Positions 1 through 64,000 of a stretch of DNA of 64,000 nucleotides are shown one piece after another. Under the pieces are notes generated by a model. It did no database searches, had not been told where the DNA came from, and saw only the letters and a program-made list of their open reading frames with translations. Position numbers and translations under genes: made by a program. How positions within the stretch are numbered: position 1 is the first letter of the stretch; every line of letters starts with the position of its first letter. The DNA lies in contig NZ_LNUT01000004.1 of the NCBI RefSeq assembly GCF_001512305.1, positions 1,039,757-1,103,756 on the forward strand, in the 5' to 3' direction. This stretch comes from Arthrobacter sp. EPSL27. GTDB lineage: Bacteria; Actinomycetota; Actinomycetes; Actinomycetales; Micrococcaceae.

Positions 1-2
1 AC

Positions 3-143
3 TGGGACCGGCGGGCTGACGAAGGCCTCTCCCCCAGCCGCAACGGCCTGCTGCAACTGACCTCTGAGAATGTCGGACCGGACCCCGAATTCCACCGCGT
101 AGCAGAGCTGTACGGCCTACCGGTCCTCGGAGCCCGCCCATGA
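3..143 (+). CDS. 3' end of an unidentified protein
   Basis: An open frame enters from the left edge and runs for 46 codons to a TGA, ending in the residues GLPVLGARP. Codon third positions are GC-rich, as in the neighbouring genes, so it is probably the tail of a real gene. I do not recognise the family from this fragment. It points towards the 3' end of the DUF6527 gene on the other strand, so the two genes converge across a gap of about 45 bases. The start lies outside the window. Confidence 0.45.
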   Translation, partial: WDRRADEGLSPSRNGLLQLTSENVGPDPEFHRVAELYGLPVLGARP

Positions 144-189
144 AACTCAAGGAATTTGTTGCCTAACAGTTCGCCATCTTCCAATGGCG

Positions 190-633
190 CTACCCTGCTT
201 CCCCTCTGTCGCGCTGGACCCATTTCGTGACGCGCTTCCACCATCGACGCCACCAGGGCACGTCCGACAGAATGTCGCCCTTGCTCGACTGAGCTTCGAA
301 GTGATCTTCAAGCAGCCTCTGGTCCCTGGTGCGCAATTTGTTGACTTGTTCGGCAGTAAAGCCCTTGGCCCAGTGGACCTGGTTGCGCTTGATCCAATAG
401 TGGGACTGACAGGGAAAGCTCCAGTTTCCGATTGACGGCGCCAGAGATACGGCAGTGCCATCAAACGTGAGAGACCATTGCTGAGGATGAAGGGGACTCA
501 CTACCTCGTTGCCACATCCACAGAGGCATAAGTGGCTGACCGTTTGGTACTGGATACATATATAGAGGATGCCTTCTTCTAGCTGCTCCGGGATCAGGTC
601 GACGAATCGGTGTGTGATTGCAGGCGTAGTCAC
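190..633 (-). CDS. DUF6527 family protein of a ubiquitin-like operon
   Basis: A 147-residue protein. An early cysteine cluster (CLCGCGNEV, about residues 36-44) looks like a metal-binding knuckle, followed by a Trp-rich segment (QQWSLTFDG, GNWSFPCQSHYW) and a basic tail. This pattern fits DUF6527, a family known to sit beside multiubiquitin and ThiF/E1-like genes in bacterial ubiquitin-like operons. The GTG start overlaps the stop of the E1 gene by four bases (GTGA), which indicates translational coupling. Its biochemical role is not established; given the operon it may help conjugate or remove the ubiquitin-like modifier. Because the E1 gene upstream is interrupted by a transposon, this gene may now lack its native promoter. 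Confidence 0.72.
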   Translation of the reverse strand: MTTPAITHRFVDLIPEQLEEGILYICIQYQTVSHLCLCGCGNEVVSPLHPQQWSLTFDGTAVSLAPSIGNWSFPCQSHYWIKRNQVHWAKGFTAEQVNKLRTRDQRLLEDHFEAQSSKGDILSDVPWWRRWWKRVTKWVQRDRGEAG

Positions 634-1291
634 GACGCTTTGTCCTCATTCAGCATGTGGTTGCCGTCAATGACGTACACATTGTGGTGGTCGTCCTCCA
701 GGTCAAGGTAGAAACCACACAGCTTCTTCCATCGGATGACCGCTATGGCGGCGTTAAGCGCGTTGAGATCAGCAATCTGAATGTTCTGCGAGTAGGCGTC
801 GGCTTCGCCATCGCTAAATGGAATGCGGCCCAAGTGGTGCACGTGGTCACGGAATTTTGGAGTGCTAGTGGTTGCTCGGAGCTGGCCGGCAAGGAAGCCG
901 TCTACTTCGTAGATGCCCATCCCACAATCAATGAAGGGCACGTGGTTCTGCTCCAAGACAGCTACGATTCGTCGTTTCGCTTCCCCGCCGGTGAGCGCGA
1001 GAAAGACGAAGTCTAAACCAGCCAGCTCATTCTCGTTAGCGTCTGTGACGTAGCATTCGTGAGCAACAATGCCGGTGCGCAGTTTGGAGTATGAGCTCGC
1101 CAGGTGGATTACTTTGCCCGGAGCCCCCGCCAACTCCTCGACGGATACCGCACCAGGCATGCGGAAGGCATTGTGCTGCAGAAGTTTGTCCCCATCGTAG
1201 AGATGGATTTCGGCTACGGGGGTTTTGGCGACTAGATCAAGAATGTACGACCCGGTTCCACCTAGGCCAATGATGCCGACACGGTGCCCAG
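630..1291 (-). pseudogene. C-terminal part of E1-like (ThiF) activator, cut by IS21
   Basis: The frame encodes a ThiF/E1 adenylation domain: nucleotide loop VGIIGLGGTGSYILDL, then HLYDGD and HNAFRMPG, the usual ThiF core that binds ATP and adenylates the C terminus of a ubiquitin-like protein. The last part (IQIADLNALNAAIAVIRWKK) is typical of E1-like proteins in multiubiquitin operons. The apparent N-terminal residues come from the inserted IS end. The true N-terminal half lies at 5196-5720. Deleting 1292-5195 plus one copy of the GCCCAG duplication joins ...TDKLAG directly to HRVGIIG... in frame. The separated piece has no obvious start or ribosome site and is presumably dead. Confidence 0.85.
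1286..1291. repeat. Target site duplication, left copy (GCCCAG)
   Basis: GCCCAG lies directly outside the left end of the IS21-family element and recurs at 5196-5201 directly outside the right end. Removing the element and one copy restores the E1 reading frame, which supports this as a 6-bp insertion duplication. Confidence 0.85.
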
Positions 1292-1437
1292 TGGCTGTGA
1301 CAGGTTTATATGGCCCCGGCAGGACGGTTATTTCCGGCCCCACTTCATGACTCGCCGGGCACCTGTGACGGTTATTTGTGGCCCCACCTTCAACGTTGGA
1401 TCCATCAGTGGATGGATGCGGCGGAAGGCTGGTCTGG

Positions 1438-3114
1438 ATGGAGTCGAGAGTGGAGTTGTTCGCGCGGATTCGGAGGGACGCCCGGGTTGAGGGCTTATCG
1501 GTTCGTGCGTTGGCGGTCCGGTACGGGGTTCACAGGCGAACGGTGAGGCAGGCGCTGGATTCAGCTGCCCCTCCGGAGCGTAAACAGAGACAAGGCGTGT
1601 CCTGGAGGCTGGAGCCGTTCAAGGGCGCGATCGACGCGATGCTGATCGAGGACACGACGGCGCCGCGGAAGCAGCGCCATACTGCACGCAGGATTCTGGC
1701 CCGGCTCATCGAAGAGCACGGTGCGCAAGAGCTGTCGTATTCCACGGTGCGTGATTACGTCAGGGTCCGCCGGGCCCAAATTGATGTGGAGGCCGGACGC
1801 CGCGTTGAGGTGTTCATTCCCCAGGAACACGCACCGGGTGCTGAGGCTGAGGTGGACTTCGGCGAGGTCTATGTCGTGCTGAACGGCGTGAAGACGAAGT
1901 GCCACATGTTCATTTTCCGGTTATCGCATTCGGGCAGGGCCATCCATCGGATCTACCCGACCCAGGCCCAGGAAGCCTTTCTTGAAGGGCACGTCGAGGC
2001 TTTCAAGGTTCTGGGCGGCGTCCCGACTAAACACATCCGCTATGACAACCTCACCAGTGCTGTCACCGCGGTGGTGTTCGGGCAGGGCCGGCAGCGCCGG
2101 GAGAACGACAGATGGGTGTTGTTCCGTTCCCACTACGGCTTCGACCCCTTCTATTGCCAGTCCGGCATCGCAGGGGCCCACGAAAAGGGCGGGGTTGAAG
2201 GTGAGGTGGGCTGGTTCCGCCGCAACCGGCTTTCACCGATGCCTGTTGCTGACTCCCTGGACGAGCTCAACGACCGGATACGGGCTTGGGAAGCTCAGGA
2301 CGAGAACCGGCGGATCAATGACAGGATCCGCACCATAGGCCAGGACTTCGAGATCGAACGGCCGTTCCTGGCCCCGTTGCCGGCAGAGGAATTTGATCCG
2401 GGTCTGGCGCTGAACCCGAGGGTCGACAGGTCCTCGATGGTCACCGTCCGGATGGTGAAGTATTCCGTCCCGGCCCGGTTCATCGGCCGGAGGGTCCGGG
2501 TGTCATTGCGGGCGTCCGAGGTCGTGGTGTTCGATGGCCGCACCGTGGTCGCCAGGCATCAGCGGCTCGCCGCCCGGTCCGGGCAGTCGGTCCAGCTGGA
2601 CCACTATCTCGAGGTCCTCAAAACCAAGCCCGGCGCCCTTCCAGGCTCCACCGCTTTGGCCCGGGCGCGAGAGTCCGGGACGTTCAGCAGCGCGCACGAG
2701 GCATTCTGGGCCGCCTCCCGCCGGGTCAACGGCGACGCCGACGGGACCCGTGAACTCATCGACGTCCTGCTCCTCCACCGGTCCATGGACGCCTGCGACA
2801 TCCACGCAGGCATCACCGCGGCCCTCGTAGTGGGCGCGGTCAGCGCCGACGTCGTCGCGGTCGAAGCCCGCAGACACGCCACGACATCTTGCCGGGGCGG
2901 GGCCAGTTCGGACCGTCATCCCCGTGTTCATGCTGAAGAGAAGGTGCAACGAGTTGTCAGTCTCACCCAGCGCCGCCTCATGGACCCCGTCGCCGTCATC
3001 GCCGGGCTGCCACCTGATAGCCGGCCCCTGCCATCGGTCCGCGCCTATGACGAGCTGCTGGCCAAACGTTCGGAACACCCCGCAGGAACCGCGTCAAAGG
3101 AGAACATCTCATGA
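1438..3114 (+). CDS. istA: IS21-family transposase IstA
   Basis: From the ATG at 1438 (ribosome site GGAAGG nine bases upstream) the protein has 558 residues. An N-terminal helix-turn-helix (about residues 20-42, ending GVHRRTVRQAL) binds the ends. A DDE integrase core follows, with likely catalytic Asp140 (EVDFGE), Asp203 (RYDNL) and Glu254 (GGVEGE). The C-terminal region (SLTQRRLMDP) is typical of IstA. The frame is open upstream to 1378, but that part overlaps the terminal repeats. The stop overlaps the istB start by four bases (ATGA), the family's normal coupling. The gene looks intact. Confidence 0.93.
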   Translation: MESRVELFARIRRDARVEGLSVRALAVRYGVHRRTVRQALDSAAPPERKQRQGVSWRLEPFKGAIDAMLIEDTTAPRKQRHTARRILARLIEEHGAQELSYSTVRDYVRVRRAQIDVEAGRRVEVFIPQEHAPGAEAEVDFGEVYVVLNGVKTKCHMFIFRLSHSGRAIHRIYPTQAQEAFLEGHVEAFKVLGGVPTKHIRYDNLTSAVTAVVFGQGRQRRENDRWVLFRSHYGFDPFYCQSGIAGAHEKGGVEGEVGWFRRNRLSPMPVADSLDELNDRIRAWEAQDENRRINDRIRTIGQDFEIERPFLAPLPAEEFDPGLALNPRVDRSSMVTVRMVKYSVPARFIGRRVRVSLRASEVVVFDGRTVVARHQRLAARSGQSVQLDHYLEVLKTKPGALPGSTALARARESGTFSSAHEAFWAASRRVNGDADGTRELIDVLLLHRSMDACDIHAGITAALVVGAVSADVVAVEARRHATTSCRGGASSDRHPRVHAEEKVQRVVSLTQRRLMDPVAVIAGLPPDSRPLPSVRAYDELLAKRSEHPAGTASKENIS

Positions 3115-4013
3115 GCCCCACCGCACCGGCGACCACCATCACCCCGGCCCTGCGCCGGCGGCGAGGCCTGACCGAACAGGCAGCGGTTGCCGCCGTGGAC
3201 CAGGCCTGCCGCCGACTGCGCCTGCCCACCATCCGGGCAGTCCTCGATGAAGGCCTCGCCGTCGCGGGGAAGGAACAACTCTCCTACCAAGGCTTCCTGG
3301 CCGAACTGCTGCTGGCCGAGTGCGACGACAGGGACCGGCGCTCCTCGATCCGGCGCGTGAAAGCCGCGAACTTTCCCCGGGACAAGTGGCTCGGGGACTT
3401 TGACTTCGACGCGAACCCGAACATCAATTCCGCCACCATCCACACCCTGGCCACCGGAGAATGGATCCGCAAAGGACAACCCCTCTGCCTGATTGGGGAC
3501 TCCGGAACCGGCAAATCCCACCTGCTCATCGGACTCGGCACCGCCGCCGCGGAGAAGGGCTACCGAGTCAAATACACCCTCGCCACCCGACTCGTGAACG
3601 AACTCATCGAAGCCGCAGACGAGAAGGTCCTGGCCAAGACCATAGCCCGCTACGGCCGCGTGGACCTGCTCTGCATCGACGAGCTTGGCTACATGGAACT
3701 TGACCGTCGAGGCGCCGAACTCCTCTTCCAGGTCCTCAGCGACCGTGAGGAGAAAAACTCCATCGCCATCGCCTCCAACGAATCGTTCTCCGGCTGGACC
3801 AAAACCTTCACCGACCCGCGCCTCTGCGCCGCCATCGTGGACCGGCTGACCTTCAACGGCACCATCATCGAAACCGGCACCGACTCCTATCGCCTGGCCC
3901 ATGGCATCGCGCGTAGAAGTTCGGAACAGGTGAACAACCCCGCTGCAGGAACCCAAGGTCCCCACGGAGGTGAATCCGACCTCATGCCACGGGCGCCGGC
4001 AGGCACTCGGTGA
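3111..4013 (+). CDS. istB: IS21-family helper ATPase IstB
   Basis: A 300-residue AAA+ ATPase related to DnaC. The Walker A motif GDSGTGKS is at residues 129-136 and a Walker B-like LLCIDELGYM near 186. IstB oligomerises on target DNA and activates IstA strand transfer. The C-terminal tail (about 30 residues from EQVNNPAAG) is longer than in typical IstB proteins of about 250-260 residues and may be an extension reading towards the passenger region. The gene is translationally coupled to istA and appears intact. Confidence 0.92.
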   Translation: MSPTAPATTITPALRRRRGLTEQAAVAAVDQACRRLRLPTIRAVLDEGLAVAGKEQLSYQGFLAELLLAECDDRDRRSSIRRVKAANFPRDKWLGDFDFDANPNINSATIHTLATGEWIRKGQPLCLIGDSGTGKSHLLIGLGTAAAEKGYRVKYTLATRLVNELIEAADEKVLAKTIARYGRVDLLCIDELGYMELDRRGAELLFQVLSDREEKNSIAIASNESFSGWTKTFTDPRLCAAIVDRLTFNGTIIETGTDSYRLAHGIARRSSEQVNNPAAGTQGPHGGESDLMPRAPAGTR

Positions 4014-4076
4014 CTCCCCTCGAAACTTTCCCCAAAAGTAACCGATACGGCATCCGCGTGGGGTAGTTTGATCGCT

Positions 4077-4484
4077 ATGTTGACCGGATTCAAGAATTTC
4101 ATCATGAAGGGCAACGTCGTAGACCTTGCCGTCGCCGTCGTGATTGGTGCCGCCTTCGGTGCCGTAGTCACGGCCCTAGTCCAAAGCGTTCTCATGCCGT
4201 TCATTGCGGCCCTGGTCGGATCTCCGAACTTCGATAGTTTCGCCGTCGTGACCCTCAACGGAAACGACATCAAATTCGGTGTCCTGCTCACGGCAATTGT
4301 TAACTTCGTGCTCGTGGCGGCAGCCATTTACTTCGTCATCGTCGTGCCCATGAACCACATGGTCGAGCGCCGCAACCGGCGCCTCGGCATCAACCCGGAC
4401 GTCAAGGAAGAAGCGGCCGAAGACCCCCAGATTGCCCTGCTTACGGAAATCCGGGATTCCCTCCGGCAAGACCGCAGGCCCTAA
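4077..4484 (+). CDS. mscL: Large-conductance mechanosensitive channel MscL
   Basis: A 135-residue protein, normal for MscL. The cytoplasmic N-terminal helix and first membrane helix (GFKNFIMKGNVVDLAVAVVI) carry the pore-lining pattern of the family. A periplasmic loop follows, then a second membrane helix (FVLVAAAIYFVIVVPMN) and a charged C-terminal helix (IALLTEIRDSLRQ). It forms a pentameric emergency-release valve opened by membrane tension. The start is the ATG at 4077; the frame also opens at a TTG nine bases earlier. It lies inside the IS21-like element, 63 bases after istB, which is an unusual place for this housekeeping gene. Confidence 0.93.
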   Translation: MLTGFKNFIMKGNVVDLAVAVVIGAAFGAVVTALVQSVLMPFIAALVGSPNFDSFAVVTLNGNDIKFGVLLTAIVNFVLVAAAIYFVIVVPMNHMVERRNRRLGINPDVKEEAAEDPQIALLTEIRDSLRQDRRP

Positions 4485-4679
4485 TCAAGCCGGCGTACCC
4501 GAACCCCGCCAAAATCCGCTGTCAGCGCTGAACCGCGGCGCAATTGCTTCGGCACGCTCACGTTCCACAGACCGACGCTGCGATAGCGTGTCTCTCAGCG
4601 GCGCAGGGATAAATCCGGGCGTTCGTGCAGCCGCAGGCTGGCTGGGCTTGTTTTCCGTCATCGATGAAAGGACATGAAA

Positions 4680-4901
4680 ATGGCTGTTTCGATTGAATTG
4701 GGCAAGGCATTGGACAAGGGCTACGAGAACTCGACTCTGGACGAGGTCCTGTCGGCCCCGCCCTCGGCTCTTGCCGGACTGACCGAAAAGCACGACGAAC
4801 TGCTTGCCGGTATGGGAATCAAAACCATCCGCGATCTGGGAAGCAACAAATACTTCGCTACGGCAGGGGTACTGGTCGCACTCTCCGGCAAGGTTGGGTA
4901 G
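4680..4901 (+). CDS. Small protein of unknown function
   Basis: A 73-residue acidic-to-neutral protein with the ribosome site AAAGGA seven bases before the ATG at 4680 (an in-frame ATG at 4674 is too close to it). A central segment (LTEKHDELLAGMGIKTIRDLGSNKYF) resembles a helix-hairpin-helix arrangement like that in DUF4332-type proteins, so DNA or nucleotide contact is conceivable; this is an inference. A strong terminator hairpin follows. It is the last gene before the right end of the element and may be a second passenger beside mscL. Confidence 0.6.
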   Translation: MAVSIELGKALDKGYENSTLDEVLSAPPSALAGLTEKHDELLAGMGIKTIRDLGSNKYFATAGVLVALSGKVG

Positions 4902-4934
4902 TCGGTCTGGACTGTTAGCGCGTCTAACTGAAAG

Positions 4935-4964
4935 GGTCCGGCCCGGCGCACGCCGGGTCGGACC
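4935..4964 (+). terminator. Rho-independent terminator after the passenger genes
   Basis: The arms GGTCCGGCCCGGC and GCCGGGTCGGACC (one mismatch) enclose a short loop, followed by TTTT. It lies 34 bases after the small ORF and inside the transposon, so it would shield the right end from passenger transcription. Confidence 0.8.
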
Positions 4965-5195
4965 TTTTCCATTCCAGAATGGATTTCTCCCACTCAAGAG
5001 ATCTGACATGCTAGCAACGACGGCGCCCCGACTCCATACCCCCGACCGGCATCTGCCGTTCCCCCGGGCGATACAGGAACCCTTAGCCAACCGGTGCGAA
5101 AACCGTCCCGCGAGCCCGAGACCCACAACAACGTTCCGTGAACCTGGGGCCACTTTCAATCGCCCCTCTGGGGCCAAAAATACTTGACACAATCA

Positions 5196-5201
5196 GCCCA
5201 G
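5196..5201. repeat. Target site duplication, right copy (GCCCAG)
   Basis: Matches 1286-1291 exactly and lies directly outside the CA-3' end of the IS21-family element. Confidence 0.85.
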
Positions 5202-5720
5202 CAAGCTTGTCAGTGACAGCACCTATACCGGCCCTGCTGGAGGCGGTATCCATGTACTTAAACACCGAGGTTTCTGAAGCCTCTGGCGGAATTACCGGAT
5301 AAGTGCGTGCCGTGGCGGCTGCGTCTATGGCCTGAGCCTGGCCTTCGAGAATCCGAATATACGTCGTCATCTTCTCGTAGTAGTCCACGTAGCGGCCCGA
5401 GCTCGGCTTACTGGAAAACGAATATGATGCCACGACGCCGGGCGCGATGACCTCGTTTGCTGTGCTGTTGGCTCGAAAGGGACGCCGTTGCTAGTGCACG
5501 GAGTCTCACCCGCAAACCGGACAGTATGGTCAACCGGGCTCTGAACAATGTCCGCGCTGACTTCCAAAGAGGAGGCCACCACTCCATAGCTGACCACCCT
5601 GCTGGGGCTTACGTATGGAACGTGCCGCACAACGAGGTAGCCGGCTTCGATCGAAACTTCGTATCCCTCGTCGCGGAGGCGCTTGAGTGGAGGATTACGA
5701 CTTATCAGTTGCTGTGACAT
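5196..5720 (-). pseudogene. N-terminal part of E1-like protein, frameshifted and truncated
   Basis: Starts ATG at 5720 with SQQLISRNPPLKRLRDEGYE, the usual opening of DUF6791-ThiF proteins in multiubiquitin operons. The frame is right until about 5484, after GETPCTSNG. The matching continuation (RPFRAN..., then VVASYSFSSKPSSGRYVDYY and SSRAGIGAVTDKLAG) lies in another frame, which fits loss of one base near 5483-5486. It then stops at the IS21 insertion; the ThiF part is at 630-1291. The start codon lies inside the 3' end of the ubiquitin-like gene (26-base overlap). Two independent lesions mean the E1 is almost certainly inactive. Confidence 0.82.
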
Positions 5721-5961
5721 TGAAGACCATCCCCTTCTTGACCTTGACCGTGGAGCCGTAGGTCATGGATCCCTCGGGCTTATTTCCTTCGCCTCGGCGG
5801 TAGGTCACTGTAAAGACCCAGTTCGGCCCGTCAGGGACAGAGCTGAACGCAAGGGCAAGGACTTCACCGAACGAAATTTCTTTCACCTCGATCACTCGTT
5901 CCCGTCCGTTGACGATAACCGAGGAATCCTTCGCTTCGTTGCTGGTGTTACTGGTTGCCAC
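5695..5961 (-). CDS. Ubiquitin-like (multiubiquitin family) protein
   Basis: An 88-residue protein with one beta-grasp domain: IVNGRERVIEVKEISFGEV, then VFTVTYRRG, and the closing strand VKKGMVFNVTATDKS. These match the multiubiquitin family (PF14452), the modifiers in bacterial operons with E1-like and DUF6527 genes. The GTG start at 5961 was chosen because TAGGAG lies five bases upstream; the longer open frame to 6201 has no comparable signal. There is only one domain and no C-terminal Gly-Gly. The gene is intact, but its E1 partner is broken. Confidence 0.85.
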   Translation of the reverse strand: MATSNTSNEAKDSSVIVNGRERVIEVKEISFGEVLALAFSSVPDGPNWVFTVTYRRGEGNKPEGSMTYGSTVKVKKGMVFNVTATDKS

Positions 5962-6016
5962 GTTTACTCCTAAGTTATTGAGGACTGATGCCCTCGCTGG
6001 TACTATTGAATCAAAG

Positions 6017-6037
6017 TCTTCACCCATTGGGTGAAGA
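6017..6037. promoter_or_regulatory. Palindromic operator upstream of the HigBA-type module
   Basis: TCTTCACCCA and TGGGTGAAGA form a perfect 10-bp inverted repeat around one central T. It lies between the divergent ubiquitin-like gene (start 5961) and the toxin gene (start 6135). HigA-type antitoxins usually bind such sites to repress their own operon, so this is a likely autoregulatory operator; it could also affect the ubiquitin-like operon. Confidence 0.65.
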
Positions 6038-6134
6038 ACGCAAGTCAAGTAGAGGATCCCGAGCCGAGTGCTGTCAGACGTAAGATACTGTTGACGCTGG
6101 CACATCTGCCCAGGGGTGATGGATCGGAGTCGGC

Positions 6135-6431
6135 TTGCGTGTGGAGTATGCCAGTGACGAGCTGGACCGACTCGCTCGCGATGCGGATTATCGGCCCCCA
6201 AAATGGGGTCCGGACGTTATCAGGGCCTACCGCAAGAAGCACCAGTTGATAGAAGCCGCGGTCGATGAGCGCGACCTTAGAGCGATTCGCTCGCTGCGTC
6301 TGAAACAACTTAATGGAGATCGCGAAGGAACTTCGTCGATCCGGCTCAATGATCAGTTTCGTCTGATCTTGAATTTCAAGAACGAGGGAGAGCGCGTAGC
6401 GGTCATCCTTGAGTTAGTCGACTACCACTGA
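6135..6431 (+). CDS. higB: HigB/RelE-type toxin
   Basis: A 98-residue protein with the RelE/HigB fold pattern: basic helices (RAYRKKHQLIEAA), then the strands LRSLRLKQLNGDREGTSSI and the C-terminal QFRLILNF, where family members carry their mRNA-cleaving residues. HigB-type proteins cut mRNA on the ribosome. The TTG start at 6135 has GGAG five bases upstream. The stop overlaps the next start (TGATG), coupling toxin to antitoxin, and toxin-first order is typical of HigBA. A palindromic operator lies about 100 bases upstream. Confidence 0.85.
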   Translation: MRVEYASDELDRLARDADYRPPKWGPDVIRAYRKKHQLIEAAVDERDLRAIRSLRLKQLNGDREGTSSIRLNDQFRLILNFKNEGERVAVILELVDYH

Positions 6432-7513
6432 TGGAGACCAAAATGAGTACTGAGTTGGCGGAAGTTTTTCCAGCCGGCGAGTACCTCGCTGAAGAGCTGG
6501 AGGAGCGCGGCTGGACTCAAGCCGAATTCGCCGAGATTCTCGGCAGGCCGCCCCAGTTCGTCTCGGAGATCATCTCCGGAAAGAAAGAAATAACTCGTGA
6601 GTCAGCGGCTCAGATTGGCGCCGCACTGGGCACCAGTGCCGAACTATGGCTCAAGCTACAAGACAGCTACTTTTTGTGGCGACAAGCTCAGAATGAGAAG
6701 ACTCAGGGGGAGCTCAATGACGTCCGCCTCCGCGCAAGGCTTAAGGAACTCGCCCCAGTAGCTGTCCTCAGGAAACGAGGTTTGGTCACTGCTTCATCGA
6801 CCCGCGGCCAGGCGGAGCAGATTCGCCAACTCTTTGGTCTCGATTCAATCTATGACGAGCCTTCATTTCTCGTTGCCGCCCGACGGAGCAACCAGGTGGA
6901 GGACCTTTCGCCGACGCAAAAAACTTGGCTGGCTTGCGTCTACCGGAAGGCGGAGTCGCTGTCTGTTGCAGCCTATTCGAAAACAGGTCTGACTACCCTC
7001 GCTCAACGTCTAAGCCAGGAAGTTTTGTTGCCTTCCGCCTTCCGGGATCTGCCAAGGCTATTTGGTGAGGTGGGGGTTCGACTGGTCTTCGTTGAAGCTT
7101 TTCCTTCTAGCAAGCTCGACGGGGCTTCCTTCTTGCTGGATGGATCTCCAGTCATAGCCATTTCAGGACGTGGCCGAAGAATGGACAAGGTCCTATTCAC
7201 TCTCCTCCACGAAATAGCCCATGTCGTTCTTGGTCACGTTGACGATCACATGGTGCTTGATGACGAAGACCAGCACACACTTGGTGAAGAAGAAGCTGCC
7301 GACGAGCTTGCCGCTCGGTGGATCCTTCCTGACGACCTGCCCGCTCCCCCTGACCGGATCAGTCATGGCTGGGTGACATCACAAGCACATAGCCAGGGAG
7401 TGCACCCGGTAATCGTGATCGGTCGTCTCCAAAAGCAGGGCCTGCTTACCTGGCGCAGCGCACTAATAAAGGGCGCACCAACGATCGCTGAGGAGCTTCA
7501 CAGCTGGAACTAG
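6431..7513 (+). CDS. higA: HigA-type antitoxin fused to ImmA/IrrE metallopeptidase
   Basis: 360 residues, far longer than a plain HigA of about 100. Residues 1-90 form an XRE helix-turn-helix (GWTQAEFAEILGRPPQFVSE) that binds operator DNA. The C-terminal half carries the zinc motif HEIAHVVLGH followed by EEEAADELAARW, the ImmA/IrrE-like gluzincin signature. Such fusions are common in actinobacteria. The domain may process the antitoxin or another regulator; this is inferred. It is translationally coupled to the toxin by TGATG and followed by a hairpin terminator. Confidence 0.85.
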   Translation: METKMSTELAEVFPAGEYLAEELEERGWTQAEFAEILGRPPQFVSEIISGKKEITRESAAQIGAALGTSAELWLKLQDSYFLWRQAQNEKTQGELNDVRLRARLKELAPVAVLRKRGLVTASSTRGQAEQIRQLFGLDSIYDEPSFLVAARRSNQVEDLSPTQKTWLACVYRKAESLSVAAYSKTGLTTLAQRLSQEVLLPSAFRDLPRLFGEVGVRLVFVEAFPSSKLDGASFLLDGSPVIAISGRGRRMDKVLFTLLHEIAHVVLGHVDDHMVLDDEDQHTLGEEEAADELAARWILPDDLPAPPDRISHGWVTSQAHSQGVHPVIVIGRLQKQGLLTWRSALIKGAPTIAEELHSWN

Positions 7514-7566
7514 AGCCGCCTCGACAAAGTCACTTGCCCAAGCGTGAAGTCAAGGATGACTGGAAT

Positions 7567-7592
7567 GGATTCCTGCAAACGTGCAGGAATCC
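7567..7592. terminator. Bidirectional terminator between higA and the mobilisation operon
   Basis: A perfect 11-bp stem (GGATTCCTGCA / TGCAGGAATCC) with loop AACG stands between two convergent genes, followed by TCTGTCCTCT on the plus strand. Confidence 0.7.
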
Positions 7593-7602
7593 TCTGTCCT
7601 CT

Positions 7603-8361
7603 CTAGCGCTCAAGTCCGCCGCGTTCCAGCGACTTTCCTTTGCCACCCTGCTTGGCCATTTTTGACGTCTTGGCAAGCGATGGTTTTTGAGCGACGGCGG
7701 CAGTCGCCGGCGTGCCTTGGTGTTTGTCCGCGAGGAGTCGGGAGTTGACCGCTTCACGGTCGCCTTTGCCCTCGAGGCTTTCCGCCAGCTGCTGACGCCG
7801 CTCCGGGGAGTCGTAGCCCGGTTGTTCCTGGGCCTTTTGCGCCGCGGTGTCCTGCCTGTTGGCGCCGGCAACCGCAACTGCGGCTACCGCTTCATCGGTG
7901 CGTGCAGCAGAGGCTTTGGTCCGTTCGTTTTCGGCTTCGCTTCGTGCTTGCTGTGCCCGGGTGAGGGCTGCGGACACGGACGCTTCCTCGGCTCCTGTGT
8001 TGTTGACGTCGATGCCGTACCGTGCTTGCACCTGGTCTCGGATGTGTTCCGATGCCTTGGCCGCTTCGGGGTCGTATGCCTTCCACGCCGTGGCTGTTTG
8101 GTGGGCTTGTTCGATCATGCCGGGGGTGGCTTTGTCCCACCAGTCATCCCTGGCGGTGGGTGCGAGCTGTGCGCGGGCGGCTGCGCGTTGGGCGTCGAAG
8201 CGTTCCTGCAGTTGGCGTGCTCGTTGTTCTTCGGCGGCGGCGATGTTGCGTTGTTCTTCTTCCCGCATTCGTGCCAGTTGTTCGCCGATGCGGGCGGCGA
8301 CCATTAGCCCTGTACGCATGGCCCCGTCTACTGCTTCGTCCATTCCGTCTGCTTCGCTCAT
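7603..8361 (-). CDS. Coiled-coil mobilisation-associated protein
   Basis: 252 residues, rich in Ala, Glu, Gln and Arg, with long heptad-like helices (ARMREEEQRNIAAAEEQRAR and onwards), no membrane segment and no catalytic motif that I recognise. It directly follows the relaxase gene (nine bases between stop and start, ribosome site GGGGAG) and is last in the mobC-relaxase operon. Proteins like this are often encoded beside actinobacterial plasmid relaxases and are presumed relaxosome or transfer accessories. Function unproven. Confidence 0.65.
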   Translation of the reverse strand: MSEADGMDEAVDGAMRTGLMVAARIGEQLARMREEEQRNIAAAEEQRARQLQERFDAQRAAARAQLAPTARDDWWDKATPGMIEQAHQTATAWKAYDPEAAKASEHIRDQVQARYGIDVNNTGAEEASVSAALTRAQQARSEAENERTKASAARTDEAVAAVAVAGANRQDTAAQKAQEQPGYDSPERRQQLAESLEGKGDREAVNSRLLADKHQGTPATAAVAQKPSLAKTSKMAKQGGKGKSLERGGLER

Positions 8362-8370
8362 GCTTCTCCC

Positions 8371-9975
8371 CTATCGCTCGATGCCTGGTTTCGGATGGTG
8401 GTCCCGGTGTGGCTCCAGCGGGCCGGCAGGTCCGGCCTGCTGCAGTGTCTTCTCTGCCCTGGTGAGTATCGTCGGGACGGGTGAGCCGCCGCGGGACCTT
8501 TCGGCGATGAGCCGTGCCCGCAGGGCTTCTTCGCTGGCTCCCGGGTGCTGTTCCCGCAGAGCATCCATCGTGATGGGCTGCGCCTTGATGGTCTCTGTCG
8601 TGGCGCTGGCTTCGACGGCTTTACTGGCGGCAGTCACGGCCGCGGCGAGCCCGCGGATGCGTCGGAGGTCGTTGGTGGCTTTGTGCATGTCGTGGATGGC
8701 CCGCGCTGTTTGGGCGAGCTGGCGGAACATCAGGGCGTAGGCTGCCCGTTCGCTCTTGGAGGTTGCAGCGAGCAGGATCATTGTCGCGCCGCGTGCCGAC
8801 GGCAGCGCGACCGCCGGCCGTTTCGGGTAGCGGCGCAGCTGGGCTGATTTGGACAGCTCGCGTGCGGCGTCTGCCAGTGGCCCGGGGGTGGGTTCGATGC
8901 GCTTTGACCACGCACCGAAGGCGGCAGCGGTTTCACGGGCGGCCTGCGCCCAGGCGGCGTGGTCGTTGTGCGGGGTGGTGGCCAGTTTCTCGCGGAGAGC
9001 GCTGACGTCTTTGGCGTACTTGCTCCACAGATCCGCGGAGGGCTGCAGTGTCTCTCTTCCCGGTGCTACGGGGCGGCGGTTGCGGGCTGCGGCGTTCCAT
9101 TCCGCGACGGCCGCGGTTGCAGTTTCGGGGGTGCTTTCCCACTCACTGCGGAGTTTGGGCAGGGCCAGATCGCGGCCCAGGGAGTTACCGCCGAACCAGA
9201 CGGCCCGCTCCCCCTTCCGTGGCCGTTCTGCGACAGAGTATCCGGTCACGACGTCGGTTCGGCCGGCAGCGTAGCGGGGCCGCACAAGAAGGCCTTCCTG
9301 GCGGGCGCGGCGGACGAACTCGGCTTCGTCCGTTGACGCCGATGCGCAGGTGCGGACCTTGCGGGCGAGGCTGTGGCGTTCGACCTCGGGCAGTCCCTGA
9401 CGGGTGGCTTTGGCCTGTTCCGCGGGGGTGTATCCGCGTTCGGCCCGGACCGCTTCGAGTTCGGTGAGTCCGTACTTTTTCTCCAGTAGCCGGGCGACCT
9501 GTTGGGACTTGTACTTGCTCTTCCAGCTGTTCCATTTGGTGCCGTCGTCGCGGACCATGCTGGCAACGATGTGGATGTGGTCGTTGCCGTTCTTGCTTAG
9601 TCCGTGGCGGACGGCAACCCATCGGGCCGGGGCCTTTCCGCCGTCCTCGGTGAAGTCCATGTCCTTCATGAAGTCGTTAGCGATGGCGCCCCACTGCTCA
9701 TCGGTGAGCTGGCCTTCTTCGGCCGCCAGGCTCAGTGAGCAGTGGAAGACGTGGCCGCCGGCGACCTCGGTCTTGTAGAACTGCTTGGCGCGGTCCAGGG
9801 CGTTAGCGATGTCCAAGGCCACGTCGCGGTTCAGTTCGTTGTCGTCGTGCCACGCCATCAGCGCGGAGTCACCGGCAACAAGGTGCGGTTCCTCGTGTTC
9901 GTTGGCACGTCCCGGGCCGGCGAGGTAGATCATCAGGCCCGCCATGCGGTCGCCCTGGGTGATGTTCGGAATCAC
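8371..9975 (-). CDS. Relaxase / mobilisation nuclease
   Basis: A 534-residue relaxase that nicks oriT and pilots the strand during transfer. The N-terminal domain (about residues 1-160) carries the opening IPNITQGDRMAGLMIYLAGP with a candidate catalytic Tyr17, the motif HVFHCSLSL, and the metal-binding HIH at 133-135 (NGNDHIHIV). This pattern fits actinobacterial relaxases of the PF03432 group. The rest is helical and basic, and probably contacts DNA or the coupling protein. The GTG at 9975, seven bases after the mobC stop, was chosen because longer versions run back into mobC in another frame. The operon order mobC-relaxase-coiled-coil supports the call. Confidence 0.88.
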   Translation of the reverse strand: MIPNITQGDRMAGLMIYLAGPGRANEHEEPHLVAGDSALMAWHDDNELNRDVALDIANALDRAKQFYKTEVAGGHVFHCSLSLAAEEGQLTDEQWGAIANDFMKDMDFTEDGGKAPARWVAVRHGLSKNGNDHIHIVASMVRDDGTKWNSWKSKYKSQQVARLLEKKYGLTELEAVRAERGYTPAEQAKATRQGLPEVERHSLARKVRTCASASTDEAEFVRRARQEGLLVRPRYAAGRTDVVTGYSVAERPRKGERAVWFGGNSLGRDLALPKLRSEWESTPETATAAVAEWNAAARNRRPVAPGRETLQPSADLWSKYAKDVSALREKLATTPHNDHAAWAQAARETAAAFGAWSKRIEPTPGPLADAARELSKSAQLRRYPKRPAVALPSARGATMILLAATSKSERAAYALMFRQLAQTARAIHDMHKATNDLRRIRGLAAAVTAASKAVEASATTETIKAQPITMDALREQHPGASEEALRARLIAERSRGGSPVPTILTRAEKTLQQAGPAGPLEPHRDHHPKPGIER

Positions 9976-9982
9976 GCCTGGA

Positions 9983-10378
9983 TCACCGGCCGGCCATGTC
10001 AGCGAGCTGGCGGTCGATGCGGATGATGACGCTCCTGGCGTGCGCAATCGCGGGCGCCGCATCAGGCGGTACTTCACCCGTTGAGTTGGCGTGCCGGGCG
10101 ATCTGGTTGATGTTGTTCGCCACGGACCCGATCAGGCGCTGCAGGTTCGAAAGCTGCATGAACTGATCACGCCGCTCCGACGGGCTTTCGCTGTCCTCGT
10201 TCAACGCCGCTTCGATCAGGAGCCGTGGGATCGTGACGCGGTGCTTCTCCGCCAGGGCAAGCAGCTGAGCCTCTTCTTCGGGGCTGACCTTGACCTCGTG
10301 ACGGTGCATCCTGCCACCGTCAACGTTCGCGCGGCGGCGGCGGGACTTCCAACCGGCGAAGCCATTACCCTCACTCAC
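9983..10378 (-). CDS. mobC: MobC-like relaxosome accessory protein
   Basis: 131 residues. A basic N terminus leads to a ribbon-helix-helix-like segment (HEVKVSPEEEAQLLALAEKH), then the MobC signature region ending LIGSVANNINQIARHANSTG. MobC proteins open oriT and help the relaxase nick. The listed start is GTG at 10378; ATG at 10309 (MHRHEVKV) is a shorter option. The gene immediately precedes the relaxase on the same strand and follows the proposed oriT region. Confidence 0.82.
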   Translation of the reverse strand: MSEGNGFAGWKSRRRRANVDGGRMHRHEVKVSPEEEAQLLALAEKHRVTIPRLLIEAALNEDSESPSERRDQFMQLSNLQRLIGSVANNINQIARHANSTGEVPPDAAPAIAHARSVIIRIDRQLADMAGR

Positions 10379-10626
10379 CTATTCCGCCCCTCCCCTACCT
10401 TGCCAGCGCAGCGACCCGGAAACCCCGGGACCAGACACCAGTCTGCCGCGACCGGAACACAGTTCCCGGGAGCGACACGAACTTAGCCCGGCTAAGTTCC
10501 CAGCTTGCTCCGCTGTTTTGTCTTCCGCGCGTCGGTTATCCATAGGCGGTGGTTCTGCAAAGCAGCCGTCACCGGCACGCGCGGGCGCTGCCCGGAATGG
10601 TCGTCCCGGCGGGCTAGGCTGGTCGC
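10379..10626. other. Candidate oriT region with inverted repeat
   Basis: This divergent intergenic region lies between mobC (minus) and a small plus-strand gene. At 10479-10499 there is an inverted repeat with arms GAACTTAGCC and GGCTAAGTTC. An inverted repeat upstream of mobC and the relaxase is the usual arrangement of oriT on plasmids of this type. No nic site can be named from sequence alone. Confidence 0.5.
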
Positions 10627-10935
10627 ATGGCAACCCTCGACATTGAACAGACCCGCAACCAGGCCAAGGCACTCCTGAACTCACGCATCGATTCTGTGAC
10701 CGAACTGGTCAAGGCCCGTCAGCGGATCACCGACCTTCGGGAACAGCTCGCCGAAGCGGAACGCGAAGACAAGCGCGCCTACGTGCGCGCCACCAAAGAC
10801 GGATGGAGCCCGGAGGAGCTGAAGAAGCTGGGTCTCGAATCCGGCGCTGCAGGACGCCGGCGCAAGTCGGCGAACCGCGCCACAAGCGACAGCGCCGCAG
10901 CATCTACAGAGGACGACAGCCACGGCGCACATTAG
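10627..10935 (+). CDS. Small coiled-coil plasmid protein
   Basis: 102 residues, highly charged. Residues 1-60 form a predicted long helix (ITDLREQLAEAEREDKRAYV), followed by KDGWSPEELKKLGLE, a motif seen in small proteins encoded beside actinobacterial mob genes, and a disordered acidic tail. It diverges from mobC across the candidate oriT, so it may be a transfer regulator or accessory. No enzymatic motif is visible. Confidence 0.65.
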   Translation: MATLDIEQTRNQAKALLNSRIDSVTELVKARQRITDLREQLAEAEREDKRAYVRATKDGWSPEELKKLGLESGAAGRRRKSANRATSDSAAASTEDDSHGAH

Positions 10936-11208
10936 CGTTGCCCCTCGCCCGCATGGGCACGGCAAAAGCCCAATCGCTCCGCTGCTTTTCCCGCACACAT
11001 GTGGACGACGGGACCCGGCTGACCGGCTGCACACAACCGCCAGGTAACCTTGGAACTCTTCCACTCACCACCGCGTCCGGCGATCATGCACAGCCTGGAC
11101 ACTGCCCGGTCACCTGCGGCCACGTATCCCATGGACGAAGACGCGCCGCTCCCGGCGCCGGTGGGCAGCTACGACGAAGGCTTTTCCAACCGCAGGAGGA
11201 CCGACTTG
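10936..11208. other. Intergenic gap, nothing assigned
   Basis: About 270 bases between two convergent genes. I see no convincing gene. It marks the junction between the mobilisation genes and the copper island. Confidence 0.4.
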
Positions 11209-12570
11209 TCATCGTCCGCCCATCATCCCTCGCACGAAGGGTGCTTTCCCCAAAGCGGTTCGTTCAACGTGTTCAACAACGTGTACGTCCAACGCCGTGT
11301 CGACTACACCGATTTCCTTGAGCGCGCCGGCTACGGCAGTCCGAACACCCTCGGTAGAGGCTCCGGGTGCGAGGCCCGCCAGGAGGACCCGGAGCCCCGA
11401 GGCTTCCTGGATGACCTGCCACCCCGAAGCGGCAGCCTGGTCCAAAACATGGTGGAACACGATCGGATGGACACTTACATCGTCTGCTTTGCCTGGCAGC
11501 TGCAGGACGTCTTCGATCCGCCCTTCGATGTCCTCCAGGACGGTGAAGGCGCGTCCGCAGGGGCAGCCCCGTCCTCCCAGTCTCACGGTGTCGGACATTT
11601 CGTAGCGGATCAGCGGCAGGGTGCGGGAGAACAGGACCGTGACGAGGAGCTTTGCCCCGGTCATCCCCGTCGGCACCGGGTTTCCGTCCTGGTCCACGGG
11701 TTCGATGATCAGCAGGTCCTCGTAGACGTGCCGGTTCCGGTAGGTGCACGGGGAGGCGATCCCGGCCGTTTCGGTGGCGGCGTAAACATCGAAAGGGGCA
11801 CTCCCCCACGCCTCCTCCAGTTCCAACGCGGTGTGCGGGCTGAGCACTTCGGAGGCGGACATCACGCCCTCCGGTGAGATGCGCAGCCTCCCAGCGGTCT
11901 GCTCACCCGCGAGGGGTTTGAGCGCCGAGGCGTAGCCGACGAGGATCCTGGGCTGGAACCGGTTCAGCCCGGCGACCGTCTCGTCCATGGGTGCGGTGAC
12001 GTCAAGACGGAGCGTGGGGACCAGCCCGGAGCGCAGGGACGCCCCGACGACGGCGGACTGGTGCGTGGGCACGCGGGAACTCACCAACGCCATTTTCAAC
12101 GGACGGGTAGGCCCGGCGGAGATCCCGGCCCAGTCGTTTGCGCGGGCGTAGGAGGCCAGGATCGTCCCCCATTCGGAACGGTTCCAGACGAAGGTCCCGC
12201 GCCGGCCGGTGGTGCCGGCCGTCGCCGCAGCCCACCACCGGCCCTTCCACGGCCGCCCGGAGTCTCCCCCGCCCTGCGCCAGGGACCGAAGATAGATCTC
12301 CAGATCCGCCAGCCTCAGGTCCGGTGTCGTGACGGCCTCGTCGAAGTGCTCCATCAGGTCCGCTTTCGTCACAGACGGCAGCTGACCCAGAGGGGCATCG
12401 TGCAGGCCGGCGTGATGGCGCCGGTAGAACTCCGAGCCGGCGTACGTTGCCCGGCGCAGCTCCCGCAGGGCATGGTCCTGATGGGAAGCGATCCTGGCGG
12501 CGTCCCAGTGGTCCCGTCTCCGCCATGCGGCCCGCAGGAACAACACACGGGAGATGAGGCGGAGGTCCAT
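11209..12570 (-). CDS. PaaK-like adenylate-forming enzyme (copper operon)
   Basis: 453 residues, similar in design to phenylacetate-CoA ligase and coenzyme F390 synthetase. The AMP-binding P-loop is TAGTTGRRGTF, and later motifs include DVYAATETAG, the adenine/acyl pocket region. A C-terminal segment has GCPCGRAF followed by the hinge EDIEGRIEDVLQLPG. Such enzymes activate a carboxylate as acyl-AMP; the substrate here is unknown. The ATG lies 11 bases after the copper ATPase stop, so it is probably the last gene of that operon. A paralogue occupies the matching place in the cadmium operon (43630-44997). Confidence 0.8.
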   Translation of the reverse strand: MDLRLISRVLFLRAAWRRRDHWDAARIASHQDHALRELRRATYAGSEFYRRHHAGLHDAPLGQLPSVTKADLMEHFDEAVTTPDLRLADLEIYLRSLAQGGGDSGRPWKGRWWAAATAGTTGRRGTFVWNRSEWGTILASYARANDWAGISAGPTRPLKMALVSSRVPTHQSAVVGASLRSGLVPTLRLDVTAPMDETVAGLNRFQPRILVGYASALKPLAGEQTAGRLRISPEGVMSASEVLSPHTALELEEAWGSAPFDVYAATETAGIASPCTYRNRHVYEDLLIIEPVDQDGNPVPTGMTGAKLLVTVLFSRTLPLIRYEMSDTVRLGGRGCPCGRAFTVLEDIEGRIEDVLQLPGKADDVSVHPIVFHHVLDQAAASGWQVIQEASGLRVLLAGLAPGASTEGVRTAVAGALKEIGVVDTALDVHVVEHVERTALGKAPFVRGMMGGR

Positions 12571-12581
12571 TGCCGGGTTAT

Positions 12582-15134
12582 CTAGCGGTTACCGGCTGGG
12601 GCCAGCGGCCGGTCAGCATGCGCGGTGGTGGCCTCCGGTGTTTCGGGCCGGGGCAGCCTGAGCCTCTTGAGCAGCAGGGCGTTGACGGCGACCAGGAAGC
12701 TGGACCCGGACATCGACAGGGCCGCGATCTCCGGACTGAGGACAAGGCCGGCGAAGGCGAAGACCCCTGCCGCGATGGGCAGGGCTATCGCGTTGTATCC
12801 CACGGCCCAGCCCAGGTTCTGGCGCATCTTGCGCAGTGTGCCTTTGCCGATCCGCAGGGCGATGGGCACATCCAGCGGGTCCGAGCGCATCAGGACGACG
12901 TCGGCCGTTTCGATGGCCACGTCGGTGCCGGCGCCGATCGCGATGCCGAGGTCGGCCTGGGCCAGGGCCGGGGCGTCGTTGACGCCGTCGCCGACCATGG
13001 CGACTTTCTTCCCCGCCTGTTGCAGCTGGGCTACCTGGGCCGATTTGTCTCCCGGGAGCACTTCGGCGATGACGGTGTCGATGCCCAGCTGGCCGGCGAT
13101 CCGCCGGGCGGTCGCTTCGTTGTCGCCGGTGAGCATGACGACCTCGATCCCGGCCTCATGCAGGGCCGCGACCGCCGCGGCTGCGGTTTCCCTGGCGGCG
13201 TCGGCCAAGGCGATCACCGCGGCGGCTTTGCCGTCGACGGCGACGAGGACGGCGGTCCGTCCGGTGTCGGCGAGTTCTTCGCGCACGGCGGCCAGCGGGC
13301 CCAGGTCGATGCCTTCGTTGGCCATGAGTCTGCGGTTGCCGACCAGCACCCGGCGCCCGTCCACGGTAGCGCCGGCCCCGTGACCGGGAACGTTGAGGAA
13401 ATCCGAGGCAGCCAGGACGGGTGCGCCGTTTTCGCGGGCGTGCCGGACGACGGCCGCGGCAAGCGGGTGTTCGGATTCCTGCTCCACCGCGGCGACCAGG
13501 GCCAGGAGTTCGTTTTCTTCGATTCCCTCGACGACGACGTCGGTGACTTCCGGTTCGCCCTTGGTCAGGGTGCCGGTCTTGTCCATCACGACGGTGTCGA
13601 TCCGGGCAGAGGCTTCCAGGGCGGTGGCGTTCTTGAACAGGACGCCGCGTTTGGCGCCGAGGCCGGTGCCGACCATGATTGCCGTCGGCGTGGCGAGCCC
13701 GAGGGCGTCGGGGCAGGTGATCACGACAACGGTGATCGCGAACAGCAGGGCCGTCTCGACGCCGGCGCCGAGGGCGAGCCAGACGGCGAACGTCAGGGTG
13801 CCGCCGATCAGGGCGACCAGGACCAGCCAGAACGCGGCCCGGTCGGCCAGCCGCTGGCCTGGTGCCTTGGAGTTCTGGGCTTCCTGGACGAGGGCCACAA
13901 TTTGGGCCAGGGCCGTGTCGGCGCCGACTTTGGTGGCCCGGACCCGCATCGTGCCGGTGGTGTTGATCGAGGCGCCGATGACCTCCGAGCCGGTGGTCTT
14001 GGTCACCGGAAGGCTCTCGCCCGTGACCATGGACTCATCGACCTCTGACTGGCCGTCCTCGACTTCCCCGTCAACCGGGATTTTCGATCCCGGCCGGATC
14101 ATCAGCAGGTCCCCGGCCTGGACCTCGGAGGTGGGGATCTCGACCGTGTCGCCGTCGCGGATGACGACCGCGACCGGCGGGGCCAGCTCGAGCAGCGTGC
14201 GGATGGCCTCGTTTGCCCCGCCGCGTGCGCGCATCTCGAACCAGTGACCCAGCAGCACGAAGGAGGTCAGGACGGTGGCGGCTTCGTAGAACACTTCACC
14301 GCCGCCGGTGAAGGTGACCCAGACGCTGTAAAGCCATCCGGTGCCCACGGCGATCGCGACCAGGACCATCATGTCCAGGGTTCGGGCTTTCAGCGCCCGG
14401 TAGGCGCCGTCGAAGAAGATCCATGCCGAGTAGAAGATGACGGGAAGGGACAGGATCAGGGCCATGACGTCGTCGCGGAGCCCGAACGGGGCCGGCGCGG
14501 TGAAGCCGAGCATGTCCCGGCCCATCGGGGACCAGAGCGTCACGCCCACTGACAGGATGGCGGCGACCAGGAACCGGTTGCGCATGTCCTTGACCATGTC
14601 ATCCATCGACATTCCGCCGTGGTGTCCGCCGTGGCCCATGGTCTCCTGCGGGGTGCGGGGCATCGCGCCGTGGCCGGCATGGCTGTCCGCCGGTGGTTGG
14701 GCATGCCCGGGGTGGGGTTCCGCCGTTTCCGGTGCATGACCGGTGTGCATTCCCTGGTGATCAGGCTGCGTGGGGTGCACATGTTCCATTGGGTGTGTTG
14801 CACCGGGGTGGACGTGCCCGGACGGCTGGACTGCTCCTGCCCTTCCGGCGGCGTCATACCCGGGAGTGCGTCTGGTGTCTTCCATCGGGTAGCAGACGTG
14901 GTCGGGGACCGCTTCGCCCCGGCAGTGGTATCCGCAGTCCCGGATCCATCCGGAGATCTGCTGTATGGAGGTCACGGACGGGTCAAAGCTCACGGTCGCG
15001 GTCTGGGCGACCGGGTTCGCGTCCACGGCGGCGACTCCGGGCCGCTGCAGCAGGACGTGTTCCACAACCGCCTTGGAGGTGGCCCATTGCAGGCCGCGGA
15101 CTTCCACGACGGTGCGTTTCAGAAGCGTGGTCAC
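12582..15134 (-). CDS. Copper-type P1B ATPase with CPD metal motif
   Basis: An 850-residue heavy-metal pump. The N terminus has an HMA-like fold ([18 protein letters not shown]) in which the usual CxxC is replaced by WATS. A long His/Met-rich stretch follows (many GHxxG repeats, residues about 90-180). Motifs include [28 protein letters not shown] and the membrane motif [14 protein letters not shown] where most copper pumps have CPC or CPH. It resembles CopB-type pumps. The GTG at 15134 is preceded by GGAGGA. The frame is open to 15392, but its ATG at 15368 lies within the promoter -10, so it cannot be the start. A CsoR-like operator lies in the promoter. Confidence 0.9.
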
Positions 15135-15363
15135 CGCTCCTCCTTCAGCGCCGGTGCTGCCCGGCGGGTCGGCCGGATCAGCAGGCCGGCTGCGCCTGTT
15201 GGCCGGTGCCGGTTGGTGATCGGGTGCGGGGCTGGAGTCGGAAGGCAAGGTGAGTCCTTTGGCAATGAGGGAATCCGGGGAGGGCTGCGGGCTCTGTCCA
15301 CCCGTAGCCGGACCTTCATTGCGTATGGGCTTTCGCCCGGGACGTCGTTTTCCGGTTAAGCCG

Positions 15364-15392
15364 AACATATACCCCCTAGGGGTATGCGTCAA
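15364..15392 (-). promoter_or_regulatory. Copper-responsive promoter of the P-type ATPase operon
   Basis: On the minus strand: -35 TTGACG, a 17-base spacer, -10 TATGTT. The palindrome (plus strand ATACCCCCTAGGGGTAT, 15369-15385) fills the spacer and resembles known CsoR operators. CsoR represses until Cu(I) binds. The site at 15752-15768 is its exact reverse complement. No csoR gene is in this window, so the repressor must be encoded elsewhere. Confidence 0.8.
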
Positions 15393-15742
15393 CGTCTCTG
15401 CCCTGCCATGGCGGCGGATGACGTTCGACGTCTATGGCGGCCCCATCAGGATGTAGCCCAAGGCGCCCAATGATTGCCTCCTGACGGCGCGCAGGGGCAC
15501 GGGTGCCCTTGCCGTTCATTATCAACCCGCCCGATCTGCCGCATCAGAGTCTTTTGTCCCCCTGCCCTGGCCTCGCCGGCCGCGGGTCAGGCGGCCGCTT
15601 TCTCCAGGAGGACCCGGGGAACTCTAAACCAGATGACGGGGCCCTGGTCTCAGGGGTTAAACGGGAGCCCGCGGCTCCTGTGAGCCACACCAGGAACGCT
15701 GCCCCCTCCGAGGAAAGGTATAGCAGAAAGCACTAGTGATTC
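15393..15742. other. Spacer between two divergent copper promoters
   Basis: About 350 bases separate the two promoters. Short open frames exist but none has a ribosome site or recognisable protein. I see only the promoter elements at the edges. Confidence 0.5.
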
Positions 15743-15771
15743 TTGCGACTCATACCCCTAGGGGGTATGCT
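15743..15771 (+). promoter_or_regulatory. Copper-responsive promoter of copZ
   Basis: -35 TTGCGA (15743-15748), 17-base spacer, -10 TATGCT (15766-15771). The CsoR-like palindrome ATACCCCTAGGGGGTAT occupies 15752-15768, between the boxes and into the -10. It is the exact reverse complement of the operator at 15369-15385, so both operons should respond to the same repressor. Confidence 0.8.
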
Positions 15772-15871
15772 GGGACTGTTGTCAGTGACGTGGTTTGTCC
15801 GGGCCCCAGGCCGCTACAGCCGTTCAACCACAACATCCCCCTTTACCCCTCGCTGCGAAGGAAAAACTGAC

Positions 15872-16216
15872 ATGTGCGGAACAACCGAAACACGAACCCA
15901 GCTCCCCCTTTCTTCCACTGCGGATAACGGCTGCAGCTGCTGCGCTCCCGCTGACGAAACGCAGGCGGCGGTTGCAGCCGCCGAAACGTCAAAAGCTCAG
16001 GCATCCGGTGCGCAGTACGCCTTGGAAGGGCTGACCTGCGGGCACTGCGTCCAGACCGTCGAAAAGGCCGTGTCCCGGGTATCCGGGGTCGAGTCAGCGG
16101 CCGTAGACCTGGTCCCGGGCGGCACGTCACGTCTCAGTGTCACCGGCACCGTAGACCGGGCGGCGCTGACTGAGGCCGTGCGCTCCTCCGGCTACGCTCT
16201 GACCGGCGCGAAGTAG
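15872..16216 (+). CDS. copZ: CopZ-like copper chaperone with extra N-terminal cysteine motif
   Basis: 114 residues. The C-terminal 65 form an HMA domain with the metal-binding GLTCGHCVQTVEKAV. The N-terminal half has NGCSCCAP and a disordered Ala-rich linker, so a second thiol site may bind Cu(I) or another soft metal. The ATG at 15872 has GAAGGAAA upstream; an earlier in-frame start near 15743 lies inside the promoter and is rejected. Expected role: deliver Cu(I) to the divergent P-type ATPase and buffer cytosolic copper. A copper-responsive promoter lies about 100 bases upstream. Confidence 0.88.
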   Translation: MCGTTETRTQLPLSSTADNGCSCCAPADETQAAVAAAETSKAQASGAQYALEGLTCGHCVQTVEKAVSRVSGVESAAVDLVPGGTSRLSVTGTVDRAALTEAVRSSGYALTGAK

Positions 16217-16281
16217 GGTTCCACGGTCCCTTGGCTCCGGTGAGGACCATGCCTCCCGGGGTCCAGGGGTTTCCTGGGTGT

Positions 16282-16716
16282 TCAGTGGCCTCCGGTGTGC
16301 TCGCTGGTGTGGCCCGGGGTGGGTACCGGGCCCGGCGCCACGTCGCCTCCGGTGCCGCTGATGGCCGGGCCGATGACAAACGCCGACAGGGAGAACATGG
16401 CGGTGAAGACCAGCAGTCCCAGCGCCGGTGCGATCCAGCTGCCGAACCGGCGGTAGAGGCGGACCAGCATGGGGATTGATGCCAGAAGCCCGAGTGCCCC
16501 GAACAGTGCGGTGCCACCGGATCCGGCCACGAGGGCGGTTCCGGCGAGCAGTCCGATGTGGTGCAGGACGTGTGGAAGGAGGCCCACGATCAGGCCCACC
16601 GCTCCGACCACCGTGTGCCACAGCGCGTGGAGCCTGCCCCGAACGGTCCGCCCCGGAACGGCTCCGCCGTCGGGGACGGCCGGCGGATCCCGGTGGGAGG
16701 AGTGGTTACCGGTCAC
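16282..16716 (-). CDS. Membrane protein with His-rich ends
   Basis: 144 residues with a GTG start at 16716. Three or four hydrophobic segments are visible (VVGAVGLIVGLLPHVLHHIG, ALFGALGLLASIPMLV, ALGLLVFTAMFSLSAFVIG). The N terminus (MTGNHSSHRD), the motif PHVLHH and the C terminus (GHTSEHTGGH) are rich in His, which suggests metal contact. I do not recognise the family. Between copZ and a universal stress gene, it probably belongs to metal homeostasis; this is inferred from context. Confidence 0.65.
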   Translation of the reverse strand: MTGNHSSHRDPPAVPDGGAVPGRTVRGRLHALWHTVVGAVGLIVGLLPHVLHHIGLLAGTALVAGSGGTALFGALGLLASIPMLVRLYRRFGSWIAPALGLLVFTAMFSLSAFVIGPAISGTGGDVAPGPVPTPGHTSEHTGGH

Positions 16717-16765
16717 GGCCCGCTGCTTTCGCCGGATGGGTTCCCCTTGCGGGTCAACTGATCAC

Positions 16766-17218
16766 TCATTCTTCGCCGGCGTTCCGGGATCGGTTCCGGA
16801 CCACGAGCACCGGGCAGGGGGCGTGATGGAGGACCTGGGTGGACACGGAGCCGAGTAGCAATCCGGTAAATCCTCCGAGACCGCGGGAACCCACAACCAG
16901 CAGGTCAGCGCTCCCGGCCGCCCGCAGGAGCACGGCGGCCGCGTTTCCCTGGACAACATCCCCGGTCACCGTCACGCCTTCGCTGTCCACGCGCTTTAGG
17001 GCCTCGTTCTGGAGCTCGCGTGCGGCCTGAGGGAAGACGTCCGGGTCCCAGACCAGGCCTTCCATGCCGACGGTGACGGGCGGGAACTCCCAGGCGGTCA
17101 CGGCCCTGACCTGGCCGTTGCGCAGCCGGGCCTCCGTGATTGCCCATTCCAGGGCGAGGCGCGACGGGGCAGAACCGTCGACCCCGGCCACGATACTGAA
17201 TACACCGTCGCCGCCCAT
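16766..17218 (-). CDS. Universal stress protein (UspA family)
   Basis: 150 residues with one Usp domain: N-terminal IVAGVDGSAPSRLALEWA and C-terminal GSRGLGGFTGLLLGSVS, the ATP-binding G-2X-G-9X-G(S/T) motif. The ATG at 17218 has GGAGGG upstream; the frame is open to 17329 without a better site. Such proteins help survival under stress; no specific partner is visible. It follows the membrane gene at 16282-16716 on the same strand and may be co-transcribed with it. Confidence 0.88.
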   Translation of the reverse strand: MGGDGVFSIVAGVDGSAPSRLALEWAITEARLRNGQVRAVTAWEFPPVTVGMEGLVWDPDVFPQAARELQNEALKRVDSEGVTVTGDVVQGNAAAVLLRAAGSADLLVVGSRGLGGFTGLLLGSVSTQVLHHAPCPVLVVRNRSRNAGEE

Positions 17219-17421
17219 GAGCGCCGCCCTCCGCCAAGTCCCGCAACTGTTGCCCTCAGTGTGGTCCCCGCAGGGTTTTACCCGCAAGATCGAACGTCCC
17301 GACCACGTGCCGGCCTGCGACAGAAACAAAGTCCTTTACAGGATCGTTGTACCGGTACGTGCCCTGCCACAGGGCCGGTAACCTTGAAACAGATAGCCCG
17401 CCACAGGAAGGGAGGACCGTC

Positions 17422-17892
17422 ATGACCGCACCGGCACACGCCCCCGCGATCGCGTTCCTCCGTCGTGCGGGCCTTTTTACCGCGGTGCTGGCCCTCATTG
17501 CCGGGATTTTCGGTATGCACGTCATGACCGCCACCCATGCCGTGCACTCCCCGGCCACGGCGGCAGCAACCGTCAGCGCCCACCCCGACTCATCCCCCGC
17601 CGGCCACGCGGGAGAAGCTCCTGTCGGACCATCCTCTGCCCCGCACGCGGCACAGGACGAAGCGGGTGCCCGGAGCGTTCAGTGCACGGACTCGAACACC
17701 TGCACCAGCATGCAGTCCATGACCTCGAGCTGCACCCCGTCAGCGAAGACGGGCTCCCTGGCCGCACCGCTGCCCGGCACCGGAATCATCGTCCGGAACA
17801 CCAACGCAGGGTCACAGAGCACGATCAGCGCGCTGTGGTCCTATCTCCCCGGCAGTCCTTCACCGGGCGATCTCTGCATCAGCAGAACGTAA
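17422..17892 (+). CDS. DUF6153-like membrane or exported protein
   Basis: 156 residues with ribosome site GGGAGGA before the ATG at 17422. One hydrophobic segment (LFTAVLALIAGIFGMHVMTA) near the N terminus is followed by an Ala/Ser/His-rich external part with a few cysteines (VQCTDSNTCTSMQS). This layout fits DUF6153, actinobacterial proteins often next to DUF305 genes, and DUF305 is the next gene here. Role unknown, plausibly envelope copper handling. A similar protein lies at 22770-23273. Confidence 0.65.
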   Translation: MTAPAHAPAIAFLRRAGLFTAVLALIAGIFGMHVMTATHAVHSPATAAATVSAHPDSSPAGHAGEAPVGPSSAPHAAQDEAGARSVQCTDSNTCTSMQSMTSSCTPSAKTGSLAAPLPGTGIIVRNTNAGSQSTISALWSYLPGSPSPGDLCISRT

Positions 17893-18026
17893 AACGGGGC
17901 CCCGCGCTGTGACCTGACCGGCGCCCGCCCCTGCCTGACTCTCCTCTTCTGAGCCGGGCGCATCACTGATGCACACATCCCCTGGCGCCCGCGCGCCCAC
18001 TAATGTCTTGAAGGACTTAAACAGCC

Positions 18027-18665
18027 ATGATGAACACGAAGTTTCTGACCCTTTCCGCGACCGCCATTGCCGGCGCACTGGCCCTTGCCGGCTGCTCAAC
18101 CGGCCCCTCCGCACCGTCCGCCACCTCCAGCAGCCCTGCGTCCTCCGCCAGCTCGACGCCAGAAATGGGCCCGGGGATGATGCCCAGCAGTGCACCGGCC
18201 GCCGCTACCGAACACAACGAGGCCGACACCATGTTCGCCCAGGGAATGATCCCGCACCACGAACAGGCCGTGGAGATGAGCGAGATGATGCTCAAGAAAC
18301 AGGGCATGGATGCCCGGATCACCGCCCTCGCCACCAAGATCAAGGCCGCGCAGGCCCCCGAAATCGAGCAGATGACGGGCTGGCTCAAGGCTTGGAACGA
18401 ACCGGCCAAGATGGCTTCCGGCCATGGCATGGGCGACGGGATGATGGGCGATGACGATCTGAGCAAGCTCGAGGCCGCCCAGGGCACCGAAGCGGCCAAG
18501 CTCTTCCTGACCGGGATGATCGCCCACCACCAAGGCGCCGTCATGATGGCCCAGACCGAAATGTCCCAGGGAAAGAACGCCGACGCTATCAAACTCAGCA
18601 AAGACATTGTGACGGCCCAGGAAGCCGAAATCAAGGAAATGCAGGACCTGCTGGCCGCCCTCTGA
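18027..18665 (+). CDS. DUF305 lipoprotein
   Basis: 212 residues. A lipoprotein signal peptide ends LALAGC (Cys at about residue 23), followed by a Ser/Pro linker. Two DUF305 repeats follow: FAQGMIPHHEQAVEMSEMM and FLTGMIAHHQGAVMMAQTE, each with the HH pair and Met/His residues that may bind copper. DUF305 proteins such as cyanobacterial CopM bind copper outside the cytoplasm. AAGGA lies about 12 bases upstream of the ATG. A strong hairpin follows the gene. Confidence 0.88.
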   Translation: MMNTKFLTLSATAIAGALALAGCSTGPSAPSATSSSPASSASSTPEMGPGMMPSSAPAAATEHNEADTMFAQGMIPHHEQAVEMSEMMLKKQGMDARITALATKIKAAQAPEIEQMTGWLKAWNEPAKMASGHGMGDGMMGDDDLSKLEAAQGTEAAKLFLTGMIAHHQGAVMMAQTEMSQGKNADAIKLSKDIVTAQEAEIKEMQDLLAAL

Positions 18666-18677
18666 CCGGTGTCCTAA

Positions 18678-18704
18678 GGCGCCGGCCCGTCGCGGGCCGG
18701 CGCC
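18678..18704. terminator. Strong GC hairpin after the DUF305 gene
   Basis: A perfect 12-bp stem (GGCGCCGGCCCG / CGGGCCGGCGCC) with loop TCG, 12 bases after the stop. It lacks a T-tract but probably limits read-through to the next gene. Confidence 0.6.
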
Positions 18705-18745
18705 CAACCCTGCCTTCCATTCCCGTCCGAATCCCTGGAGTCCCC

Positions 18746-19624
18746 ATGTCCAATCCTTCCCGTCCCCGGGTCCGCGCCAAAGCTGTTCTCGCAGCCGGCG
18801 CCGGCCTCATCCTTGCCCTGTCCGCATGCAGCCCGTCCTCCGTCCCGCCAGACCCCTCCCCGGCAGGCAGCACCGCCAGCTCCCTGCCGGACGCCCACGT
18901 GCACGGGCTGAGCGTCAGCACAACCGGCCAGGTGCTCCTGGCCACCCACGATGGCCTGTTCGACATCACGAAACAGCCCGCTGCCAAAATCGGCGCCACC
19001 AACGACCTGATGGGTTTCACCGGCGGCACCGATCACGGTGTCCTCTACGCTTCCGGACACCCCGGGGAAGGCTCCGACATGGCCAACCCGCTCGGGCTGA
19101 TCAGATCCACCGACGCCGGTAAAACCTGGGAAAAGCTCTCCCGTCAGGGTGAATCCGACTTCCACGCGCTCACCGCGACTAAATCCGGAATCGTTGGTTT
19201 CGACGGCGCACTGCGCACCAGCCCGGACGGGAAAACCTGGAACAGGGTGGCTGCGGATTTCGTCCCGGCCGCCCTCGCCGGAAACCCCACCAGCGACACT
19301 GTCCTGGCAACCACCCCCCAAGGGATCCGCCGCTCAACAGACGGCGGTAAGACCTGGACCGCCGTGGACTCCGGACCAGTGGTCCAGTTCGCCGCTTTCG
19401 CCAGCCCCGCCGAGGCGGTCGGAATCGAACCCGACGGGACAGTCCACACCTCGGCAGACGCCGGCGCGACCTGGACCCGAAAGGGCAAAATCGACGACAC
19501 GGTCCAGGCGGTGGCAGCAGCGAAAGGCCCGGAGGCAAGTCCCAGAATCTGGGCCGCCACGGCCAGCGGGCTCGTCGCCTCCACCGACGGAGGAGTCACG
19601 TTCCGGCCCGCCGAGGCTTCCTGA
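18746..19624 (+). CDS. Sortilin/BNR-repeat lipoprotein (F510_1955 glycosylhydrolase-like)
   Basis: 292 residues. The signal peptide ends LALSAC (lipobox Cys near residue 27). DAHVHGLSV follows, then repeated beta-propeller motifs of the form STDAGKTWEKL, TSPDGKTWNRV, STDGGKTWTAV, TSADAGATWTRK and STDGGVTF. This is the arrangement of the F510_1955 proteins often found in copper-resistance clusters beside DUF305 genes. No hydrolase residue can be assigned. Probably anchored outside the membrane; precise role unknown. Confidence 0.75.
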   Translation: MSNPSRPRVRAKAVLAAGAGLILALSACSPSSVPPDPSPAGSTASSLPDAHVHGLSVSTTGQVLLATHDGLFDITKQPAAKIGATNDLMGFTGGTDHGVLYASGHPGEGSDMANPLGLIRSTDAGKTWEKLSRQGESDFHALTATKSGIVGFDGALRTSPDGKTWNRVAADFVPAALAGNPTSDTVLATTPQGIRRSTDGGKTWTAVDSGPVVQFAAFASPAEAVGIEPDGTVHTSADAGATWTRKGKIDDTVQAVAAAKGPEASPRIWAATASGLVASTDGGVTFRPAEAS

Positions 19625-19967
19625 CCGCACCACGCGTGGCCGTACACGGGCCTCGCCATTGTGTGGTCCACCTTCCGCGAGGAAGTCCTGCGCTCACAGT
19701 TGCGGCTCGGCACAGCCCTTTGAGACCTTCCAAGGGCCGCAGAACCTGCCCACGTCGGGGCCGGGGAACACACCGCCGCGTTCCAGCGCATTCTGTTGTT
19801 CCTTCCTGGCCTCATCATCGTGGCGGGGCCAGGCTAGTGCTCCGCTGGCAGGCGGACCCTGGTCCCGTCCTCAGAGAGGGGCTGACGACGTGACCATCAG
19901 GGGTTTAGGGTGAGCGTGACGGCCGGACAGGCCGGCCGCCCCATCGCCGCGCGACAGGAGCTGCGTC
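19625..19967. other. Intergenic gap before the DUF326 gene
   Basis: About 340 bases. In the frame of the preceding gene, after its stop, short protein-like stretches appear (TGLAIVWSTFREEVLRSQ; AAFQRILLFLPGLIIVAG) separated by a stop. They may be the decayed remains of a membrane protein, but I cannot identify it. No clear promoter. Confidence 0.35.
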
Positions 19968-20378
19968 ATGACCCACCACATCACTGCCATGCTCGACGTC
20001 CACCCGCAGGCGGCAGAAAGCGCCGAGAAAACAAAGCTGGCCGAATGCATCGCCGCGTGCATTCAGTGCGCCCAGACCTGCACAGCTTGCGCTGACGCGT
20101 GCCTTGCCGAAGACATGGTCGCTGACCTTGTCTCCTGCATCCGCACGGATCTGGACTGCGCGGACATCTGCGCCGCCACCGGCGCCGTCATGACCCGCCA
20201 AACAGCGTCCAACGCTGGCATCAGCCGCGCAATTCTGGAGGCCTGCCGCACCGCCTGTGCCGCCTGCGCCGAGGAGTGCGAGAAGCACTCCGGTATGCAC
20301 GAACACTGCAGGATCTGCGCCGAAGCCTGCCGTCGGTGCGAAGCGGCCTGCGCCTCCCTCCTGGCTGCACTGGCCTAA
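19968..20378 (+). CDS. Four-helix-bundle copper-binding protein (DUF326/Csp)
   Basis: 136 residues with about 20 cysteines in CxxxC spacing on four helices (ECIAACIQCAQTCTACADAC, DCADICAATGA, CRTACAACAEECEKH, CRICAEACRRCEAAC). This is the Csp/DUF326 pattern, in which cysteines line the core of a helical bundle and store many Cu(I) ions. No signal peptide is visible, so it is probably cytosolic (Csp3-like). The run of HxxxHC near the end (GMHEHCRIC) fits too. Confidence 0.9.
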   Translation: MTHHITAMLDVHPQAAESAEKTKLAECIAACIQCAQTCTACADACLAEDMVADLVSCIRTDLDCADICAATGAVMTRQTASNAGISRAILEACRTACAACAEECEKHSGMHEHCRICAEACRRCEAACASLLAALA

Positions 20379-20511
20379 GTATCATCCGGCCCATCCGCCG
20401 GCCGGTGCGGATGCGTTGAAACCGGCCCGCGTGGACCGGGACCTCGGACTCTACCTCTCAGCCGAGGCCGGGCGAAGAGTCGGAGTATCTCTGAAACGAA
20501 AGGCACCGGTC

Positions 20512-20787
20512 ATGATGTGGGGTTACGGACAAGGCATGGGATGGATGTGGCTCTGGGCTCTTCTGCTACTTATCGGGATCGCGCTGCTGGTGTTGCTGGC
20601 GGTCAGAGTCTTTGGCGGCGGCGTCCGTAATAATGGATACGGACCTCCAGGCCCCCAGGGGCCAGGAGCACCGCCGCCGGTCGGAGGGAGCAGGGCCCGC
20701 CAGATCCTCGACGAGCGCTTTGCAAGAGGAGAACTCACCGCAGACCAGTACCGCGAAAACCTCAAAGTGCTCGGTGAGGGCCCGTAG
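20512..20787 (+). CDS. Small membrane protein with SHOCT domain
   Basis: 91 residues. One membrane segment (WLWALLLLIGIALLVLLAV), a Gly/Pro linker, then the SHOCT motif ILDERFARGELTADQYRENL. SHOCT peptides attach short helices to other proteins, often in membrane or copper contexts. The ATG at 20512 has GAAAGG upstream. Its stop overlaps the GTG of the multicopper oxidase gene by one base, so they are coupled. Confidence 0.85.
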   Translation: MMWGYGQGMGWMWLWALLLLIGIALLVLLAVRVFGGGVRNNGYGPPGPQGPGAPPPVGGSRARQILDERFARGELTADQYRENLKVLGEGP

Positions 20788-22259
20788 TGAAGCCCATCAG
20801 CCGCCGACAGGCGGTGCTGCTGGGCGGGCTCGGCATTGCGGGAACGGTGGCCGGCGGCGCCGGAATGATCTGGACCCTGTCGTCGCGGCAGACTCCCGTT
20901 ACGGGAAGCGACCTGACCCAGCCGCCGGAGGAACGAAGCACCAACGGCCAGCTGCAGGTGCGGCTTGAAGCCGCACCCGGACAGATTCTGCTGGCAGGCC
21001 GGCAGGCCGCGGCCCTTGGCTACAACGGCGGAATCCCCGGCCCGACTCTTCGCGTACGCGCCGGGGATGTCCTGCGCATCGGGCTCGTCAACAAGCTGAC
21101 CCAGGCCACCAACCTGCACGTGCACGGCCTCCACGTTTCCCCCGAGGGCAACGGGGACAACGTCTTCGTCTCGGTCGAACCTGGCAGCACCTTCGACTAC
21201 GAATACAAACTTCCCGGGGACCATCCCCCCGGCGTGTACTGGTATCACCCCCACCACCACGGCATGGTCGCCGATCAGATCTTCGCCGGGCTCTTCGGAG
21301 CAATCATCGTCGAAGACCCTGAACCCATCGAGGCAAGTGCGGAACGGGTACTGGTCATTTCAGACACCACCCTGGACGGCCTGGGCAACATCCCGGAAGT
21401 CCCTGCGATGGAACGGATGATGGGCCGGGAGGGTGAACTGATCCTCGTCAACGGTCAAAGCAACCCGCAATTCAGTGCCCGCCCAGGACAACGCGAACGG
21501 TGGCGCATCATCAACACGTGCGTGTCCCGCTACCTCCGCCTACGACTCGACGGACAGCAGCTGCAGCTCCTCGGCATGGACTCCGGCCGCTTCCCCACAC
21601 CCGAGAGTGTGGATGAACTTCTCCTCACGCCCGGAAACCGGGCGGACCTCCTCGTGACCACAACGACCGGGGACTCCGTGCTGCGCGCGCTCTACCAGAA
21701 CCGGGGAAGCATGCCGGGAATGATGGGACCGGGGTCCGGAGCACGCAACCCTGCAAACCAGCCGGACGGCGCCGCGCTGGCCACCCTCCGGGCAGGCGGC
21801 GAACCGGTCGCAGCCCTGACGGCCGTGCCTGCCCAGCAGGGGCTGGGCGACCTCCGGTCAGCCGCCGTGGCGGCCCGCCGTCAGATCGTCCTGGCCGCCG
21901 GCATGGGCATGGGCATGGGCGAACGCGGGGGCATGATGCGTTTCACGATCGACGGCAGGGAATTCAACGAGGCCAGAACAGACACAACGGTAGCCGCCGG
22001 GAATGTGGAGGAATGGACGCTGACCAACACCAGCCCCATGGACCACCCCTTCCACCTGCACGTCTGGCCGATGCAAATCATCGAGGAAAACGGCCTAGGG
22101 ACGAACACCGCCATCTGGCAGGACGTGGTCAACGTACCCGCAAACGGGCGTGTAAAGGTCAGGGTAGCTTTCAAGGACTTCCGCGGACGCTCGGCTTACC
22201 ACTGCCACATTCTGGATCACGAGGACCTCGGCATGATGGGGGCTATCGAAGTCCGGTAA
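20787..22259 (+). CDS. Multicopper oxidase (CueO-like)
   Basis: 490 residues. A Tat-type signal (ISRRQAVLLGGLGIAG) exports the folded protein. All four copper-ligand blocks are present: HVHGLHVSP, WYHPHHHG, HPFHLHVWP and HCHILDHEDLGMM. A Met-rich part (MPGMMGPG and GMGMGERGGMM) resembles the Met-rich copper loop of CueO. Expected reaction: oxidise Cu(I) to Cu(II) with reduction of O2 to water outside the membrane, lowering copper toxicity. The GTG start overlaps the SHOCT gene stop. Confidence 0.92.
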   Translation: MKPISRRQAVLLGGLGIAGTVAGGAGMIWTLSSRQTPVTGSDLTQPPEERSTNGQLQVRLEAAPGQILLAGRQAAALGYNGGIPGPTLRVRAGDVLRIGLVNKLTQATNLHVHGLHVSPEGNGDNVFVSVEPGSTFDYEYKLPGDHPPGVYWYHPHHHGMVADQIFAGLFGAIIVEDPEPIEASAERVLVISDTTLDGLGNIPEVPAMERMMGREGELILVNGQSNPQFSARPGQRERWRIINTCVSRYLRLRLDGQQLQLLGMDSGRFPTPESVDELLLTPGNRADLLVTTTTGDSVLRALYQNRGSMPGMMGPGSGARNPANQPDGAALATLRAGGEPVAALTAVPAQQGLGDLRSAAVAARRQIVLAAGMGMGMGERGGMMRFTIDGREFNEARTDTTVAAGNVEEWTLTNTSPMDHPFHLHVWPMQIIEENGLGTNTAIWQDVVNVPANGRVKVRVAFKDFRGRSAYHCHILDHEDLGMMGAIEVR

Positions 22260-22273
22260 AAACGTTCGGACCG

Positions 22274-22558
22274 TTAGGCATTCCCGCCTTCCTGGTACGT
22301 GATCAAGACCACCGCAGATGCAACGTATTGGACCGCCACTGGGCGGACGGACTGCGAAGACCCAGTTGGAATGCCCGCCGGAACTGAAGTCACAGCGTGG
22401 GTACCCGACTCAATAGACCAGAGTCTGCTGCCCTCCTCTTCCAGCAGACTCAAGGTACCGGCGAGTGAGTCATCGAGCATTCTCTGGAGGGCCATCATCG
22501 CTTCGGAGATGGAATGGAAGCCATCGGTGGCGACAACGAGGGATTGCGTTTTGGTCAT
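22274..22558 (-). CDS. Small protein of unknown function
   Basis: 94 residues from the ATG at 22558 (GGAAAG about 11 bases upstream). It reads MTKTQSLVVATDGFHS, a helical acidic centre (MMALQRMLDDSLAGTLSLLE) and a C-terminal strand pair (VAVQYVASAVVLITYQ). It converges with the multicopper oxidase gene, 14 bases apart. The open frame extends further upstream but is less protein-like. I do not recognise the family. Confidence 0.5.
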   Translation of the reverse strand: MTKTQSLVVATDGFHSISEAMMALQRMLDDSLAGTLSLLEEEGSRLWSIESGTHAVTSVPAGIPTGSSQSVRPVAVQYVASAVVLITYQEGGNA

Positions 22559-22769
22559 GACAAGAGACTTTCCGTAGACCCACGCGAACTCAGCGCGTGG
22601 CGTGCATGATCTGAAAAGGGGGCTTGAAGCAGTGGAAGCGGAATCACCGGTCTCCCGCGAGCTCCGGCGCCTAACGGGAGCAACAGCCGACGGCTCGACG
22701 GAGCTGCGGGACGGCCAACGCAGGTGCAGGCCAGCCGGCCGGAATAGGGCGGCTTCCAGTGCGCTGGTT

Positions 22770-23273
22770 CTACGTCCGGCGGATCGAAAGTTGAACGAGC
22801 GAAAGGCCAACGGGCACGGCATCTTGAACTCCGGCGAGCCGACCCTGCACATTGCCAACGCGGACGGGTCCGCCAGAGGTTGCGGACAGAATTAGAACGT
22901 CCGGGGCTGCGCTGCGGACTAGAGTTCCGTCTCGAGGATCGTAAATGTCGTGCGCGCACCCTTCGTCATCGGCAGGTAACGACTCCGCTGGTTCGACGTG
23001 GACATTTGCGGGGTCTACCCCGGGCACGGCCGGCCCCTCGCGGCTCAGAAGATCTGGAGCTGAGGTATCAAACGCGTGTTCGTGTGAGAGATGGTCAGCG
23101 CTGGCTATTGCGTGCGATTGACTTCCGGTGTCTACTCCCGCGCCCGCGTGCATCCCGGCCAGACAGGTCACTGCAGAGCAGGCAACCAGCAGAACCATCG
23201 TGATCAAGGCGGCGACGACTGGCAGCGACAGCCCTGATTGACGCATGTTGGAGCCGCCAGCAAGCCCGCCCAC
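22770..23273 (-). CDS. Possible DUF6153-like membrane protein
   Basis: 167 residues with a GTG start at 23273 preceded by GAGGGGG (an ATG at 23246 is possible). One hydrophobic helix (VVAALITMVLLVACSAVTCL) leads to GMHAGAGVDTGSQSHA, a layout like the protein at 17422-17892 and DUF6153 proteins. The exposed remainder ends VGLSLVQLSIRRT. It closes the copper island before a resolvase region. Function unknown. Confidence 0.55.
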   Translation of the reverse strand: MGGLAGGSNMRQSGLSLPVVAALITMVLLVACSAVTCLAGMHAGAGVDTGSQSHAIASADHLSHEHAFDTSAPDLLSREGPAVPGVDPANVHVEPAESLPADDEGCAHDIYDPRDGTLVRSAAPDVLILSATSGGPVRVGNVQGRLAGVQDAVPVGLSLVQLSIRRT

Positions 23274-23535
23274 GTGCGCCCCCTCTGCTCAATTGACGCC
23301 ATCATACTGGACTGCCCCTCGCACCGACCCTCCCCGATAGCCGGGGCCTAGCGCGTTGGCGCTCCCCATGACCGCTACCGCCCCCCGCAGCTGCTGCCAG
23401 TGGGTGCTCTCACAAACGAAGGATTTCAAGAACAGGTTGATTTGAGAATCGTGGTGTTCCCAGCGAGCTGTTGCAAACGGGCATCTTTCTGCGGAAAACC
23501 GCCGTTGGGACGAAAAACCGAGCTCAGGGCCGGTC

Positions 23536-23610
23536 GTTCTCACAAATAGTTCTCAAAACGGTACAGTCGAACCAGCGCACCGGACTGAGTTTTGAGAAGA
23601 GAACACCCCC
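23536..23610. promoter_or_regulatory. res-like recombination site upstream of resolvase
   Basis: Immediately upstream of the resolvase, GTTCTCA occurs twice (from about 23537 and again in GTTCTCAAAACGGTAC) and the inverted form TTTTGAGAAGAGAAC lies just before the start codon. Paired GTTCTCA/TGAGAA arms upstream of a serine recombinase are typical of a res or crossover site that also serves as its promoter-operator. Confidence 0.6.
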
Positions 23611-24192
23611 ATGACCGCACACCGAATCGGCTACGCCCGAGTCTCCACCCGGGACCAGAACCTGGGCTTGCAGATCGACGCCCTGAAGAAGGCCGGATGC
23701 GACAAAATCTACGAAGACACGATCAGCGGCACCAAGTCTCACCGCCCCGGACTCGACCAGGCACTGGACACCCTGCGCGACGGTGACACCCTGGTGGTGT
23801 GGAAGCTAGACCGCCTGGGCCGGAGCGTGAAAGACCTCCTGGACTTCGCCGGCGGCCTAAACAACCGCGGCGTAGGCTTCGTCAGCCTCACCGACGCGAT
23901 CGATACCACCACGGCTTCCGGGCGCTTTTTCTTCAACGTGATGGCATCCCTGGCCCAGATGGAACGGGAGCTCATGGTCGAACGCACCCAAGCCGGGCTG
24001 CTGGCCGCGCGCGAACAGGGACGGGTCGGCGGCCGCAAACGCATCATGACGGAAGCCAAGATCCGCTCAGCCCGCAAACTACTCAACCAGGGAACACCGC
24101 CCCGGGAAGTGGCCACGAGCCTCGGCGTCTCCGTCCCGACGCTCTACCGGTGGGTCCCGGCAGCAAGCGCGACGGGGCCTTCGACGCAATAG
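23611..24192 (+). CDS. Serine recombinase (resolvase/invertase family)
   Basis: 193 residues. The catalytic N-terminal domain has RIGYARVSTRDQNLGLQ with nucleophile Ser12, then LVVWKLDRLGRSVKDLL and FFNVMASLAQMERELMVERT. A C-terminal helix-turn-helix (PREVATSLGVSVPTLYRW) binds res. The length fits the Tn3-resolvase/Pin group. No Tn3 transposase is nearby, so it may be a stranded resolvase or act as a plasmid multimer-resolution system. A relic of a similar gene lies near 51873. Confidence 0.92.
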   Translation: MTAHRIGYARVSTRDQNLGLQIDALKKAGCDKIYEDTISGTKSHRPGLDQALDTLRDGDTLVVWKLDRLGRSVKDLLDFAGGLNNRGVGFVSLTDAIDTTTASGRFFFNVMASLAQMERELMVERTQAGLLAAREQGRVGGRKRIMTEAKIRSARKLLNQGTPPREVATSLGVSVPTLYRWVPAASATGPSTQ

Positions 24193-24201
24193 TCGCTGCT
24201 G

Positions 24202-24366
24202 TTTGGTGCAGGCGACTTCTGAAAAGTGACGGTTGGTGCAGAGGACTATTGAGCGGAATGCAATTCCGTGCAGGGGACTTGTGACATCTCCATGTCCGTA
24301 CTCGTCTGCACTACCCCGGAATTCCGCGGGAGCGAGTGCAGACGACTTCTGAAAACGACATTTGGA
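24202..24366. repeat. Cluster of four related ~20-bp repeats, possible IS end remnant
   Basis: Four imperfect direct repeats of the form GTGCAGnnGACTTnTGAnAA occur at about 24206, 24235, 24268 and 24335. Multiple internal repeats of this kind are typical of IS21-family ends. There is no transposase with them, so they may be a stranded element end. Confidence 0.45.
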
Positions 24367-24535
24367 GGGCTCCCGGTCTTCCATCTCGACACAGGCACAA
24401 AGGGTCGTTTTTGAGGTGAGCTCGGAGTCGCGGTGAAGAGTTGGAACTGACGGCGATAGGTGAGCATCGCCAGGCATCCTGCACTCAGGTCGGCCCAGAG
24501 GCCGACACAGAATGCACCTCAGTTCATCCGTTCTT

Positions 24536-25591
24536 CTACTGGGGAGGACTCACCACTAAGTGCCATAAAGGCAACCGAGGTGATTGAAAGCCGGCTGGTA
24601 CAAGTCGAGGAAGCATCCCGACATCAGGCTCACTCGCTAGCGACGTGACCGATCCAGAATTCGCCGTCATTGACATATACAGCGAGGAGTACAGCGAACT
24701 CAGAGCACCCACAACTGCAAAGTTCTGACGGACTTCTTGTTCGGGAGGTCTTAGAGTCCAGCTGATCCTCTTGAGCCGGCCCCCATCGTCGGATAGGACA
24801 ATTTCCTCATCTTCCTCCCAATCTGAGTGGAGTAGCAGAAACATCACAAGGTCGTTCTCGATCTTGGTCTGCATCAGCTGGTTCCCGCACCATTTTTCGA
24901 CTTTGGCAATCTTAAAGTTCGCTCCGTCATTAGTGGCCTGGTTCTCCTCAGGACTATCGGAGGGGTGGATGACAAGCTTCAGAGGGGGAACAACTCCCAG
25001 CATCCGGTCCCCTAAAATCGACATCTCACTCCACATGAGTGCCGATTTCAGAGGGAGCAGGATCTTCCTCGTATTGGGAGCTGCGGAAAGCTTGTGAATG
25101 GGAACGAGTGTCCACTGGTTAATGCCGGACCAGTAGCACGCCAAATACGGTTCGCATCCCATCATGGTCGCGTAGCGAGCAATCCCTTCAACCTCACCTG
25201 CGCTTATTTTCAGGCCTTTAAAGGTGTCCTTGGGCCCGACACTCTTCACCTCTACCAGCAGCCTGCGCCCGTCATCCAGGATCAGCGACCAGTCAGGGAT
25301 CTTGATTTTTGTCCCCGCGTAATATGCTGTTCCGGCGTCTTCTTCCTTCAGCAGCTGAACACCGTCCAAAGCTGCCACCAAGGCACCAAAGAAATTCTGC
25401 GTGTGCCAGCCGTACACCGTTGAAGGGCGCGAGAGTGAGGCTGAAACACCGTCGTGAACTCTCGAAACAAACTCCTGAACCCGTTCGGGATCATCTAGGC
25501 GGCGGGAATCACGGAGCCCTGCCCCCAATGTGGCATAAAGGTTCAGGGAATCCAGTTCTGCCGGATTCCGGTGGAGTTTCTGCAGCGGCAT
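24536..25591 (-). CDS. PD-(D/E)XK nuclease-like protein beside type ISP enzyme
   Basis: 351 residues. The central part holds IKIPDWSLILDDGRRLLVEVKS, which fits a PD-(D/E)XK nuclease core (Asp, then EVK). Further stretches (CEPYLACYWSGINQWTLVP) resemble such folds, and a C-terminal helical region follows. It starts 41 bases downstream of the type ISP stop on the same strand, so it is probably in one operon. Possible role: an accessory nuclease of the restriction system or an independent defence protein. I cannot assign a named family. Confidence 0.65.
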   Translation of the reverse strand: MPLQKLHRNPAELDSLNLYATLGAGLRDSRRLDDPERVQEFVSRVHDGVSASLSRPSTVYGWHTQNFFGALVAALDGVQLLKEEDAGTAYYAGTKIKIPDWSLILDDGRRLLVEVKSVGPKDTFKGLKISAGEVEGIARYATMMGCEPYLACYWSGINQWTLVPIHKLSAAPNTRKILLPLKSALMWSEMSILGDRMLGVVPPLKLVIHPSDSPEENQATNDGANFKIAKVEKWCGNQLMQTKIENDLVMFLLLHSDWEEDEEIVLSDDGGRLKRISWTLRPPEQEVRQNFAVVGALSSLYSSLYMSMTANSGSVTSLASEPDVGMLPRLVPAGFQSPRLPLWHLVVSPPQ

Positions 25592-25632
25592 AGACCGATC
25601 CTTACATAGAGCCGGTCAGATCCTCCCGCCGC

Positions 25633-28600
25633 TCATTCGGCGATGTCCAGATCTGGCAGTTGACCGACAATCTTCATCGACGCCAGCGAGACTGTGACGA
25701 TACGCCTGATGAGGTCCAGGATGTAGCGCGGGTTCCCGACTTCGCGGCAGTAGCTGTTCGGGTTGTTGGTGATCTGCGAATCCTTGTGCGTGGTGACCTG
25801 GTAACGCTCCAGGATCCACTCGACTGCAGACTTGCCATTTACCTGGTAGTCGAACGCCTCCGCGGGGATGCCGGCAAGCGTGATGCGCGAGTTGAAGATG
25901 ATGCTCGAGCGATCCTTGCGTGCCCCGAAGGACATCTTGGTCACACTGTAGAAGTCGTAAGCTTCGTCGGTGACTAAACCCGTCGGAATCGCGGCCCCGT
26001 TCAATATCTCCTCCAACGGATACGGTTCAACGGTCTCATAATTCAGATGCAGGTCCGCCAGCTCGCGCCCCGCTGTGCTGAAGTTCCGGAAATCTTTCAC
26101 CTTGGGGATCCGCGGCAGCATCTTCATCAGATCGGCCTTGTATTGCTCCTTATAAATCGGGCTGTGGAGAACACCGTAGACATAGTAGAAAATATCCTCC
26201 TTGCTGATGTCTGAGTCCTCATAAAATCCGCGATAGGTGACCAGCGTGGCGTCCGTAATGTTGTCCCTCCGGATATACCCATCAAGGGCGACGGAGGTTC
26301 CCAATTCAAGCGCGAGCTCACCCTCGGGCGCGGGCTCGTAGGTGTACAGACTGAAGCACTGAGTGTCGCCAATTGCGTGTAGATCTGGAAGCTGATCGGT
26401 CAGGAGCACATCCGATGCCCTGCGCTTATCCGCGTTGACCAGAATGACAAGGTTCTGATGAGCCCCTGTGGGGAACAACTTCGGCAACTGGTACACCATG
26501 TCGTTCATGTCGCGGCTGAAGTAGGCCGTTTGCCGACAGAACGGCCGGTACATCGACGAGACAACGGCGTCAGTCTTGAAGGAGTGTTCGACGCCTTTTG
26601 CCCGGTCACCTAGAAGTGCACGGTTCCAGCTGATTTGCGTTGCATTCATGTCCGGAGCTTCATTGCCGTGCTGCGAATTGTAGAACCCGATCATGCGGCG
26701 CATGTTGGACTCGACGGCGGCCCTGGAGAAGTTGTAGCACCAGGCATCGCGGTTCGTCTTCAGGCCTGAGGAATAGTTCTCGAAGATGGCGGGCGTGCCC
26801 AGCTTGCCTTTGGTTGCCTTGTCTCCGAGGGGCTGATAAGTGTCGTACTCTTCGTCGCGATGGTTGATCCAGTCCCCATGATGGTTTGGGGTGATGGATT
26901 CCCATTCCGTCCCTTCGAGGGACTGTTCGATTGCGAGGATGTCGAGCTTCTGGTCCCGGGTGAGGTAATCGCCAATGTCCCGATACTGTATGTCGGCGGG
27001 ACCGGACCTCGCTGAGTTCTTGATCAGGATGCAGACGGCTATCTGTGTACGGGCACCTTCACCGAAGACGTTCCCCGACTCTTTGCGACGCGGCTCTCCT
27101 GACGTACGTGCGTTTCCCCGGAGGTTATAGACAAAGATCCGGCTGAACTCGTTCGCGAAGGTCTTGCGGATGCCGTCCGCGGTGTTGCCGTCGATGAAAT
27201 ATCCGTTCGATACGAAGGCGATGACTCCGTCGTGCTTGATGCGGTTGGCCGCCCAGCGGATGCCGCGGATGTAGGAATCGTAGAGGCTGTTTTTGTTCGT
27301 CGCCGTAGACAGCTTCGCGTAGCTTTCCGCAATGGATGCGTCCAACAGAGGGTATTTCTGGTTTTGGTTGTTGTCGTTCGCGCTCGTCTGTCCGGTTGAG
27401 TAGGGCGGGTTCATGACGATGACGCGGATGTCCTGGTTCTTCTGCCGCTGCACCCGCTCGGAGTTTTCTGGGAATACGACGGAGTCGAAGGCGCCATCGG
27501 ATTCGTTGAGCTGGAAGGTGTCGGTGAGGGCGATGCCGTCGAATGGCACATAGCCGTGGTCGAGGCCGTGCTTGGTGGATTCCTCGGCGAAGACGGTCTC
27601 GATGTTGATGGCGGCGATGTAGTAGCTGAGCAGGACTATCTCGTTGGCATAGAGCTCCTGTGTGTACTTGCGGTGCAGGTCCTCAGGCTTGATCAACCCG
27701 GACTGGAGCAGCCTCGTCACGAAGGTGCCGGTGCCAACAAAGGGTTCGAGGATGGAGACGCCCTCATCCGAGAGGGACTTGCCGAACTCGAGGCGCAGGG
27801 CTGCATCCGCGGACCGCAGGATGTAGTCCACCACCGGAACCGGGGTGAAGACGATGCCGAGGCGGTCCGCGACGCGGGGGAAGGCGTTGCGGAAGAAGTT
27901 GTCGTACAGCTCCAGGATGATTTTCTGTTTGGCTGCGGCGTTATCGATGGACTTCACGCGGGCCCGGACCGAGTCGTAGAACTTCTCCAGACCGGCGCGC
28001 TCCTTTTCGAACGCGGAGTTCTCGTCCAGCTGATTCAGGATGTTCTGCATGGCAAGCGAAACAGGGTTGTGTTCGGTGAAGTTTGAGTCGGCGAACATGG
28101 CATCGAAGACAGGTTTGGTGACCAAATGCTGGGCGAGCATTTCCACGGCCTGGGCCTGATCTATCTCCGGGTTCAGGTTCTCTTGTAGGCCCTGAATGAA
28201 ATCGTCAAAGGCTTTGCGATGTTCGGGGTTCGCCCCGGCCAAGAGGTTGTTGATAAGCGCGATGTGCTTGTTCGCGATGTCCGCAATGTCCTTGGACCAG
28301 TCTTCCCAGTACATGCGGTTGCCGCACTTGTCCACGATCTTGGCGTAGACGGAGTCCTTCCACTCCCCCACCGGGAACTGGAGCGCCGGCTGCACGTAGC
28401 TTGGTTCACCCTCTCCGTCGTCGCCATTTCCGCCCCCTGTGGCTTCGCCGCCGCCGGCGTTACCGCCCACATTCGTCTTTGCTTTCTTCTTCGGGGAGAG
28501 GTCGACGGTGTCGACAAGGATGGATTCGGGTGCTTTGGCGTTGAGCTCGATCTGGTTGATCGCTGCGTCCATGCGTTCATCGTGAGCTCGGAGGGCCTGG

Positions 28601-30492
28601 AGGACCTGCCAGACGACCTTGTAGCGGTTGTTGTCCCGCAGGGCCTCGGAGGTGGACATGCCTTCGGGGATGGCGATGGGCAGAATGATGTAGCCGAACT
28701 GCTTGCCCTTGGCGATGCGCATCACCCGGCCCACGGCTTGGATGACGTCGACCATGGAATTGCGTGGGTTCAGGAACAGGACGGCGTCCAGAGAGGGGAC
28801 ATCCACTCCCTCGGTGAGGCAGCGGGCATTGGTGAGGATTCTGCAGACGGGCTGATCCTCGGGGCCATCGATGTCTTCCTTGAGCCAGTCGAGCCGTTCA
28901 GCCCGGGTGATGGCGTTGAAGCCGCCGTCCACGTGCTTGACCTCGACCTTTAGATCATCGGTGGGGTCATCGTTGTCGAGGTTGGCAAGGTGCACCCGGA
29001 CCAGATCCGGGAATTCAGACTCGACAAGCTTGGAGGACTTGATGTCCCGGTTGAATGCCACCGCGCGTTTCATAGGAGCCAGGTCGTTGCCGAAGGACGC
29101 CTCGTGGGTGCCGGAGCGGCGCTTGGCCAGGCCGTTCCAGCAGCCGATGAGTTTGGCGACGTCGTCGATCTGCAGTTCCATGTCCGAATCCGCCAGCTGA
29201 TCCTGGAAGCTCGCGACAACCTGGCTTTGCTCCACGCCAAGGACCAGGACCTTGTAGTCGGTCAGGAGTTTTTTCGTAACGGCTTCGCCGAAGCCGATCC
29301 GGTAGAACACCGGCCCGTACATGGTCTCGTCGTCCATGGAACACAGGATCGCGTCCCGCTCCAGCGCCTTGTTTTTCGTGTCGTCGTTGAATAGGCGCGG
29401 GGTGGCCGTCATGTATAGGCGCTTGGCGCCCGCGACGACGTCGTTCCGGTGAACCTTCACGAAATGGGAATCCTCGGTGCCGGCCAAGGTGGCGCCGGTC
29501 GTGCGGTGGGCCTCGTCGCAGATGATCAGGTCAAAGTCCGGCAGCCCGGCTTTCTGTGCCTGGGACACTGCATCGATGGACTGGTAGGTGGAAAACACGA
29601 CCGTCATTCCCTCATCCAGCTCACGGGTTCCCATGGCCTCCAGCAGGGTGGCCCCGTCCGTCGTGGCCGGGATCTGCAGGTCATGGATGGCCACATCAGT
29701 AAAGTCGGAATTCTTTTGCCGGCCCACCTTGTTGTCGGAGCAGACGGCGTAGGCGTGCATCGCCTGCGTGGTCTCATCCGACCATTCCTTCAACGACTGG
29801 GACATCAACGCCAGCGAGGGCACAAGGAAGAGCACCCTGACGTGGGTCTCCTGCTCTGCAAAACGCTCGGCAATCTTTAGTGCGGTGAAGGTCTTACCGG
29901 TGCCGCACGCCATGATGAGCTTGCCGCGGTGGTTGGTTTCAAAACCCGTCATTGCGGCGTTGACTGCTTCGTGCTGATGAGTCCGCAGCTGCTTCTTCTC
30001 ATGCAGCTTGGGAGCCTTGGCAGGGTCGGTAAGTTCGTACGTTGCCCAGTCGATGTTGGAGTTTCGGAAGTCAGTGAGCCCGATGCGCTGAATCGGCAGG
30101 TGCTGACCGTCCAGCATCTCCTCCGCGTTAGGAGACCAGTCCCGGCCCGTGGTGTCCACGATCAGCCGGTGAGAGAAAGCCAGCTTCCCCGACGCGGAAA
30201 TGAACGAATCAATATCGGATTTCTGGATCCGGTGACCCTCGGCATAGAACTTGCACTGGATCGCTGTGAGACCGCCATCCTGACGCTCGGCCACAAGGTC
30301 AATGCCGTTGTCCTTCTTACCGTCACGGGCCGGCCAGTCCCTCCACAACCACACGTTCCGGTACTGAGGGGCCTGGACGCCGTCCTTCTCCAAGTACCGG
30401 CCCACGAGCTGCTCGAAGTAGTTCCCCTTCATCCGCTCCGAGTCCGCTAGGTCACGGTACGAATCAAGCAGTACATCGAACGTCGTTGCCAT
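25633..30492 (-). CDS. Type ISP restriction-modification enzyme (LlaBIII/LlaGI-like)
   Basis: A 1619-residue single-chain enzyme, close in size to LlaGI/LlaBIII (about 1570-1580). Order: Mrr-like nuclease (Asp65 in NGIDL, QCK at 79-81), superfamily 2 translocase (Walker A ACGTGKT about 195-201, CDEAHRT, MTATPRLF, QAVGRVMRIAKG), coupler helices, an N6-adenine methyltransferase (EPFVGTGTFVTRLL, then MNPPYSTGQ) and a C-terminal target-recognition region. It methylates one strand of its site and cuts after head-on translocation of two enzymes. No frameshift seen. The specificity cannot be read from sequence alone. Confidence 0.93.
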   Translation of the reverse strand: MATTFDVLLDSYRDLADSERMKGNYFEQLVGRYLEKDGVQAPQYRNVWLWRDWPARDGKKDNGIDLVAERQDGGLTAIQCKFYAEGHRIQKSDIDSFISASGKLAFSHRLIVDTTGRDWSPNAEEMLDGQHLPIQRIGLTDFRNSNIDWATYELTDPAKAPKLHEKKQLRTHQHEAVNAAMTGFETNHRGKLIMACGTGKTFTALKIAERFAEQETHVRVLFLVPSLALMSQSLKEWSDETTQAMHAYAVCSDNKVGRQKNSDFTDVAIHDLQIPATTDGATLLEAMGTRELDEGMTVVFSTYQSIDAVSQAQKAGLPDFDLIICDEAHRTTGATLAGTEDSHFVKVHRNDVVAGAKRLYMTATPRLFNDDTKNKALERDAILCSMDDETMYGPVFYRIGFGEAVTKKLLTDYKVLVLGVEQSQVVASFQDQLADSDMELQIDDVAKLIGCWNGLAKRRSGTHEASFGNDLAPMKRAVAFNRDIKSSKLVESEFPDLVRVHLANLDNDDPTDDLKVEVKHVDGGFNAITRAERLDWLKEDIDGPEDQPVCRILTNARCLTEGVDVPSLDAVLFLNPRNSMVDVIQAVGRVMRIAKGKQFGYIILPIAIPEGMSTSEALRDNNRYKVVWQVLQALRAHDERMDAAINQIELNAKAPESILVDTVDLSPKKKAKTNVGGNAGGGEATGGGNGDDGEGEPSYVQPALQFPVGEWKDSVYAKIVDKCGNRMYWEDWSKDIADIANKHIALINNLLAGANPEHRKAFDDFIQGLQENLNPEIDQAQAVEMLAQHLVTKPVFDAMFADSNFTEHNPVSLAMQNILNQLDENSAFEKERAGLEKFYDSVRARVKSIDNAAAKQKIILELYDNFFRNAFPRVADRLGIVFTPVPVVDYILRSADAALRLEFGKSLSDEGVSILEPFVGTGTFVTRLLQSGLIKPEDLHRKYTQELYANEIVLLSYYIAAINIETVFAEESTKHGLDHGYVPFDGIALTDTFQLNESDGAFDSVVFPENSERVQRQKNQDIRVIVMNPPYSTGQTSANDNNQNQKYPLLDASIAESYAKLSTATNKNSLYDSYIRGIRWAANRIKHDGVIAFVSNGYFIDGNTADGIRKTFANEFSRIFVYNLRGNARTSGEPRRKESGNVFGEGARTQIAVCILIKNSARSGPADIQYRDIGDYLTRDQKLDILAIEQSLEGTEWESITPNHHGDWINHRDEEYDTYQPLGDKATKGKLGTPAIFENYSSGLKTNRDAWCYNFSRAAVESNMRRMIGFYNSQHGNEAPDMNATQISWNRALLGDRAKGVEHSFKTDAVVSSMYRPFCRQTAYFSRDMNDMVYQLPKLFPTGAHQNLVILVNADKRRASDVLLTDQLPDLHAIGDTQCFSLYTYEPAPEGELALELGTSVALDGYIRRDNITDATLVTYRGFYEDSDISKEDIFYYVYGVLHSPIYKEQYKADLMKMLPRIPKVKDFRNFSTAGRELADLHLNYETVEPYPLEEILNGAAIPTGLVTDEAYDFYSVTKMSFGARKDRSSIIFNSRITLAGIPAEAFDYQVNGKSAVEWILERYQVTTHKDSQITNNPNSYCREVGNPRYILDLIRRIVTVSLASMKIVGQLPDLDIAE

Positions 30493-30936
30493 GAAAGGAC
30501 CCCCGGAGAAGAGAAAACAGGTGAAATCGGCTAAAACCGACGTCTCTGATCATATGGTCCAGCCGCGGCATAGGGGCGAAGCTTACGCGGCGGCAAGTGC
30601 ATATGCCCTCCGATTCCGACGTCTAAAAAGTTCCTGACGGATGTGACAAGGGCCATATCCCTTTGCTACTGCCAGGCCGCCGTCGCCGCACACCAATGGG
30701 CATGGAGACCCTAATTGTTGCCCTCGCCTTGGTTCACCCGTCTGCCACCACGCAGGGCCACGTGGATTATGGGGGTCTTCTGGCCCACGTCAAGGTTCTG
30801 TGGTGGGCCACCAGGAACGACGGGGGCGCCCCCTTAGACTCTCCAGAGAAATAGGCTGCACACCGTGCACTGCAACCTGTCTGTCCCCTCTCCACCTGTA
30901 GCATGGGCAAACTTGTTCATTGCTATGGGGAGTTCC
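30493..30936. other. Divergent intergenic region of the defence island
   Basis: About 440 bases separate the ISP gene (minus) from the DUF4365 gene (plus). It should contain promoters for both, but I could not place boxes with confidence. Short open frames here lack protein-like features. Confidence 0.4.
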
Positions 30937-31446
30937 GTGAGTAGCGCAACACCAATAGGGTCGACGTTGTCCCCAAATGCCCGGAAGGGTCGCTACGGGA
31001 TTGCATACTTCCAGAACGTTTGCGCGCAGTTTGGCGTTGGATTCGATGAAACCTCCCCAGACGAAGATGTGCTTGCAATCGACGGCTCAGTCCAGTTTCC
31101 GGCGCTTCCTGTGCGCATTCAGGTGAAGTGCACGAAGAAGAGCTTCGGATCCGCGGGTGTCCTATCCTGGCCGGTCACTGAAGAGTGGAAAACCAAATGG
31201 TCTAGGAACATCGGCCCGGCCTATTTTGTGGTGGTTCAGGTGCCAACGGATGTGCCCAGCGACTGGATCGACTACGACGGCGCGGACATCACGACGCACC
31301 GTTCCTCTGCTTATTGGGCGAAAATCGATCCGACATCCATGGGCGCCTCGATCACGATCCAACGAACGAACAGACTCACGGCCGAAACACTTGCATCCTG
31401 GAACGCGGACCTCCTGGCCTGCTTCTCCGAGGAAGATGCCGCATGA
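30937..31446 (+). CDS. DUF4365 (PD-(D/E)XK-like) protein
   Basis: 169 residues from the GTG at 30937 (GGGGAG four bases upstream; the frame opens at 30865). The pattern KGRYGIAYFQNVCAQFG, then EDVLAIDGSV and RIQVKCTKKSF (Asp...QVK) matches DUF4365, predicted nuclease-fold proteins often seen in defence regions. A partner gene starts inside its stop codon (ATGA overlap). It probably belongs to a two-gene system with that protein. Confidence 0.78.
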   Translation: MSSATPIGSTLSPNARKGRYGIAYFQNVCAQFGVGFDETSPDEDVLAIDGSVQFPALPVRIQVKCTKKSFGSAGVLSWPVTEEWKTKWSRNIGPAYFVVVQVPTDVPSDWIDYDGADITTHRSSAYWAKIDPTSMGASITIQRTNRLTAETLASWNADLLACFSEEDAA

Positions 31447-32564
31447 TGGCCTCGGAGAGCCTCGAATGGTTCCTGACCAGGCACGAGTGGCGGCCCATGA
31501 ACCAAGGATCAGCAGGCAAACTCTGGAGGCATGATGAGGGGGCCGTGGTTGCCATCCCATGGGAACTGTCACCAAGTGACTTGCAGTGGGACGGGGTTAT
31601 CGCCCGCATAGCAGCCCCCCTACGTGAAACTGCGCCCACCGTGTCGACAGCAATTCGGAACGCATATGTCGATGTGACAGATTTTCGGGCAGCAGACGAC
31701 ATCCTCATTGAAGGTTCGATCCCGGTCGAAGCCGGGTTCTCTCTAATTTCGACAGCAAGAACAATCCTCAGGGCCAGTGCCACGACGTCGCGTGGGCCCA
31801 GAGCCCAAATTGGAGGTAACTATTCCAAGCCAGCAGAGAGAATTGTGGAGCAGGCCCGCTTTGGTCACACCAAGAAGGGGTCGTACATCCTTCCAATGCT
31901 TGTGCCCCTAGACATCAGTTCCATCAAGGGCAAAGACGCGTCGGGACATCAGCTTTTTTCCTACGATCATGAGCCTGAACAGCGGCGGGCCACGCGGACC
32001 ATGGCGCAAGCCCTCACCGCAGTACAACGGCTGGTGGTAGATCCAGCTAAGGAGCCCTCAGCTGGAACCATGGAGGATCTGATTACCGCCGGCGTAAGCC
32101 GGGAAATGGTTGCGGCCCTACATGACATCGTCTCCGCCGAAGCCGTCTCAGTGTTCTCAGCCGAATTTGTATGGGCTGCCGCTCTGGAGTCCAACTCGAC
32201 TCTCCCTAAGTCTGTATCGATAGCAGCCGGGGCATCGGATCTTCTAAAGTTGACGGCCAAAAAGATGCGCCCTTCCCCCAAAAAGCAGACGGAATCCTTT
32301 ACCGGACCCATCGTCCAACTTAGAGACGAAGAGTCCCTGACGTTCGGTGAAGTAAAGATCCAGACGGTCCGAAAGGGACGCAGTTGTGAAATAGCTTTGC
32401 TTCTCTCCGCCGACAATCTCCGCAAGTCCCATGAGTGGTTCAGCACAAAGGAAACCCTCGTAGTGGAGGGTGAGGTGACCTCCATTCCAGGCAAAGGACT
32501 GCACATCTCTTCCCCGGCACGAGTCCAGCCGTTGCGCGAGACGATGTTATTCAGCGCGGATTAG
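31443..32564 (+). CDS. Unknown protein coupled to DUF4365
   Basis: 373 residues; the ATG at 31443 overlaps the DUF4365 stop by four bases. No catalytic motif is recognised. The first third looks globular (WFLTRHEWRPMN, VVAIPWELSPSDLQW), the middle is helical and the last part has beta-rich stretches (EVKIQTVRKGRSCEIALLLS, LVVEGEVTSIPGKGLHIS), possibly an OB-like fold. The strict coupling suggests a two-component module, perhaps antiviral, but this is inference from location beside the type ISP operon. Confidence 0.6.
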   Translation: MMASESLEWFLTRHEWRPMNQGSAGKLWRHDEGAVVAIPWELSPSDLQWDGVIARIAAPLRETAPTVSTAIRNAYVDVTDFRAADDILIEGSIPVEAGFSLISTARTILRASATTSRGPRAQIGGNYSKPAERIVEQARFGHTKKGSYILPMLVPLDISSIKGKDASGHQLFSYDHEPEQRRATRTMAQALTAVQRLVVDPAKEPSAGTMEDLITAGVSREMVAALHDIVSAEAVSVFSAEFVWAAALESNSTLPKSVSIAAGASDLLKLTAKKMRPSPKKQTESFTGPIVQLRDEESLTFGEVKIQTVRKGRSCEIALLLSADNLRKSHEWFSTKETLVVEGEVTSIPGKGLHISSPARVQPLRETMLFSAD

Positions 32565-32599
32565 CCCGATTTTCCGCGACTGTCTGAGATAAAGAGGAA

Positions 32600-32623
32600 G
32601 GGCCGGCACGTGAGTGCCGGCCC
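32600..32623 (+). terminator. Terminator after the DUF4365 module
   Basis: Stem GGGCCGGCAC / GTGCCGGCCC with loop GTGA, followed by CTCTGGTTTT. It lies about 35 bases after the stop and closes the two-gene operon. Confidence 0.75.
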
Positions 32624-32894
32624 CTCTGGTTTTCCCTCTGCAAAGGAAATATGTGGTTCAGCTTAGCTGAAGGGTTTTTCGAGCTGCCCCAGCCTGGTAC
32701 CTCGTTGTTCCTGGTCCCGCGGGTGGTTGTCCGCCAGTCGCGTTGACGCGGTTAATGGCGGTCCGTCGCTGGTGAGTGGCTGCTGTGGTTCCCCCAGGGC
32801 GGCGGACCGCCCGACCTCCGGGAGGTTCCCTGCCCTACTGGGTGAGCGGCCGGACGGCTGTATTGGGGGATCAACCGCCCGGCGCACTTTCAGG

Positions 32895-34238
32895 CTACTC
32901 CGCTTCGGCGGTGTGGTTATCGATGATTATCTGCTCCACGGCGCTGGCCGTGTACCCCCATGCGGTGAGCTGGTTCAGGTAGTGGAAGTGCCGCTTCTCG
33001 GCGGACCGCCATGAGTCTTTCTGGATGGTCTTTTCATACCCTGCGCAGATCAGTGCGATGAGGGAGAACTCGGGCCGTGCGGTGGTTTTGGCGGTGTGGT
33101 CCCGCAACGGGTTCCAGCCCCACCGGTCGGTGTCCTCCCCGGTCTTGGCCCCGATCATCTCGGTGGCGACCTTGCCGTCGTAGCCGCTGGCGGTTTCGGG
33201 GTCGTGGGTGATGGCGTGGACGGTGAAGTACTGCCAGCCCTTCGGTGCGGTCTTCCGCGACAGCAGGGTCTTTACGAATTCGCGCCTGACCTTGGTGGCG
33301 CTTTCCATCTCGCGGTTATTGGCTATCAGGGTCTTCCGTTCGGCTTTCTGTTCCTCGGTCATCGGGCCTTTCTGGGCCTGCGTGCCGCCGTCGTAGCGTT
33401 CGTACTTCGGGGTGAAGCCCAGGTCCTTCCAGCCGGTGATGACGGGGTTGGCGTTGTGCTGGCCCCGGTAGTCGGTGCTGATCAGGTAGGCGTTGGCGTC
33501 CTCGTCGGTGGCCGGTTCCCCGTCGGCCCGCTTCGCGGCCGAGACGTACAGGTTCTCTTCGTTGGAGTAGTGCCCGGCGTCCTCCACGATGGTCTTGCCC
33601 TGCGCCTCGAGCTCGGCGATGAGGGCGGCGAGGGCGGCGGCGCGGTCGCGGCGGTCCCGCAGCATCTGCGCGACGTGCAGGAGCTGATCGGGTTCGTCCG
33701 CGATCACGGACTCCAGCTCATCCGTGGCGTCCTGGCTACCTTCAAATTCGGCCATGATGAGCGCTTCATCAATCGTGTATCCCTTGCCCAGGGCGGCGGA
33801 TCCGGCGGTCGAGGACTTGGCTTTCAGCGCCCCTTCCACGGTGGTCTTGGTCCGCCCGGTCTTCTTGGCGATCGCGGCGGCCGAGACGCCAATCAAAGAC
33901 AGCTGGTGGTAGGCGGCGGCCTCGTCCGCTTCGGTCAGTTCGGCGCGCTGGATGTTCTCCACGACCTGGGTCACGATGCGTTCGGCCTCCTCGGGGGACT
34001 CGATGATCATCACCGGGATGCTGGTCCGTCCGGCTTCGACGGCAGCGCGGGTGCGGCGCTGTCCCATCAGGACGTGCACCACGCCGTCGTCCTTGCGGTG
34101 GGCGATGACGGGTTCCATCACGCCGTGCTCTTTGATGCTGGCAATGAAATCGGCGGTCAGGGCGGCGTCCTTGCGGACGTTGATGTCCACGGTCAGGGTG
34201 GTCGGGTCGAGCATTTCGAGGGTGGGTGTGGTGTTCAT
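32895..34238 (-). CDS. ParB/Spo0J-like nuclease-fold protein
   Basis: 447 residues. The N-terminal part is a ParB-type domain: NVRKDAALTADFIASIKEHG, VHVLMGQRRTRAAVEAGR (box II) and ENIQRAELTEADEA, then a helix-turn-helix (SAAAIAKKTGRTKTTVEGAL). The C-terminal half (KPKYERYDGGTQ-like onward) is unlike ParB partners and may be a plasmid-specific extension. It is far from parA (52915), so it may regulate copy number or gene expression rather than partition. Its 5' leader is repeat copy A. Confidence 0.8.
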   Translation of the reverse strand: MNTTPTLEMLDPTTLTVDINVRKDAALTADFIASIKEHGVMEPVIAHRKDDGVVHVLMGQRRTRAAVEAGRTSIPVMIIESPEEAERIVTQVVENIQRAELTEADEAAAYHQLSLIGVSAAAIAKKTGRTKTTVEGALKAKSSTAGSAALGKGYTIDEALIMAEFEGSQDATDELESVIADEPDQLLHVAQMLRDRRDRAAALAALIAELEAQGKTIVEDAGHYSNEENLYVSAAKRADGEPATDEDANAYLISTDYRGQHNANPVITGWKDLGFTPKYERYDGGTQAQKGPMTEEQKAERKTLIANNREMESATKVRREFVKTLLSRKTAPKGWQYFTVHAITHDPETASGYDGKVATEMIGAKTGEDTDRWGWNPLRDHTAKTTARPEFSLIALICAGYEKTIQKDSWRSAEKRHFHYLNQLTAWGYTASAVEQIIIDNHTAEAE

Positions 34239-34628
34239 GGTGTTGCTCCTTTTGCAGAGGATTCCGGTGGGTGGGGCGGCTCAGGTGACCGGCCAGCTTC
34301 CCCTCTCCCCCGTTGTTTTTTTGGTTGCTGGCAAGCTCGCTTGCTCGGCGGCCGACGGAGCCCTGTCTACCCGCAGGGCAAGGGGCGGGAAATCCCGGAG
34401 GAAATCAGCGACGCAGGAGCGCCGGAGGGAAATTCCTGCACCGCGGGCCCCGACGAAGGAGGGGCTAGACGGGGTGGAGCGGACGCCTAGAATCCGAAGG
34501 ACAGCAACCAAAAGACGTCGTAGACAAGACAGGGCCAGGGCGGGCCGGAGCCCTGCGACGGACAGCACTGGACCCAACAGCCGGCCGCGCCAGCGGACGC
34601 CCGAAGGGATGCGAGCCCTGCGAGCATG
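34236..34628 (-). repeat. Triplicated plasmid leader, copy A
   Basis: A ~0.39-kb segment ending at the ParB-like start codon, repeated at 35290-35682 (copy B, nearly identical) and 37352-37727 (copy C, more diverged). Each begins at the gene as AAAAGGAGCAACACC-ATG, giving the ribosome site, and carries the conserved hairpin GCAAGCTCGCTTGC. Open frames across the copies are frameshifted relative to one another, so the unit is probably non-coding regulatory DNA. Confidence 0.85.
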
Positions 34629-34821
34629 TCCCTTGCTTCGTCTCCCCTGGATCCGCCCATGCCGGCCCCGCTCTTAGCCTGGCCGGCCCGCTGGCTGTTC
34701 CACCGGCGGTCCTTCACCGGAATGGCGGTCCGTCGCCGGTGACCAGCGACGGCAGCCAATCACCGGCGGCGGACCGCCCGAACCTTTCGGCGGCCCTGGT
34801 CCTTTGTTGGGGAGGGACAGA

Positions 34822-34852
34822 CCTTGCCGGGCGGTGGTTCCGCCCGGCAAGG
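34822..34852 (-). terminator. Terminator downstream of the 142-residue gene
   Basis: Perfect 13-bp stem (CCTTGCCGGGCGG / CCGCCCGGCAAGG) around TGGTT, 12 bases past the stop of the minus-strand gene at 34864-35292. It has no clear T-tract, so strength is uncertain. Confidence 0.55.
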
Positions 34853-34863
34853 TTTCAGCAGGT

Positions 34864-35292
34864 TTAGGCGACGTTGGCCATGTACGGCATCCGGTAGCGG
34901 CTGGGCAGTTCCGCGGCGGCTTCGGGCAGGTCGTCCGGGCCGTGGGCCTGGCCGTTCTTCCAGTGGAAGAATGCCTGTTCGCTGATCGCGTCCCATTGGC
35001 GGGCCTTGGTCCGGTAGTAGGTGCAGCTCACGTCGCCCTCGCAGTAGGTGGCGACGCCGAACAGGTTCCCGATGTTGTCCGCGGTGCGGGTGGCGGAGAC
35101 CATGACGTAGGGCCAGTTGCCGAGGTCCCAGCCGTCGCTGCCCCAGCTGGGGATGACGGCCCAGCCGTGTTCGCCGATGAGTTCCATCCAGTCGTAGCCG
35201 CCGTTCTCGTGGTAATCGCCCAGCACGGTCGCGCCGTCGATGGTTTCCCCGGTGTCCTGGGTGGTCACCGTCTTGGTGGTTATTGCGTTCAT
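34864..35292 (-). CDS. Conserved plasmid protein of unknown function
   Basis: 142 residues. Rich in aromatic residues and Gly (YHENGGYDWMELIGEHGWAV, SWGSDGWDLGNWPYVM) with a cysteine pair region (YCEGDVSCTYY). No membrane helix. The pattern suggests a compact beta-rich protein, but I cannot name a family. Its start and leader are repeat copy B, so it is expected to share control with the ParB-like and DUF4192 genes. Confidence 0.6.
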   Translation of the reverse strand: MNAITTKTVTTQDTGETIDGATVLGDYHENGGYDWMELIGEHGWAVIPSWGSDGWDLGNWPYVMVSATRTADNIGNLFGVATYCEGDVSCTYYRTKARQWDAISEQAFFHWKNGQAHGPDDLPEAAAELPSRYRMPYMANVA

Positions 35293-35682
35293 GGTGTTGC
35301 TCCTTTTGCAGAGGATTCGGGGGGTGGGGCGGCTGTGGTGACCGGCCAGCTTCCCCTCTCCCCCGTTGTTTTTTGGTTGCTGGCAAGCTCGCTTGCTCGG
35401 CGGCCGACGGAGCCCTGTCTACCCGCAGGGCAAGGGGCGGGAAATTCCCGGAGGAAATCAGCGACGCAGGAGCGCCGGAGGGAAATTCCTGCACCGCGGG
35501 CCCCGACGAAGGAGGGGCTAGACGGGGTGGAGCGGACGCCTAGAATCCGAAGGACAGCAACCAAAAAGCGTCGTAGACAAGACAGGGCCAGGGCGGGCCG
35601 GAGCTCTGCGACGGACAGCACTGGACCCAACAGCCGGCCGCGCCAGCGGACGCCCGAAGGGATGCGAGCCCCGCGAGCATGC
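35290..35682 (-). repeat. Triplicated plasmid leader, copy B
   Basis: Same unit as copy A, differing by a few substitutions and small insertions or deletions. It serves as leader of the gene at 34864-35292 (minus strand). Confidence 0.85.
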
Positions 35683-35704
35683 CCTTCCTGAGTAGGGTGA
35701 GGGC

Positions 35705-35950
35705 ATGACTGAACCGGCTCGGCGTGATAACCGCCCGGACCGTGCGGGGCGCGGTCCTGGGCTGGATTCCCCGCGGGTCCTCCGGGTCCTGGCCGTGGTG
35801 TTCACAGTTGCCGCAGCGGGGGCGCTGACGCTGGTCGTCCTCGATCTTGTGATCGCCCGGCCGGCTGCGGGCGATGTCTTCATTACCGCCCTGAATGCCC
35901 TGGCGGCGTTCCTGTTGTGGCGCCGGGTGTTGGAACAATCCCGGGCATGA
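35705..35950 (+). CDS. Small two-helix membrane protein
   Basis: 81 residues. A charged N terminus (MTEPARRDNRPDRAGRG), then VLAVVFTVAAAGALTLVVLDLVIA and ALNALAAFLLWRRV. The ribosome site GAGGG is upstream of the ATG. A typical small membrane protein of unknown function; it is transcribed away from repeat copy B. Confidence 0.55.
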   Translation: MTEPARRDNRPDRAGRGPGLDSPRVLRVLAVVFTVAAAGALTLVVLDLVIARPAAGDVFITALNALAAFLLWRRVLEQSRA

Positions 35951-36035
35951 GGAAAGGGCGGCACCGAAGTGGCGGCCTTTCGCCGTTTCCCTCTGCAAAG
36001 GAAATTTGGGTGGGCAGCGTCTCGCTGCCTGGTGG

Positions 36036-36185
36036 TTAGAGGTTGTGGTGTTCCTGAGCCCAGCCGATGTTCGCGGGCCCGGTTGGTTCGCCGGCGGTGA
36101 GCAGACGAATCTCGACGACGTCCTCAGCCACGCTGGGCTCAGCCGCCGGCTTGTCGTCGTCGGTCAGGATGTATTCGGTTCCCAT
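36036..36185 (-). CDS. Short acidic plasmid protein
   Basis: 49 residues with ribosome site AGGGAAG seven bases before ATG at 36185. Acidic N-terminal half (EYILTDDDKPAAEPSVAEDV), ending IGWAQEHHNL. No known family. It is the short gene just after the DUF4192 gene on the same strand. Confidence 0.5.
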   Translation of the reverse strand: MGTEYILTDDDKPAAEPSVAEDVVEIRLLTAGEPTGPANIGWAQEHHNL

Positions 36186-36332
36186 GCTCACGCTTCCCTG
36201 GTCGGTGCAGTGTTCCTGGGGTTCACTGTAGCCGTGGTTTCTACACGCTAGCTGGGTTCTGAGCTGCGCCCGCGCGAGCGTCCGGCGGCCGGCGGAGCGC
36301 AGCGGGGGAGGCCGCCCCGCCACCGGCAAAAC

Positions 36333-36367
36333 GCCGGGCCGGGATCTCTTGGTGATCCCGGCCCGGC
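36333..36367. terminator. Terminator-like hairpin after the DUF4192 gene
   Basis: Long stem GCCGGGCCGGGATC / GATCCCGGCCCGGC around a short loop, directly beside the stop of the minus-strand DUF4192 gene (36377). Confidence 0.6.
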
Positions 36368-36376
36368 CCTGTCCGG

Positions 36377-37354
36377 TTAGTTGTTGTGGCGCTGGTAGGA
36401 GGTTTCCGGGTCGCGGGCGACCTCTGCGACTGAGCCGCGGTTGATCAGTTCCAGCAGCAGCCCTGCCAGCCGGAACCCGGGGGCGTCCGTGTCCGCGTGC
36501 TTGAGGTACCGGGCCGCTTGGGTGCCGTTGCCTTTGAGCCATTCCAGCCAACCCGTCAGGGTCAGCATCGGTGCGCGCTGGCCCGTGGGGACTGCCTTCA
36601 TCAGCTCGAACGCTATGGACTGGGCCCGGTCCACCCGGGTCCAGTCGGGGCGTCCGGTGAAGGTCCCGAGGATGACGTCGGCGAAGTTGCCGTTCTGGGT
36701 GGTGATGGTCTCGCGGAACAGGAAGTCCCGGACCATCTTGTGCTGGAAGGCTCCCGCGATGCTCCGGGCCGTGTCGTGGTCGGGGGTCCCGGTGCTGTCC
36801 AGCACGGCCGCCCACTCGGCGCAGGCTTCCTCAATGTCCGCCTCCGTGCCTTCGGGTGCCTGCACCGGCATGGCCCAGGTGCCCAGCAGGGCGGGGTTGT
36901 AGACGTCGATGTCCGTGGCGCTGCCGAAGAAGGTGAACGTCGCGTTGGCTTCGCTGTCGGTGATCTGCGCCAGCGGGTGCTCCTCGTCCGTGCCGAACTC
37001 CGTCCAGTGAGTGGAGGTCACGAGCCAGACGTTCCGCACGGGCATCCGGGCAGCGGCCAGCTCGGACACCAGCGCGGCGACGTGTGCGGCGTAGGGGTAG
37101 CTGTCCTGGTTCTCGTGGGTGTAGACGACGATGTAGGACGCCGTTGCCTTGTCGTCGTTGGCGGCGTGGCTGGTCAGTGTCTGCGCGTAGTTGACCGGCT
37201 CGACGTGTTCGGGTGCATCTACCCGCAGGGTCGCGCCGAGGGCGCCAGCATTGGCGGTGAGGACCACGAACGATTCCGAGGGCGTGATGCCCAGCAGGTG
37301 CGGGATGGTCGCCAGCAGGTCGGCGGGGCCGGTGAGGTTGATCTTTTCAATCAT
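36377..37354 (-). CDS. DUF4192 domain protein
   Basis: 325 residues. The opening (KINLTGPADLLATIPHLLGITPSESFVVL) is the DUF4192 signature, seen across actinobacterial chromosomes and plasmids. Further pattern: SHAANDDKATASYIVVYT and QAARYLKHADTDAPGFRLAG near the end. The function is unknown. Its leader is repeat copy C. A plasmid maintenance or regulatory role is possible, but there is no direct evidence. Confidence 0.8.
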   Translation of the reverse strand: MIEKINLTGPADLLATIPHLLGITPSESFVVLTANAGALGATLRVDAPEHVEPVNYAQTLTSHAANDDKATASYIVVYTHENQDSYPYAAHVAALVSELAAARMPVRNVWLVTSTHWTEFGTDEEHPLAQITDSEANATFTFFGSATDIDVYNPALLGTWAMPVQAPEGTEADIEEACAEWAAVLDSTGTPDHDTARSIAGAFQHKMVRDFLFRETITTQNGNFADVILGTFTGRPDWTRVDRAQSIAFELMKAVPTGQRAPMLTLTGWLEWLKGNGTQAARYLKHADTDAPGFRLAGLLLELINRGSVAEVARDPETSYQRHNN

Positions 37355-37727
37355 GGTGTTGCTCCTTTTGCAGAGGATTCCGGTGGGTGGGGCGGCTGTG
37401 GTGACCGGCCAGCGTCCCCTCTCCCCGGTTGTTTTTGGTTGCTGGCAAGCTCGCTTGCTCGGCGGCCGACGGAGCCCTGTCTACCCGCAGGGCAAGGGGC
37501 AGGAAATTCCCGGAGGGAATCAGCGACGCAGGAGCGCCGGAGGGACATTTCCTGCACCGCAGGCCCCGGGAGGAACGACCGGGGCTAGACGGGGTGGAGC
37601 GGACGCCTAGAATCCGAAGGACAGCAACCAAAAGACGTCGTAGACAAGACAGGGCCAGGGCGGGCCGGAGCCCTGCGACGGACAGCGCTGGCCCCCACAG
37701 CCGGACGCGCCAGCGGACGCCCGAAAG
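37352..37727 (-). repeat. Triplicated plasmid leader, copy C
   Basis: The most diverged copy of the leader repeat, upstream of the DUF4192 gene. Its outer end continues into a stretch (about 37718-37760) with a weaker match near 38896-38931. Confidence 0.8.
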
Positions 37728-37853
37728 TACTGTCTGTGGACCTGCGGTGCCCGTGGGCCGGGCCGGGGGTGTCCTGTTCTGCCTTCGGGCCCTGGACCTG
37801 TGAGCGGCCGGTTCCTTCACTTCGTTGTCACCGGCGGCTGCTAGGGTCCGGGC

Positions 37854-38756
37854 ATGGATGAACTGTTGCCGGGACCGGGCCCTGCTGCTGCACGCGACAT
37901 GTCGGGCCGGTCCGGTTTCGACACCGGCTTCCTCGGTGTGCCGGTGCTCGTTCCGACCCTGGCAGGGGTTGAGACGGTCCTTCTGCCCTACACGCATTTC
38001 TCCGTACTCATGCGGCCGGACAAACGCCTTGCCGCGGTGACGGCCCTGGGGATTGACGGGGCGAAGCTGATGAACCTGGACCGTTCCGGCATCCAGTGGC
38101 GGCTTGATCCCCGGCTGGGCGAAGACCAGCAGACCGGCGAGAGGGTTTACGCCCGCAACGATATTGACCGGGGCCACCTGGTCCGCCGGGCCTCAGCCGT
38201 CTGGGGCGAGACCCGGGAAGAGGCCGCCCGGGCCAACGAGGACACCTTCCACTACACGAACGCCGCGCCCCAAGCGGCAACGTTCAACCAGGGCCTGGAC
38301 CTCTGGCTCGGCCTGGAATCCTATCTGCAGGAGAACGCAGCCGACAACGGGCGACGGCTCGTCGTGTTCACCGGCCCGATCTTCAGTGACACCGACCCCG
38401 CCTACCGGGGCGTGAACATTCCGCTGCGGTACTTCAAGGTCGCCGTCTTCCTCCATGACGGAGACCTCGCCGCAACCGGCTACATCGTGGACCAGACACC
38501 CGAGCTCGCAAACCTGCCTGACGTCCCGCGGCCCGGCGCCGTCGACGAGGCTCCCCCGCTTGGCCCCTTCCGCACCTTCCAGGTCCCCGTCCGAGACATT
38601 GCCGCCCTGACCGGGCTGAACCTGGACCAGCTCGTGGCCGCAGACCGGATGCCGATCGCCCGCGCGCTGACCACCACCCCGGTCACCTCCACCTGGAGAC
38701 GGCTGACCTCACCGCTGGACCTCGACCTGGACTTCGACCTCCACGGCACAGACTGA
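37854..38756 (+). CDS. DNA/RNA non-specific endonuclease
   Basis: 300 residues. The motif NDIDRGHLVRR carries the DRGH His of the Serratia-type NUC fold, followed by TFHYTNAAPQAATFNQGLD with the metal-binding Asn, and YFKVAVFLHDG. No export signal is visible, so it may act in the cytoplasm or be released by another route. Its plus-strand start at 37854 follows the diverging DUF4192 leader. Confidence 0.88.
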   Translation: MDELLPGPGPAAARDMSGRSGFDTGFLGVPVLVPTLAGVETVLLPYTHFSVLMRPDKRLAAVTALGIDGAKLMNLDRSGIQWRLDPRLGEDQQTGERVYARNDIDRGHLVRRASAVWGETREEAARANEDTFHYTNAAPQAATFNQGLDLWLGLESYLQENAADNGRRLVVFTGPIFSDTDPAYRGVNIPLRYFKVAVFLHDGDLAATGYIVDQTPELANLPDVPRPGAVDEAPPLGPFRTFQVPVRDIAALTGLNLDQLVAADRMPIARALTTTPVTSTWRRLTSPLDLDLDFDLHGTD

Positions 38757-38960
38757 CCTCCCCCGACCTGACCTGACCCGGCACCGGAGCCACCCGGCAA
38801 GGCAGGCCCCGACAGGTGGCAAAAGCAACAGTTTTAGCAAGGCAGGCCCCGCGATGGGCGGCCACACCGACCAGGCCGCCGGCCGCACCGGCGCACGCCC
38901 GAAGCACTGTCTTTAGTCCCGCGCGGTGCCCGCCCGTCTTGTGGGAAGGGCCGTGGCAGG

Positions 38961-39629
38961 ATGGGGTCCATTATGGACAGGCGGTTGCGGCGCGCTCCTG
39001 ACGCGGAATGGGTGCTGATGTACCGGCTCGGACTGAGCCGGAAACGCATCGCTGAGCTCGTGCGCGCCGAACCGGCCGCCGTCGGATACCACCTGGTCAT
39101 CGCCCGCTGCCAGGACCCGGGCCTCGAGGCGGAACACCAGGCAGCCGCCGGTGCAGTACCTACCCCTTACCCCTCCCCCGCGGACCTTTCCCGCATGGAA
39201 GAGGTCGTCGCCTGGGCCTTGGTCGAAGGCCGGCTCCCAGACGGCCGTTCCTCAGACCGGGACGAAAGGTCGATGGCCCGGTGGCTCTCTGATCGTCGGC
39301 GCGAAGCAGCCGAAGGCACCCTTGACCCGGCCTACAGCCGCGGTCTTGCCCAGGTGCCGGGGTGGGCCGAGAACCCAAGGGCAGCAGCGGACGAAGAGCG
39401 TTGGAACCAACGCTTGGCCCAACTCGTGGACTTCCGTCATGAGGGCAATGACTGGCCCCGCCACCACGACTATGACTCAGAACGGGAACACACCCTCGGG
39501 GTCTGGATCCACACGCAGCGGTACAAACGCCGCCGCGGCGACCTCGACCCCATGAAAGCCAAGCTTCTGGACGCCGCAGTCCCGGGATGGCAGACGGGGA
39601 GGACCCGGGGCCGCCGTCCCCGGTCGTGA
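38961..39629 (+). CDS. Helicase-associated (HA) domain protein
   Basis: 222 residues. An N-terminal helix-turn-helix (MYRLGLSRKRIAELVRAEPAAVGYHL) is followed by HA-type repeats: WNQRLAQLVDFRHEGNDWPR and LGVWIHTQRYKRRRGDLDP. HA repeats usually follow helicases, but here the helicase core is absent. Start ATG 38961, with 38973 possible. It is probably a DNA-binding plasmid protein. Confidence 0.72.
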   Translation: MGSIMDRRLRRAPDAEWVLMYRLGLSRKRIAELVRAEPAAVGYHLVIARCQDPGLEAEHQAAAGAVPTPYPSPADLSRMEEVVAWALVEGRLPDGRSSDRDERSMARWLSDRRREAAEGTLDPAYSRGLAQVPGWAENPRAAADEERWNQRLAQLVDFRHEGNDWPRHHDYDSEREHTLGVWIHTQRYKRRRGDLDPMKAKLLDAAVPGWQTGRTRGRRPRS

Positions 39630-40021
39630 TCGGAAGGTCGCGTTTCCCAGCGGCGAAGCGTCAGGGCGCCAGTAGAATGGCTTCGGTTCTCCAGTCCCCC
39701 CAGCTTGGAGAACCGGGAGCCTCCGCGCTTGAGTCCCCGGACTCGCGCAGAGGCTTCCTCATCGGCCCGATAGATGTCGTCACCCTCCGCGCCGCTCCCC
39801 CGGCTGCCCGCCGGGAAACAACCCCTCTCAGGACCGGCGATGACGTCAGCCGAGGACGTCATGCCGGCAGCAAGGACACCCACTGGGTTGTGCCCACTGT
39901 GGACAGGTGGAGCCCTCCGCACAGCTCAAAGCTGTCCCCACTGGCGTACAACCCGTCCCGCCGGAGGCCGGAACCAAGACAGTGAATAGTTATTCTGTCG
40001 GGCCCAGGAGCTACACTTAAT
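39630..40021. other. Intergenic region with hairpins
   Basis: About 390 bases without a convincing gene. A hairpin at 39685-39714 (GGTTCTCCA / TGGAGAACC) follows the HA gene and may terminate it. A smaller one, ACAGCT CAA AGCTGT, lies near 39920-39934. The right end carries the LexA box and umuD promoter. Confidence 0.5.
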
Positions 40022-40035
40022 CGAACATATATTCG
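40022..40035. promoter_or_regulatory. LexA (SOS) box upstream of umuD
   Basis: CGAACATATATTCG differs by one base from the Gram-positive consensus CGAAC-N4-GTTCG. It lies 15 bases before the umuD GTG, so umuDC should be repressed by LexA and induced by DNA damage. Confidence 0.82.
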
Positions 40036-40050
40036 AATAAAAGGTGTGTT

Positions 40051-40482
40051 GTGGGCGTTGTTGTTGGTCCCCGTGTGATAGACGCGGGCGCATCCTTGTT
40101 GTCGGTGCTGATCTCTCCGGTCGCTGTTGCGGCCGGCTATCCCTCGCCCGCGCAGGACTACTTCGATGGCCGGATCGACCTGAACGAGCACCTGATCAAG
40201 GACGTCACGAGCACCTATGTCGTGCGGGTGTCCGGGGAGTCAATGGCCGGCGCCGGGATCAGCGACGGTGATGAACTGATCGTCAACCGTGCCCTGGAAC
40301 CGGTGGACGGGTCCGTGGTCGTTGCGGTCCTGGACGGGGAGCTGACCATCAAACGACTGCGGATCACCGGAGCCGGGGTCGTGCTGCAGGCGGAGAACCC
40401 GGCCTACCCGGATATCCGGGTGCCGTCCTTGTCCGATCTGGTGGTGTGGGGCGTCGCAACCCGATGCCTCCATGTCGTCTAG
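40051..40482 (+). CDS. umuD: UmuD-like S24 peptidase family protein
   Basis: 143 residues. Contains the catalytic Ser in VSGESMAGAGI and Lys in DGELTIKRL, and a probable self-cleavage region near AAGYPSPAQDYFDG. UmuD loses its N terminus when RecA filaments form and then joins UmuC in polymerase V. GTG at 40051 has AAGGTG upstream. The stop is eight bases before umuC. A LexA box lies directly upstream. Confidence 0.92.
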   Translation: MGVVVGPRVIDAGASLLSVLISPVAVAAGYPSPAQDYFDGRIDLNEHLIKDVTSTYVVRVSGESMAGAGISDGDELIVNRALEPVDGSVVVAVLDGELTIKRLRITGAGVVLQAENPAYPDIRVPSLSDLVVWGVATRCLHVV

Positions 40483-40490
40483 GGCCGGCC

Positions 40491-41789
40491 GTGACTAAGC
40501 CGGCGGTGATGCGGCACATGCCGCAGATCGCGCATGTGGATGTGAACTGTTTCTATGCCTCGGCCGAGCGGGCCTTCAACCCGTCCCTGGAGGGACGGCC
40601 CGTCATCGTCCTGTCCAACAACGACGGCTGCGCCGTCACCCGCTCCCCCGAAGCCAAAGCCCTCGGCATCCCCATGGGTGAGCCATGGTTCAAAATCGCC
40701 CCGCGCGCCAAACAATGGGGCCTCGTTGCCCTCTCGAGCAACTACGAGCTCTACGGCGACATCAGCGCACGGGTCATGGAACTGCTGGGCCGGTACTCGG
40801 CCTGGCTGGAGGTCTACAGCATCGACGAGGCGTTCCTCGGCGTCAAAGGCACCCCGCACGAACTCCTGGCCCTGGGCCGGGACATGAAGGCCACCGTGCG
40901 GCGGAACGTGGGCGTGCCGGTCTGTGTGGGGATCGCGCCCACGAAGACGCTGGCGAAGCTGGCAAACAAATGGGCCAAGAACAACCCGGCCTTCGACGGG
41001 GTCTGCCATTGGGACTCCGTGCCCGCCGCGGACAGGGAAGGGTTGATGCGCCGCCTGTCCGTCATCGAGATCTGGGGTGTCGCCACGCACCTGACCAAAC
41101 GCCTCAACGCCATAGGGATCCATTCCATCCTTGACCTGTCCCGGGCCGATCCGGTCATGATCCGGGACCGCTTCTCCGTGGTCATGATGCGCACCGTCCT
41201 GGAGCTGCAGGGAACCCCCTGCATCCCGATGGAAGAAGAACGCATCGGCCGGGACCAGCTCATCTTCTCCCGCTCCTTCGCGACCCCGATCACCACCGCC
41301 GCCGGGATCCGGCAGGTAATGAGCGTCTACGGCCAGCAGGCCTCGGCCCGGCTGGCCAAACACGGCCTCCAGGCCAAGGTCCTCACCGCGTTCGCCGGCA
41401 CCTCACACTTCAACCCGAAAGACACCTCCTACCCCTCGGTCTGCGTGCCGCTGCCCATGCCCACCGCCGACCCCGTCCTGCTGACCAAGGCCGCGCACGC
41501 GCTCCTGCCCCGCATCTGCGAGGGCATCCGCTACGCCAGGGCCGGCATCATGGTCACCGACCTGCGCCCCAGCGGCAACCAGGCACCCCTGGCCCTGTTC
41601 GAAAACCCGCACGAGGAACGCCACGTCGGAACCCTCCTGGAAGACATCACCCGCCGCTACGGGCGCGGATCCATCGGCCTGGGCCACGGAGGCATCCGCG
41701 GCGGACCGGACTGGACCATGAAACGGGACATGCTCTCCCCCCGCTACACCACCCACTGGGACGAACTCCCCCTCGTCAAAGCCGCCTAA
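40491..41789 (+). CDS. umuC: Y-family polymerase subunit UmuC
   Basis: 432 residues. Catalytic motifs: DVNCFYASAERAFNP, LSNNDGCAVTRSPEAK, EVYSIDEAFLGV, all as in UmuC/DinB. The HhH and little-finger parts follow (VGIAPTKTLAKLANKWAK, RYGRGSIGLGHGG). It performs error-prone translesion synthesis with UmuD'. GTG at 40491; an ATG at 40509 is also possible. The C-terminal end is complete. Confidence 0.93.
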   Translation: MTKPAVMRHMPQIAHVDVNCFYASAERAFNPSLEGRPVIVLSNNDGCAVTRSPEAKALGIPMGEPWFKIAPRAKQWGLVALSSNYELYGDISARVMELLGRYSAWLEVYSIDEAFLGVKGTPHELLALGRDMKATVRRNVGVPVCVGIAPTKTLAKLANKWAKNNPAFDGVCHWDSVPAADREGLMRRLSVIEIWGVATHLTKRLNAIGIHSILDLSRADPVMIRDRFSVVMMRTVLELQGTPCIPMEEERIGRDQLIFSRSFATPITTAAGIRQVMSVYGQQASARLAKHGLQAKVLTAFAGTSHFNPKDTSYPSVCVPLPMPTADPVLLTKAAHALLPRICEGIRYARAGIMVTDLRPSGNQAPLALFENPHEERHVGTLLEDITRRYGRGSIGLGHGGIRGGPDWTMKRDMLSPRYTTHWDELPLVKAA

Positions 41790-41827
41790 AACACCCGCAC
41801 GACCGCACCACGAAAGAACGCACCCCC

Positions 41828-42166
41828 ATGACCAGCACCATCGAAGCCCCCACCCAGACCAACGAGCTTCAGGTCCGGACCGACCCGGCAGGCAAACCCC
41901 TCGCCATCCGCCACGACGGACGGATCTGGCTTGTCGATCCCGCCACCGACTCCCAGCACTGGTACGGGAGAGACACCTGGTGGGACACCCGCCGCACAGC
42001 AGCCGTTGGAAGCGGTGACCTCGTCAGCATCGAATATTGGCGCCTCCAGGTCAGATCCGACACTCATTCGGCCCTTCGGACCGCGACGCTGCGCCGGAAC
42101 CCGCTCTCCACCCAGTGGCTCCTGGAAAGCATCAGCGACGCCGACGAAACAACGGAAGAAGAGTGA
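41828..42166 (+). CDS. Small protein after umuDC (DUF6504-like)
   Basis: 112 residues. The centre (DGRIWLVDPATDSQHWYGRD and LVSIEYWRLQVR) resembles the DUF6504-type partners that follow Y-family polymerase genes in actinobacteria. No catalytic site is known. It lies 38 bases after umuC, and its stop overlaps the next start by four bases. A decayed second copy of its middle occurs near 42559-42640. Confidence 0.6.
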   Translation: MTSTIEAPTQTNELQVRTDPAGKPLAIRHDGRIWLVDPATDSQHWYGRDTWWDTRRTAAVGSGDLVSIEYWRLQVRSDTHSALRTATLRRNPLSTQWLLESISDADETTEEE

Positions 42167-42429
42167 ACGGCCAACCCATCAACGATCAAACGTGGGCATC
42201 GATCCGGGCGGAATTCACCCTGCCGGCCCTCGAGCAGGTGCACCGCCGGCTTTCCGAGCTCATGGAAGACCCCGAACCGGTGATACGGCAACTCGTCCGC
42301 GTCTTCATCGCCGACGGGACCTTCTGCCCAGGATTCCAGTTCCTCCCCGGCGGGCAGCTCCAGCCGACGGTTACAGCACTCTTCCGCAGAGCCATGGAGC
42401 TGGATATCCCGCACAACTGTGAGTCTTAA
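42163..42429 (+). CDS. Small protein coupled to the umuDC cassette
   Basis: 88 residues. GTG at 42163 overlaps the preceding TGA (GTGA), with GGAAG upstream. It is mostly helical (ALEQVHRRLSELMEDPEPV) with a more hydrophobic C-terminal half. No family recognised. As the last cassette gene it may modulate or assist UmuC, which is inference from coupling only. Confidence 0.55.
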   Translation: MNGQPINDQTWASIRAEFTLPALEQVHRRLSELMEDPEPVIRQLVRVFIADGTFCPGFQFLPGGQLQPTVTALFRRAMELDIPHNCES

Positions 42430-42558
42430 CAGTGGCTGGTCTGGGACTGGCTGGCAGGATAGGTGCAGGCCGTTCCGCCCCGTCGACCAGCTGAAAGGCA
42501 ACCCCGCTCCCCTGCTGCGCGCGCTGGAAGCCCACGCTGGCACTAACACCGGCCCTTG

Positions 42559-42640
42559 ACCGCACCGGCGGGCTGCGCGGCGGCCGTCGGCAGCCGCGAC
42601 CTGGTCAGCATCAAATACTGGCGCGTGCAGGTCCGCCTTA
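42559..42640 (+). pseudogene. Remnant of a second DUF6504-like gene
   Basis: Reads AAAVGSRDLVSIKYWRVQVR, a close match to the middle of the 112-residue protein (TAAVGSGDLVSIEYWRLQVR), but without start or rest. A decayed partial duplication. Confidence 0.6.
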
Positions 42641-42733
42641 TCTACCCTCGGGCGGGGTTCTCAGCCATGTGTGTTCTGAACTAGGGTCGTCTCGGAACGC
42701 ACGGATTATCTACCCCTAACGAGGTACGTTCGT

Positions 42734-42872
42734 ATGGCGCAGTCCCTGATTCCGTTTCCTTCGACCAACCACCCGAACGTCCCGATCCGTGGGTGGGATT
42801 GGACTATTTTGTGGCGTCATCGAGCAGCTGCCGGAACTGCTCCTCGGTGTTCAGCGTCAGTTTCTCGCCGTT
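42734..42872 (+). pseudogene. Truncated gene start at the cadmium island boundary
   Basis: From ATG at 42734 the first 23 codons (MAQSLIPFPSTNHPNVPIRG, then WDW) look protein-like. After that the frame runs antisense into the thioredoxin-fold gene and stops soon. This fits a plasmid gene cut when the metal island was inserted. Confidence 0.4.
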
Positions 42873-43496
42873 GAGGAAGAACGTGGGAGTGCCGGTGACG
42901 CCCAAGGCGGTACCGTCCGCAACGTCTTTGCGGATCCTGTCCTTGGTCGCCTCATCGGCGACGGCGGCATCATATTTGTCCAGGGCCAGGCCGAGCTCCT
43001 GCGCAAACGTGCGGAACAGGGCGGCCTGGGAGTCCTGTTTTTCGCCCCACTGCGGCTGCGTGTCGAACATTTTGGTGTACATCTGTTCATACTTGCCCTG
43101 CTGGGCGGCGGCTTCGACGGCGAGGGCGGCGGTGCCGGAGTTCCGGTGCCCGGGCAGGGGGAAGTAGCGGTTCACGAAAGTGACCCGGTCCCCGTATTCC
43201 TTCTTCAGTTCCTCCACCAGCGGCACGGCCGCACGGCAGGATTCGCATTCGAAGTCCAGGAATTCGACCAACTGCGCCTTTTCGGTGGCCAGGGCGGTCA
43301 CGCGGTGGCTGTCCTCGCGGACGAGCTGGGCGTCCGCCGCCGGCTGCACGGCTTCCGGTGACGGTTTGCTAGCGGCGAAGACCGCGTACCAGATCAGGCC
43401 ACCTCCGAGGATGACTCCGATCAGGATCCAGAGGACCATGCGGACTGTCCGGGCCGGGTCGGTGGTTTTCGGAGACGTGGATGGTGCTTGAGTCAT
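42804..43496 (-). CDS. Membrane-anchored DsbA-like thioredoxin
   Basis: 230 residues. One N-terminal membrane helix (MVLWILIGVILGGGLIWYAV) anchors an external thioredoxin domain: LDFECESCRAAVPLVEELKK with active-site CESC, and cis-Pro region TGTPTFFLNG. It probably makes or reshuffles disulfides in exported proteins. It lies downstream of the PaaK-like gene of the cadmium operon, and a CcdA/TlpA pair elsewhere in the island suggests a thiol-redox theme. Confidence 0.85.
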   Translation of the reverse strand: MTQAPSTSPKTTDPARTVRMVLWILIGVILGGGLIWYAVFAASKPSPEAVQPAADAQLVREDSHRVTALATEKAQLVEFLDFECESCRAAVPLVEELKKEYGDRVTFVNRYFPLPGHRNSGTAALAVEAAAQQGKYEQMYTKMFDTQPQWGEKQDSQAALFRTFAQELGLALDKYDAAVADEATKDRIRKDVADGTALGVTGTPTFFLNGEKLTLNTEEQFRQLLDDATK

Positions 43497-43629
43497 TAGT
43501 GGGGCATGCTTTCCTGGTCGCGGTGGGCGGCGGGTTCGATCTGAAAAGGTGAATATTCGGCGGGCATATGGATCCTGAAAAACCCAGAGGACCGAAGATC
43601 TGCGGGAAGGACAGGACCGGTCTGCCCTT

Positions 43630-44997
43630 CTACGGGGGCAGCGGGACGACCGTGCGGTGCTTGCCGCCTGGAGTGAGTCGCGGTGGCCCGGGGTCCCTGG
43701 TGATGGTGACGTTGCCCAGACCATGACTCGTCAACACGCGGGTGATTTCGGAGCGGGCGGCTTCCCAGACGCTCTCGGGATCCGCGCCAGCGGAGGGCTG
43801 CAGTCGGAGGCTGAGGCTTTCGCGTCCTGTCTGGACAATCTGGCCCTTACTCAGACCCTGGACCCTGTCGAGCACCGTACTCAGCGTAAGGGGTGTTACT
43901 GAGACGGGGAGCCGGTCATTCCCTTGGAGGGTCAGCAGCTCTGCGGTTCGTCCCTGCACGTGGATGGCCGGCGTCGGGTCCCCGCACGGGCAGGGGGCGG
44001 CCATTACGGTGACGCTATCGCCGAGGTCGTAGCGCAGGACGGGTTGAACGCGGTTGGCCAGGTTGCTCAGCAGCACGGTGTGCGAGGGCTGCCCGGGAGG
44101 GACGGGTTCATGGTTTGCATCGACCGGTTCCAGGATGGCCCAGTCGCTGTTGACGTGGAGCCAGCCTTCCTGGCAGCTGTAGCTCAGGAAGGGGCATTCC
44201 GTCGCTGCATAGCCTTGACGGACCTTGGATCCAAACGCTGCGCTGATCCTGGCGTACTCTCCCGCGGGCAGTCCCTCGGCGGAGAGAATAACGACAGCGG
44301 GCTGGATATTCAGTCGTCCTGCTTCCTGCTCGGACGCCAGCAACCGGCCGGTGGAGGCGTAGGGGGCAAGAAGGGCCGGGCGGAAGCTGTTCAGCTGGGC
44401 GACGAGGTCCGGTATCGGCGTCTGGACCGGGAATACGCCCACGCTCTGCCGGCCTGGCCCCTTTCGGAGCGCGGCCGCGGCCGCCGCGGAGGCAAAGTGG
44501 CCGCCGGTGGCGATGACCATGGCTATCCGCCCGCGCCCGCGGATGATCCCTATGATGTCGGCTGTGGTGAGCCATGAACTGAGCATTCGGAACGTCAGGG
44601 CCTTGGCCACGGCCAGGGTTCTGGTGTCAAGCAGGAACACTCCCCGGGTGCCGGTCGTCCCGGACGTCGTAGCGACCGTGTAGCGGTTGAGGAATTTCTC
44701 ACCCACCAGCGACGGGTCCTCGATGAACGACTGCGTTCCCTCCAGTGTCACGGCAGGGTCGGTGACCCACTCATCGAAATGGGCCATCAGTCCGGCCTTC
44801 GTCGTCACAGGCAGCAGGCCCGGGTCGGTGATCAGGGCCGGCAGGCCCTGATAGAGCCCGCGGTAGTACGGTGAGCATGTCCGTGCGTAGGTCACCATCT
44901 TTGACAGCCGCTTCCGTTGGCGCTGCAGGATCGCAGCACTGCCCTGTTTCCGGGCGGCACGGGCATCAAGCAACAGCCCAAACGGTGTTTCCCTCAT
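43630..44997 (-). CDS. PaaK-like adenylate-forming enzyme (cadmium operon)
   Basis: 455 residues. P-loop TSGTTGTRGVF and later YAATECPFLSY (adenine pocket). The cysteine region APCPCGDPTPAI is followed by the hinge VQGRTAELLTLQGND. Same family and motif order as 11209-12570, but clearly diverged. It likely activates a carboxylic acid as acyl-AMP; substrate unknown. It lies 47 bases after cadD on the same strand, so it seems part of the cadmium operon. Confidence 0.8.
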   Translation of the reverse strand: MRETPFGLLLDARAARKQGSAAILQRQRKRLSKMVTYARTCSPYYRGLYQGLPALITDPGLLPVTTKAGLMAHFDEWVTDPAVTLEGTQSFIEDPSLVGEKFLNRYTVATTSGTTGTRGVFLLDTRTLAVAKALTFRMLSSWLTTADIIGIIRGRGRIAMVIATGGHFASAAAAAALRKGPGRQSVGVFPVQTPIPDLVAQLNSFRPALLAPYASTGRLLASEQEAGRLNIQPAVVILSAEGLPAGEYARISAAFGSKVRQGYAATECPFLSYSCQEGWLHVNSDWAILEPVDANHEPVPPGQPSHTVLLSNLANRVQPVLRYDLGDSVTVMAAPCPCGDPTPAIHVQGRTAELLTLQGNDRLPVSVTPLTLSTVLDRVQGLSKGQIVQTGRESLSLRLQPSAGADPESVWEAARSEITRVLTSHGLGNVTITRDPGPPRLTPGGKHRTVVPLPP

Positions 44998-45044
44998 GGT
45001 TCCTCCTGACCCTGGCGATGTTTCGTCCCGGTGACTCGTACTGC

Positions 45045-45644
45045 TCAGGCACTGAACAGCCGGGTGATGACGCCGGAGCTGAGGAGGATGAACAAACCCA
45101 GCCCGATGAACACCGCAGGGACCAGCCAGTGTTCGATCTTCTCGAGGGTCTCAGTGACTTTCGGGTGGGTTCCCACAACACGTCCCAGCGCGCACCAGAG
45201 GGCGACCAGGATGAGGAACACAATGATGGTTACCACGGTGTCCTGAGGCCGCATGGTGCGGAAGATCGGGGTGTAGATGGCGATGTTGTCCGCGCCGTTG
45301 GCGATGGTGATGCCGGCGACGCTGAGCAGGCCGACTGCGCTGACGGCCCCTTCCGCTTCCTCTTCCCCGCGTTTGCGCAGGAAACGGATCAGCCCGGCCA
45401 CCCCGATGAACAGGGGGACCAGGCCGAGCCAGCCCACCCATTCGTCCGGGACAAGCGCCAGCCCAAGGGCAGCCAGAACGCTGATGCCGACCAGGGTGAT
45501 GAATCCCAGATACTGCCCGCCGACGATCTCCCAGGGCCGGGGCCGCCCTTTCGCGGAGGCCAGGAACAGGACGGTCAAAACGACGATGTCGTCGATGTTG
45601 GTGGCGGCGAACATGGCCGCTGCGGCCGCGATGGTGGCAAGCAT
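45045..45644 (-). CDS. cadD: CadD-type cadmium resistance transporter
   Basis: 199 residues with five or six membrane helices. NIDDIVVLTVLF near the start and NGADNIAIYTPIF in the middle are the CadD signature. It confers low-level cadmium efflux, probably with the P-type pump. ATG at 45644 has GGAAAGGA seven bases upstream. The gene follows lspA and precedes the PaaK-like gene. Confidence 0.9.
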   Translation of the reverse strand: MLATIAAAAAMFAATNIDDIVVLTVLFLASAKGRPRPWEIVGGQYLGFITLVGISVLAALGLALVPDEWVGWLGLVPLFIGVAGLIRFLRKRGEEEAEGAVSAVGLLSVAGITIANGADNIAIYTPIFRTMRPQDTVVTIIVFLILVALWCALGRVVGTHPKVTETLEKIEHWLVPAVFIGLGLFILLSSGVITRLFSA

Positions 45645-45694
45645 GAGTGCATCCTTTCCAAGGCCAGCGCGGCCGGTGAAGGGCGGAAGAGGGC

Positions 45695-46201
45695 TTAGTC
45701 GCCGGTCCGTGCCCGCGGCGACAGCACGGTGCCGAGGACCAGGAGGGCTACTCCGGTGGTGACGAACACGTCGGCGAGGTTGAAGGTGGGAAACCAGCCG
45801 CTGTGGAGGTAGTCCACGACCCCTTGCCCGTCGAGCCTGTCGATGAAGTTCCCGACGGCGCCTCCGAGCAGCAGGGACGCTCCTGCCCGGGAGAGGCCGG
45901 TCATCGATGGGGCCGAAGAGACGGTGTACCAGATCAGGGCCGCAATGATCAGGCCGGTGGCGGCGATGACAATCCACGGTGCCAGGTCCGCGCCGAGGCT
46001 GAACGCGACACCGCGGTTATAGAGCAGCCTAATGTTGATCGGTCCCAAATCGGTCGTCGTGCCGGTGGAGAGCAGCGCTTCGGCTACGGCTTTGACAACC
46101 AGGTCGGCTGCGGCCAGGACGGCTGCCACCAGAAGCAGCACCGTCCTGGACCGTCGGGCCTGCCGGGCGGGCGCGTCCGGCACAGCGGTTTCGGCGCTCA
46201 C
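45695..46201 (-). CDS. lspA: Lipoprotein signal peptidase LspA
   Basis: 168 residues, four membrane helices. Catalytic aspartates are likely Asp121 (GNFIDRL) and Asp144 (FNLADVFV). LspA cuts signal peptides before the lipid-modified Cys. GTG at 46201 overlaps the cadA stop (GTGA). lspA-type genes occur inside metal operons in other bacteria (the pbr-type arrangement), where they may process metal-linked lipoproteins. Confidence 0.92.
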   Translation of the reverse strand: MSAETAVPDAPARQARRSRTVLLLVAAVLAAADLVVKAVAEALLSTGTTTDLGPINIRLLYNRGVAFSLGADLAPWIVIAATGLIIAALIWYTVSSAPSMTGLSRAGASLLLGGAVGNFIDRLDGQGVVDYLHSGWFPTFNLADVFVTTGVALLVLGTVLSPRARTGD

Positions 46202-48153
46202 GCTGCCGGTTCCAGCGCCGGGGTGGGCTTGGCGGCGTTGGACGTGGTCTTGCGGCTGATCCGGCCTGCCCTGACGCCGTTGGCGATCACGACGATTTCG
46301 GCCAGTTCGTGGATGAGGACGACGGCGGCCAGTCCGAGCATGCCGAACAGCGCCAGTGGTATCAGTACCGCGATCAGCAGCAGGGACAGGCCGACGTTCT
46401 GGAGCATGATGCTCCGGGTCCTGCGCGCGTGATCGAGGACCTGGGGAAGGTGGTTCAGGTCCTCACCCATCAGGGCGATGTCCGCGGTTTCGATCGCGAC
46501 GTCGGTGCCCATCGCACCCATGGCGATGCCGCTGTCGGCGGTCGCCAGGGCCGGGGCGTCGTTGACGCCGTCGCCGACCATGGCGGTGGGGGCACGGCCC
46601 TGGAGCGTGCGGATGATGTCTGCTTTGTCCTCGGGCCGGAGGTCGGCGTGGACCTCTGTGATGCCTGCGGCCTTACCCAGCGCTGTGGCCGTGATGAGGT
46701 TGTCTCCGGTGAGCATGGCCGTGGTGTAGCCGGAGGCGCTCAGCCGGGCAATGACTTCCCGGGCTTCGGGCCGCAGCTCGTCACGGACCGCGACAGCTCC
46801 GATGACCTGGCCGTCGTCCTCGATCAGGACGGCGGTTGCGCCGGCGTGCTGCATCCGCTCGACCTCGGCGGCCAGGGGGCCTGCGTCGATCCAGCCCGGC
46901 CGGCCGAGGCGGACGGTCCTGCCCTCGAGCAGGCCTGTCAGGCCTGCGCCGGGGACGGTGTCGACATCCGTGACTGCCGCCCGGTCCTCGGCGGCGGCGA
47001 GGATGGCGCGGGCTAGCGGGTGTTCACTGCGGGCCTCCAGGCTGGCAGCCAAAGCCAGGACGTGTTCCCTGGTGGCGGTTCCCGTCGCGGCGACCTCGAT
47101 CACGGCGGGCTTGTTCCGGGTGAGCGTTCCGGTCTTATCCAGCGCAATGGTGCGGATTTTGCCTAGGGTTTCCAGGGCGCCGCCGCCCTTAATGAGCACG
47201 CCGATGCGGCTGGCTGCACCGACGGAAGCGACGACAGTGACGGGGACGGAGATGGCCAGGGCGCAGGGCGAGGCCGCGACCAGGACGACGAGGGCGCGTT
47301 CGAACCACAGCAGCGGTTCGCCGACGATGAAACCGAAGACGATGATCAGGGCCGCGGCGATCAGGATGCCCGGGACGAGCTTCTTGGCGATGGAGTCGGC
47401 CAGGCGCTGGCCCGGGCCCTTGCGGGACTGCTCGGCCTCCACGATGTGCACGATCCGTGCCAGCGAGTTGTTCTCCGCTGTGCTGGTCACTTCGACCTCG
47501 AGCGGGCCGGTGCCGTTGATCGACCCGGCGTAGACCTCGCTGCCCGGCCCGGCTTCGACCGGGACGGACTCACCGGTCAGCGCCGACGTGTCCAGGGAGG
47601 TACGGCCGGTGAGGATCCTGCCGTCGGTGGCCAGACGTTCCCCGGGCCGGACAACCATCCGGTCCCCGAGGACGAGTTCTGCCGGGTCGACCGTGACCTC
47701 GGTGCCGCCGCGCAGGACGGTCGCCTCGGCCGGGACAAGGTCCAGCAGGGCGCGCAGGCCACGGCGGGTTTTCGCAAGCGAGTACTCCTCCAGGCCCTCG
47801 GAGATGGCGTAGAGGAAGGCCAGCATGGCCGCCTCCTCGAACTCCCCGAGGGCGACAGCGCCGACGGCGGCGATCGTCATCAGCGTGCCGACCCCGATTT
47901 TCCCCTTAACGAGGCGGCGGAGGGTGGAGGGAACGAACGTCCACGCGGCCACCAGGAGCGCCCCGATCTCCAACGGAAGCGTCAACCACTGCGGCGCTCC
48001 AACCAGCGAAGCGATCCACGCCGCGAGGAGCAGCGCACCGGAAACCGCGGCCGCCCGGACCTCGGTGACCTGCCAGAAACCTACGGCTTCCTCCGCTTCT
48101 TCGGATTCGCCGGTCTCTGTCTTCTCGTCGCTGCAGCCGCAGGCGTCGCTCAT
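46198..48153 (-). CDS. cadA: Cadmium/zinc-type P1B ATPase CadA
   Basis: 651 residues from ATG at 48153 (GGAG upstream; the open frame continues into cmtR in another frame). Motifs: SPCALAISVP in the metal-binding helix, DKTGTLT, TGES, HPLARAI and [11 protein letters not shown] short cysteine motif DACGCSDEK replaces the usual N-terminal HMA domain. It should pump Cd(II), Zn(II) or Pb(II) out. It is between cmtR upstream and lspA downstream with coupled stops and starts. Confidence 0.93.
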   Translation of the reverse strand: MSDACGCSDEKTETGESEEAEEAVGFWQVTEVRAAAVSGALLLAAWIASLVGAPQWLTLPLEIGALLVAAWTFVPSTLRRLVKGKIGVGTLMTIAAVGAVALGEFEEAAMLAFLYAISEGLEEYSLAKTRRGLRALLDLVPAEATVLRGGTEVTVDPAELVLGDRMVVRPGERLATDGRILTGRTSLDTSALTGESVPVEAGPGSEVYAGSINGTGPLEVEVTSTAENNSLARIVHIVEAEQSRKGPGQRLADSIAKKLVPGILIAAALIIVFGFIVGEPLLWFERALVVLVAASPCALAISVPVTVVASVGAASRIGVLIKGGGALETLGKIRTIALDKTGTLTRNKPAVIEVAATGTATREHVLALAASLEARSEHPLARAILAAAEDRAAVTDVDTVPGAGLTGLLEGRTVRLGRPGWIDAGPLAAEVERMQHAGATAVLIEDDGQVIGAVAVRDELRPEAREVIARLSASGYTTAMLTGDNLITATALGKAAGITEVHADLRPEDKADIIRTLQGRAPTAMVGDGVNDAPALATADSGIAMGAMGTDVAIETADIALMGEDLNHLPQVLDHARRTRSIMLQNVGLSLLLIAVLIPLALFGMLGLAAVVLIHELAEIVVIANGVRAGRISRKTTSNAAKPTPALEPAA

Positions 48154-48536
48154 TGTGCGTTCTCCTTCGTCAGGGCGGCGCCGGTGCTGCCGGTGCCGTA
48201 GTTCGGGCACAGGCTGACCGCGTTGCCGGTGGCGGCAAGCAGGACCTCGGCCTGGGCGAGCATGTCCATCAGTTCCGGGCGGGACAGTGAGTAGTACACG
48301 CTGCGGCCCTGCACCCGGCCTTCCACCAGGCCGCAATCGCGCAGGCATGCGACGTGGGCAGAGACGGTGGACTGGGCCAGGCCCAGCTCTGCAGTGAGGT
48401 CACCGACGCGGACCTCGCCGCCGGCCATGCGCTTCACGATGCTCAAGCGGGTCGGGTCCCCGAGGGAATGGAACAGCGCCGCGGCTGGACTGAGTTGGCT
48501 GCACGGATCAGCGGAAACCACAGGTTCAATCGTCAT
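48150..48536 (-). CDS. cmtR: ArsR/SmtB family metal sensor (CmtR-like)
   Basis: 128 residues. Winged helix with DLTAELGLAQSTVSAHVACL and the metal-binding CLRDCGLV in the recognition helix (Cys64, Cys68), as in mycobacterial CmtR. A third likely ligand is Cys110 (VSLCPNYG). It should leave DNA upon binding Cd(II) or Pb(II). ATG at 48536 lies in the operator palindrome CGTCATATGACG. Stop overlaps cadA start. Confidence 0.9.
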   Translation of the reverse strand: MTIEPVVSADPCSQLSPAAALFHSLGDPTRLSIVKRMAGGEVRVGDLTAELGLAQSTVSAHVACLRDCGLVEGRVQGRSVYYSLSRPELMDMLAQAEVLLAATGNAVSLCPNYGTGSTGAALTKENAQ

Positions 48537-48542
48537 ATGACG
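48531..48542. promoter_or_regulatory. CmtR operator candidate
   Basis: Perfect palindrome CGTCATATGACG over the cmtR start codon, plus related ATGATG/CATCAT elements further upstream (to about 48580). A typical place for autorepression. Confidence 0.65.
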
Positions 48543-48734
48543 ATGATAGCGCATATTAATGATGTCATCGCCGTCATGCTGTAACGTCGAAAGGGCCGCC
48601 GCGACGCTCGCCGGAGTTTCGAACGCTTCCACACGTAGAGCCCCGGACATGAGTGCGGCCTTCGCTCAACCGGTGGGCGGGGCGATGCTGTTGCCGGTTT
48701 GGCAGAGCTTCAGACATTGACCGAGGAGACACCG

Positions 48735-49484
48735 ATGAGCATTGGCGGATATTTCGCCGAGATGGTGCAGTCAGGAGCCTTGTTGGTGGCGATGCCGCTG
48801 GCCATGACCGCAGGGACTGTGTCGTTCATTTCTCCATGCATCCTTCCGCTGGTGCCCGGGTACCTGGGCTACGTCTCCGGACTGGCCGATCCCTCCCGGC
48901 CGGACAACCGGCGCCGGGTCCTGACCGGCGTCGGACTGTTCATCCTCGGATTCGCCGCGGTCTTCACTGTCTACGGGGCGGCGTTCGGCGTGATCGGCGG
49001 CTGGCTCGTGCAGTGGCAGGACACACTGATCCGTGTCCTGGGCGTCTTCGTTGTGTTCATGGGCCTGGTCCTGGTCGGCGGTTTCGCGTTCCTGCAAACC
49101 ACCCGGAAACTCTCCTTCAGGCCCCGAACCGGCATCGCCGGAGCCCCGCTGCTCGGCATCGTCTTCGGTCTCGGATGGACCCCGTGCATGGGGCCGACCC
49201 TCAGTGCCGTCCTGGCGCTGAGCACCACCACCGGTGACCCCTGGCGCGGGGCTCTGCTGGGATTCCTGTACTGCCTGGGGCTGGGCATCCCCTTCGTGCT
49301 GGTGGCTCTGGGCCTGAACTGGGTGACCAGGACTCTGGGCTTCGTCCGCCGGCACATCCGCACGTTCAACATCATCGGCGGTTCCCTGCTCATCCTCGTC
49401 GGAGTCCTGATGGTCTCCGGGGTCTGGATGCTCTGGATCTACCAGCTGCAGAACCTCGCCGCCACCATCACCACCCCCGTCTGA
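48735..49484 (+). CDS. ccdA: CcdA-type thiol-disulfide transporter
   Basis: 249 residues, six membrane helices. Cysteines in [14 protein letters not shown] and [13 protein letters not shown] are the paired redox sites of CcdA. It moves reducing power across the membrane to an external thioredoxin, here probably the TlpA-like protein encoded next. ATG at 48735 with GAGGAGA upstream. Confidence 0.9.
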
Positions 49485-49501
49485 CCCGGAAGAACCAGCA
49501 T

Positions 49502-50131
49502 ATGAACACTCACAGACCCGCACTTCCGACCAACGCGTCTCTCCCCGGACGCCGCAGCCTCCTGCTGGGCGCGGCGTCCGCCGCGATCCTCCTTGCCGGC
49601 TGCGCGGCCCCGGACTCGCTGGCAGCCCAGGCCAGGGCCGGGGACAACAAGAACTACATCGCCGGGGACGGCTCTGTCTCTGAATACACCGCCGACACCC
49701 GGGCACCAGCCGTTGAAATGACCGGCAAGCTCTTTGACGGATCGGTCATCAATTCTGCCGGCTGGAGAGGGAACGTCACGGTCCTGAACGTCTGGTACGC
49801 CGCCTGCGCGCCCTGCCGCAAGGAAGCCCCCGACCTGGAAGCCCTGCACCAGGAATTCAAGAACGACGGCGTGGCGTTTTATGGGATCAACGTCCGCGAC
49901 ACCGCCGCCACCGCGGCGGCCTTTGAACGAACCTTCGGCACCACCTACCCCAGCTTCAACGACGCCGACGGCAGCATCCTGCTCGCCCTCGCCGATCACG
50001 TTCCTCCGCGGGCAGTGCCCACCACGCTCGTGCTGGACAAGCAGGGCAGGGTCAGCGCCCGGGTCCTCGGCCTCGCCGAGAAAAGCACCCTCAAAGCCCT
50101 CATCAGCGGCGCACTGAAGGAAACCTCCTAA
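49502..50131 (+). CDS. TlpA/ResA-like thioredoxin lipoprotein
   Basis: 209 residues. Tat-like or lipoprotein signal (RRSLLLGAASAAILLAGC), then a thioredoxin fold with WYAACAPCRKEAP (CxxC), and cis-Pro AVPTTLVLDKQG. It receives electrons from CcdA and reduces exported thiols, as in cytochrome c assembly. It follows ccdA by 17 bases. Confidence 0.88.
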   Translation: MNTHRPALPTNASLPGRRSLLLGAASAAILLAGCAAPDSLAAQARAGDNKNYIAGDGSVSEYTADTRAPAVEMTGKLFDGSVINSAGWRGNVTVLNVWYAACAPCRKEAPDLEALHQEFKNDGVAFYGINVRDTAATAAAFERTFGTTYPSFNDADGSILLALADHVPPRAVPTTLVLDKQGRVSARVLGLAEKSTLKALISGALKETS

Positions 50132-50285
50132 GAGTCAAGCCTCTTCCAATCGTCGCAGCCACGTCGGGGCCGATGAAGGCCCACAGGAACACCGGGAGCA
50201 GGAGCACCTGCACGAGCATCAGTATCGGAGCGGCGGCCAGGAGCCGGTCACTGGCCCCGTCCATCGTCCAAAAATGAAGTGTCAT
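50103..50285 (-). pseudogene. Possible C-terminal fragment of a membrane protein
   Basis: 60 codons with a membrane-like segment ILMLVQVLLLPVFLWAFIG and a basic tail. It overlaps the 3' end of the thioredoxin gene and looks like the end of a transporter cut by rearrangement. I cannot name it. Confidence 0.3.
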
Positions 50286-50349
50286 CGGCTCACTCAGTTG
50301 GAACGTCCGGACCCGATAATAGTCACATTGGACGATGGGACGGATTGCG

Positions 50350-50979
50350 ATGTTGATGAACCGCCCGGAGACTCCCCTGGTGAATTCGATGCCTCGACGG
50401 TGGCTCCAGCGTTTCTATGAGATCCAGGTGCTGCTGCGGTTCGGCGGCCGGTTGCTGCCTGGGGCGCGGGCGCTGGAGATCGGCTGCGGCTCCGGCTACG
50501 GCTCCCAGTTGGTGTTGGAGCGGTTCGGCGCCGCGAGGGTGGACGCTGTGGATCTGGACTCGGCGATGATCGAGCTCGCTGGGCGGCGCCTTGCCGGCTA
50601 CGGAGATCGGGTGTCACTGGCGCAAGGCAGCGCGACCGACTTGCGTTCCGCGCTGAACGCTGGCGACGGCGGCTGTGACGCGGTGTTCGACTTCGGGATC
50701 GTCCACCACATCCCGGACTGGCGCGCGGCCATCGCCGAGGTCAGCAGGGTCCTGGCGCCCGGCGGGAGGTTCTACTTCGAGGAGGTCACAGCCCACGCCC
50801 TGGCCCGTCCGATCTATCAGCGGTTGTTCGACCACCCCACCGAGCACCGGTTCACCGCCGAGCAGTTCCTCGACGAACTGGCCCACCGCGGGCTCGTGGT
50901 GCTCGGCTCGGTCACCCGGATCTCCGGCGATTACCTGCTCGGTGTGGCCGCCAAGCCCGTACCGGCCAGGAGTGGCTGA
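50350..50979 (+). CDS. Class I SAM-dependent methyltransferase
   Basis: 209 residues from ATG at 50350 (GGGACGG six bases upstream; frame open to 50335). SAM motifs ALEIGCGSGYGSQLVL, VDAVDLDSAMIELA and FDFGIVHHIPDW are present. Substrate unknown. Its stop overlaps the next gene start (TGATG), so the two enzymes are co-translated. Probably lipid- or quinone-related, given the membrane partner. Confidence 0.85.
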   Translation: MLMNRPETPLVNSMPRRWLQRFYEIQVLLRFGGRLLPGARALEIGCGSGYGSQLVLERFGAARVDAVDLDSAMIELAGRRLAGYGDRVSLAQGSATDLRSALNAGDGGCDAVFDFGIVHHIPDWRAAIAEVSRVLAPGGRFYFEEVTAHALARPIYQRLFDHPTEHRFTAEQFLDELAHRGLVVLGSVTRISGDYLLGVAAKPVPARSG

Positions 50980-51602
50980 TGGCCCTCGCCGCCTTTGCCA
51001 TGTTCGCTGCTTTCATACTGCTCACCGGTGTCCGCTCGCTGATCCAGCGACGCCGCACCGGCGACTGGGGGAACCGCCAGAGGTTGATGCCCCGGCGCTC
51101 GTGGGGGTGGTGGGGGCTTGCCCTGGCCGACCTCGGATACCTGATGGTGGGGCTCGGCGCCCCGGTCGCCGCCATGGCCGGCATGCCCCCGCTTGCCGTC
51201 GCCGCCCACCCGGTCGTGCACGGTCTGGGCATCGTGCTGGCGATACTCGGGATCCTCGCGACCTTCGATTCCCAGCTGGCGTTGGGGGCCTCCTGGCGGA
51301 TTGGCGTCGACGAGGCTGAACGTACTGCGCTGGTGACCACGGGCCCGTTCCGGCGGGTGCGCAACCCGGTCTTCACCTCCGCAGCCACTGTGTTTCTGGG
51401 CTTGGCGTTCATGGTGCCCAACCTCCTGGCGATCGCTGGCTTGGCGGTCACGCTCACCGGGATCGAGATGCAGGTGCGCTTGGTCGAAGAGCCCTACCTG
51501 CGCGGTGTACACGGCGCCGCGTACACCGACTACGCCTCGCGAGTCGGCCGCTTTCTTCCCGGCATCGGCCGCCTGCGGATCGACCACCTGCCCAGGAGTT
51601 GA
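50979..51602 (+). CDS. Isoprenylcysteine/PEMT-type membrane methyltransferase
   Basis: 207 residues with several membrane helices. The motif TGPFRRVRNPVFTSAATVF and C-terminal VEEPYLRGVHGAAYTDYASRV are the signature of the ICMT/phospholipid methyltransferase superfamily. The start is coupled to the preceding methyltransferase. Substrate not predictable. Confidence 0.85.
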   Translation: MALAAFAMFAAFILLTGVRSLIQRRRTGDWGNRQRLMPRRSWGWWGLALADLGYLMVGLGAPVAAMAGMPPLAVAAHPVVHGLGIVLAILGILATFDSQLALGASWRIGVDEAERTALVTTGPFRRVRNPVFTSAATVFLGLAFMVPNLLAIAGLAVTLTGIEMQVRLVEEPYLRGVHGAAYTDYASRVGRFLPGIGRLRIDHLPRS

Positions 51603-51872
51603 CGATGTGGCAGGGAACAGTGGCTCTTCTGCCCGGCCCCGTACATTTGATGAGTCACCAGGATCTTTCACAGCACGACGGCCCGGCGTACTGTAGGGCG
51701 CACTTGGGGCCATGAGCCGGTTCTGGCCCTTGCCAGCAACGCGAAGGAGCAAAGTCGTGGAACCTCGATTGAAACGAATTCACGAACTCGTGCAGGGCAT
51801 TGAGGCTGACGGCATGGCTGTGCCCTAAGCGCTACGCTCCAGGTCGTCTCTCAACGCTAGGAACCGTACTGC

Positions 51873-51959
51873 CTAGAGAAGATATCGATAGACAGTGGCG
51901 CGGGAGACTCCGAGCATCTTGCCGATGTCGGAGGCACTGATTCCTTTGCCTTTGAGGAC
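51873..51959 (-). pseudogene. Fragment of serine resolvase C terminus
   Basis: The end of a frame reads GISASDIGKMLGVSRATVYR, a resolvase-type helix-turn-helix, without the catalytic domain. It marks an old transposon end at the border of the metal island. Confidence 0.65.
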
Positions 51960-52050
51960 GGGGGACGAACCGGATCGACTGACTGACCGCACCGCGGCCG
52001 GGCAACAACAAAATAGGGCTGACGCAGACAAATCTGCCCCTACCGTTTGC

Positions 52051-52377
52051 TTAGTGGGTATCGTCGTAGGCCTTTCTGATGTCCTCGCTAATGCGTCCGC
52101 GGGCATTCGGGCTGTACCCATTGGCTATGGCCCACTCACGGATCTTCTGAGTCTCTTCCCGGCTGGATGGTACGGTCCTGGTGCTCCGGCTCCCTGGGAC
52201 GCTGCGGACGCGCCGACCGTGGGCGATGAACGGTGCCAGGGCCGCGCGCAATCCGGCTGCATTCTCCTCTGCCAGATCGATTTCGTAGTCGGCGCCGTCA
52301 AGGGAGAACCGGAGGGTTTCCTGCGCGTCCTCACCTGAAATGTCATCGATCAGCTGGACATGGATTTTACGGGCCAA
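52051..52377 (-). CDS. lsr2: Lsr2-family nucleoid protein
   Basis: 108 residues from TTG at 52377 (GAAGGA upstream). N-terminal dimer domain ARKIHVQLIDDISG, VRFSLDGADYEIDL-like, C-terminal DNA-binding domain REWAIANGYSPNARGRIS with the RGR AT-hook-like motif. Lsr2 is the actinobacterial H-NS analogue that silences AT-rich foreign DNA. A plasmid copy may hide the plasmid from the host or add to chromosomal Lsr2. Confidence 0.9.
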   Translation of the reverse strand: MARKIHVQLIDDISGEDAQETLRFSLDGADYEIDLAEENAAGLRAALAPFIAHGRRVRSVPGSRSTRTVPSSREETQKIREWAIANGYSPNARGRISEDIRKAYDDTH

Positions 52378-52570
52378 CGGGGGTCCTTCGTTCGAGATTG
52401 ATGCTGTCGTCTCCCCCAAGCCAACGCCTGCCTTTGACCTCAACACTATTTCACTTACGAACACCATCGAACCCGCAAAGCGTCCGTATGCGCCGAAAGG
52501 GCGCGGCGGGGACGAGCGATGGTCTTAGCAGACACCGCAGTCATCCCGGCGCCTCCGTGGTGGGCGTTGT

Positions 52571-52914
<344 letters not shown>

Positions 52915-52919
<5 letters not shown>

Positions 52920-53685
52920 AACAATCATGGTTTACAGCGAGTCTGGCGGTGCCACAAAGACGACAACAGCGGTGTCCCTGGCAGCTGTCACCGCCTCTTC
53001 AGGACGCAAAGTTGTACTCGTCGATCTCGACCCGCGTGCCGCGGCAAGCAAGTGGATCGGTATCGAGCCTAAAGAGGACGGCCTCCACGTCGGCGCCATC
53101 CTTGGCGACTCGGATCCGGAAGGCTGGGCCCAGGACCTCGCGGTGGAGTCGAGCTGGTTCCCGAACCTACGTGTCGTTCCGTCTGCCCGCAGCGTCTCCA
53201 ACCGTGAAGCAGACCGCGCTGACCATGCCGAACTGCGCCTGCGCACCTCGCTCATCGGGATTGACGCCGATGTCGTCATCATCGACTGCCCTAACCGCCA
53301 GGGCGGCCCGCTCACCCTCTCGGCGCTGAACGCCGCCGACACGATCGTGTACGCCGCCGGGGCCACCGTCGACGGGGTGGACGGCGTGGCCGGCGCCCGC
53401 AAGAGCGTCGAGCAGTTCCGAATGTCCCGTAAGCGCATTGGAGCCCCGGACAACTTGCACGAGGTCGGCATCGTCGTCGGTGCCGTCGCCTCGACTGTCA
53501 TGTCCCGCATCGCGGTGGCCAGCATCGAAGAACTCCGCGAGACCGGAATGCTGCTCACCCCGCTGGTTCCGCACCGGACTATCGTTCAGGAGATGCGCAT
53601 GACGCAGGAATGGTATGGCGAGTACCGCAAGGGCCAGCCCGTCGTGGACGCCTACAACGAGCTGATGAAGGAGATCATCCGATGA
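52915..53685 (+). CDS. parA: ParA-type partition ATPase
   Basis: 256 residues with deviant Walker A SGGATKTTTAV near the start, VVLVDLDPRA and VVIIDCPNRQ. No N-terminal HTH, so this is the small (type Ib) ParA. It binds nucleoid DNA with ATP and moves plasmids. ATG at 52915 is inside the CATGCA repeat, implying autoregulation. Stop overlaps the partner gene. Confidence 0.9.
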
Positions 53686-54146
53686 GCGAAGACCTGAAGG
53701 ACCGCCCGGCAGTCCTGCGCCGTACGCCGCGGCCCGCCCCTGACGAGAAGGTCGACCCGGTCGATTATTCGCCGGTGGCTGCGGCGCCGGCACTGGTGAA
53801 GACTGAAGATCCGGCCTTGGCCGCCGGGGGAGTGGAAGCAGTGGCCCCGGATGCCGCTCCTAGTCCCGTCCCCGACCCCCTCCAGGCCTCTGTGGCCGAG
53901 CCCATCGTTCAGGCTGCTGCCCCTGCTGCCCCGAAGCAGGCTCCGCCGCGCCAGGCGTCAAAGTCGACGAAGGCCCCCAAGCCGACCGCGAACCGGAAGA
54001 CCACGCGCCGCGAGGTAACGTTTCCGCTGAGCACACGCCTGTCCCAGGAAGTCATTGACGTGCTGTACTCAGCCGCCGAAGATGAGGGCATCTCAGTCCG
54101 TGAAGCGATCGAGCAGGCCATCAAGTCCCGCTGGGGGCAGAACTAG
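53682..54146 (+). CDS. Partition partner with ribbon-helix-helix end
   Basis: 154 residues. The N-terminal two thirds are disordered, Pro/Ala-rich. The C terminus has REVTFPLSTRLSQEVIDVLY and EGISVREAIEQAIKSRW, a ribbon-helix-helix DNA-binding fold like ParG/CopG. Such proteins replace ParB in type Ib systems and bind parS and their own promoter. ATG overlaps parA stop. Confidence 0.82.
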   Translation: MSEDLKDRPAVLRRTPRPAPDEKVDPVDYSPVAAAPALVKTEDPALAAGGVEAVAPDAAPSPVPDPLQASVAEPIVQAAAPAAPKQAPPRQASKSTKAPKPTANRKTTRREVTFPLSTRLSQEVIDVLYSAAEDEGISVREAIEQAIKSRWGQN

Positions 54147-54172
54147 GAGAGTGGCGGGGGTCAGGCTTGCGT

Positions 54173-54202
54173 GCGGACTTTCATGCATGCATGAAAGTCC
54201 GC
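54173..54202. repeat. 30-bp perfect palindrome after parAB
   Basis: GCGGACTTTCATGCA followed by its reverse complement. The core CTTTCATGCATGCATGAAAG carries the motif found upstream of parA. It may be a parS copy, a terminator between convergent genes, or both. Confidence 0.8.
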
Positions 54203-54220
54203 AGCCCTCCGACGCCGAAC

Positions 54221-56152
54221 TTACCCGGCCATGGTGAACGCCAAGTCCGCGAGCGACCACTCATCCGGTGGGCCCTCAAATGCCTCCCACGGATAGTCTT
54301 CACCAGGGGAGAGGAGCTCCGCGACGGTGTTGACGTTCTTGGACAGCCATTCCTTCCATAGGATCCGTTCGATCCGGTAGCGCTGCAGCTGCGCAGCGAC
54401 GGCTTCCAACACGCCGAAATGCTCGGCGAGATCCTTCAGCGACGTCGTAGCCACCACGGACCAAACCCTTGCGGTGTCGCGGGCGATCATATTCCACGCG
54501 GCCATCACCTCGAGCGCTTCAGTGACAGCTGTTCGGGAGAGCCTGGTCAGCTTCACTATCTCAGCCGTTGACAGGCCGGGAGAGTGCTCCAGCGCTTCGT
54601 AAACAAATGCCGCCGGCAGACCTAACTCTCTAAACACGGGGCGCAGGGCATGAATCTTTCCCTTGCGCCATGTCAGGTCCTCGGCCGCGGTTTTTACGTC
54701 CTCCGGGACGGTGAGCATGTAGAGGTCACCTTTAGTGCCCCGGCCCTGCTCAACCAGAGTCACGAGGGGATCGTCCTCTGCTCTCAACACCCTAAGGTGT
54801 GAGCCCACGGTGGTGTGGTCAAGGCCGGTGGCCACAGCGATGGACCGATCCCCGAATTCAATGAACCTGGACGCCGTCATGTGGGCTGCCTCGCCCAGCG
54901 CCCTGAGCACCATTCTGCGGGCCAGCCCCGTCCTGGATTCCGTGTAGCTCCGTTCCTTGAGTCTGAGTCCGTTCCTCCAGGAACGGATGAACCGCTGCTC
55001 AGCATCGGGATTCGATGAGAGCGGAGCCCCTTGTATTACAGGGGGCTGTGTATTTGGCTGGCTTGTGGGGGAATTACGGGCATTGTTCTTTCCCGCCCGT
55101 GTTTGGCGGTTTTTGCGCAGATAGGTGACTGCCTTCAGCCAGTCCCTTCGCAGTGCCGGAACCCGGTGGCGGGAAGCGTAACGGGCATAAAAGGAGGCCA
55201 AGCCGGGCCAAGTCCCCTGCATCATCCGGCGCTCGACCTCGGTCAGTTCCATGCCGGCGGCCGCGGCCCCCGTGACGATGGCTTGGCGCGCCTCGGAATC
55301 GGAGACATACCGGTTCGTGTCGTACAGCCCGGTTTGGGCCATCAGCTGCATCGTCCGGGACATCCGCCCAGTGGAGTGCTGGATCCGGGGCGCCTCTGCA
55401 GCCGGCGTAGTCGTCCCTTCGAGACGCAATGCCTTGACTCCGGCGATCTCCCCGGCGAGGTCGGCGTTCATGGCAGCCCAGACCTTGGCGGAGTTGGGCC
55501 TGCGGGCTATGTCGTAGGCCATGTTCAGGCTCATGGCGAGTTCCTGGTGGCCGCCGCGCTTGTGCGGGGAGCCTGGTGTACGCATGCAGCCATGCAGAAG
55601 GTTCTGGTGCGGGGTCTTGTCCAGGCTCCGGTACCGGGTGCCCAGAGCCTCGACAAGATCACGCGCTTCGGAGAAGGTCACCCGCTTCTCGAGCGGAATG
55701 TAGACGTGCCGGCCGCCATTGGGGGAGTAGTCCTCAATCCACCGCGCCCCGCAGGAATGTAGCCAGGTCTGGACGGCGCGGACGTCGGCTTCGACCCAGT
55801 CGATACCTTCGACCGAGGAGTCAAAGTCCAGGAATATCGCCTTGCACGTTCCGTCCTTCCCAAAGATCCGGACCGCCGCAGGGAACGTGGGGAGCGCCTC
55901 AGTGAGGGCTCGCTCGTGTTTCTGCGGATACGTCTTACCGGCATCCCTAGAGAGGCGGACCCTCGGCTGACCTGCGATAAGAGGAGCCAAGGCAGCCCAC
56001 GCCTGGGCGGGGCTGTTCGTGGAGGATGGCCCGTGCGACACGCCAGCGCCGTATTTGGCTGGCAGCACGCGGGCGTGCTGTTGTACGATGATTCTGTTCC
56101 TGTCCAGGGAATGACTGAGGGCCGATCTTGCAGGATCGGTTTTGCAACACAA
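54221..56152 (-). CDS. Primase-type replication initiation protein
   Basis: 643 residues in the longest frame; the start is uncertain (TTG at 56152; GTG at 56041 gives MSHGPSSTN...). The N-terminal half resembles an archaeo-eukaryotic primase: FLDFDSSVEGID, then SPNGGRHVYIPL, whose His is part of the active site. The C-terminal half has winged-helix stretches (LSTAEIVKLTRLSRTAVTEAL). This layout suits a plasmid replicase-primase. Its place beside parAB supports a role in replication. Confidence 0.75.
   Translation of the reverse strand: MCCKTDPARSALSHSLDRNRIIVQQHARVLPAKYGAGVSHGPSSTNSPAQAWAALAPLIAGQPRVRLSRDAGKTYPQKHERALTEALPTFPAAVRIFGKDGTCKAIFLDFDSSVEGIDWVEADVRAVQTWLHSCGARWIEDYSPNGGRHVYIPLEKRVTFSEARDLVEALGTRYRSLDKTPHQNLLHGCMRTPGSPHKRGGHQELAMSLNMAYDIARRPNSAKVWAAMNADLAGEIAGVKALRLEGTTTPAAEAPRIQHSTGRMSRTMQLMAQTGLYDTNRYVSDSEARQAIVTGAAAAGMELTEVERRMMQGTWPGLASFYARYASRHRVPALRRDWLKAVTYLRKNRQTRAGKNNARNSPTSQPNTQPPVIQGAPLSSNPDAEQRFIRSWRNGLRLKERSYTESRTGLARRMVLRALGEAAHMTASRFIEFGDRSIAVATGLDHTTVGSHLRVLRAEDDPLVTLVEQGRGTKGDLYMLTVPEDVKTAAEDLTWRKGKIHALRPVFRELGLPAAFVYEALEHSPGLSTAEIVKLTRLSRTAVTEALEVMAAWNMIARDTARVWSVVATTSLKDLAEHFGVLEAVAAQLQRYRIERILWKEWLSKNVNTVAELLSPGEDYPWEAFEGPPDEWSLADLAFTMAG
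56063..56143 (+). ncRNA. Candidate antisense RNA at the replication leader
   Basis: On the plus strand, hairpin CAGCACGC-GG-GCGTGCTG (56063-56080) is followed by a second, CCGATC-TTGCAG-GATCGG (56122-56139), with TTTT directly after it. This ends like a small RNA transcribed against the 5' region of the replication gene. No promoter is confirmed. Confidence 0.35.
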
Positions 56153-56231
56153 TTGAAGGCCTGTGAAGGTCTTCCATCCGATTTACGATCTGTTCGCCGG
56201 CAAGCTTCCCGGATCGTTGATCTTCAGCTTC

Positions 56232-56256
56232 GAAGGCCCGCCTAGTGCGGGCCTTC
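56232..56256 (+). terminator. Terminator-like hairpin upstream of replication gene
   Basis: Stem GAAGGCCCGC / GCGGGCCTTC around CTAGT-type loop, followed by TTCTGTT on the plus strand. It also lies just beyond the stop of the minus gene at 56262. Confidence 0.6.
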
Positions 56257-56261
56257 TTCTG

Positions 56262-56495
56262 TTATGAGGCTATGCGGATGGGCAGTTCCTCCTGGTGCGC
56301 GAAATGATTCAGCAACGCCAGATCTTCGCGAAGCGACCGGTCGACGGCAGATGAAACGTAGTCAGTGACCGTCATACCTTTAGCGGCAGCGATCATTTGA
56401 ACGTCCTCCGCGGTCTTGGCCTGCGTGCGGAAGCCAATGTATTTGCGGAGGCCCTTGCTGGGCCGTCCGCCTCCACGATTGATTACTGCGCTCAT
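56262..56495 (-). CDS. Small DNA-binding-like plasmid protein
   Basis: 77 residues from ATG at 56495 (AAAGGA seven bases upstream). Pattern RPSKGLRKYIGFRTQAKTAE, then helices ending VTDYVSSAVDRSLRED, which resembles a ribbon-helix-helix fold. It precedes the replication gene on the same strand, so it may regulate it. Family uncertain. Confidence 0.6.
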   Translation of the reverse strand: MSAVINRGGGRPSKGLRKYIGFRTQAKTAEDVQMIAAAKGMTVTDYVSSAVDRSLREDLALLNHFAHQEELPIRIAS

Positions 56496-56957
56496 GGTCA
56501 TGTCCTTTGAATCTCGCACAACCTAGGGTTGTGGCTGCTTCATCGCTGGGTGCTATTTGCAGTCGATCACTGTGAGGTTTCTGTTTACAGCTATCGACTG
56601 AATCGAAAATAGCACTGCCTTCAGGGGCATTCGGGGATTTGTTTACAGAAAACGGTCCCGCGTGTCGTTCCGCACTGATCTCGCGCCCTGTCGATCCGCG
56701 CTGAAACCCTACCTCCCCGGCGGTGTCGCTGCCCACCGTGCCGACATGAGCCCGCCTTCGGCGGCCCCGCGGAACTGAAAGAACGCCGTCGGGACTGCTG
56801 CGTTTGGACGCAAGTTGTGGGCGGCGTACATATACCGGTGTCGACCACGGACGGCCCTCCTTCTCGTGACGATGACAAGCACTTCTGAGTCCCTCTTGAT
56901 AAGGTTGGGCCCGTTCTACCCGGGAAATGGTGAACCCTAAACCAGACTAAAACATGT
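56496..56957. other. Non-coding region with short repeats, possible origin
   Basis: About 460 bases without a supported gene. TGTTTACAG occurs at 56583-56591 and 56640-56648 in the same direction, 57 bases apart (start to start). Only two copies, so iteron status is uncertain. The region is less GC-rich than its surroundings. Confidence 0.4.
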
Positions 56958-56973
56958 TTGAAACATGTTTCAA
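56958..56973. promoter_or_regulatory. Operator TTGAAACATGTTTCAA, copy 1
   Basis: Perfect 16-bp palindrome, preceded by a half-overlapping AAACATGTTT. It lies ahead of the ImmA-type gene. The same 16 bases recur at 60140-60155 just after the operon's regulator gene, which suggests one regulator binds both. Confidence 0.8.
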
Positions 56974-57015
56974 GCTAGTCTATCCCCATTGAAGCTATCG
57001 AAGGGTCATGTTGTT

Positions 57016-57519
57016 GTGACGCAAGCTCTGCGTTCCTTGCCTGTAACTACGTCTGAACAGGCCTTCCGCGATGCGTCCGGTGCATTCGCCGCATTGGAAC
57101 TGCCAGGCGGCCTGACTTTGAGTCTGCTCCTGGGCGTCATCGAAGACATCCGCGGCAAGCGGATCCGGATTCGTGCCACCGAGAAGTTGGTCGGCACATC
57201 CATCTGTGGTCTGTGGCTGCCGGGGGCGAAGATCGAGTGGGTGTTTCATCCCCCGACGCCCTGGGAGCTGCAGCGTCAGCAATTCATTCTTCACGAACTT
57301 GCTCACATGGTCCTGGGCCACGACACAACGCCCGGTGCGGGTACCGTCTTGAAGAGCGGCTTTCGTGGCCTGTCTCCGGAGATTGTACGCAGGGCCCTCA
57401 TGCGGACCGAGTTCCGGACCTTGGAAGAGGCCACGGCCGAGTACCTTGCCGATCTCATGGCTGAGGCCTTGAGGGCGGGGCCTGGTGAACCGGGCGCCTT
57501 CGAGGACGTCTTCGGCTGA
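57016..57519 (+). CDS. ImmA/IrrE-type metallopeptidase
   Basis: 167 residues from GTG at 57016 (GAAGGG upstream). The frame opens at ATG 56965 inside the operator, so that start is less likely. Zinc motif HELAHMVLGH and later RTLEEATAEYLADL, the glutamate ligand region. ImmA-type proteases cleave a paired repressor; the regulator at the end of this operon is the natural candidate. Stop overlaps the next start. Confidence 0.82.
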   Translation: MTQALRSLPVTTSEQAFRDASGAFAALELPGGLTLSLLLGVIEDIRGKRIRIRATEKLVGTSICGLWLPGAKIEWVFHPPTPWELQRQQFILHELAHMVLGHDTTPGAGTVLKSGFRGLSPEIVRRALMRTEFRTLEEATAEYLADLMAEALRAGPGEPGAFEDVFG

Positions 57520-58505
57520 TGGAGATCATCGCAGCGGGGCTGATGATCAGCCTGACGCTCGTCGTCATCGCATCACGCGGCCAGGGTAAAGACACCAGCA
57601 TTCTATGGGCCTCGGTGCTGATTTCCGTGTCCATGGTCCTCAATATTAACCCTGTTTACCTGCTCGCAGACGGGTGGGTCGGCGGGAGGAACTATGCGGA
57701 CTTGGGAGCAAACCTTCTCCTGCTGGCGGGTGTCTATTTTCTAGCCCGGGCTATTCATCGGGCCGCACAGCCGGCATCCTACGGCAGGAGATCCTCGTAC
57801 GAGGTTGCGGCCAGAGCAGGACTTGTGGGCACGGCGATTTCGGCAACCATCCTGTTCATCTTGATCGATGCTCCAGTTTCGTCGACGTCGTTCATGCGGG
57901 ACTACGGAGGGCAGTGGGCGGCGGCCCTGTATTCGGCCGGACAATATTTCTACATAGGCGCGGTCATGGCCGCAGCAGGCTGGACCTGCGTGCGTTTTCG
58001 GAAGGCTTGGAGCACCGGAATCTACACCGTAGCGTTCGCGCTCGTTGGCTTGGGATGCCTGTCCGCCGTTCTGTTCGTCGTTGATGTGCTCGTACTCGAT
58101 GCACTTCACGTGCTCGGTATGGTTGAGGCACTCTCCGCTTTGTCCGGGATCTATACGGTGTTGAATTCGACTACGTTCCTTTTTCTTTGCACCGGTATGG
58201 CTTTGCCTCCCGCCAGCCGCAAAGTCACTGCCATCTACGAAACGGCCCGAACCAGCTCAGTGCTTGCGGGCCTGGAACCTGTCTGGGGACAGGCAGTGGC
58301 CGGAAATGCCGGTCTGACGCTGGACCTTGGTGTGGTTCCGAAACGCCCGGACCGCAGGCGCAGCGAGCTGCACCGCATGATTGTGGAGATCCAGGACTCC
58401 TTGGCCCGGGATCCCGAAGTAAGAGACAGAATTGGCGCCGAGGGCCTGGGAAAACTAGCCAGCGCATCCGACCACCTCGAGCGGCTGTCGTGGCGTCCCC
58501 GCTGA
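57519..58505 (+). CDS. Multi-pass membrane protein (MAB_1171c/DUF6545-like)
   Basis: 328 residues with about seven membrane helices in the first 230 (MEIIAAGLMISLTLVVIASR, ANLLLLAGVYFLARAI, GTAISATILFILID and others), then a cytoplasmic part ending EGLGKLASASDHLERLSW. It resembles actinobacterial membrane proteins named MAB_1171c, which are often encoded with ImmA-type and XRE genes. Function unknown. The start overlaps the ImmA stop. Confidence 0.7.
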   Translation: MEIIAAGLMISLTLVVIASRGQGKDTSILWASVLISVSMVLNINPVYLLADGWVGGRNYADLGANLLLLAGVYFLARAIHRAAQPASYGRRSSYEVAARAGLVGTAISATILFILIDAPVSSTSFMRDYGGQWAAALYSAGQYFYIGAVMAAAGWTCVRFRKAWSTGIYTVAFALVGLGCLSAVLFVVDVLVLDALHVLGMVEALSALSGIYTVLNSTTFLFLCTGMALPPASRKVTAIYETARTSSVLAGLEPVWGQAVAGNAGLTLDLGVVPKRPDRRRSELHRMIVEIQDSLARDPEVRDRIGAEGLGKLASASDHLERLSWRPR

Positions 58506-59656
58506 AGGCTGTTGCCTGGAGCGGCTTACTTGGTGCGGCGGGCGCCCTCGCCGGTGCGGCATGGGCCGCCCGTCAGGCGACTTCAGCGACGAACAGACGC
58601 CGCTATGACATCGTCCCTTTGGCAATTTCCGATAACGAGATCGAGCTCCCGGCCACGAGACACACGCTGGCGCCTGGGCAGTTCGGCCTGCAGCTCTCGA
58701 CAGGCGGCCCTCCGGCCGTCATCGGTCCGGTCATATCCGCCCGTGCCGGCAAAGTCACACGGGGCCTCCTTCATCGGCCCGCGGGCCTGTCCCTGGAGTC
58801 GAGGGGAAGGTGGAGTGGCATTGTCTCGGTCGATCCATCGTCCGTTGCCGCTGACGTGGTCGAGACTTTTGTCGAGACAGCTCTCGGCCCAGCCCCTGCG
58901 TGGATGATCGACCGGGGAACTGGCCGCTGGGCCATTCATGTCCATGGGCAAGGAAGTGCCCGGGCGCAGACGCTGCGTGGGGTTGAGAGTGCATCGCGTG
59001 TAGGACTCAGCTCATTGGTCATCTCATATCGCAATGACGGCGAGGGCCCTCGCTCAGGGGACGCTAGATCGCACTTGGGCGAATCCGAGTGGCGTGATCT
59101 AGAAGCAGCTCTTCGGTTTGTTGCGGAGCGCGGTGGAACTGAATGTGTGGTGTTCGGCTGGTCACTCGGGGCAACGATGGCTCTAAATACAGTGCAGCGG
59201 TCGTCGTTGGCAGAGATGATCAAGGGCCTCATTATGGTCGCGCCGGTATTGGTCTGGGAGGACGTGCTGCGTGCCAACGCCCGCCATCAACGCTGTCCAC
59301 GACTCCTTGGCTCACTCATAGCCCGACTTCTGGCGCGCAGGGGATTCAGCAGACTGGCCGGCCTCGAGGGTCCGTTGGAGGTGCGCTGTCCTGACCGGGC
59401 CAGATTCAAGGGGGCCCTGAGTATCCCGGTCCTGATCCTCCACAATAGGAATGACTGGTCCGTTCCTTTTGAAACTTCCGCTCGCTTCGCGCGAGCACAT
59501 AAAGACCGGATCGAACTCGTGGAGTTCGACTGTTCCGGACACACACAAGAATGGAATTCCGACCCGGTAGGGTGGAATCTAGCTGTCCGCCGCTGGTACG
59601 AATATTGGTTCCCGCCGGGCTCGGCCGGAGAACAAGCTGCGGCAAACAGCGAATGA
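58490..59656 (+). CDS. Alpha/beta hydrolase
   Basis: 388 residues; GTG at 58490 overlaps the previous gene by 16 bases. An N-terminal hydrophobic stretch (LLGAAGALAGAAWAAR) may anchor it. Likely triad: Ser in GWSLGAT, Asp in HNRNDWSVP, His in DCSGHTQEW. Substrate unknown. It lies between the membrane protein and the regulator in a tightly coupled operon. Confidence 0.82.
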   Translation: MASPLKAVAWSGLLGAAGALAGAAWAARQATSATNRRRYDIVPLAISDNEIELPATRHTLAPGQFGLQLSTGGPPAVIGPVISARAGKVTRGLLHRPAGLSLESRGRWSGIVSVDPSSVAADVVETFVETALGPAPAWMIDRGTGRWAIHVHGQGSARAQTLRGVESASRVGLSSLVISYRNDGEGPRSGDARSHLGESEWRDLEAALRFVAERGGTECVVFGWSLGATMALNTVQRSSLAEMIKGLIMVAPVLVWEDVLRANARHQRCPRLLGSLIARLLARRGFSRLAGLEGPLEVRCPDRARFKGALSIPVLILHNRNDWSVPFETSARFARAHKDRIELVEFDCSGHTQEWNSDPVGWNLAVRRWYEYWFPPGSAGEQAAANSE

Positions 59657-60132
59657 AATTGGATGGGGTTGAATTTATGGTTGGCGGTGACAGTCCCCGC
59701 GATCGGCTAGAGCGGGCGGAGACCCTTGCTCGCAAGGTGAACCTCCTACTGGACGTCGTGGTAGCCGAAGGCGGAGAACCCTATGAGTTCGCCGACATCC
59801 AGGCAGGCGTGCGCGAAAACGGGTACGAGCTTTCTCGAACGCGCTGGTGGCGAATTCGCACCGGTGAGTCGCCCGATACCGTCCCCAAAGAAGCCCTGGT
59901 CGCGATGGCCAAATTCTTCAACGTGGAACCGGCATACCTGACCGATGAATCCGGTGAACTCCCGGAACGGATTGAGCGGGAGCTGCAGCTCCTGAAGAAG
60001 ATGCGCCGGAACAAGCTGAAGAACATCGCGGCCCGAACTCTCGGCGACATCGACATTAAGACCCTCGAGGCGATCAACGCACTCCTGGACGATGTGGACG
60101 CCTACGAAAGCAACGACTCCGAACAGGACTGA
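59653..60132 (+). CDS. XRE-like regulator of the ImmA operon
   Basis: 159 residues. Helical N-terminal half with RENGYELSRTRWWRIRTGES, then PKEALVAMAKFFNVEPAYLTDE, like XRE repressors linked to ImmA proteases. A helical C-terminal half follows. The ATG at 59653 overlaps the hydrolase stop; ATG at 59677 has a better ribosome site (GGGG). Predicted to bind the two TTGAAACATGTTTCAA sites. Operator binding is inference. Confidence 0.78.
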   Translation: MKLDGVEFMVGGDSPRDRLERAETLARKVNLLLDVVVAEGGEPYEFADIQAGVRENGYELSRTRWWRIRTGESPDTVPKEALVAMAKFFNVEPAYLTDESGELPERIERELQLLKKMRRNKLKNIAARTLGDIDIKTLEAINALLDDVDAYESNDSEQD

Positions 60133-60139
60133 ATCATGG

Positions 60140-60155
60140 TTGAAACATGTTTCAA
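60140..60155. promoter_or_regulatory. Operator TTGAAACATGTTTCAA, copy 2
   Basis: The same palindrome as at 56958-56973, eight bases beyond the regulator stop, with a degenerate CATGGTT half upstream. It may control the adjacent region or help autoregulation by looping. Confidence 0.78.
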
Positions 60156-60248
60156 TCCTGTTATCGTGGACATGTGCCCACCACGATAAGTCGTACGACC
60201 CGCCGCCGAGCACCGGCGTACGGCCGCCCCGCCCCGGGGCGGTCATGG

Positions 60249-60563
60249 TCACAGGCCTTCGACATAACTGATGTACTCCTGGGTCAACTCTCGGACACGA
60301 GAGGATTGAACCATATAGACGACATCCTTGCCGTGGCGCATACCTGCCGGAGGATCGGTCTGCACCAGACCCGCCTCGGCGAGAAAATCGAGGTGGCGGT
60401 TCAGGCTTGGTCGGCTGATATCCACCGCAGCCTGCAGTCGCCCAATGGTCGATGGGCCAAGCATCGACAGGCGGCGCAGGATATCTACCCGGGCACGGTT
60501 GCCCATGAGACCGATTGCCACCTCAACTCCGGGCGGCAGTTTGGGTCGAATCAAGCTCGGCAT
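60249..60563 (-). CDS. ArsR-like winged-helix regulator
   Basis: 104 residues from ATG at 60563 (frame open to 60596). Helix-turn-helix GPSTIGRLQAAVDISRPSLN and wing DPPAGMRHGKDVVYMVQ. No metal-binding cysteine is visible, so it probably senses another signal or none. It is divergent from the conjugation operon, with a TTACTAA/TTAGTAA repeat between them. Likely a transfer repressor. Confidence 0.78.
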   Translation of the reverse strand: MPSLIRPKLPPGVEVAIGLMGNRARVDILRRLSMLGPSTIGRLQAAVDISRPSLNRHLDFLAEAGLVQTDPPAGMRHGKDVVYMVQSSRVRELTQEYISYVEGL

Positions 60564-60620
60564 GGATCCATCTTGCCTGACGCAATGACGAACCAATGCT
60601 TCTTTCGCCGCCTCACTCTA

Positions 60621-60643
60621 TTACTAAGCAAAAGAGTTAGTAA
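60621..60643. promoter_or_regulatory. Inverted repeat between regulator and transfer operon
   Basis: TTACTAA, nine bases, TTAGTAA: a 7-bp inverted repeat 22 bases before the first conjugation gene and upstream of the ArsR-like gene. Likely operator of that regulator. Confidence 0.65.
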
Positions 60644-60664
60644 CAGTCCGATTCTGTGGCCGGC

Positions 60665-61741
60665 ATGAAGCCGACGGGACTGTTGATCTGCACTGCGATT
60701 ATCGTGCCGGCGATCTTCCTGGGTCTGGTCCTGTCGATCGTTCTGCTCTTCGAGCCGACTCCGGATCCCGCCGATTGCGGCCCCGCCGTGTCCGTGTCGA
60801 TGAGCGACGACACCAAGGTCGACGGATACTCCACTGAGCAGCTGACGAACGCTGCAGCGATCATAAATGCCGGTAAGACCCTGAACCTATCGGCCAAGGG
60901 CCAGATGATCAGCATGATGGCGGCCCTGGGGGAGTCCGGCCTGCGCGTTCTGGACATCGGCGACGGGGCAGGTCCGGATTCCCGGGGTCTGTTTCAGCAG
61001 CGGGATAACGGCGCCTGGGGTTCCTACGCGGACCGCATAAGCCCGACCATCAGCGCGGTCAACTTCGTGAGGGCCCTGCAGAAGGTCGACGGCTGGGAGC
61101 TGTTGGAACCGAGCCTTGCCGGTAACAAGGTCCAGCGCAACGCCGACCCGTACCACTACCAGAGGTACTGGCCTGAGGCCGTCAAACTCGTTCAGGCGCT
61201 CTCGAACTCGAAGTTCTCCCTGCAGGGCAGCGACTGCGCCATCCCCGGACAATCCGGCGCGGGGGATGACTACCCGTGGAAGAACTCTCCGACCTGGTTG
61301 CAGATCGGTGCGAACGCGGCCAGCACGTCCCCGCTGGGCATGTACTACCGCGAGTGCGTGGACTTCGCCCTGTGGCGGGTGAACCAGCAGATGGGTTCAA
61401 CCGGCGCACCGTTCAAGTTCCTCAACGGCACGTTCCGCCCGGATGGGCAGGGCCTCGGCTCGGCCCTGACGTGGAAGGCCGGCTGGGATGCCAAGGGCTG
61501 GCCCGCAGGCAGCACGCCCCGGGTCGGTGCCGTTGTCTGGTACGCACCCGGGGCCGGGGGAGCGGACCCGAACTTCGGCCACGTCGCCGTAGTCAAGGAA
61601 GTCAAAGACAACGGCACCTACGTCGAAGAGGGCTACAACGGCAACCCTGCCCCGGCGGACCACAGCTACTACACCCGGACAGTGACCAACTCTGTCCCCT
61701 CAGCTTTCCTGTACCTGCCCACCCAAGAGGAGAAGAAGTGA
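60665..61741 (+). CDS. Conjugation peptidoglycan hydrolase with CHAP domain
   Basis: 358 residues. N-terminal membrane anchor (LLICTAIIVPAIFLGLVLSI), a lytic-transglycosylase-like part (AALGESGLRVLDIGDGAG, GLFQQRDNGAWG), then a CHAP domain with YYRECVDFALWRV (catalytic Cys) and NFGHVAVVKEV (His). It opens the wall for the transfer channel. The ATG at 60665 or GTG at 60656 is the start. It is the first gene of the operon. Confidence 0.85.
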   Translation: MKPTGLLICTAIIVPAIFLGLVLSIVLLFEPTPDPADCGPAVSVSMSDDTKVDGYSTEQLTNAAAIINAGKTLNLSAKGQMISMMAALGESGLRVLDIGDGAGPDSRGLFQQRDNGAWGSYADRISPTISAVNFVRALQKVDGWELLEPSLAGNKVQRNADPYHYQRYWPEAVKLVQALSNSKFSLQGSDCAIPGQSGAGDDYPWKNSPTWLQIGANAASTSPLGMYYRECVDFALWRVNQQMGSTGAPFKFLNGTFRPDGQGLGSALTWKAGWDAKGWPAGSTPRVGAVVWYAPGAGGADPNFGHVAVVKEVKDNGTYVEEGYNGNPAPADHSYYTRTVTNSVPSAFLYLPTQEEKK

Positions 61742-62256
61742 AAAAGCCCGTGACCTTGATCGGTGTGGCGCTGCTCTGCGTTTCGTGCGCACCGGCAGGC
61801 AACACCACGGCAGCGCCGTCGGCATCAGCGGCCGCCAGCCCCATTTCATCCGCGCCGGTCTCGCTGAGCGCCAACAGTGGACCCCAGGCGCCGGGCGGCA
61901 CTATCCCCGCCACCATCGGCGTTACCTGGGATCAGGCCAGCAAGGACGAAGCCATGCACGTCGCAGAGAACGCTATGACGGACTTCGCCCGCCCCGCCGT
62001 GGAGGACAAGCAGTGGGCCAATGACCTGGCCCGCTGGCTGACCCCGCAGGCCACCGCCGACTACTCGGCAGTGGACCCGGCCAACATCCCCGCATCCCGC
62101 GTCACCGGGGCCGCCACCCTAAGCGTCGATGAAACCAACGGCTTCGGCGTCATGGCAGCGGTCCCCACAAACGCCGGGACCTACACGGTGCAGCTGCTCC
62201 GCACCGGCAAGGACGCCCCCTGGAAGGCCAACCGCCTCACCCCGCCCTCGTCCTAA
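61738..62256 (+). CDS. Conjugation-associated lipoprotein
   Basis: 172 residues. GTG at 61738 overlaps the CHAP gene stop, with GAGGAGAAG upstream. The signal peptide ends LCVSC (lipobox), then an Ala/Ser linker and a folded part VTWDQASKDEAMHVAENAMT to TYTVQLLRTGKDAPWKANRL. It resembles small lipoproteins of actinobacterial transfer operons; exact role unknown. Confidence 0.72.
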   Translation: MKKPVTLIGVALLCVSCAPAGNTTAAPSASAAASPISSAPVSLSANSGPQAPGGTIPATIGVTWDQASKDEAMHVAENAMTDFARPAVEDKQWANDLARWLTPQATADYSAVDPANIPASRVTGAATLSVDETNGFGVMAAVPTNAGTYTVQLLRTGKDAPWKANRLTPPSS

Positions 62257-62295
62257 CCGCCGCACCTCCATCCCACACACGTAAGGAAGAAGCTC

Positions 62296-63738
62296 ATGGG
62301 CACTACACCAACCGAAGTCATGGCCTTTCCCAACATCCGCGCCATTGTCCGGGACAACGGCACCGCCGAGGTCGTCGTCGCGGGCAACTCCCGCATCGTC
62401 CCTGGCGGAGACTCCGTGCAGGAACTCCGCAGCAACGCCCTGGCCCTCATCGTGGGCGAAGCACAGACCCTCCAGCGCCCCGTGCGGGTCCGCATCGAGG
62501 ACCCCGAAGGGCACGGCGAACTCATCGTCCACCCGGACAACAAGATCGAATCCGTCTCCTACGAGCCCGCTCCGGCCCGCCGCCGGGCAGAAGCCCCCGA
62601 GACCACACCTGCGAGCGTAGCGCCGGCCGTCATTGATACCGTCCCCGCACCCGCACCGGAGCCTGCGGCCGCTCCTGCCACTGCCACGGCAGCATCGGTG
62701 GACGCCCGACCGTGGCCGCCTGCCCCCGCGACGGCCACCCCGGAACCGCAGACAGCTGCCGTTGTTGAGGAAGCCGCTCCGATCCGGCGCAGCCTGAAGG
62801 AAACCTCGTTCCTGGTCAGCGCCCCGGTGCTGGAACCGGCTACACAGGGCTGGCGCGGAACACTCACGCGACTGGGGCTCCGGATGGATCCCTCGGCGGA
62901 AGAACTCACCGAACGCGAGGACATCCGCACGGTCAGCCAGCACTGGCCCGGCCCCCGGACGATTGCGGTGGTCAACCGCAAGGGCGGGGCGAATAAGACC
63001 CCCACCGTGGTCATGCTCTCGGCCATCCTCGCCCGATACAGCGGCGCGGCCACGGTCGCGTGGGACAACAACGAATCCCAGGGCACCCTCGGCTGGCGGA
63101 CGGAAAAGGGTTCCCACGACCGCAGCGTCCTGGACCTGATCGACGCCTCCACCGAACTGCTCTCCCCGTCCACAAACGCGGCCGAAATCGCCAAGTTCGT
63201 CCACCACCAGACCGCCGACAAATTCGACGTCCTGCGCTCGGATGAAAACGAGGAAGGCGACCATGAAGTCACGGCCGAGGAAGTCGACATCGCCCATCAG
63301 GTGCTCACCCGCTATTACCGGCTCGTGGTCATGGATTCGGGCAACACGGCCAGGGCCGCGAATTGGCGGCGGATGATCGACCACACCAACCAGCTCGTGG
63401 TCCCGGTGACAGCCATTGAGGACCGCGCAGAAGCCGCACGTCTGACGCTGCAGACCCTGGAATCCCGCGGCGGCCATGACGCGGAGCTGGCCCGCAACGC
63501 CGTTGTCATCGTCTCGGAGTCCACCGACGCCAAGCGCAGCATGAGCGGCGAGGCGCTGAAGCGGGCCAAGGACGAGGCGCGGCGGATTGCTGACGGCTTC
63601 GCCCCGTTCGTCCGGGCGGTCGTCCGGATTCCTTACGATCCGGCCCTGGTCAACGGACCTATCCGCTATGAAGCCCTCCAGCCCGCCACTCAGCGGGCAT
63701 GGCTGGCGGCCGCGGCCGCCGTCGCTGCCGGCTTCTAA
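62296..63738 (+). CDS. ParA/MinD-like ATPase of the transfer operon
   Basis: 480 residues. A folded N-terminal part (AIVRDNGTAEVVVAGNSRIV), a Pro/Ala linker of about 90 residues, then an SRP/MinD-type ATPase: Walker A NRKGGANKTPTV, and RLVVMDSGNTARAANWR. It lies between transfer genes, so it probably serves conjugation or positioning of the channel rather than partition. Confidence 0.78.
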   Translation: MGTTPTEVMAFPNIRAIVRDNGTAEVVVAGNSRIVPGGDSVQELRSNALALIVGEAQTLQRPVRVRIEDPEGHGELIVHPDNKIESVSYEPAPARRRAEAPETTPASVAPAVIDTVPAPAPEPAAAPATATAASVDARPWPPAPATATPEPQTAAVVEEAAPIRRSLKETSFLVSAPVLEPATQGWRGTLTRLGLRMDPSAEELTEREDIRTVSQHWPGPRTIAVVNRKGGANKTPTVVMLSAILARYSGAATVAWDNNESQGTLGWRTEKGSHDRSVLDLIDASTELLSPSTNAAEIAKFVHHQTADKFDVLRSDENEEGDHEVTAEEVDIAHQVLTRYYRLVVMDSGNTARAANWRRMIDHTNQLVVPVTAIEDRAEAARLTLQTLESRGGHDAELARNAVVIVSESTDAKRSMSGEALKRAKDEARRIADGFAPFVRAVVRIPYDPALVNGPIRYEALQPATQRAWLAAAAAVAAGF

Positions 63739-63771
63739 ACCACCCACCACGGACTCTGAAAGGAGGCAAGC

Positions 63772-64000
63772 ATGCAACAGTCCCTGAACCCCTGGATTAC
63801 CCGCCCGGCTCCGGCCGACGGCGCGGACACGGCAGCCCCGGAAGCTCACGTGCCGCCGGCGGCCGTGATCAGTGAACCTCTGAGGGGAATGGTCGAACCG
63901 GACGCCGCAGACCGGCTTGGCCGCCGCACACTGGCAGGCTCCGCAGCACTGTGGGTCACCGGGGCCCACGGGGGATCCGGCGAAAGCCGCATCGCTGATC
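63772..64000 (+). CDS. DUF6668-like protein, 5' end only
   Basis: 76 residues are visible. ATG at 63772 with strong AAAGGAGG. After a disordered start comes ALWVTGAHGGSGESR, a P-loop-like GxHGGSGES motif as in DUF6668 proteins. The gene continues beyond the window. It is next in the transfer operon. Confidence 0.68.
   Translation, partial: MQQSLNPWITRPAPADGADTAAPEAHVPPAAVISEPLRGMVEPDAADRLGRRTLAGSAALWVTGAHGGSGESRIAD

What the first reader, a model, noticed from the sequence alone, without database searches (positions are those of the whole stretch)
56958..60155. ImmA, membrane protein, hydrolase and XRE regulator between identical operators
Four overlapping genes make one operon, flanked by two exact copies of TTGAAACATGTTTCAA. 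A protease and a repressor that it may cleave, plus a membrane protein and a hydrolase, look like a signal-to-response module: sensing at the membrane, repressor cleavage, and hydrolase activity. Similar clusters occur in actinobacteria but, to my knowledge, have no defined role. This is the best candidate here for an undescribed system.
Basis: partly seen in the sequence, partly recalled or inferred. Interest (0 to 1): 0.72.

Follow-up and report, generated by a model that had tools for sequence, protein, structure and literature searches.

The report
Swappable membrane-to-protease switch controlling conjugation
On a family of soil-bacterium plasmids, a four-gene cassette (membrane receptor-like protein, protease, enzyme, DNA-binding regulator) sits between two copies of its own DNA switch, one of which lies in front of the DNA-transfer genes; whole cassettes with different enzymes and matching switches replace one another at this spot, so it looks like a signal-operated, exchangeable control for plasmid spread.

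Summary
Four overlapping genes (ImmA-type protease, 7TM protein related to MAB_1171c, membrane-anchored alpha/beta hydrolase, EspR-like regulator) lie between two exact TTGAAACATGTTTCAA palindromes, the only two in the 4.18 Mb genome. Related conjugative plasmids carry the cassette between the replication gene and the T4SS (tra) operon; five whole plasmids searched hold just two operators each, at the cassette's ends. Operator 2 overlaps a promoter-like sequence reading into tra. In locus L073 the backbone is 73-81% identical to the window's, but the whole cassette is foreign (26-38%) with another enzyme, and both operators differ together. Best reading: a receptor-protease-repressor switch for conjugation, the enzyme making or destroying the receptor's ligand. 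Operators and target are well supported by sequence; binding, cleavage, ligand and enzyme role are inferred. The 7TM protein is predicted GPCR-like, not significant by Foldseek E-value. It works like ICEBs1 ImmA/ImmR but with another sensor and repressor. No paper on it was found in the searches made.

The parts
56958..56973 (.). operator 1 (TTGAAACATGTTTCAA), overlaps the putative -35 of the cassette promoter; weaker copy at 56947-56962
56981..56986 (+). putative -10 (TATCCC), 17 bp after TTGAAA; not uniform among relatives (absent as TANNNT in L003, L054, L119)
   Evidence: inference from the aligned stretches
57016..57519 (+). ImmA/IrrE-type metalloprotease (HExxH: H93, E94, H97 and E138/E142 invariant), single domain; longest ORF would start at 56965
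57519..58505 (+). 7TM protein related to the MAB_1171c family, conserved cytoplasmic C-terminal LHRxxVEIxD motif (D293 invariant)
58490..59656 (+). alpha/beta hydrolase with N-terminal hydrophobic stretch and conserved S225, D322, H351
59653..60132 (+). EspR-like HTH regulator
60140..60155 (.). operator 2 (exact copy); weaker copy at 60129-60144
60162..60167 (+). putative -10 (TATCGT) 16 bp after TTGAAA; TANNNT at the same place in 16 of 16 loci with this operator pair
60174..60668 (+). putative leaderless ORF (GTG exactly 6 nt after the -10), antisense to the arsR-like gene; its TGA overlaps an ATG of the first tra gene (ATGA)
60249..60596 (-). ArsR-like winged-helix regulator, opposite strand
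60665..61741 (+). CHAP-domain protein, first tra gene (longest ORF from 60656)
61738..62256 (+). small tra gene, lipoprotein-like by eye
62296..63738 (+). ParA-like tra-operon protein
56262..56519 (-). NikA-like small protein, divergent from the cassette (Pfam match weak, E 0.14)
54221..56152 (-). replication-type protein with HTH and weak primase match; left neighbour of the exchange site

Best explanation
The cassette is a self-regulated switch for plasmid conjugation. The EspR-like regulator binds two identical operators, one at its own operon's promoter and one at the promoter of the tra (T4SS) operon, and keeps both low. The 7TM protein senses a small, probably lipophilic molecule and passes the signal through its cytoplasmic tail to the single-domain ImmA protease, which cleaves or inactivates the regulator and releases both promoters. 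The enzyme (here the hydrolase) makes or removes the ligand, so the cassette reads donor density or the presence of plasmid-free cells. The tra transcript runs antisense over an arsR-like gene and may silence it. Shown from sequence: the cassette, the flanking operators, their exclusivity, their change with regulator type, the promoter-like architecture towards tra, cassette exchange. Inferred: DNA binding, direction of regulation, cleavage, ligand, enzyme role.
For: Operators: exactly 2 per replicon, at the cassette's ends, in the window genome and in 5 of 5 whole plasmids. Of 29 conjugative-plasmid-type loci examined, 24 carry a clear flanking pair, 2 (one locus fetched twice) a degenerate pair, 3 near-identical ones none. 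Operator type goes with the regulator's helix in the loci listed: RTRWWRIR with GAAACATGTTTC, RARW(Y/H)YMR with TAGACATGTCTA, RSRWAYMR with TGGACATGTCCA, RTRWSLLK with CACACATGTGTG (exceptions below). Four such motifs (up to 1 mismatch): 93 hits in 116 kb of cassette edges against 17 in 2.58 Mb elsewhere (related and duplicate loci, some sites counted under two motifs, motifs chosen from these loci). Output: TANNNT plus NTG 6 nt later after operator 2 in 16 of 16 loci with the GAAACATGTTTC pair; the ORF's stop overlaps a CHAP start in 8 of 16. Cassettes away from tra genes: one exact site in the genome, at the cassette, in 8 of 9 genomes searched; the ninth, tra-linked G136, has two one-mismatch sites flanking it and one elsewhere. 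Exchange: L073 versus window, backbone 73-81% identical, cassette 26-38%, other enzyme. Sensor: 7TM model, pLDDT 90.9; all 50 rows of the structural second look are GPCR or GPCR-like. Protease: best structural matches IrrE 9.6, PprI 9.1, CapP 7.7. Regulator: profile match to EspR, E 9e-14. ICEBs1 precedent for ImmA releasing conjugation genes (passages read).
Against: No binding, cleavage, ligand or transfer data. EspR itself is known as a nucleoid-associated regulator that can activate (recalled), so the sign of regulation is open. GPCR-like similarity is by prediction: Foldseek E 0.045 is not significant, its top 50 also hold archaerhodopsin and TRPV5, and helical bundles can reach Z 14 by chance. 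For ImmA, Foldseek found nothing at E 0.001 and Pfam scores under its cut-off. Three tra-linked Cryobacterium loci show no pair. A further 32 loci with a CHAP-type hit but no tra ParA hit were not examined for pairs. Helix-operator exceptions: L038 (RARWSYMK) has a TGGACATGTCCA-type site, RSRWSYIL loci share that type, many loci carry two regulators, and loci without a hit were not listed. In PAP2-type cassettes away from tra the only operator lies after the regulator gene, where no target was identified. The looser scan found an edge site in only 71 of 109 dereplicated loci, and in few class-wide ones. 35 of 166 loci have none of the three modelled enzymes, some at contig ends. The 7TM protein also occurs on 5 of 16 plasmid records not typed as conjugative.
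Confidence: 0.55

Rival explanations
1. Immunity-region reading: the cassette mainly sets plasmid identity (repressor/operator specificity, superinfection immunity or entry exclusion), as in prophage immunity regions; the membrane protein and enzyme alter the envelope to exclude related plasmids rather than signal.
For: Whole-cassette exchange with matching operators at a fixed site is also what immunity regions do.
Against: Cassettes occur away from tra genes with a single exact operator; the pair 7TM + ImmA is kept in 71 of 80 loci fetched through the 7TM protein, mostly its stronger matches, which pure immunity would not need.
Confidence: 0.15
2. Nutrient or xenobiotic response: the membrane protein is a transporter (NCBI's name for the family), the enzyme a catabolic step, and conjugation is only coupled to substrate availability.
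For: NCBI names the family 'putative transporter'; the enzymes are hydrolases, oxygenases and phosphatase-like proteins; several of the plasmids come from nicotine- or pesticide-exposed hosts.
Against: Predicted 7TM bundle with a conserved cytoplasmic tail; loop charges weakly fit N-out/C-in; all 50 rows of the structural second look are receptors or receptor-like; enzymes of very different chemistry go with the same protease and regulator families.
Confidence: 0.13
3. The ImmA/XRE pair is a toxin-antitoxin or stress module (as such pairs were once classed, recalled) that stabilises the plasmid; the palindromes only autoregulate it.
For: A comparative study of TA and related mobile stress systems mentions XRE and IrrE (PMC2701414, seen only in the search listing).
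Against: The second operator lies in promoter-like architecture towards the tra operon; the ImmA protein has the IrrE-type protease fold and motif.
Confidence: 0.07
4. The EspR-like protein is an activator or architectural protein at both promoters, and ImmA acts on something else.
For: EspR relatives bind as higher-order oligomers and can activate (recalled); tandem operator copies 11 bp apart.
Against: The palindrome overlaps the putative -35 at both promoters, a usual place for a repressor.
Confidence: 0.1

Closest known systems
ICEBs1 ImmR/ImmA (RapI-PhrI) conjugation switch of Bacillus subtilis
   Same: ImmA-type protease and a HTH repressor that controls its own promoter and the conjugation genes; external signal input (passages of PMC8014075 and PMC6540685).
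   Different: The likely sensor is a 7TM membrane protein instead of a cytoplasmic Rap protein with a secreted peptide; repressor is EspR-like; an exchangeable enzyme is part of the cassette; operators come as a matching pair flanking the cassette.
pCF10 sex-pheromone system with PrgY (Enterococcus)
   Same: Plasmid-encoded membrane protein proposed to modify or degrade the donor's own pheromone, so that donors do not self-induce (passage of PMC6540685); a possible model for the enzyme's role here.
   Different: Peptide signals, PrgX receptor in the cytoplasm (same passages); no sequence relation was tested.
IrrE/PprI-DdrO and CapP-CapH protease-repressor pairs
   Same: Protease fold (structural match); release of a HTH repressor by cleavage (recalled).
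   Different: IrrE and CapP chains are longer and carry further domains (target lengths 240-278; domain roles recalled); here the protease is a single domain of 167 aa and the likely sensor is the adjacent 7TM protein.
EspR of Mycobacterium tuberculosis
   Same: The regulator's profile matches EspR over 110 positions, E 9e-14.
   Different: EspR acts at many chromosomal sites (recalled); here two sites per replicon.
MAB_1171c family (NF042915)
   Same: Same membrane family by profile: 84 bits for the window protein, 200 and 219 bits for two relatives in other cassettes.
   Different: Window protein is under the 100-bit cut-off. The only paper found treats MAB_1171c as a transporter; its knockout made about half the biofilm (passages).

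Membership tests
ImmA/IrrE metalloprotease (M78) | HExxH zinc motif plus downstream Glu | tested here: met
   H93, E94, H97, E138, E142 invariant in 27 aligned proteins
ImmA/IrrE metalloprotease (M78) | fold of the family | tested here: met
   IrrE 3dti Z 9.6 (107 residues, 3.2 A), PprI 9.1, CapP 7.7 are the top rows; Foldseek alone gave none at E 0.001 but ranks members of the same fold group first; model pLDDT 75
ImmA/IrrE metalloprotease (M78) | Pfam PF06114 gathering score | tested here: not met
   11.4 bits against 22: a divergent member by sequence
ImmA/ImmR-type conjugation switch | regulator binds its own and the transfer promoter | tested here: inconclusive
   operator-like pairs at both places and nowhere else; binding not tested
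ImmA/ImmR-type conjugation switch | repressor cleaved by ImmA | not testable with these tools
   needs a bench assay
ImmA/ImmR-type conjugation switch | RapI/PhrI (RRNPP) signal input | tested here: inconclusive
   none of the four cassette proteins has a TPR/RRNPP match; the rest of the plasmid was not searched
EspR family | sequence profile match over the HTH and following helices | tested here: met
   E 9e-14, profile positions 14-123
MAB_1171c family NF042915 | curated cut-off 100 bits | tested here: not met
   84.4 bits, E 7.7e-24, residues 20-296; relatives in other cassettes 199.8 and 218.8 bits
GPCR fold | 7TM bundle of receptor topology, N-out, C-in | tested here: inconclusive
   AlphaFold2 pLDDT 90.9; class T GPCR 7xp6 Z 15.5, 226 residues, 4.9 A, all 50 rows GPCR, GPCR-like or a designed GPCR-like fold; Foldseek E 0.045; loop charges; no sequence match
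Type II toxin-antitoxin | toxicity of one partner relieved by the other | not testable with these tools
   no test run

The most novel reading that the evidence does not exclude
A previously undescribed class of bacterial chemical signalling in Actinobacteria: GPCR-like 7TM receptors wired to an ImmA protease and an EspR-like repressor, each paired with an enzyme of its own (hydrolase, PAP2-like phosphatase, MpaB oxygenase, possibly P450) that makes or destroys its ligand. Conjugative plasmids exchange whole receptor-enzyme-regulator-operator cassettes like pherotypes, giving orthogonal communication channels that decide when the plasmid transfers.
Probability: 0.35. Interest if true: 0.92.

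Novelty: new variant of a known kind. Interest (0 to 1): 0.74.

Why it matters
pAO1, one of the plasmids with this cassette, is a conjugative nicotine-catabolic plasmid with reported transfer at 1e-3 to 1e-2 per donor (PMC10494377, passages read); no regulator of its transfer was named in those passages. If right, the cassette explains when Arthrobacter-type catabolic plasmids spread, gives a testable regulator-operator code, and identifies receptor-like bacterial 7TM proteins whose ligands can be hunted through their partner enzymes. Relatives of the 7TM protein (not in every case the whole cassette) were found in 39 of 394 genomes sampled across the class, some of 6-10 Mb.

Tried and rejected
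Tried without result: PADLOC and PHROGs gave nothing strong for the four proteins, best E 0.023 and 9e-5. Sequence search of the PDB with the ImmA and 7TM profiles gave no credible relative. Viral contigs gave only 3 weak (26%) ImmA matches, so a phage link was not pursued. The 14-base even-palindrome scan missed the odd-centred operators of four PAP2-type plasmids; they were found by comparing the two ends by eye and by shared words. A strict PAP2 motif pattern fitted only 4 of 24 slot ORFs; reading the sequences showed S-x-H and SRxxLxxH or close variants in the rest. Pfam saw PAP2 in 4 of 6 tested, only L073 over its cut-off, so 'PAP2-like' rests on my own HMM for most. No test of any enzyme's substrate was possible. 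A paper on palindromes bound by XRE regulators held no ACATGT motif and no Arthrobacter (term search in the text).

Considered and rejected: palindromes as chance repeats; palindromes as insertion-target repeats of a transposon (they vary with the regulator and lie at putative -35 positions); hydrolase as the effector (its slot is exchangeable).

Counts to read with care: the unnamed-genome loci and the named loci overlap (for example L042 = L171, L054 = L119), so raw counts contain duplicates. From the 69 places I fetched 40, and 40 from the 53 places, mostly the stronger ones; many unfetched weak ones may be a shorter 7TM family without ImmA, as L070, L072, L076 and L077 are. The other 80 loci were fetched by ImmA, the best 80 of 165, so presence of the fetched gene is by design. 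The tree was built on 109 rows at under 90% identity out of 152 rows with ImmA and a long enough 7TM match. The arrangement tally uses genes within 3.5 kb of the 7TM gene and my own HMMs.
Full report
WHAT IS THERE. Between 56958 and 60155 lie four overlapping genes on the + strand bounded by two exact copies of TTGAAACATGTTTCAA. Allowing 3 mismatches, the window has 3 matches where 0.09 are expected; none of 100 shuffles had as many. In the whole 4.18 Mb genome these are the only two copies, even with one mismatch in the inner 14 bases. Each has a weaker copy 11 bp upstream.

THE FOUR PROTEINS. (1) ImmA: HExxH and two downstream glutamates are invariant in 27 relatives. Pfam's M78 model scores under its cut-off (11.4 against 22 bits), but the AlphaFold2 model (pLDDT 75) matches IrrE (Z 9.6), PprI (9.1) and CapP (7.7) best; Foldseek alone gave no match at E 0.001, its first rows being an M. 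tuberculosis regulator, CapP and PprI. It is a single domain without the further regions of IrrE (recalled). (2) Membrane protein: profile match to NCBI's MAB_1171c family, 84 bits against a cut-off of 100. The model is confident (pLDDT 90.9, pTM 0.85): helices fitting seven TM spans, a long last span running into the cytoplasm and two more C-terminal helices that carry a conserved motif, LHRxxVEIxD. All 50 rows of the structural second look are GPCRs, GPCR-like receptors or a designed GPCR-like fold, best Z 15.5 over 226 residues at 4.9 A. Foldseek's own best E of 0.045 is not significant, its top 50 also hold archaerhodopsin and TRPV5, and helical bundles reach Z 14. Loop charges weakly fit N-out, C-in. 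(3) Alpha/beta hydrolase with an N-terminal hydrophobic stretch and a conserved S225-D322-H351 triad. (4) HTH regulator: its profile matches M. tuberculosis EspR at E 9e-14.

WHERE IT SITS. A DNA search of the plasmid collection gave 10 records, all typed conjugative, from Arthrobacter and Paenarthrobacter, including pAO1. A protein search with the 7TM protein gave 16 records: 11 conjugative, 4 non-mobilizable, 1 mobilizable. I fetched five records. In four the cassette lies between a divergent replication-type gene and the tra operon that begins with a CHAP or M23 gene; in the fifth, pAO1, the record's start cuts off the tra side. In this genome the element is 148.9 kb long.

CONSERVED MODULE, VARIABLE ENZYME. 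The 7TM gene was found in all 80 ImmA-fetched loci; ImmA was found beside it in 71 of the 80 loci fetched through the 7TM protein, which were mostly the stronger matches. The enzyme slot holds the hydrolase in 89 loci, MpaB/Lcp-type oxygenase in 14, a PAP2-like membrane protein in 19, none of these in 35 (some at contig ends); 9 have only 7TM-like genes. Pfam confirms MpaB in 3 of 3 tested and sees PAP2 in 4 of 6, once over its cut-off. In class-wide loci without these, neighbours include cytochrome P450 (2 by Pfam, three more in the same BLAST cluster), amidohydrolase, a beta-lactamase-like protein, an unrelated hydrolase, and FAD oxygenase-like genes on the other strand; those links rest on neighbourhood alone. 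Gene order varies (HTH first, last or inside) while partners stay. On a tree of 109 7TM proteins the hydrolase label needs 2 changes (shuffled mean 36.5), MpaB 2 (9.7), PAP2 8 (17.7), none 9 (25.2); the three enzyme classes without 'none' need 2 in all. So enzyme class follows receptor clade, though inheritance and near copies alone can cluster labels. The label 'tra ParA gene in the locus' needs 8 changes (no shuffles made).

OPERATORS. Whole-record searches gave exactly two sites, at the cassette's ends, in 4 of 4 hydrolase-type plasmids (the reversed control gave 0 in four of five records and 1 per strand in the other) and in the MpaB-type plasmid, where the motif is TTAGACATGTCTAA instead. 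Among 29 conjugative-plasmid-type loci examined: 16 carry the GAAACATGTTTC pair; L006 and L057 (MpaB) the TAGACATGTCTA pair; L071 (PAP2-like) a CACACATGCGTG pair; L160 a TGGACATGTCCA-like pair; L068, L073, L074, L075 (PAP2) odd-centred CTGAAA..TTTCAG-type pairs, some copies imperfect; L042 and L171, the same locus, a degenerate pair; L166, L170, L181 (Cryobacterium, near-identical) none. A further 32 loci with a CHAP-type hit but no tra ParA hit were not examined. So when the cassette type changes, both operators change together. The regulator's recognition-helix sequence goes with the operator type, also in cassettes away from tra, with exceptions such as L038, and with many loci that hold two regulators; loci without a hit were not listed. 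Four motif types with up to one mismatch: 93 hits in 116 kb of cassette edges, 17 in 2.58 Mb elsewhere (loci related and duplicated, some sites counted twice, motifs drawn from these loci). A looser scan on 109 dereplicated loci gave 1.73 sites per kb at edges against 0.27 elsewhere, with at least one edge site in 71 of 109; groups with few or none include HTH-ImmA-TM (4 of 13) and HTH-ImmA-TM-PAP2 (1 of 8). In nine genomes chosen for two of the types, eight have one exact site, at the cassette; the ninth, tra-linked G136, has two one-mismatch sites flanking the cassette and one elsewhere. Other one-mismatch sites (5, 5 and 3 per strand, 1 in G117) were not examined.

THE SECOND OPERATOR POINTS INTO TRA. 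In 16 of 16 loci with the GAAACATGTTTC pair, operator 2 is followed at a fixed distance by TANNNT, with the three middle bases varying, and by an NTG start exactly 6 nt later, the mark of a leaderless transcript in Actinobacteria (that mark is recalled). The pattern was the one I searched for, but the fixed position and the way it varies were not imposed; the 16 include near copies. The ORF (128-205 aa) runs antisense over an arsR-like gene; in 8 of 16 loci (window, L003, L054, L118, L119, L120, L121, L123; L054 and L119 are one locus) its stop overlaps an in-frame start of the CHAP tra gene as ATGA, TGATG or TAATG. L127 has such an overlap with a different ORF; in L005 and L007 the CHAP start lies inside it (L004 is cut); in L122 and L124-L126 it ends before CHAP. 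I read this as a transcript that crosses arsR in antisense, kept open by translation, and enters tra. In L006 and L057 operator 2 lies about 40 bp after the regulator and just before tra. At operator 1 the -10 is less uniform.

EXCHANGE. Against the window, L073 has ParA-like 81%, CHAP 79%, Rep 73% identity, like true relatives, but ImmA 27%, 7TM 26% (187 columns aligned), HTH 38%, and a PAP2 enzyme instead of the hydrolase. L124 shows the reverse on the tra side: ParA 33%, CHAP 49% (174 columns), while Rep is 74% and the cassette 63-80%. That is how exchangeable, mutually insulated channels would look; an immunity region would look similar.

HOW IT MOST LIKELY WORKS. Repressor at two promoters; a 7TM receptor activates a protease that has no sensor of its own; the protease removes the repressor; transfer genes come on; the enzyme makes or removes the ligand. 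The logic copies ICEBs1 (ImmR repression, ImmA proteolysis, signal input; passages read). The enzyme could act like PrgY of pCF10, proposed to modify or degrade the donor's own pheromone (passage). I put about 0.8 on the two-operator control of tra, 0.55 on ImmA acting on the regulator under the 7TM protein, 0.45 on the enzyme acting on the ligand (judgement).

LITERATURE. Searches: MAB_1171c (1 paper, passages read), DUF6545 (none), ImmA with conjugation/Arthrobacter/plasmid/XRE, GPCR-like with Streptomyces/bacterial, pAO1 with conjugative, EspR with Arthrobacter/conjugative/T4SS, quorum sensing with conjugative plasmid/actinobacteria/ImmA, DUF2236 with IrrE/XRE, pAO1 T4SS. Passages were read in PMC8707978, PMC10494377, PMC8014075, PMC6305408, PMC12565409 and PMC6540685; no paper was read whole. 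Nothing seen describes this system, but the listings were capped and subscription papers are mostly not held; the work on Arthrobacter transfer modules cited as Mihasan and Brandsch 2016 (named in a passage) did not come up and was not read.

Noticed in passing
G000:C4:956252-1105291 (the window's 1-64000 is part of it): The element that holds the window is 148.9 kb with an identical 125-base repeat at both ends and a 100-N gap at the right one, between genes that by eye look like chromosomal tyrS and tlyA: most likely a circular plasmid placed into a chromosomal scaffold by the assembler.
   Followed up: partly
G000:C2 (L229, L076): A second related T4SS region (SCO6880-like, 85% identical to the A. 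sulfonylureivorans plasmid) lies on the 188-kb contig C2; on the same contig, beside Rep/CHAP/ParA-type tra genes, a shorter 7TM-like gene stands without a detected ImmA.
   Followed up: no
window 60621-60643: The arsR-tra intergenic stretch holds an inverted repeat TTACTAA..TTAGTAA; L124-L126 have a longer one in the same stretch. It may be the ArsR-like protein's own operator, a second layer of tra control (read by eye).
   Followed up: no
L059, L060, L064, L065, L066: In PAP2-type cassettes away from tra the CACACATGTGTG site lies 49-120 bp after the regulator gene, in some facing a convergent gene; its target is unclear.
   Followed up: no
window 25633-30432 (-): 1599-aa ORF whose N-terminus looks by eye like restriction-type enzymes, next to a 293-aa ORF; possible defence locus, not searched.
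   Followed up: no
window 11209-15134 and 43630-48521: Metal P-type ATPase regions each next to a phenylacetate-CoA ligase-like gene, shared with many Arthrobacter plasmids.
   Followed up: no
L038, L039, L040, L044, L048, L052, L056: Most MpaB-type cassettes shown are followed by a 352-aa protein resembling DUF4192 proteins by eye; L052 keeps that neighbour though no MpaB was detected.
   Followed up: no
L166, L170, L181: Cryobacterium cassettes have a long inverted repeat GCTGGACATGCCTAG..CTAGGCATGTCCAGC upstream instead of a flanking pair.
   Followed up: no
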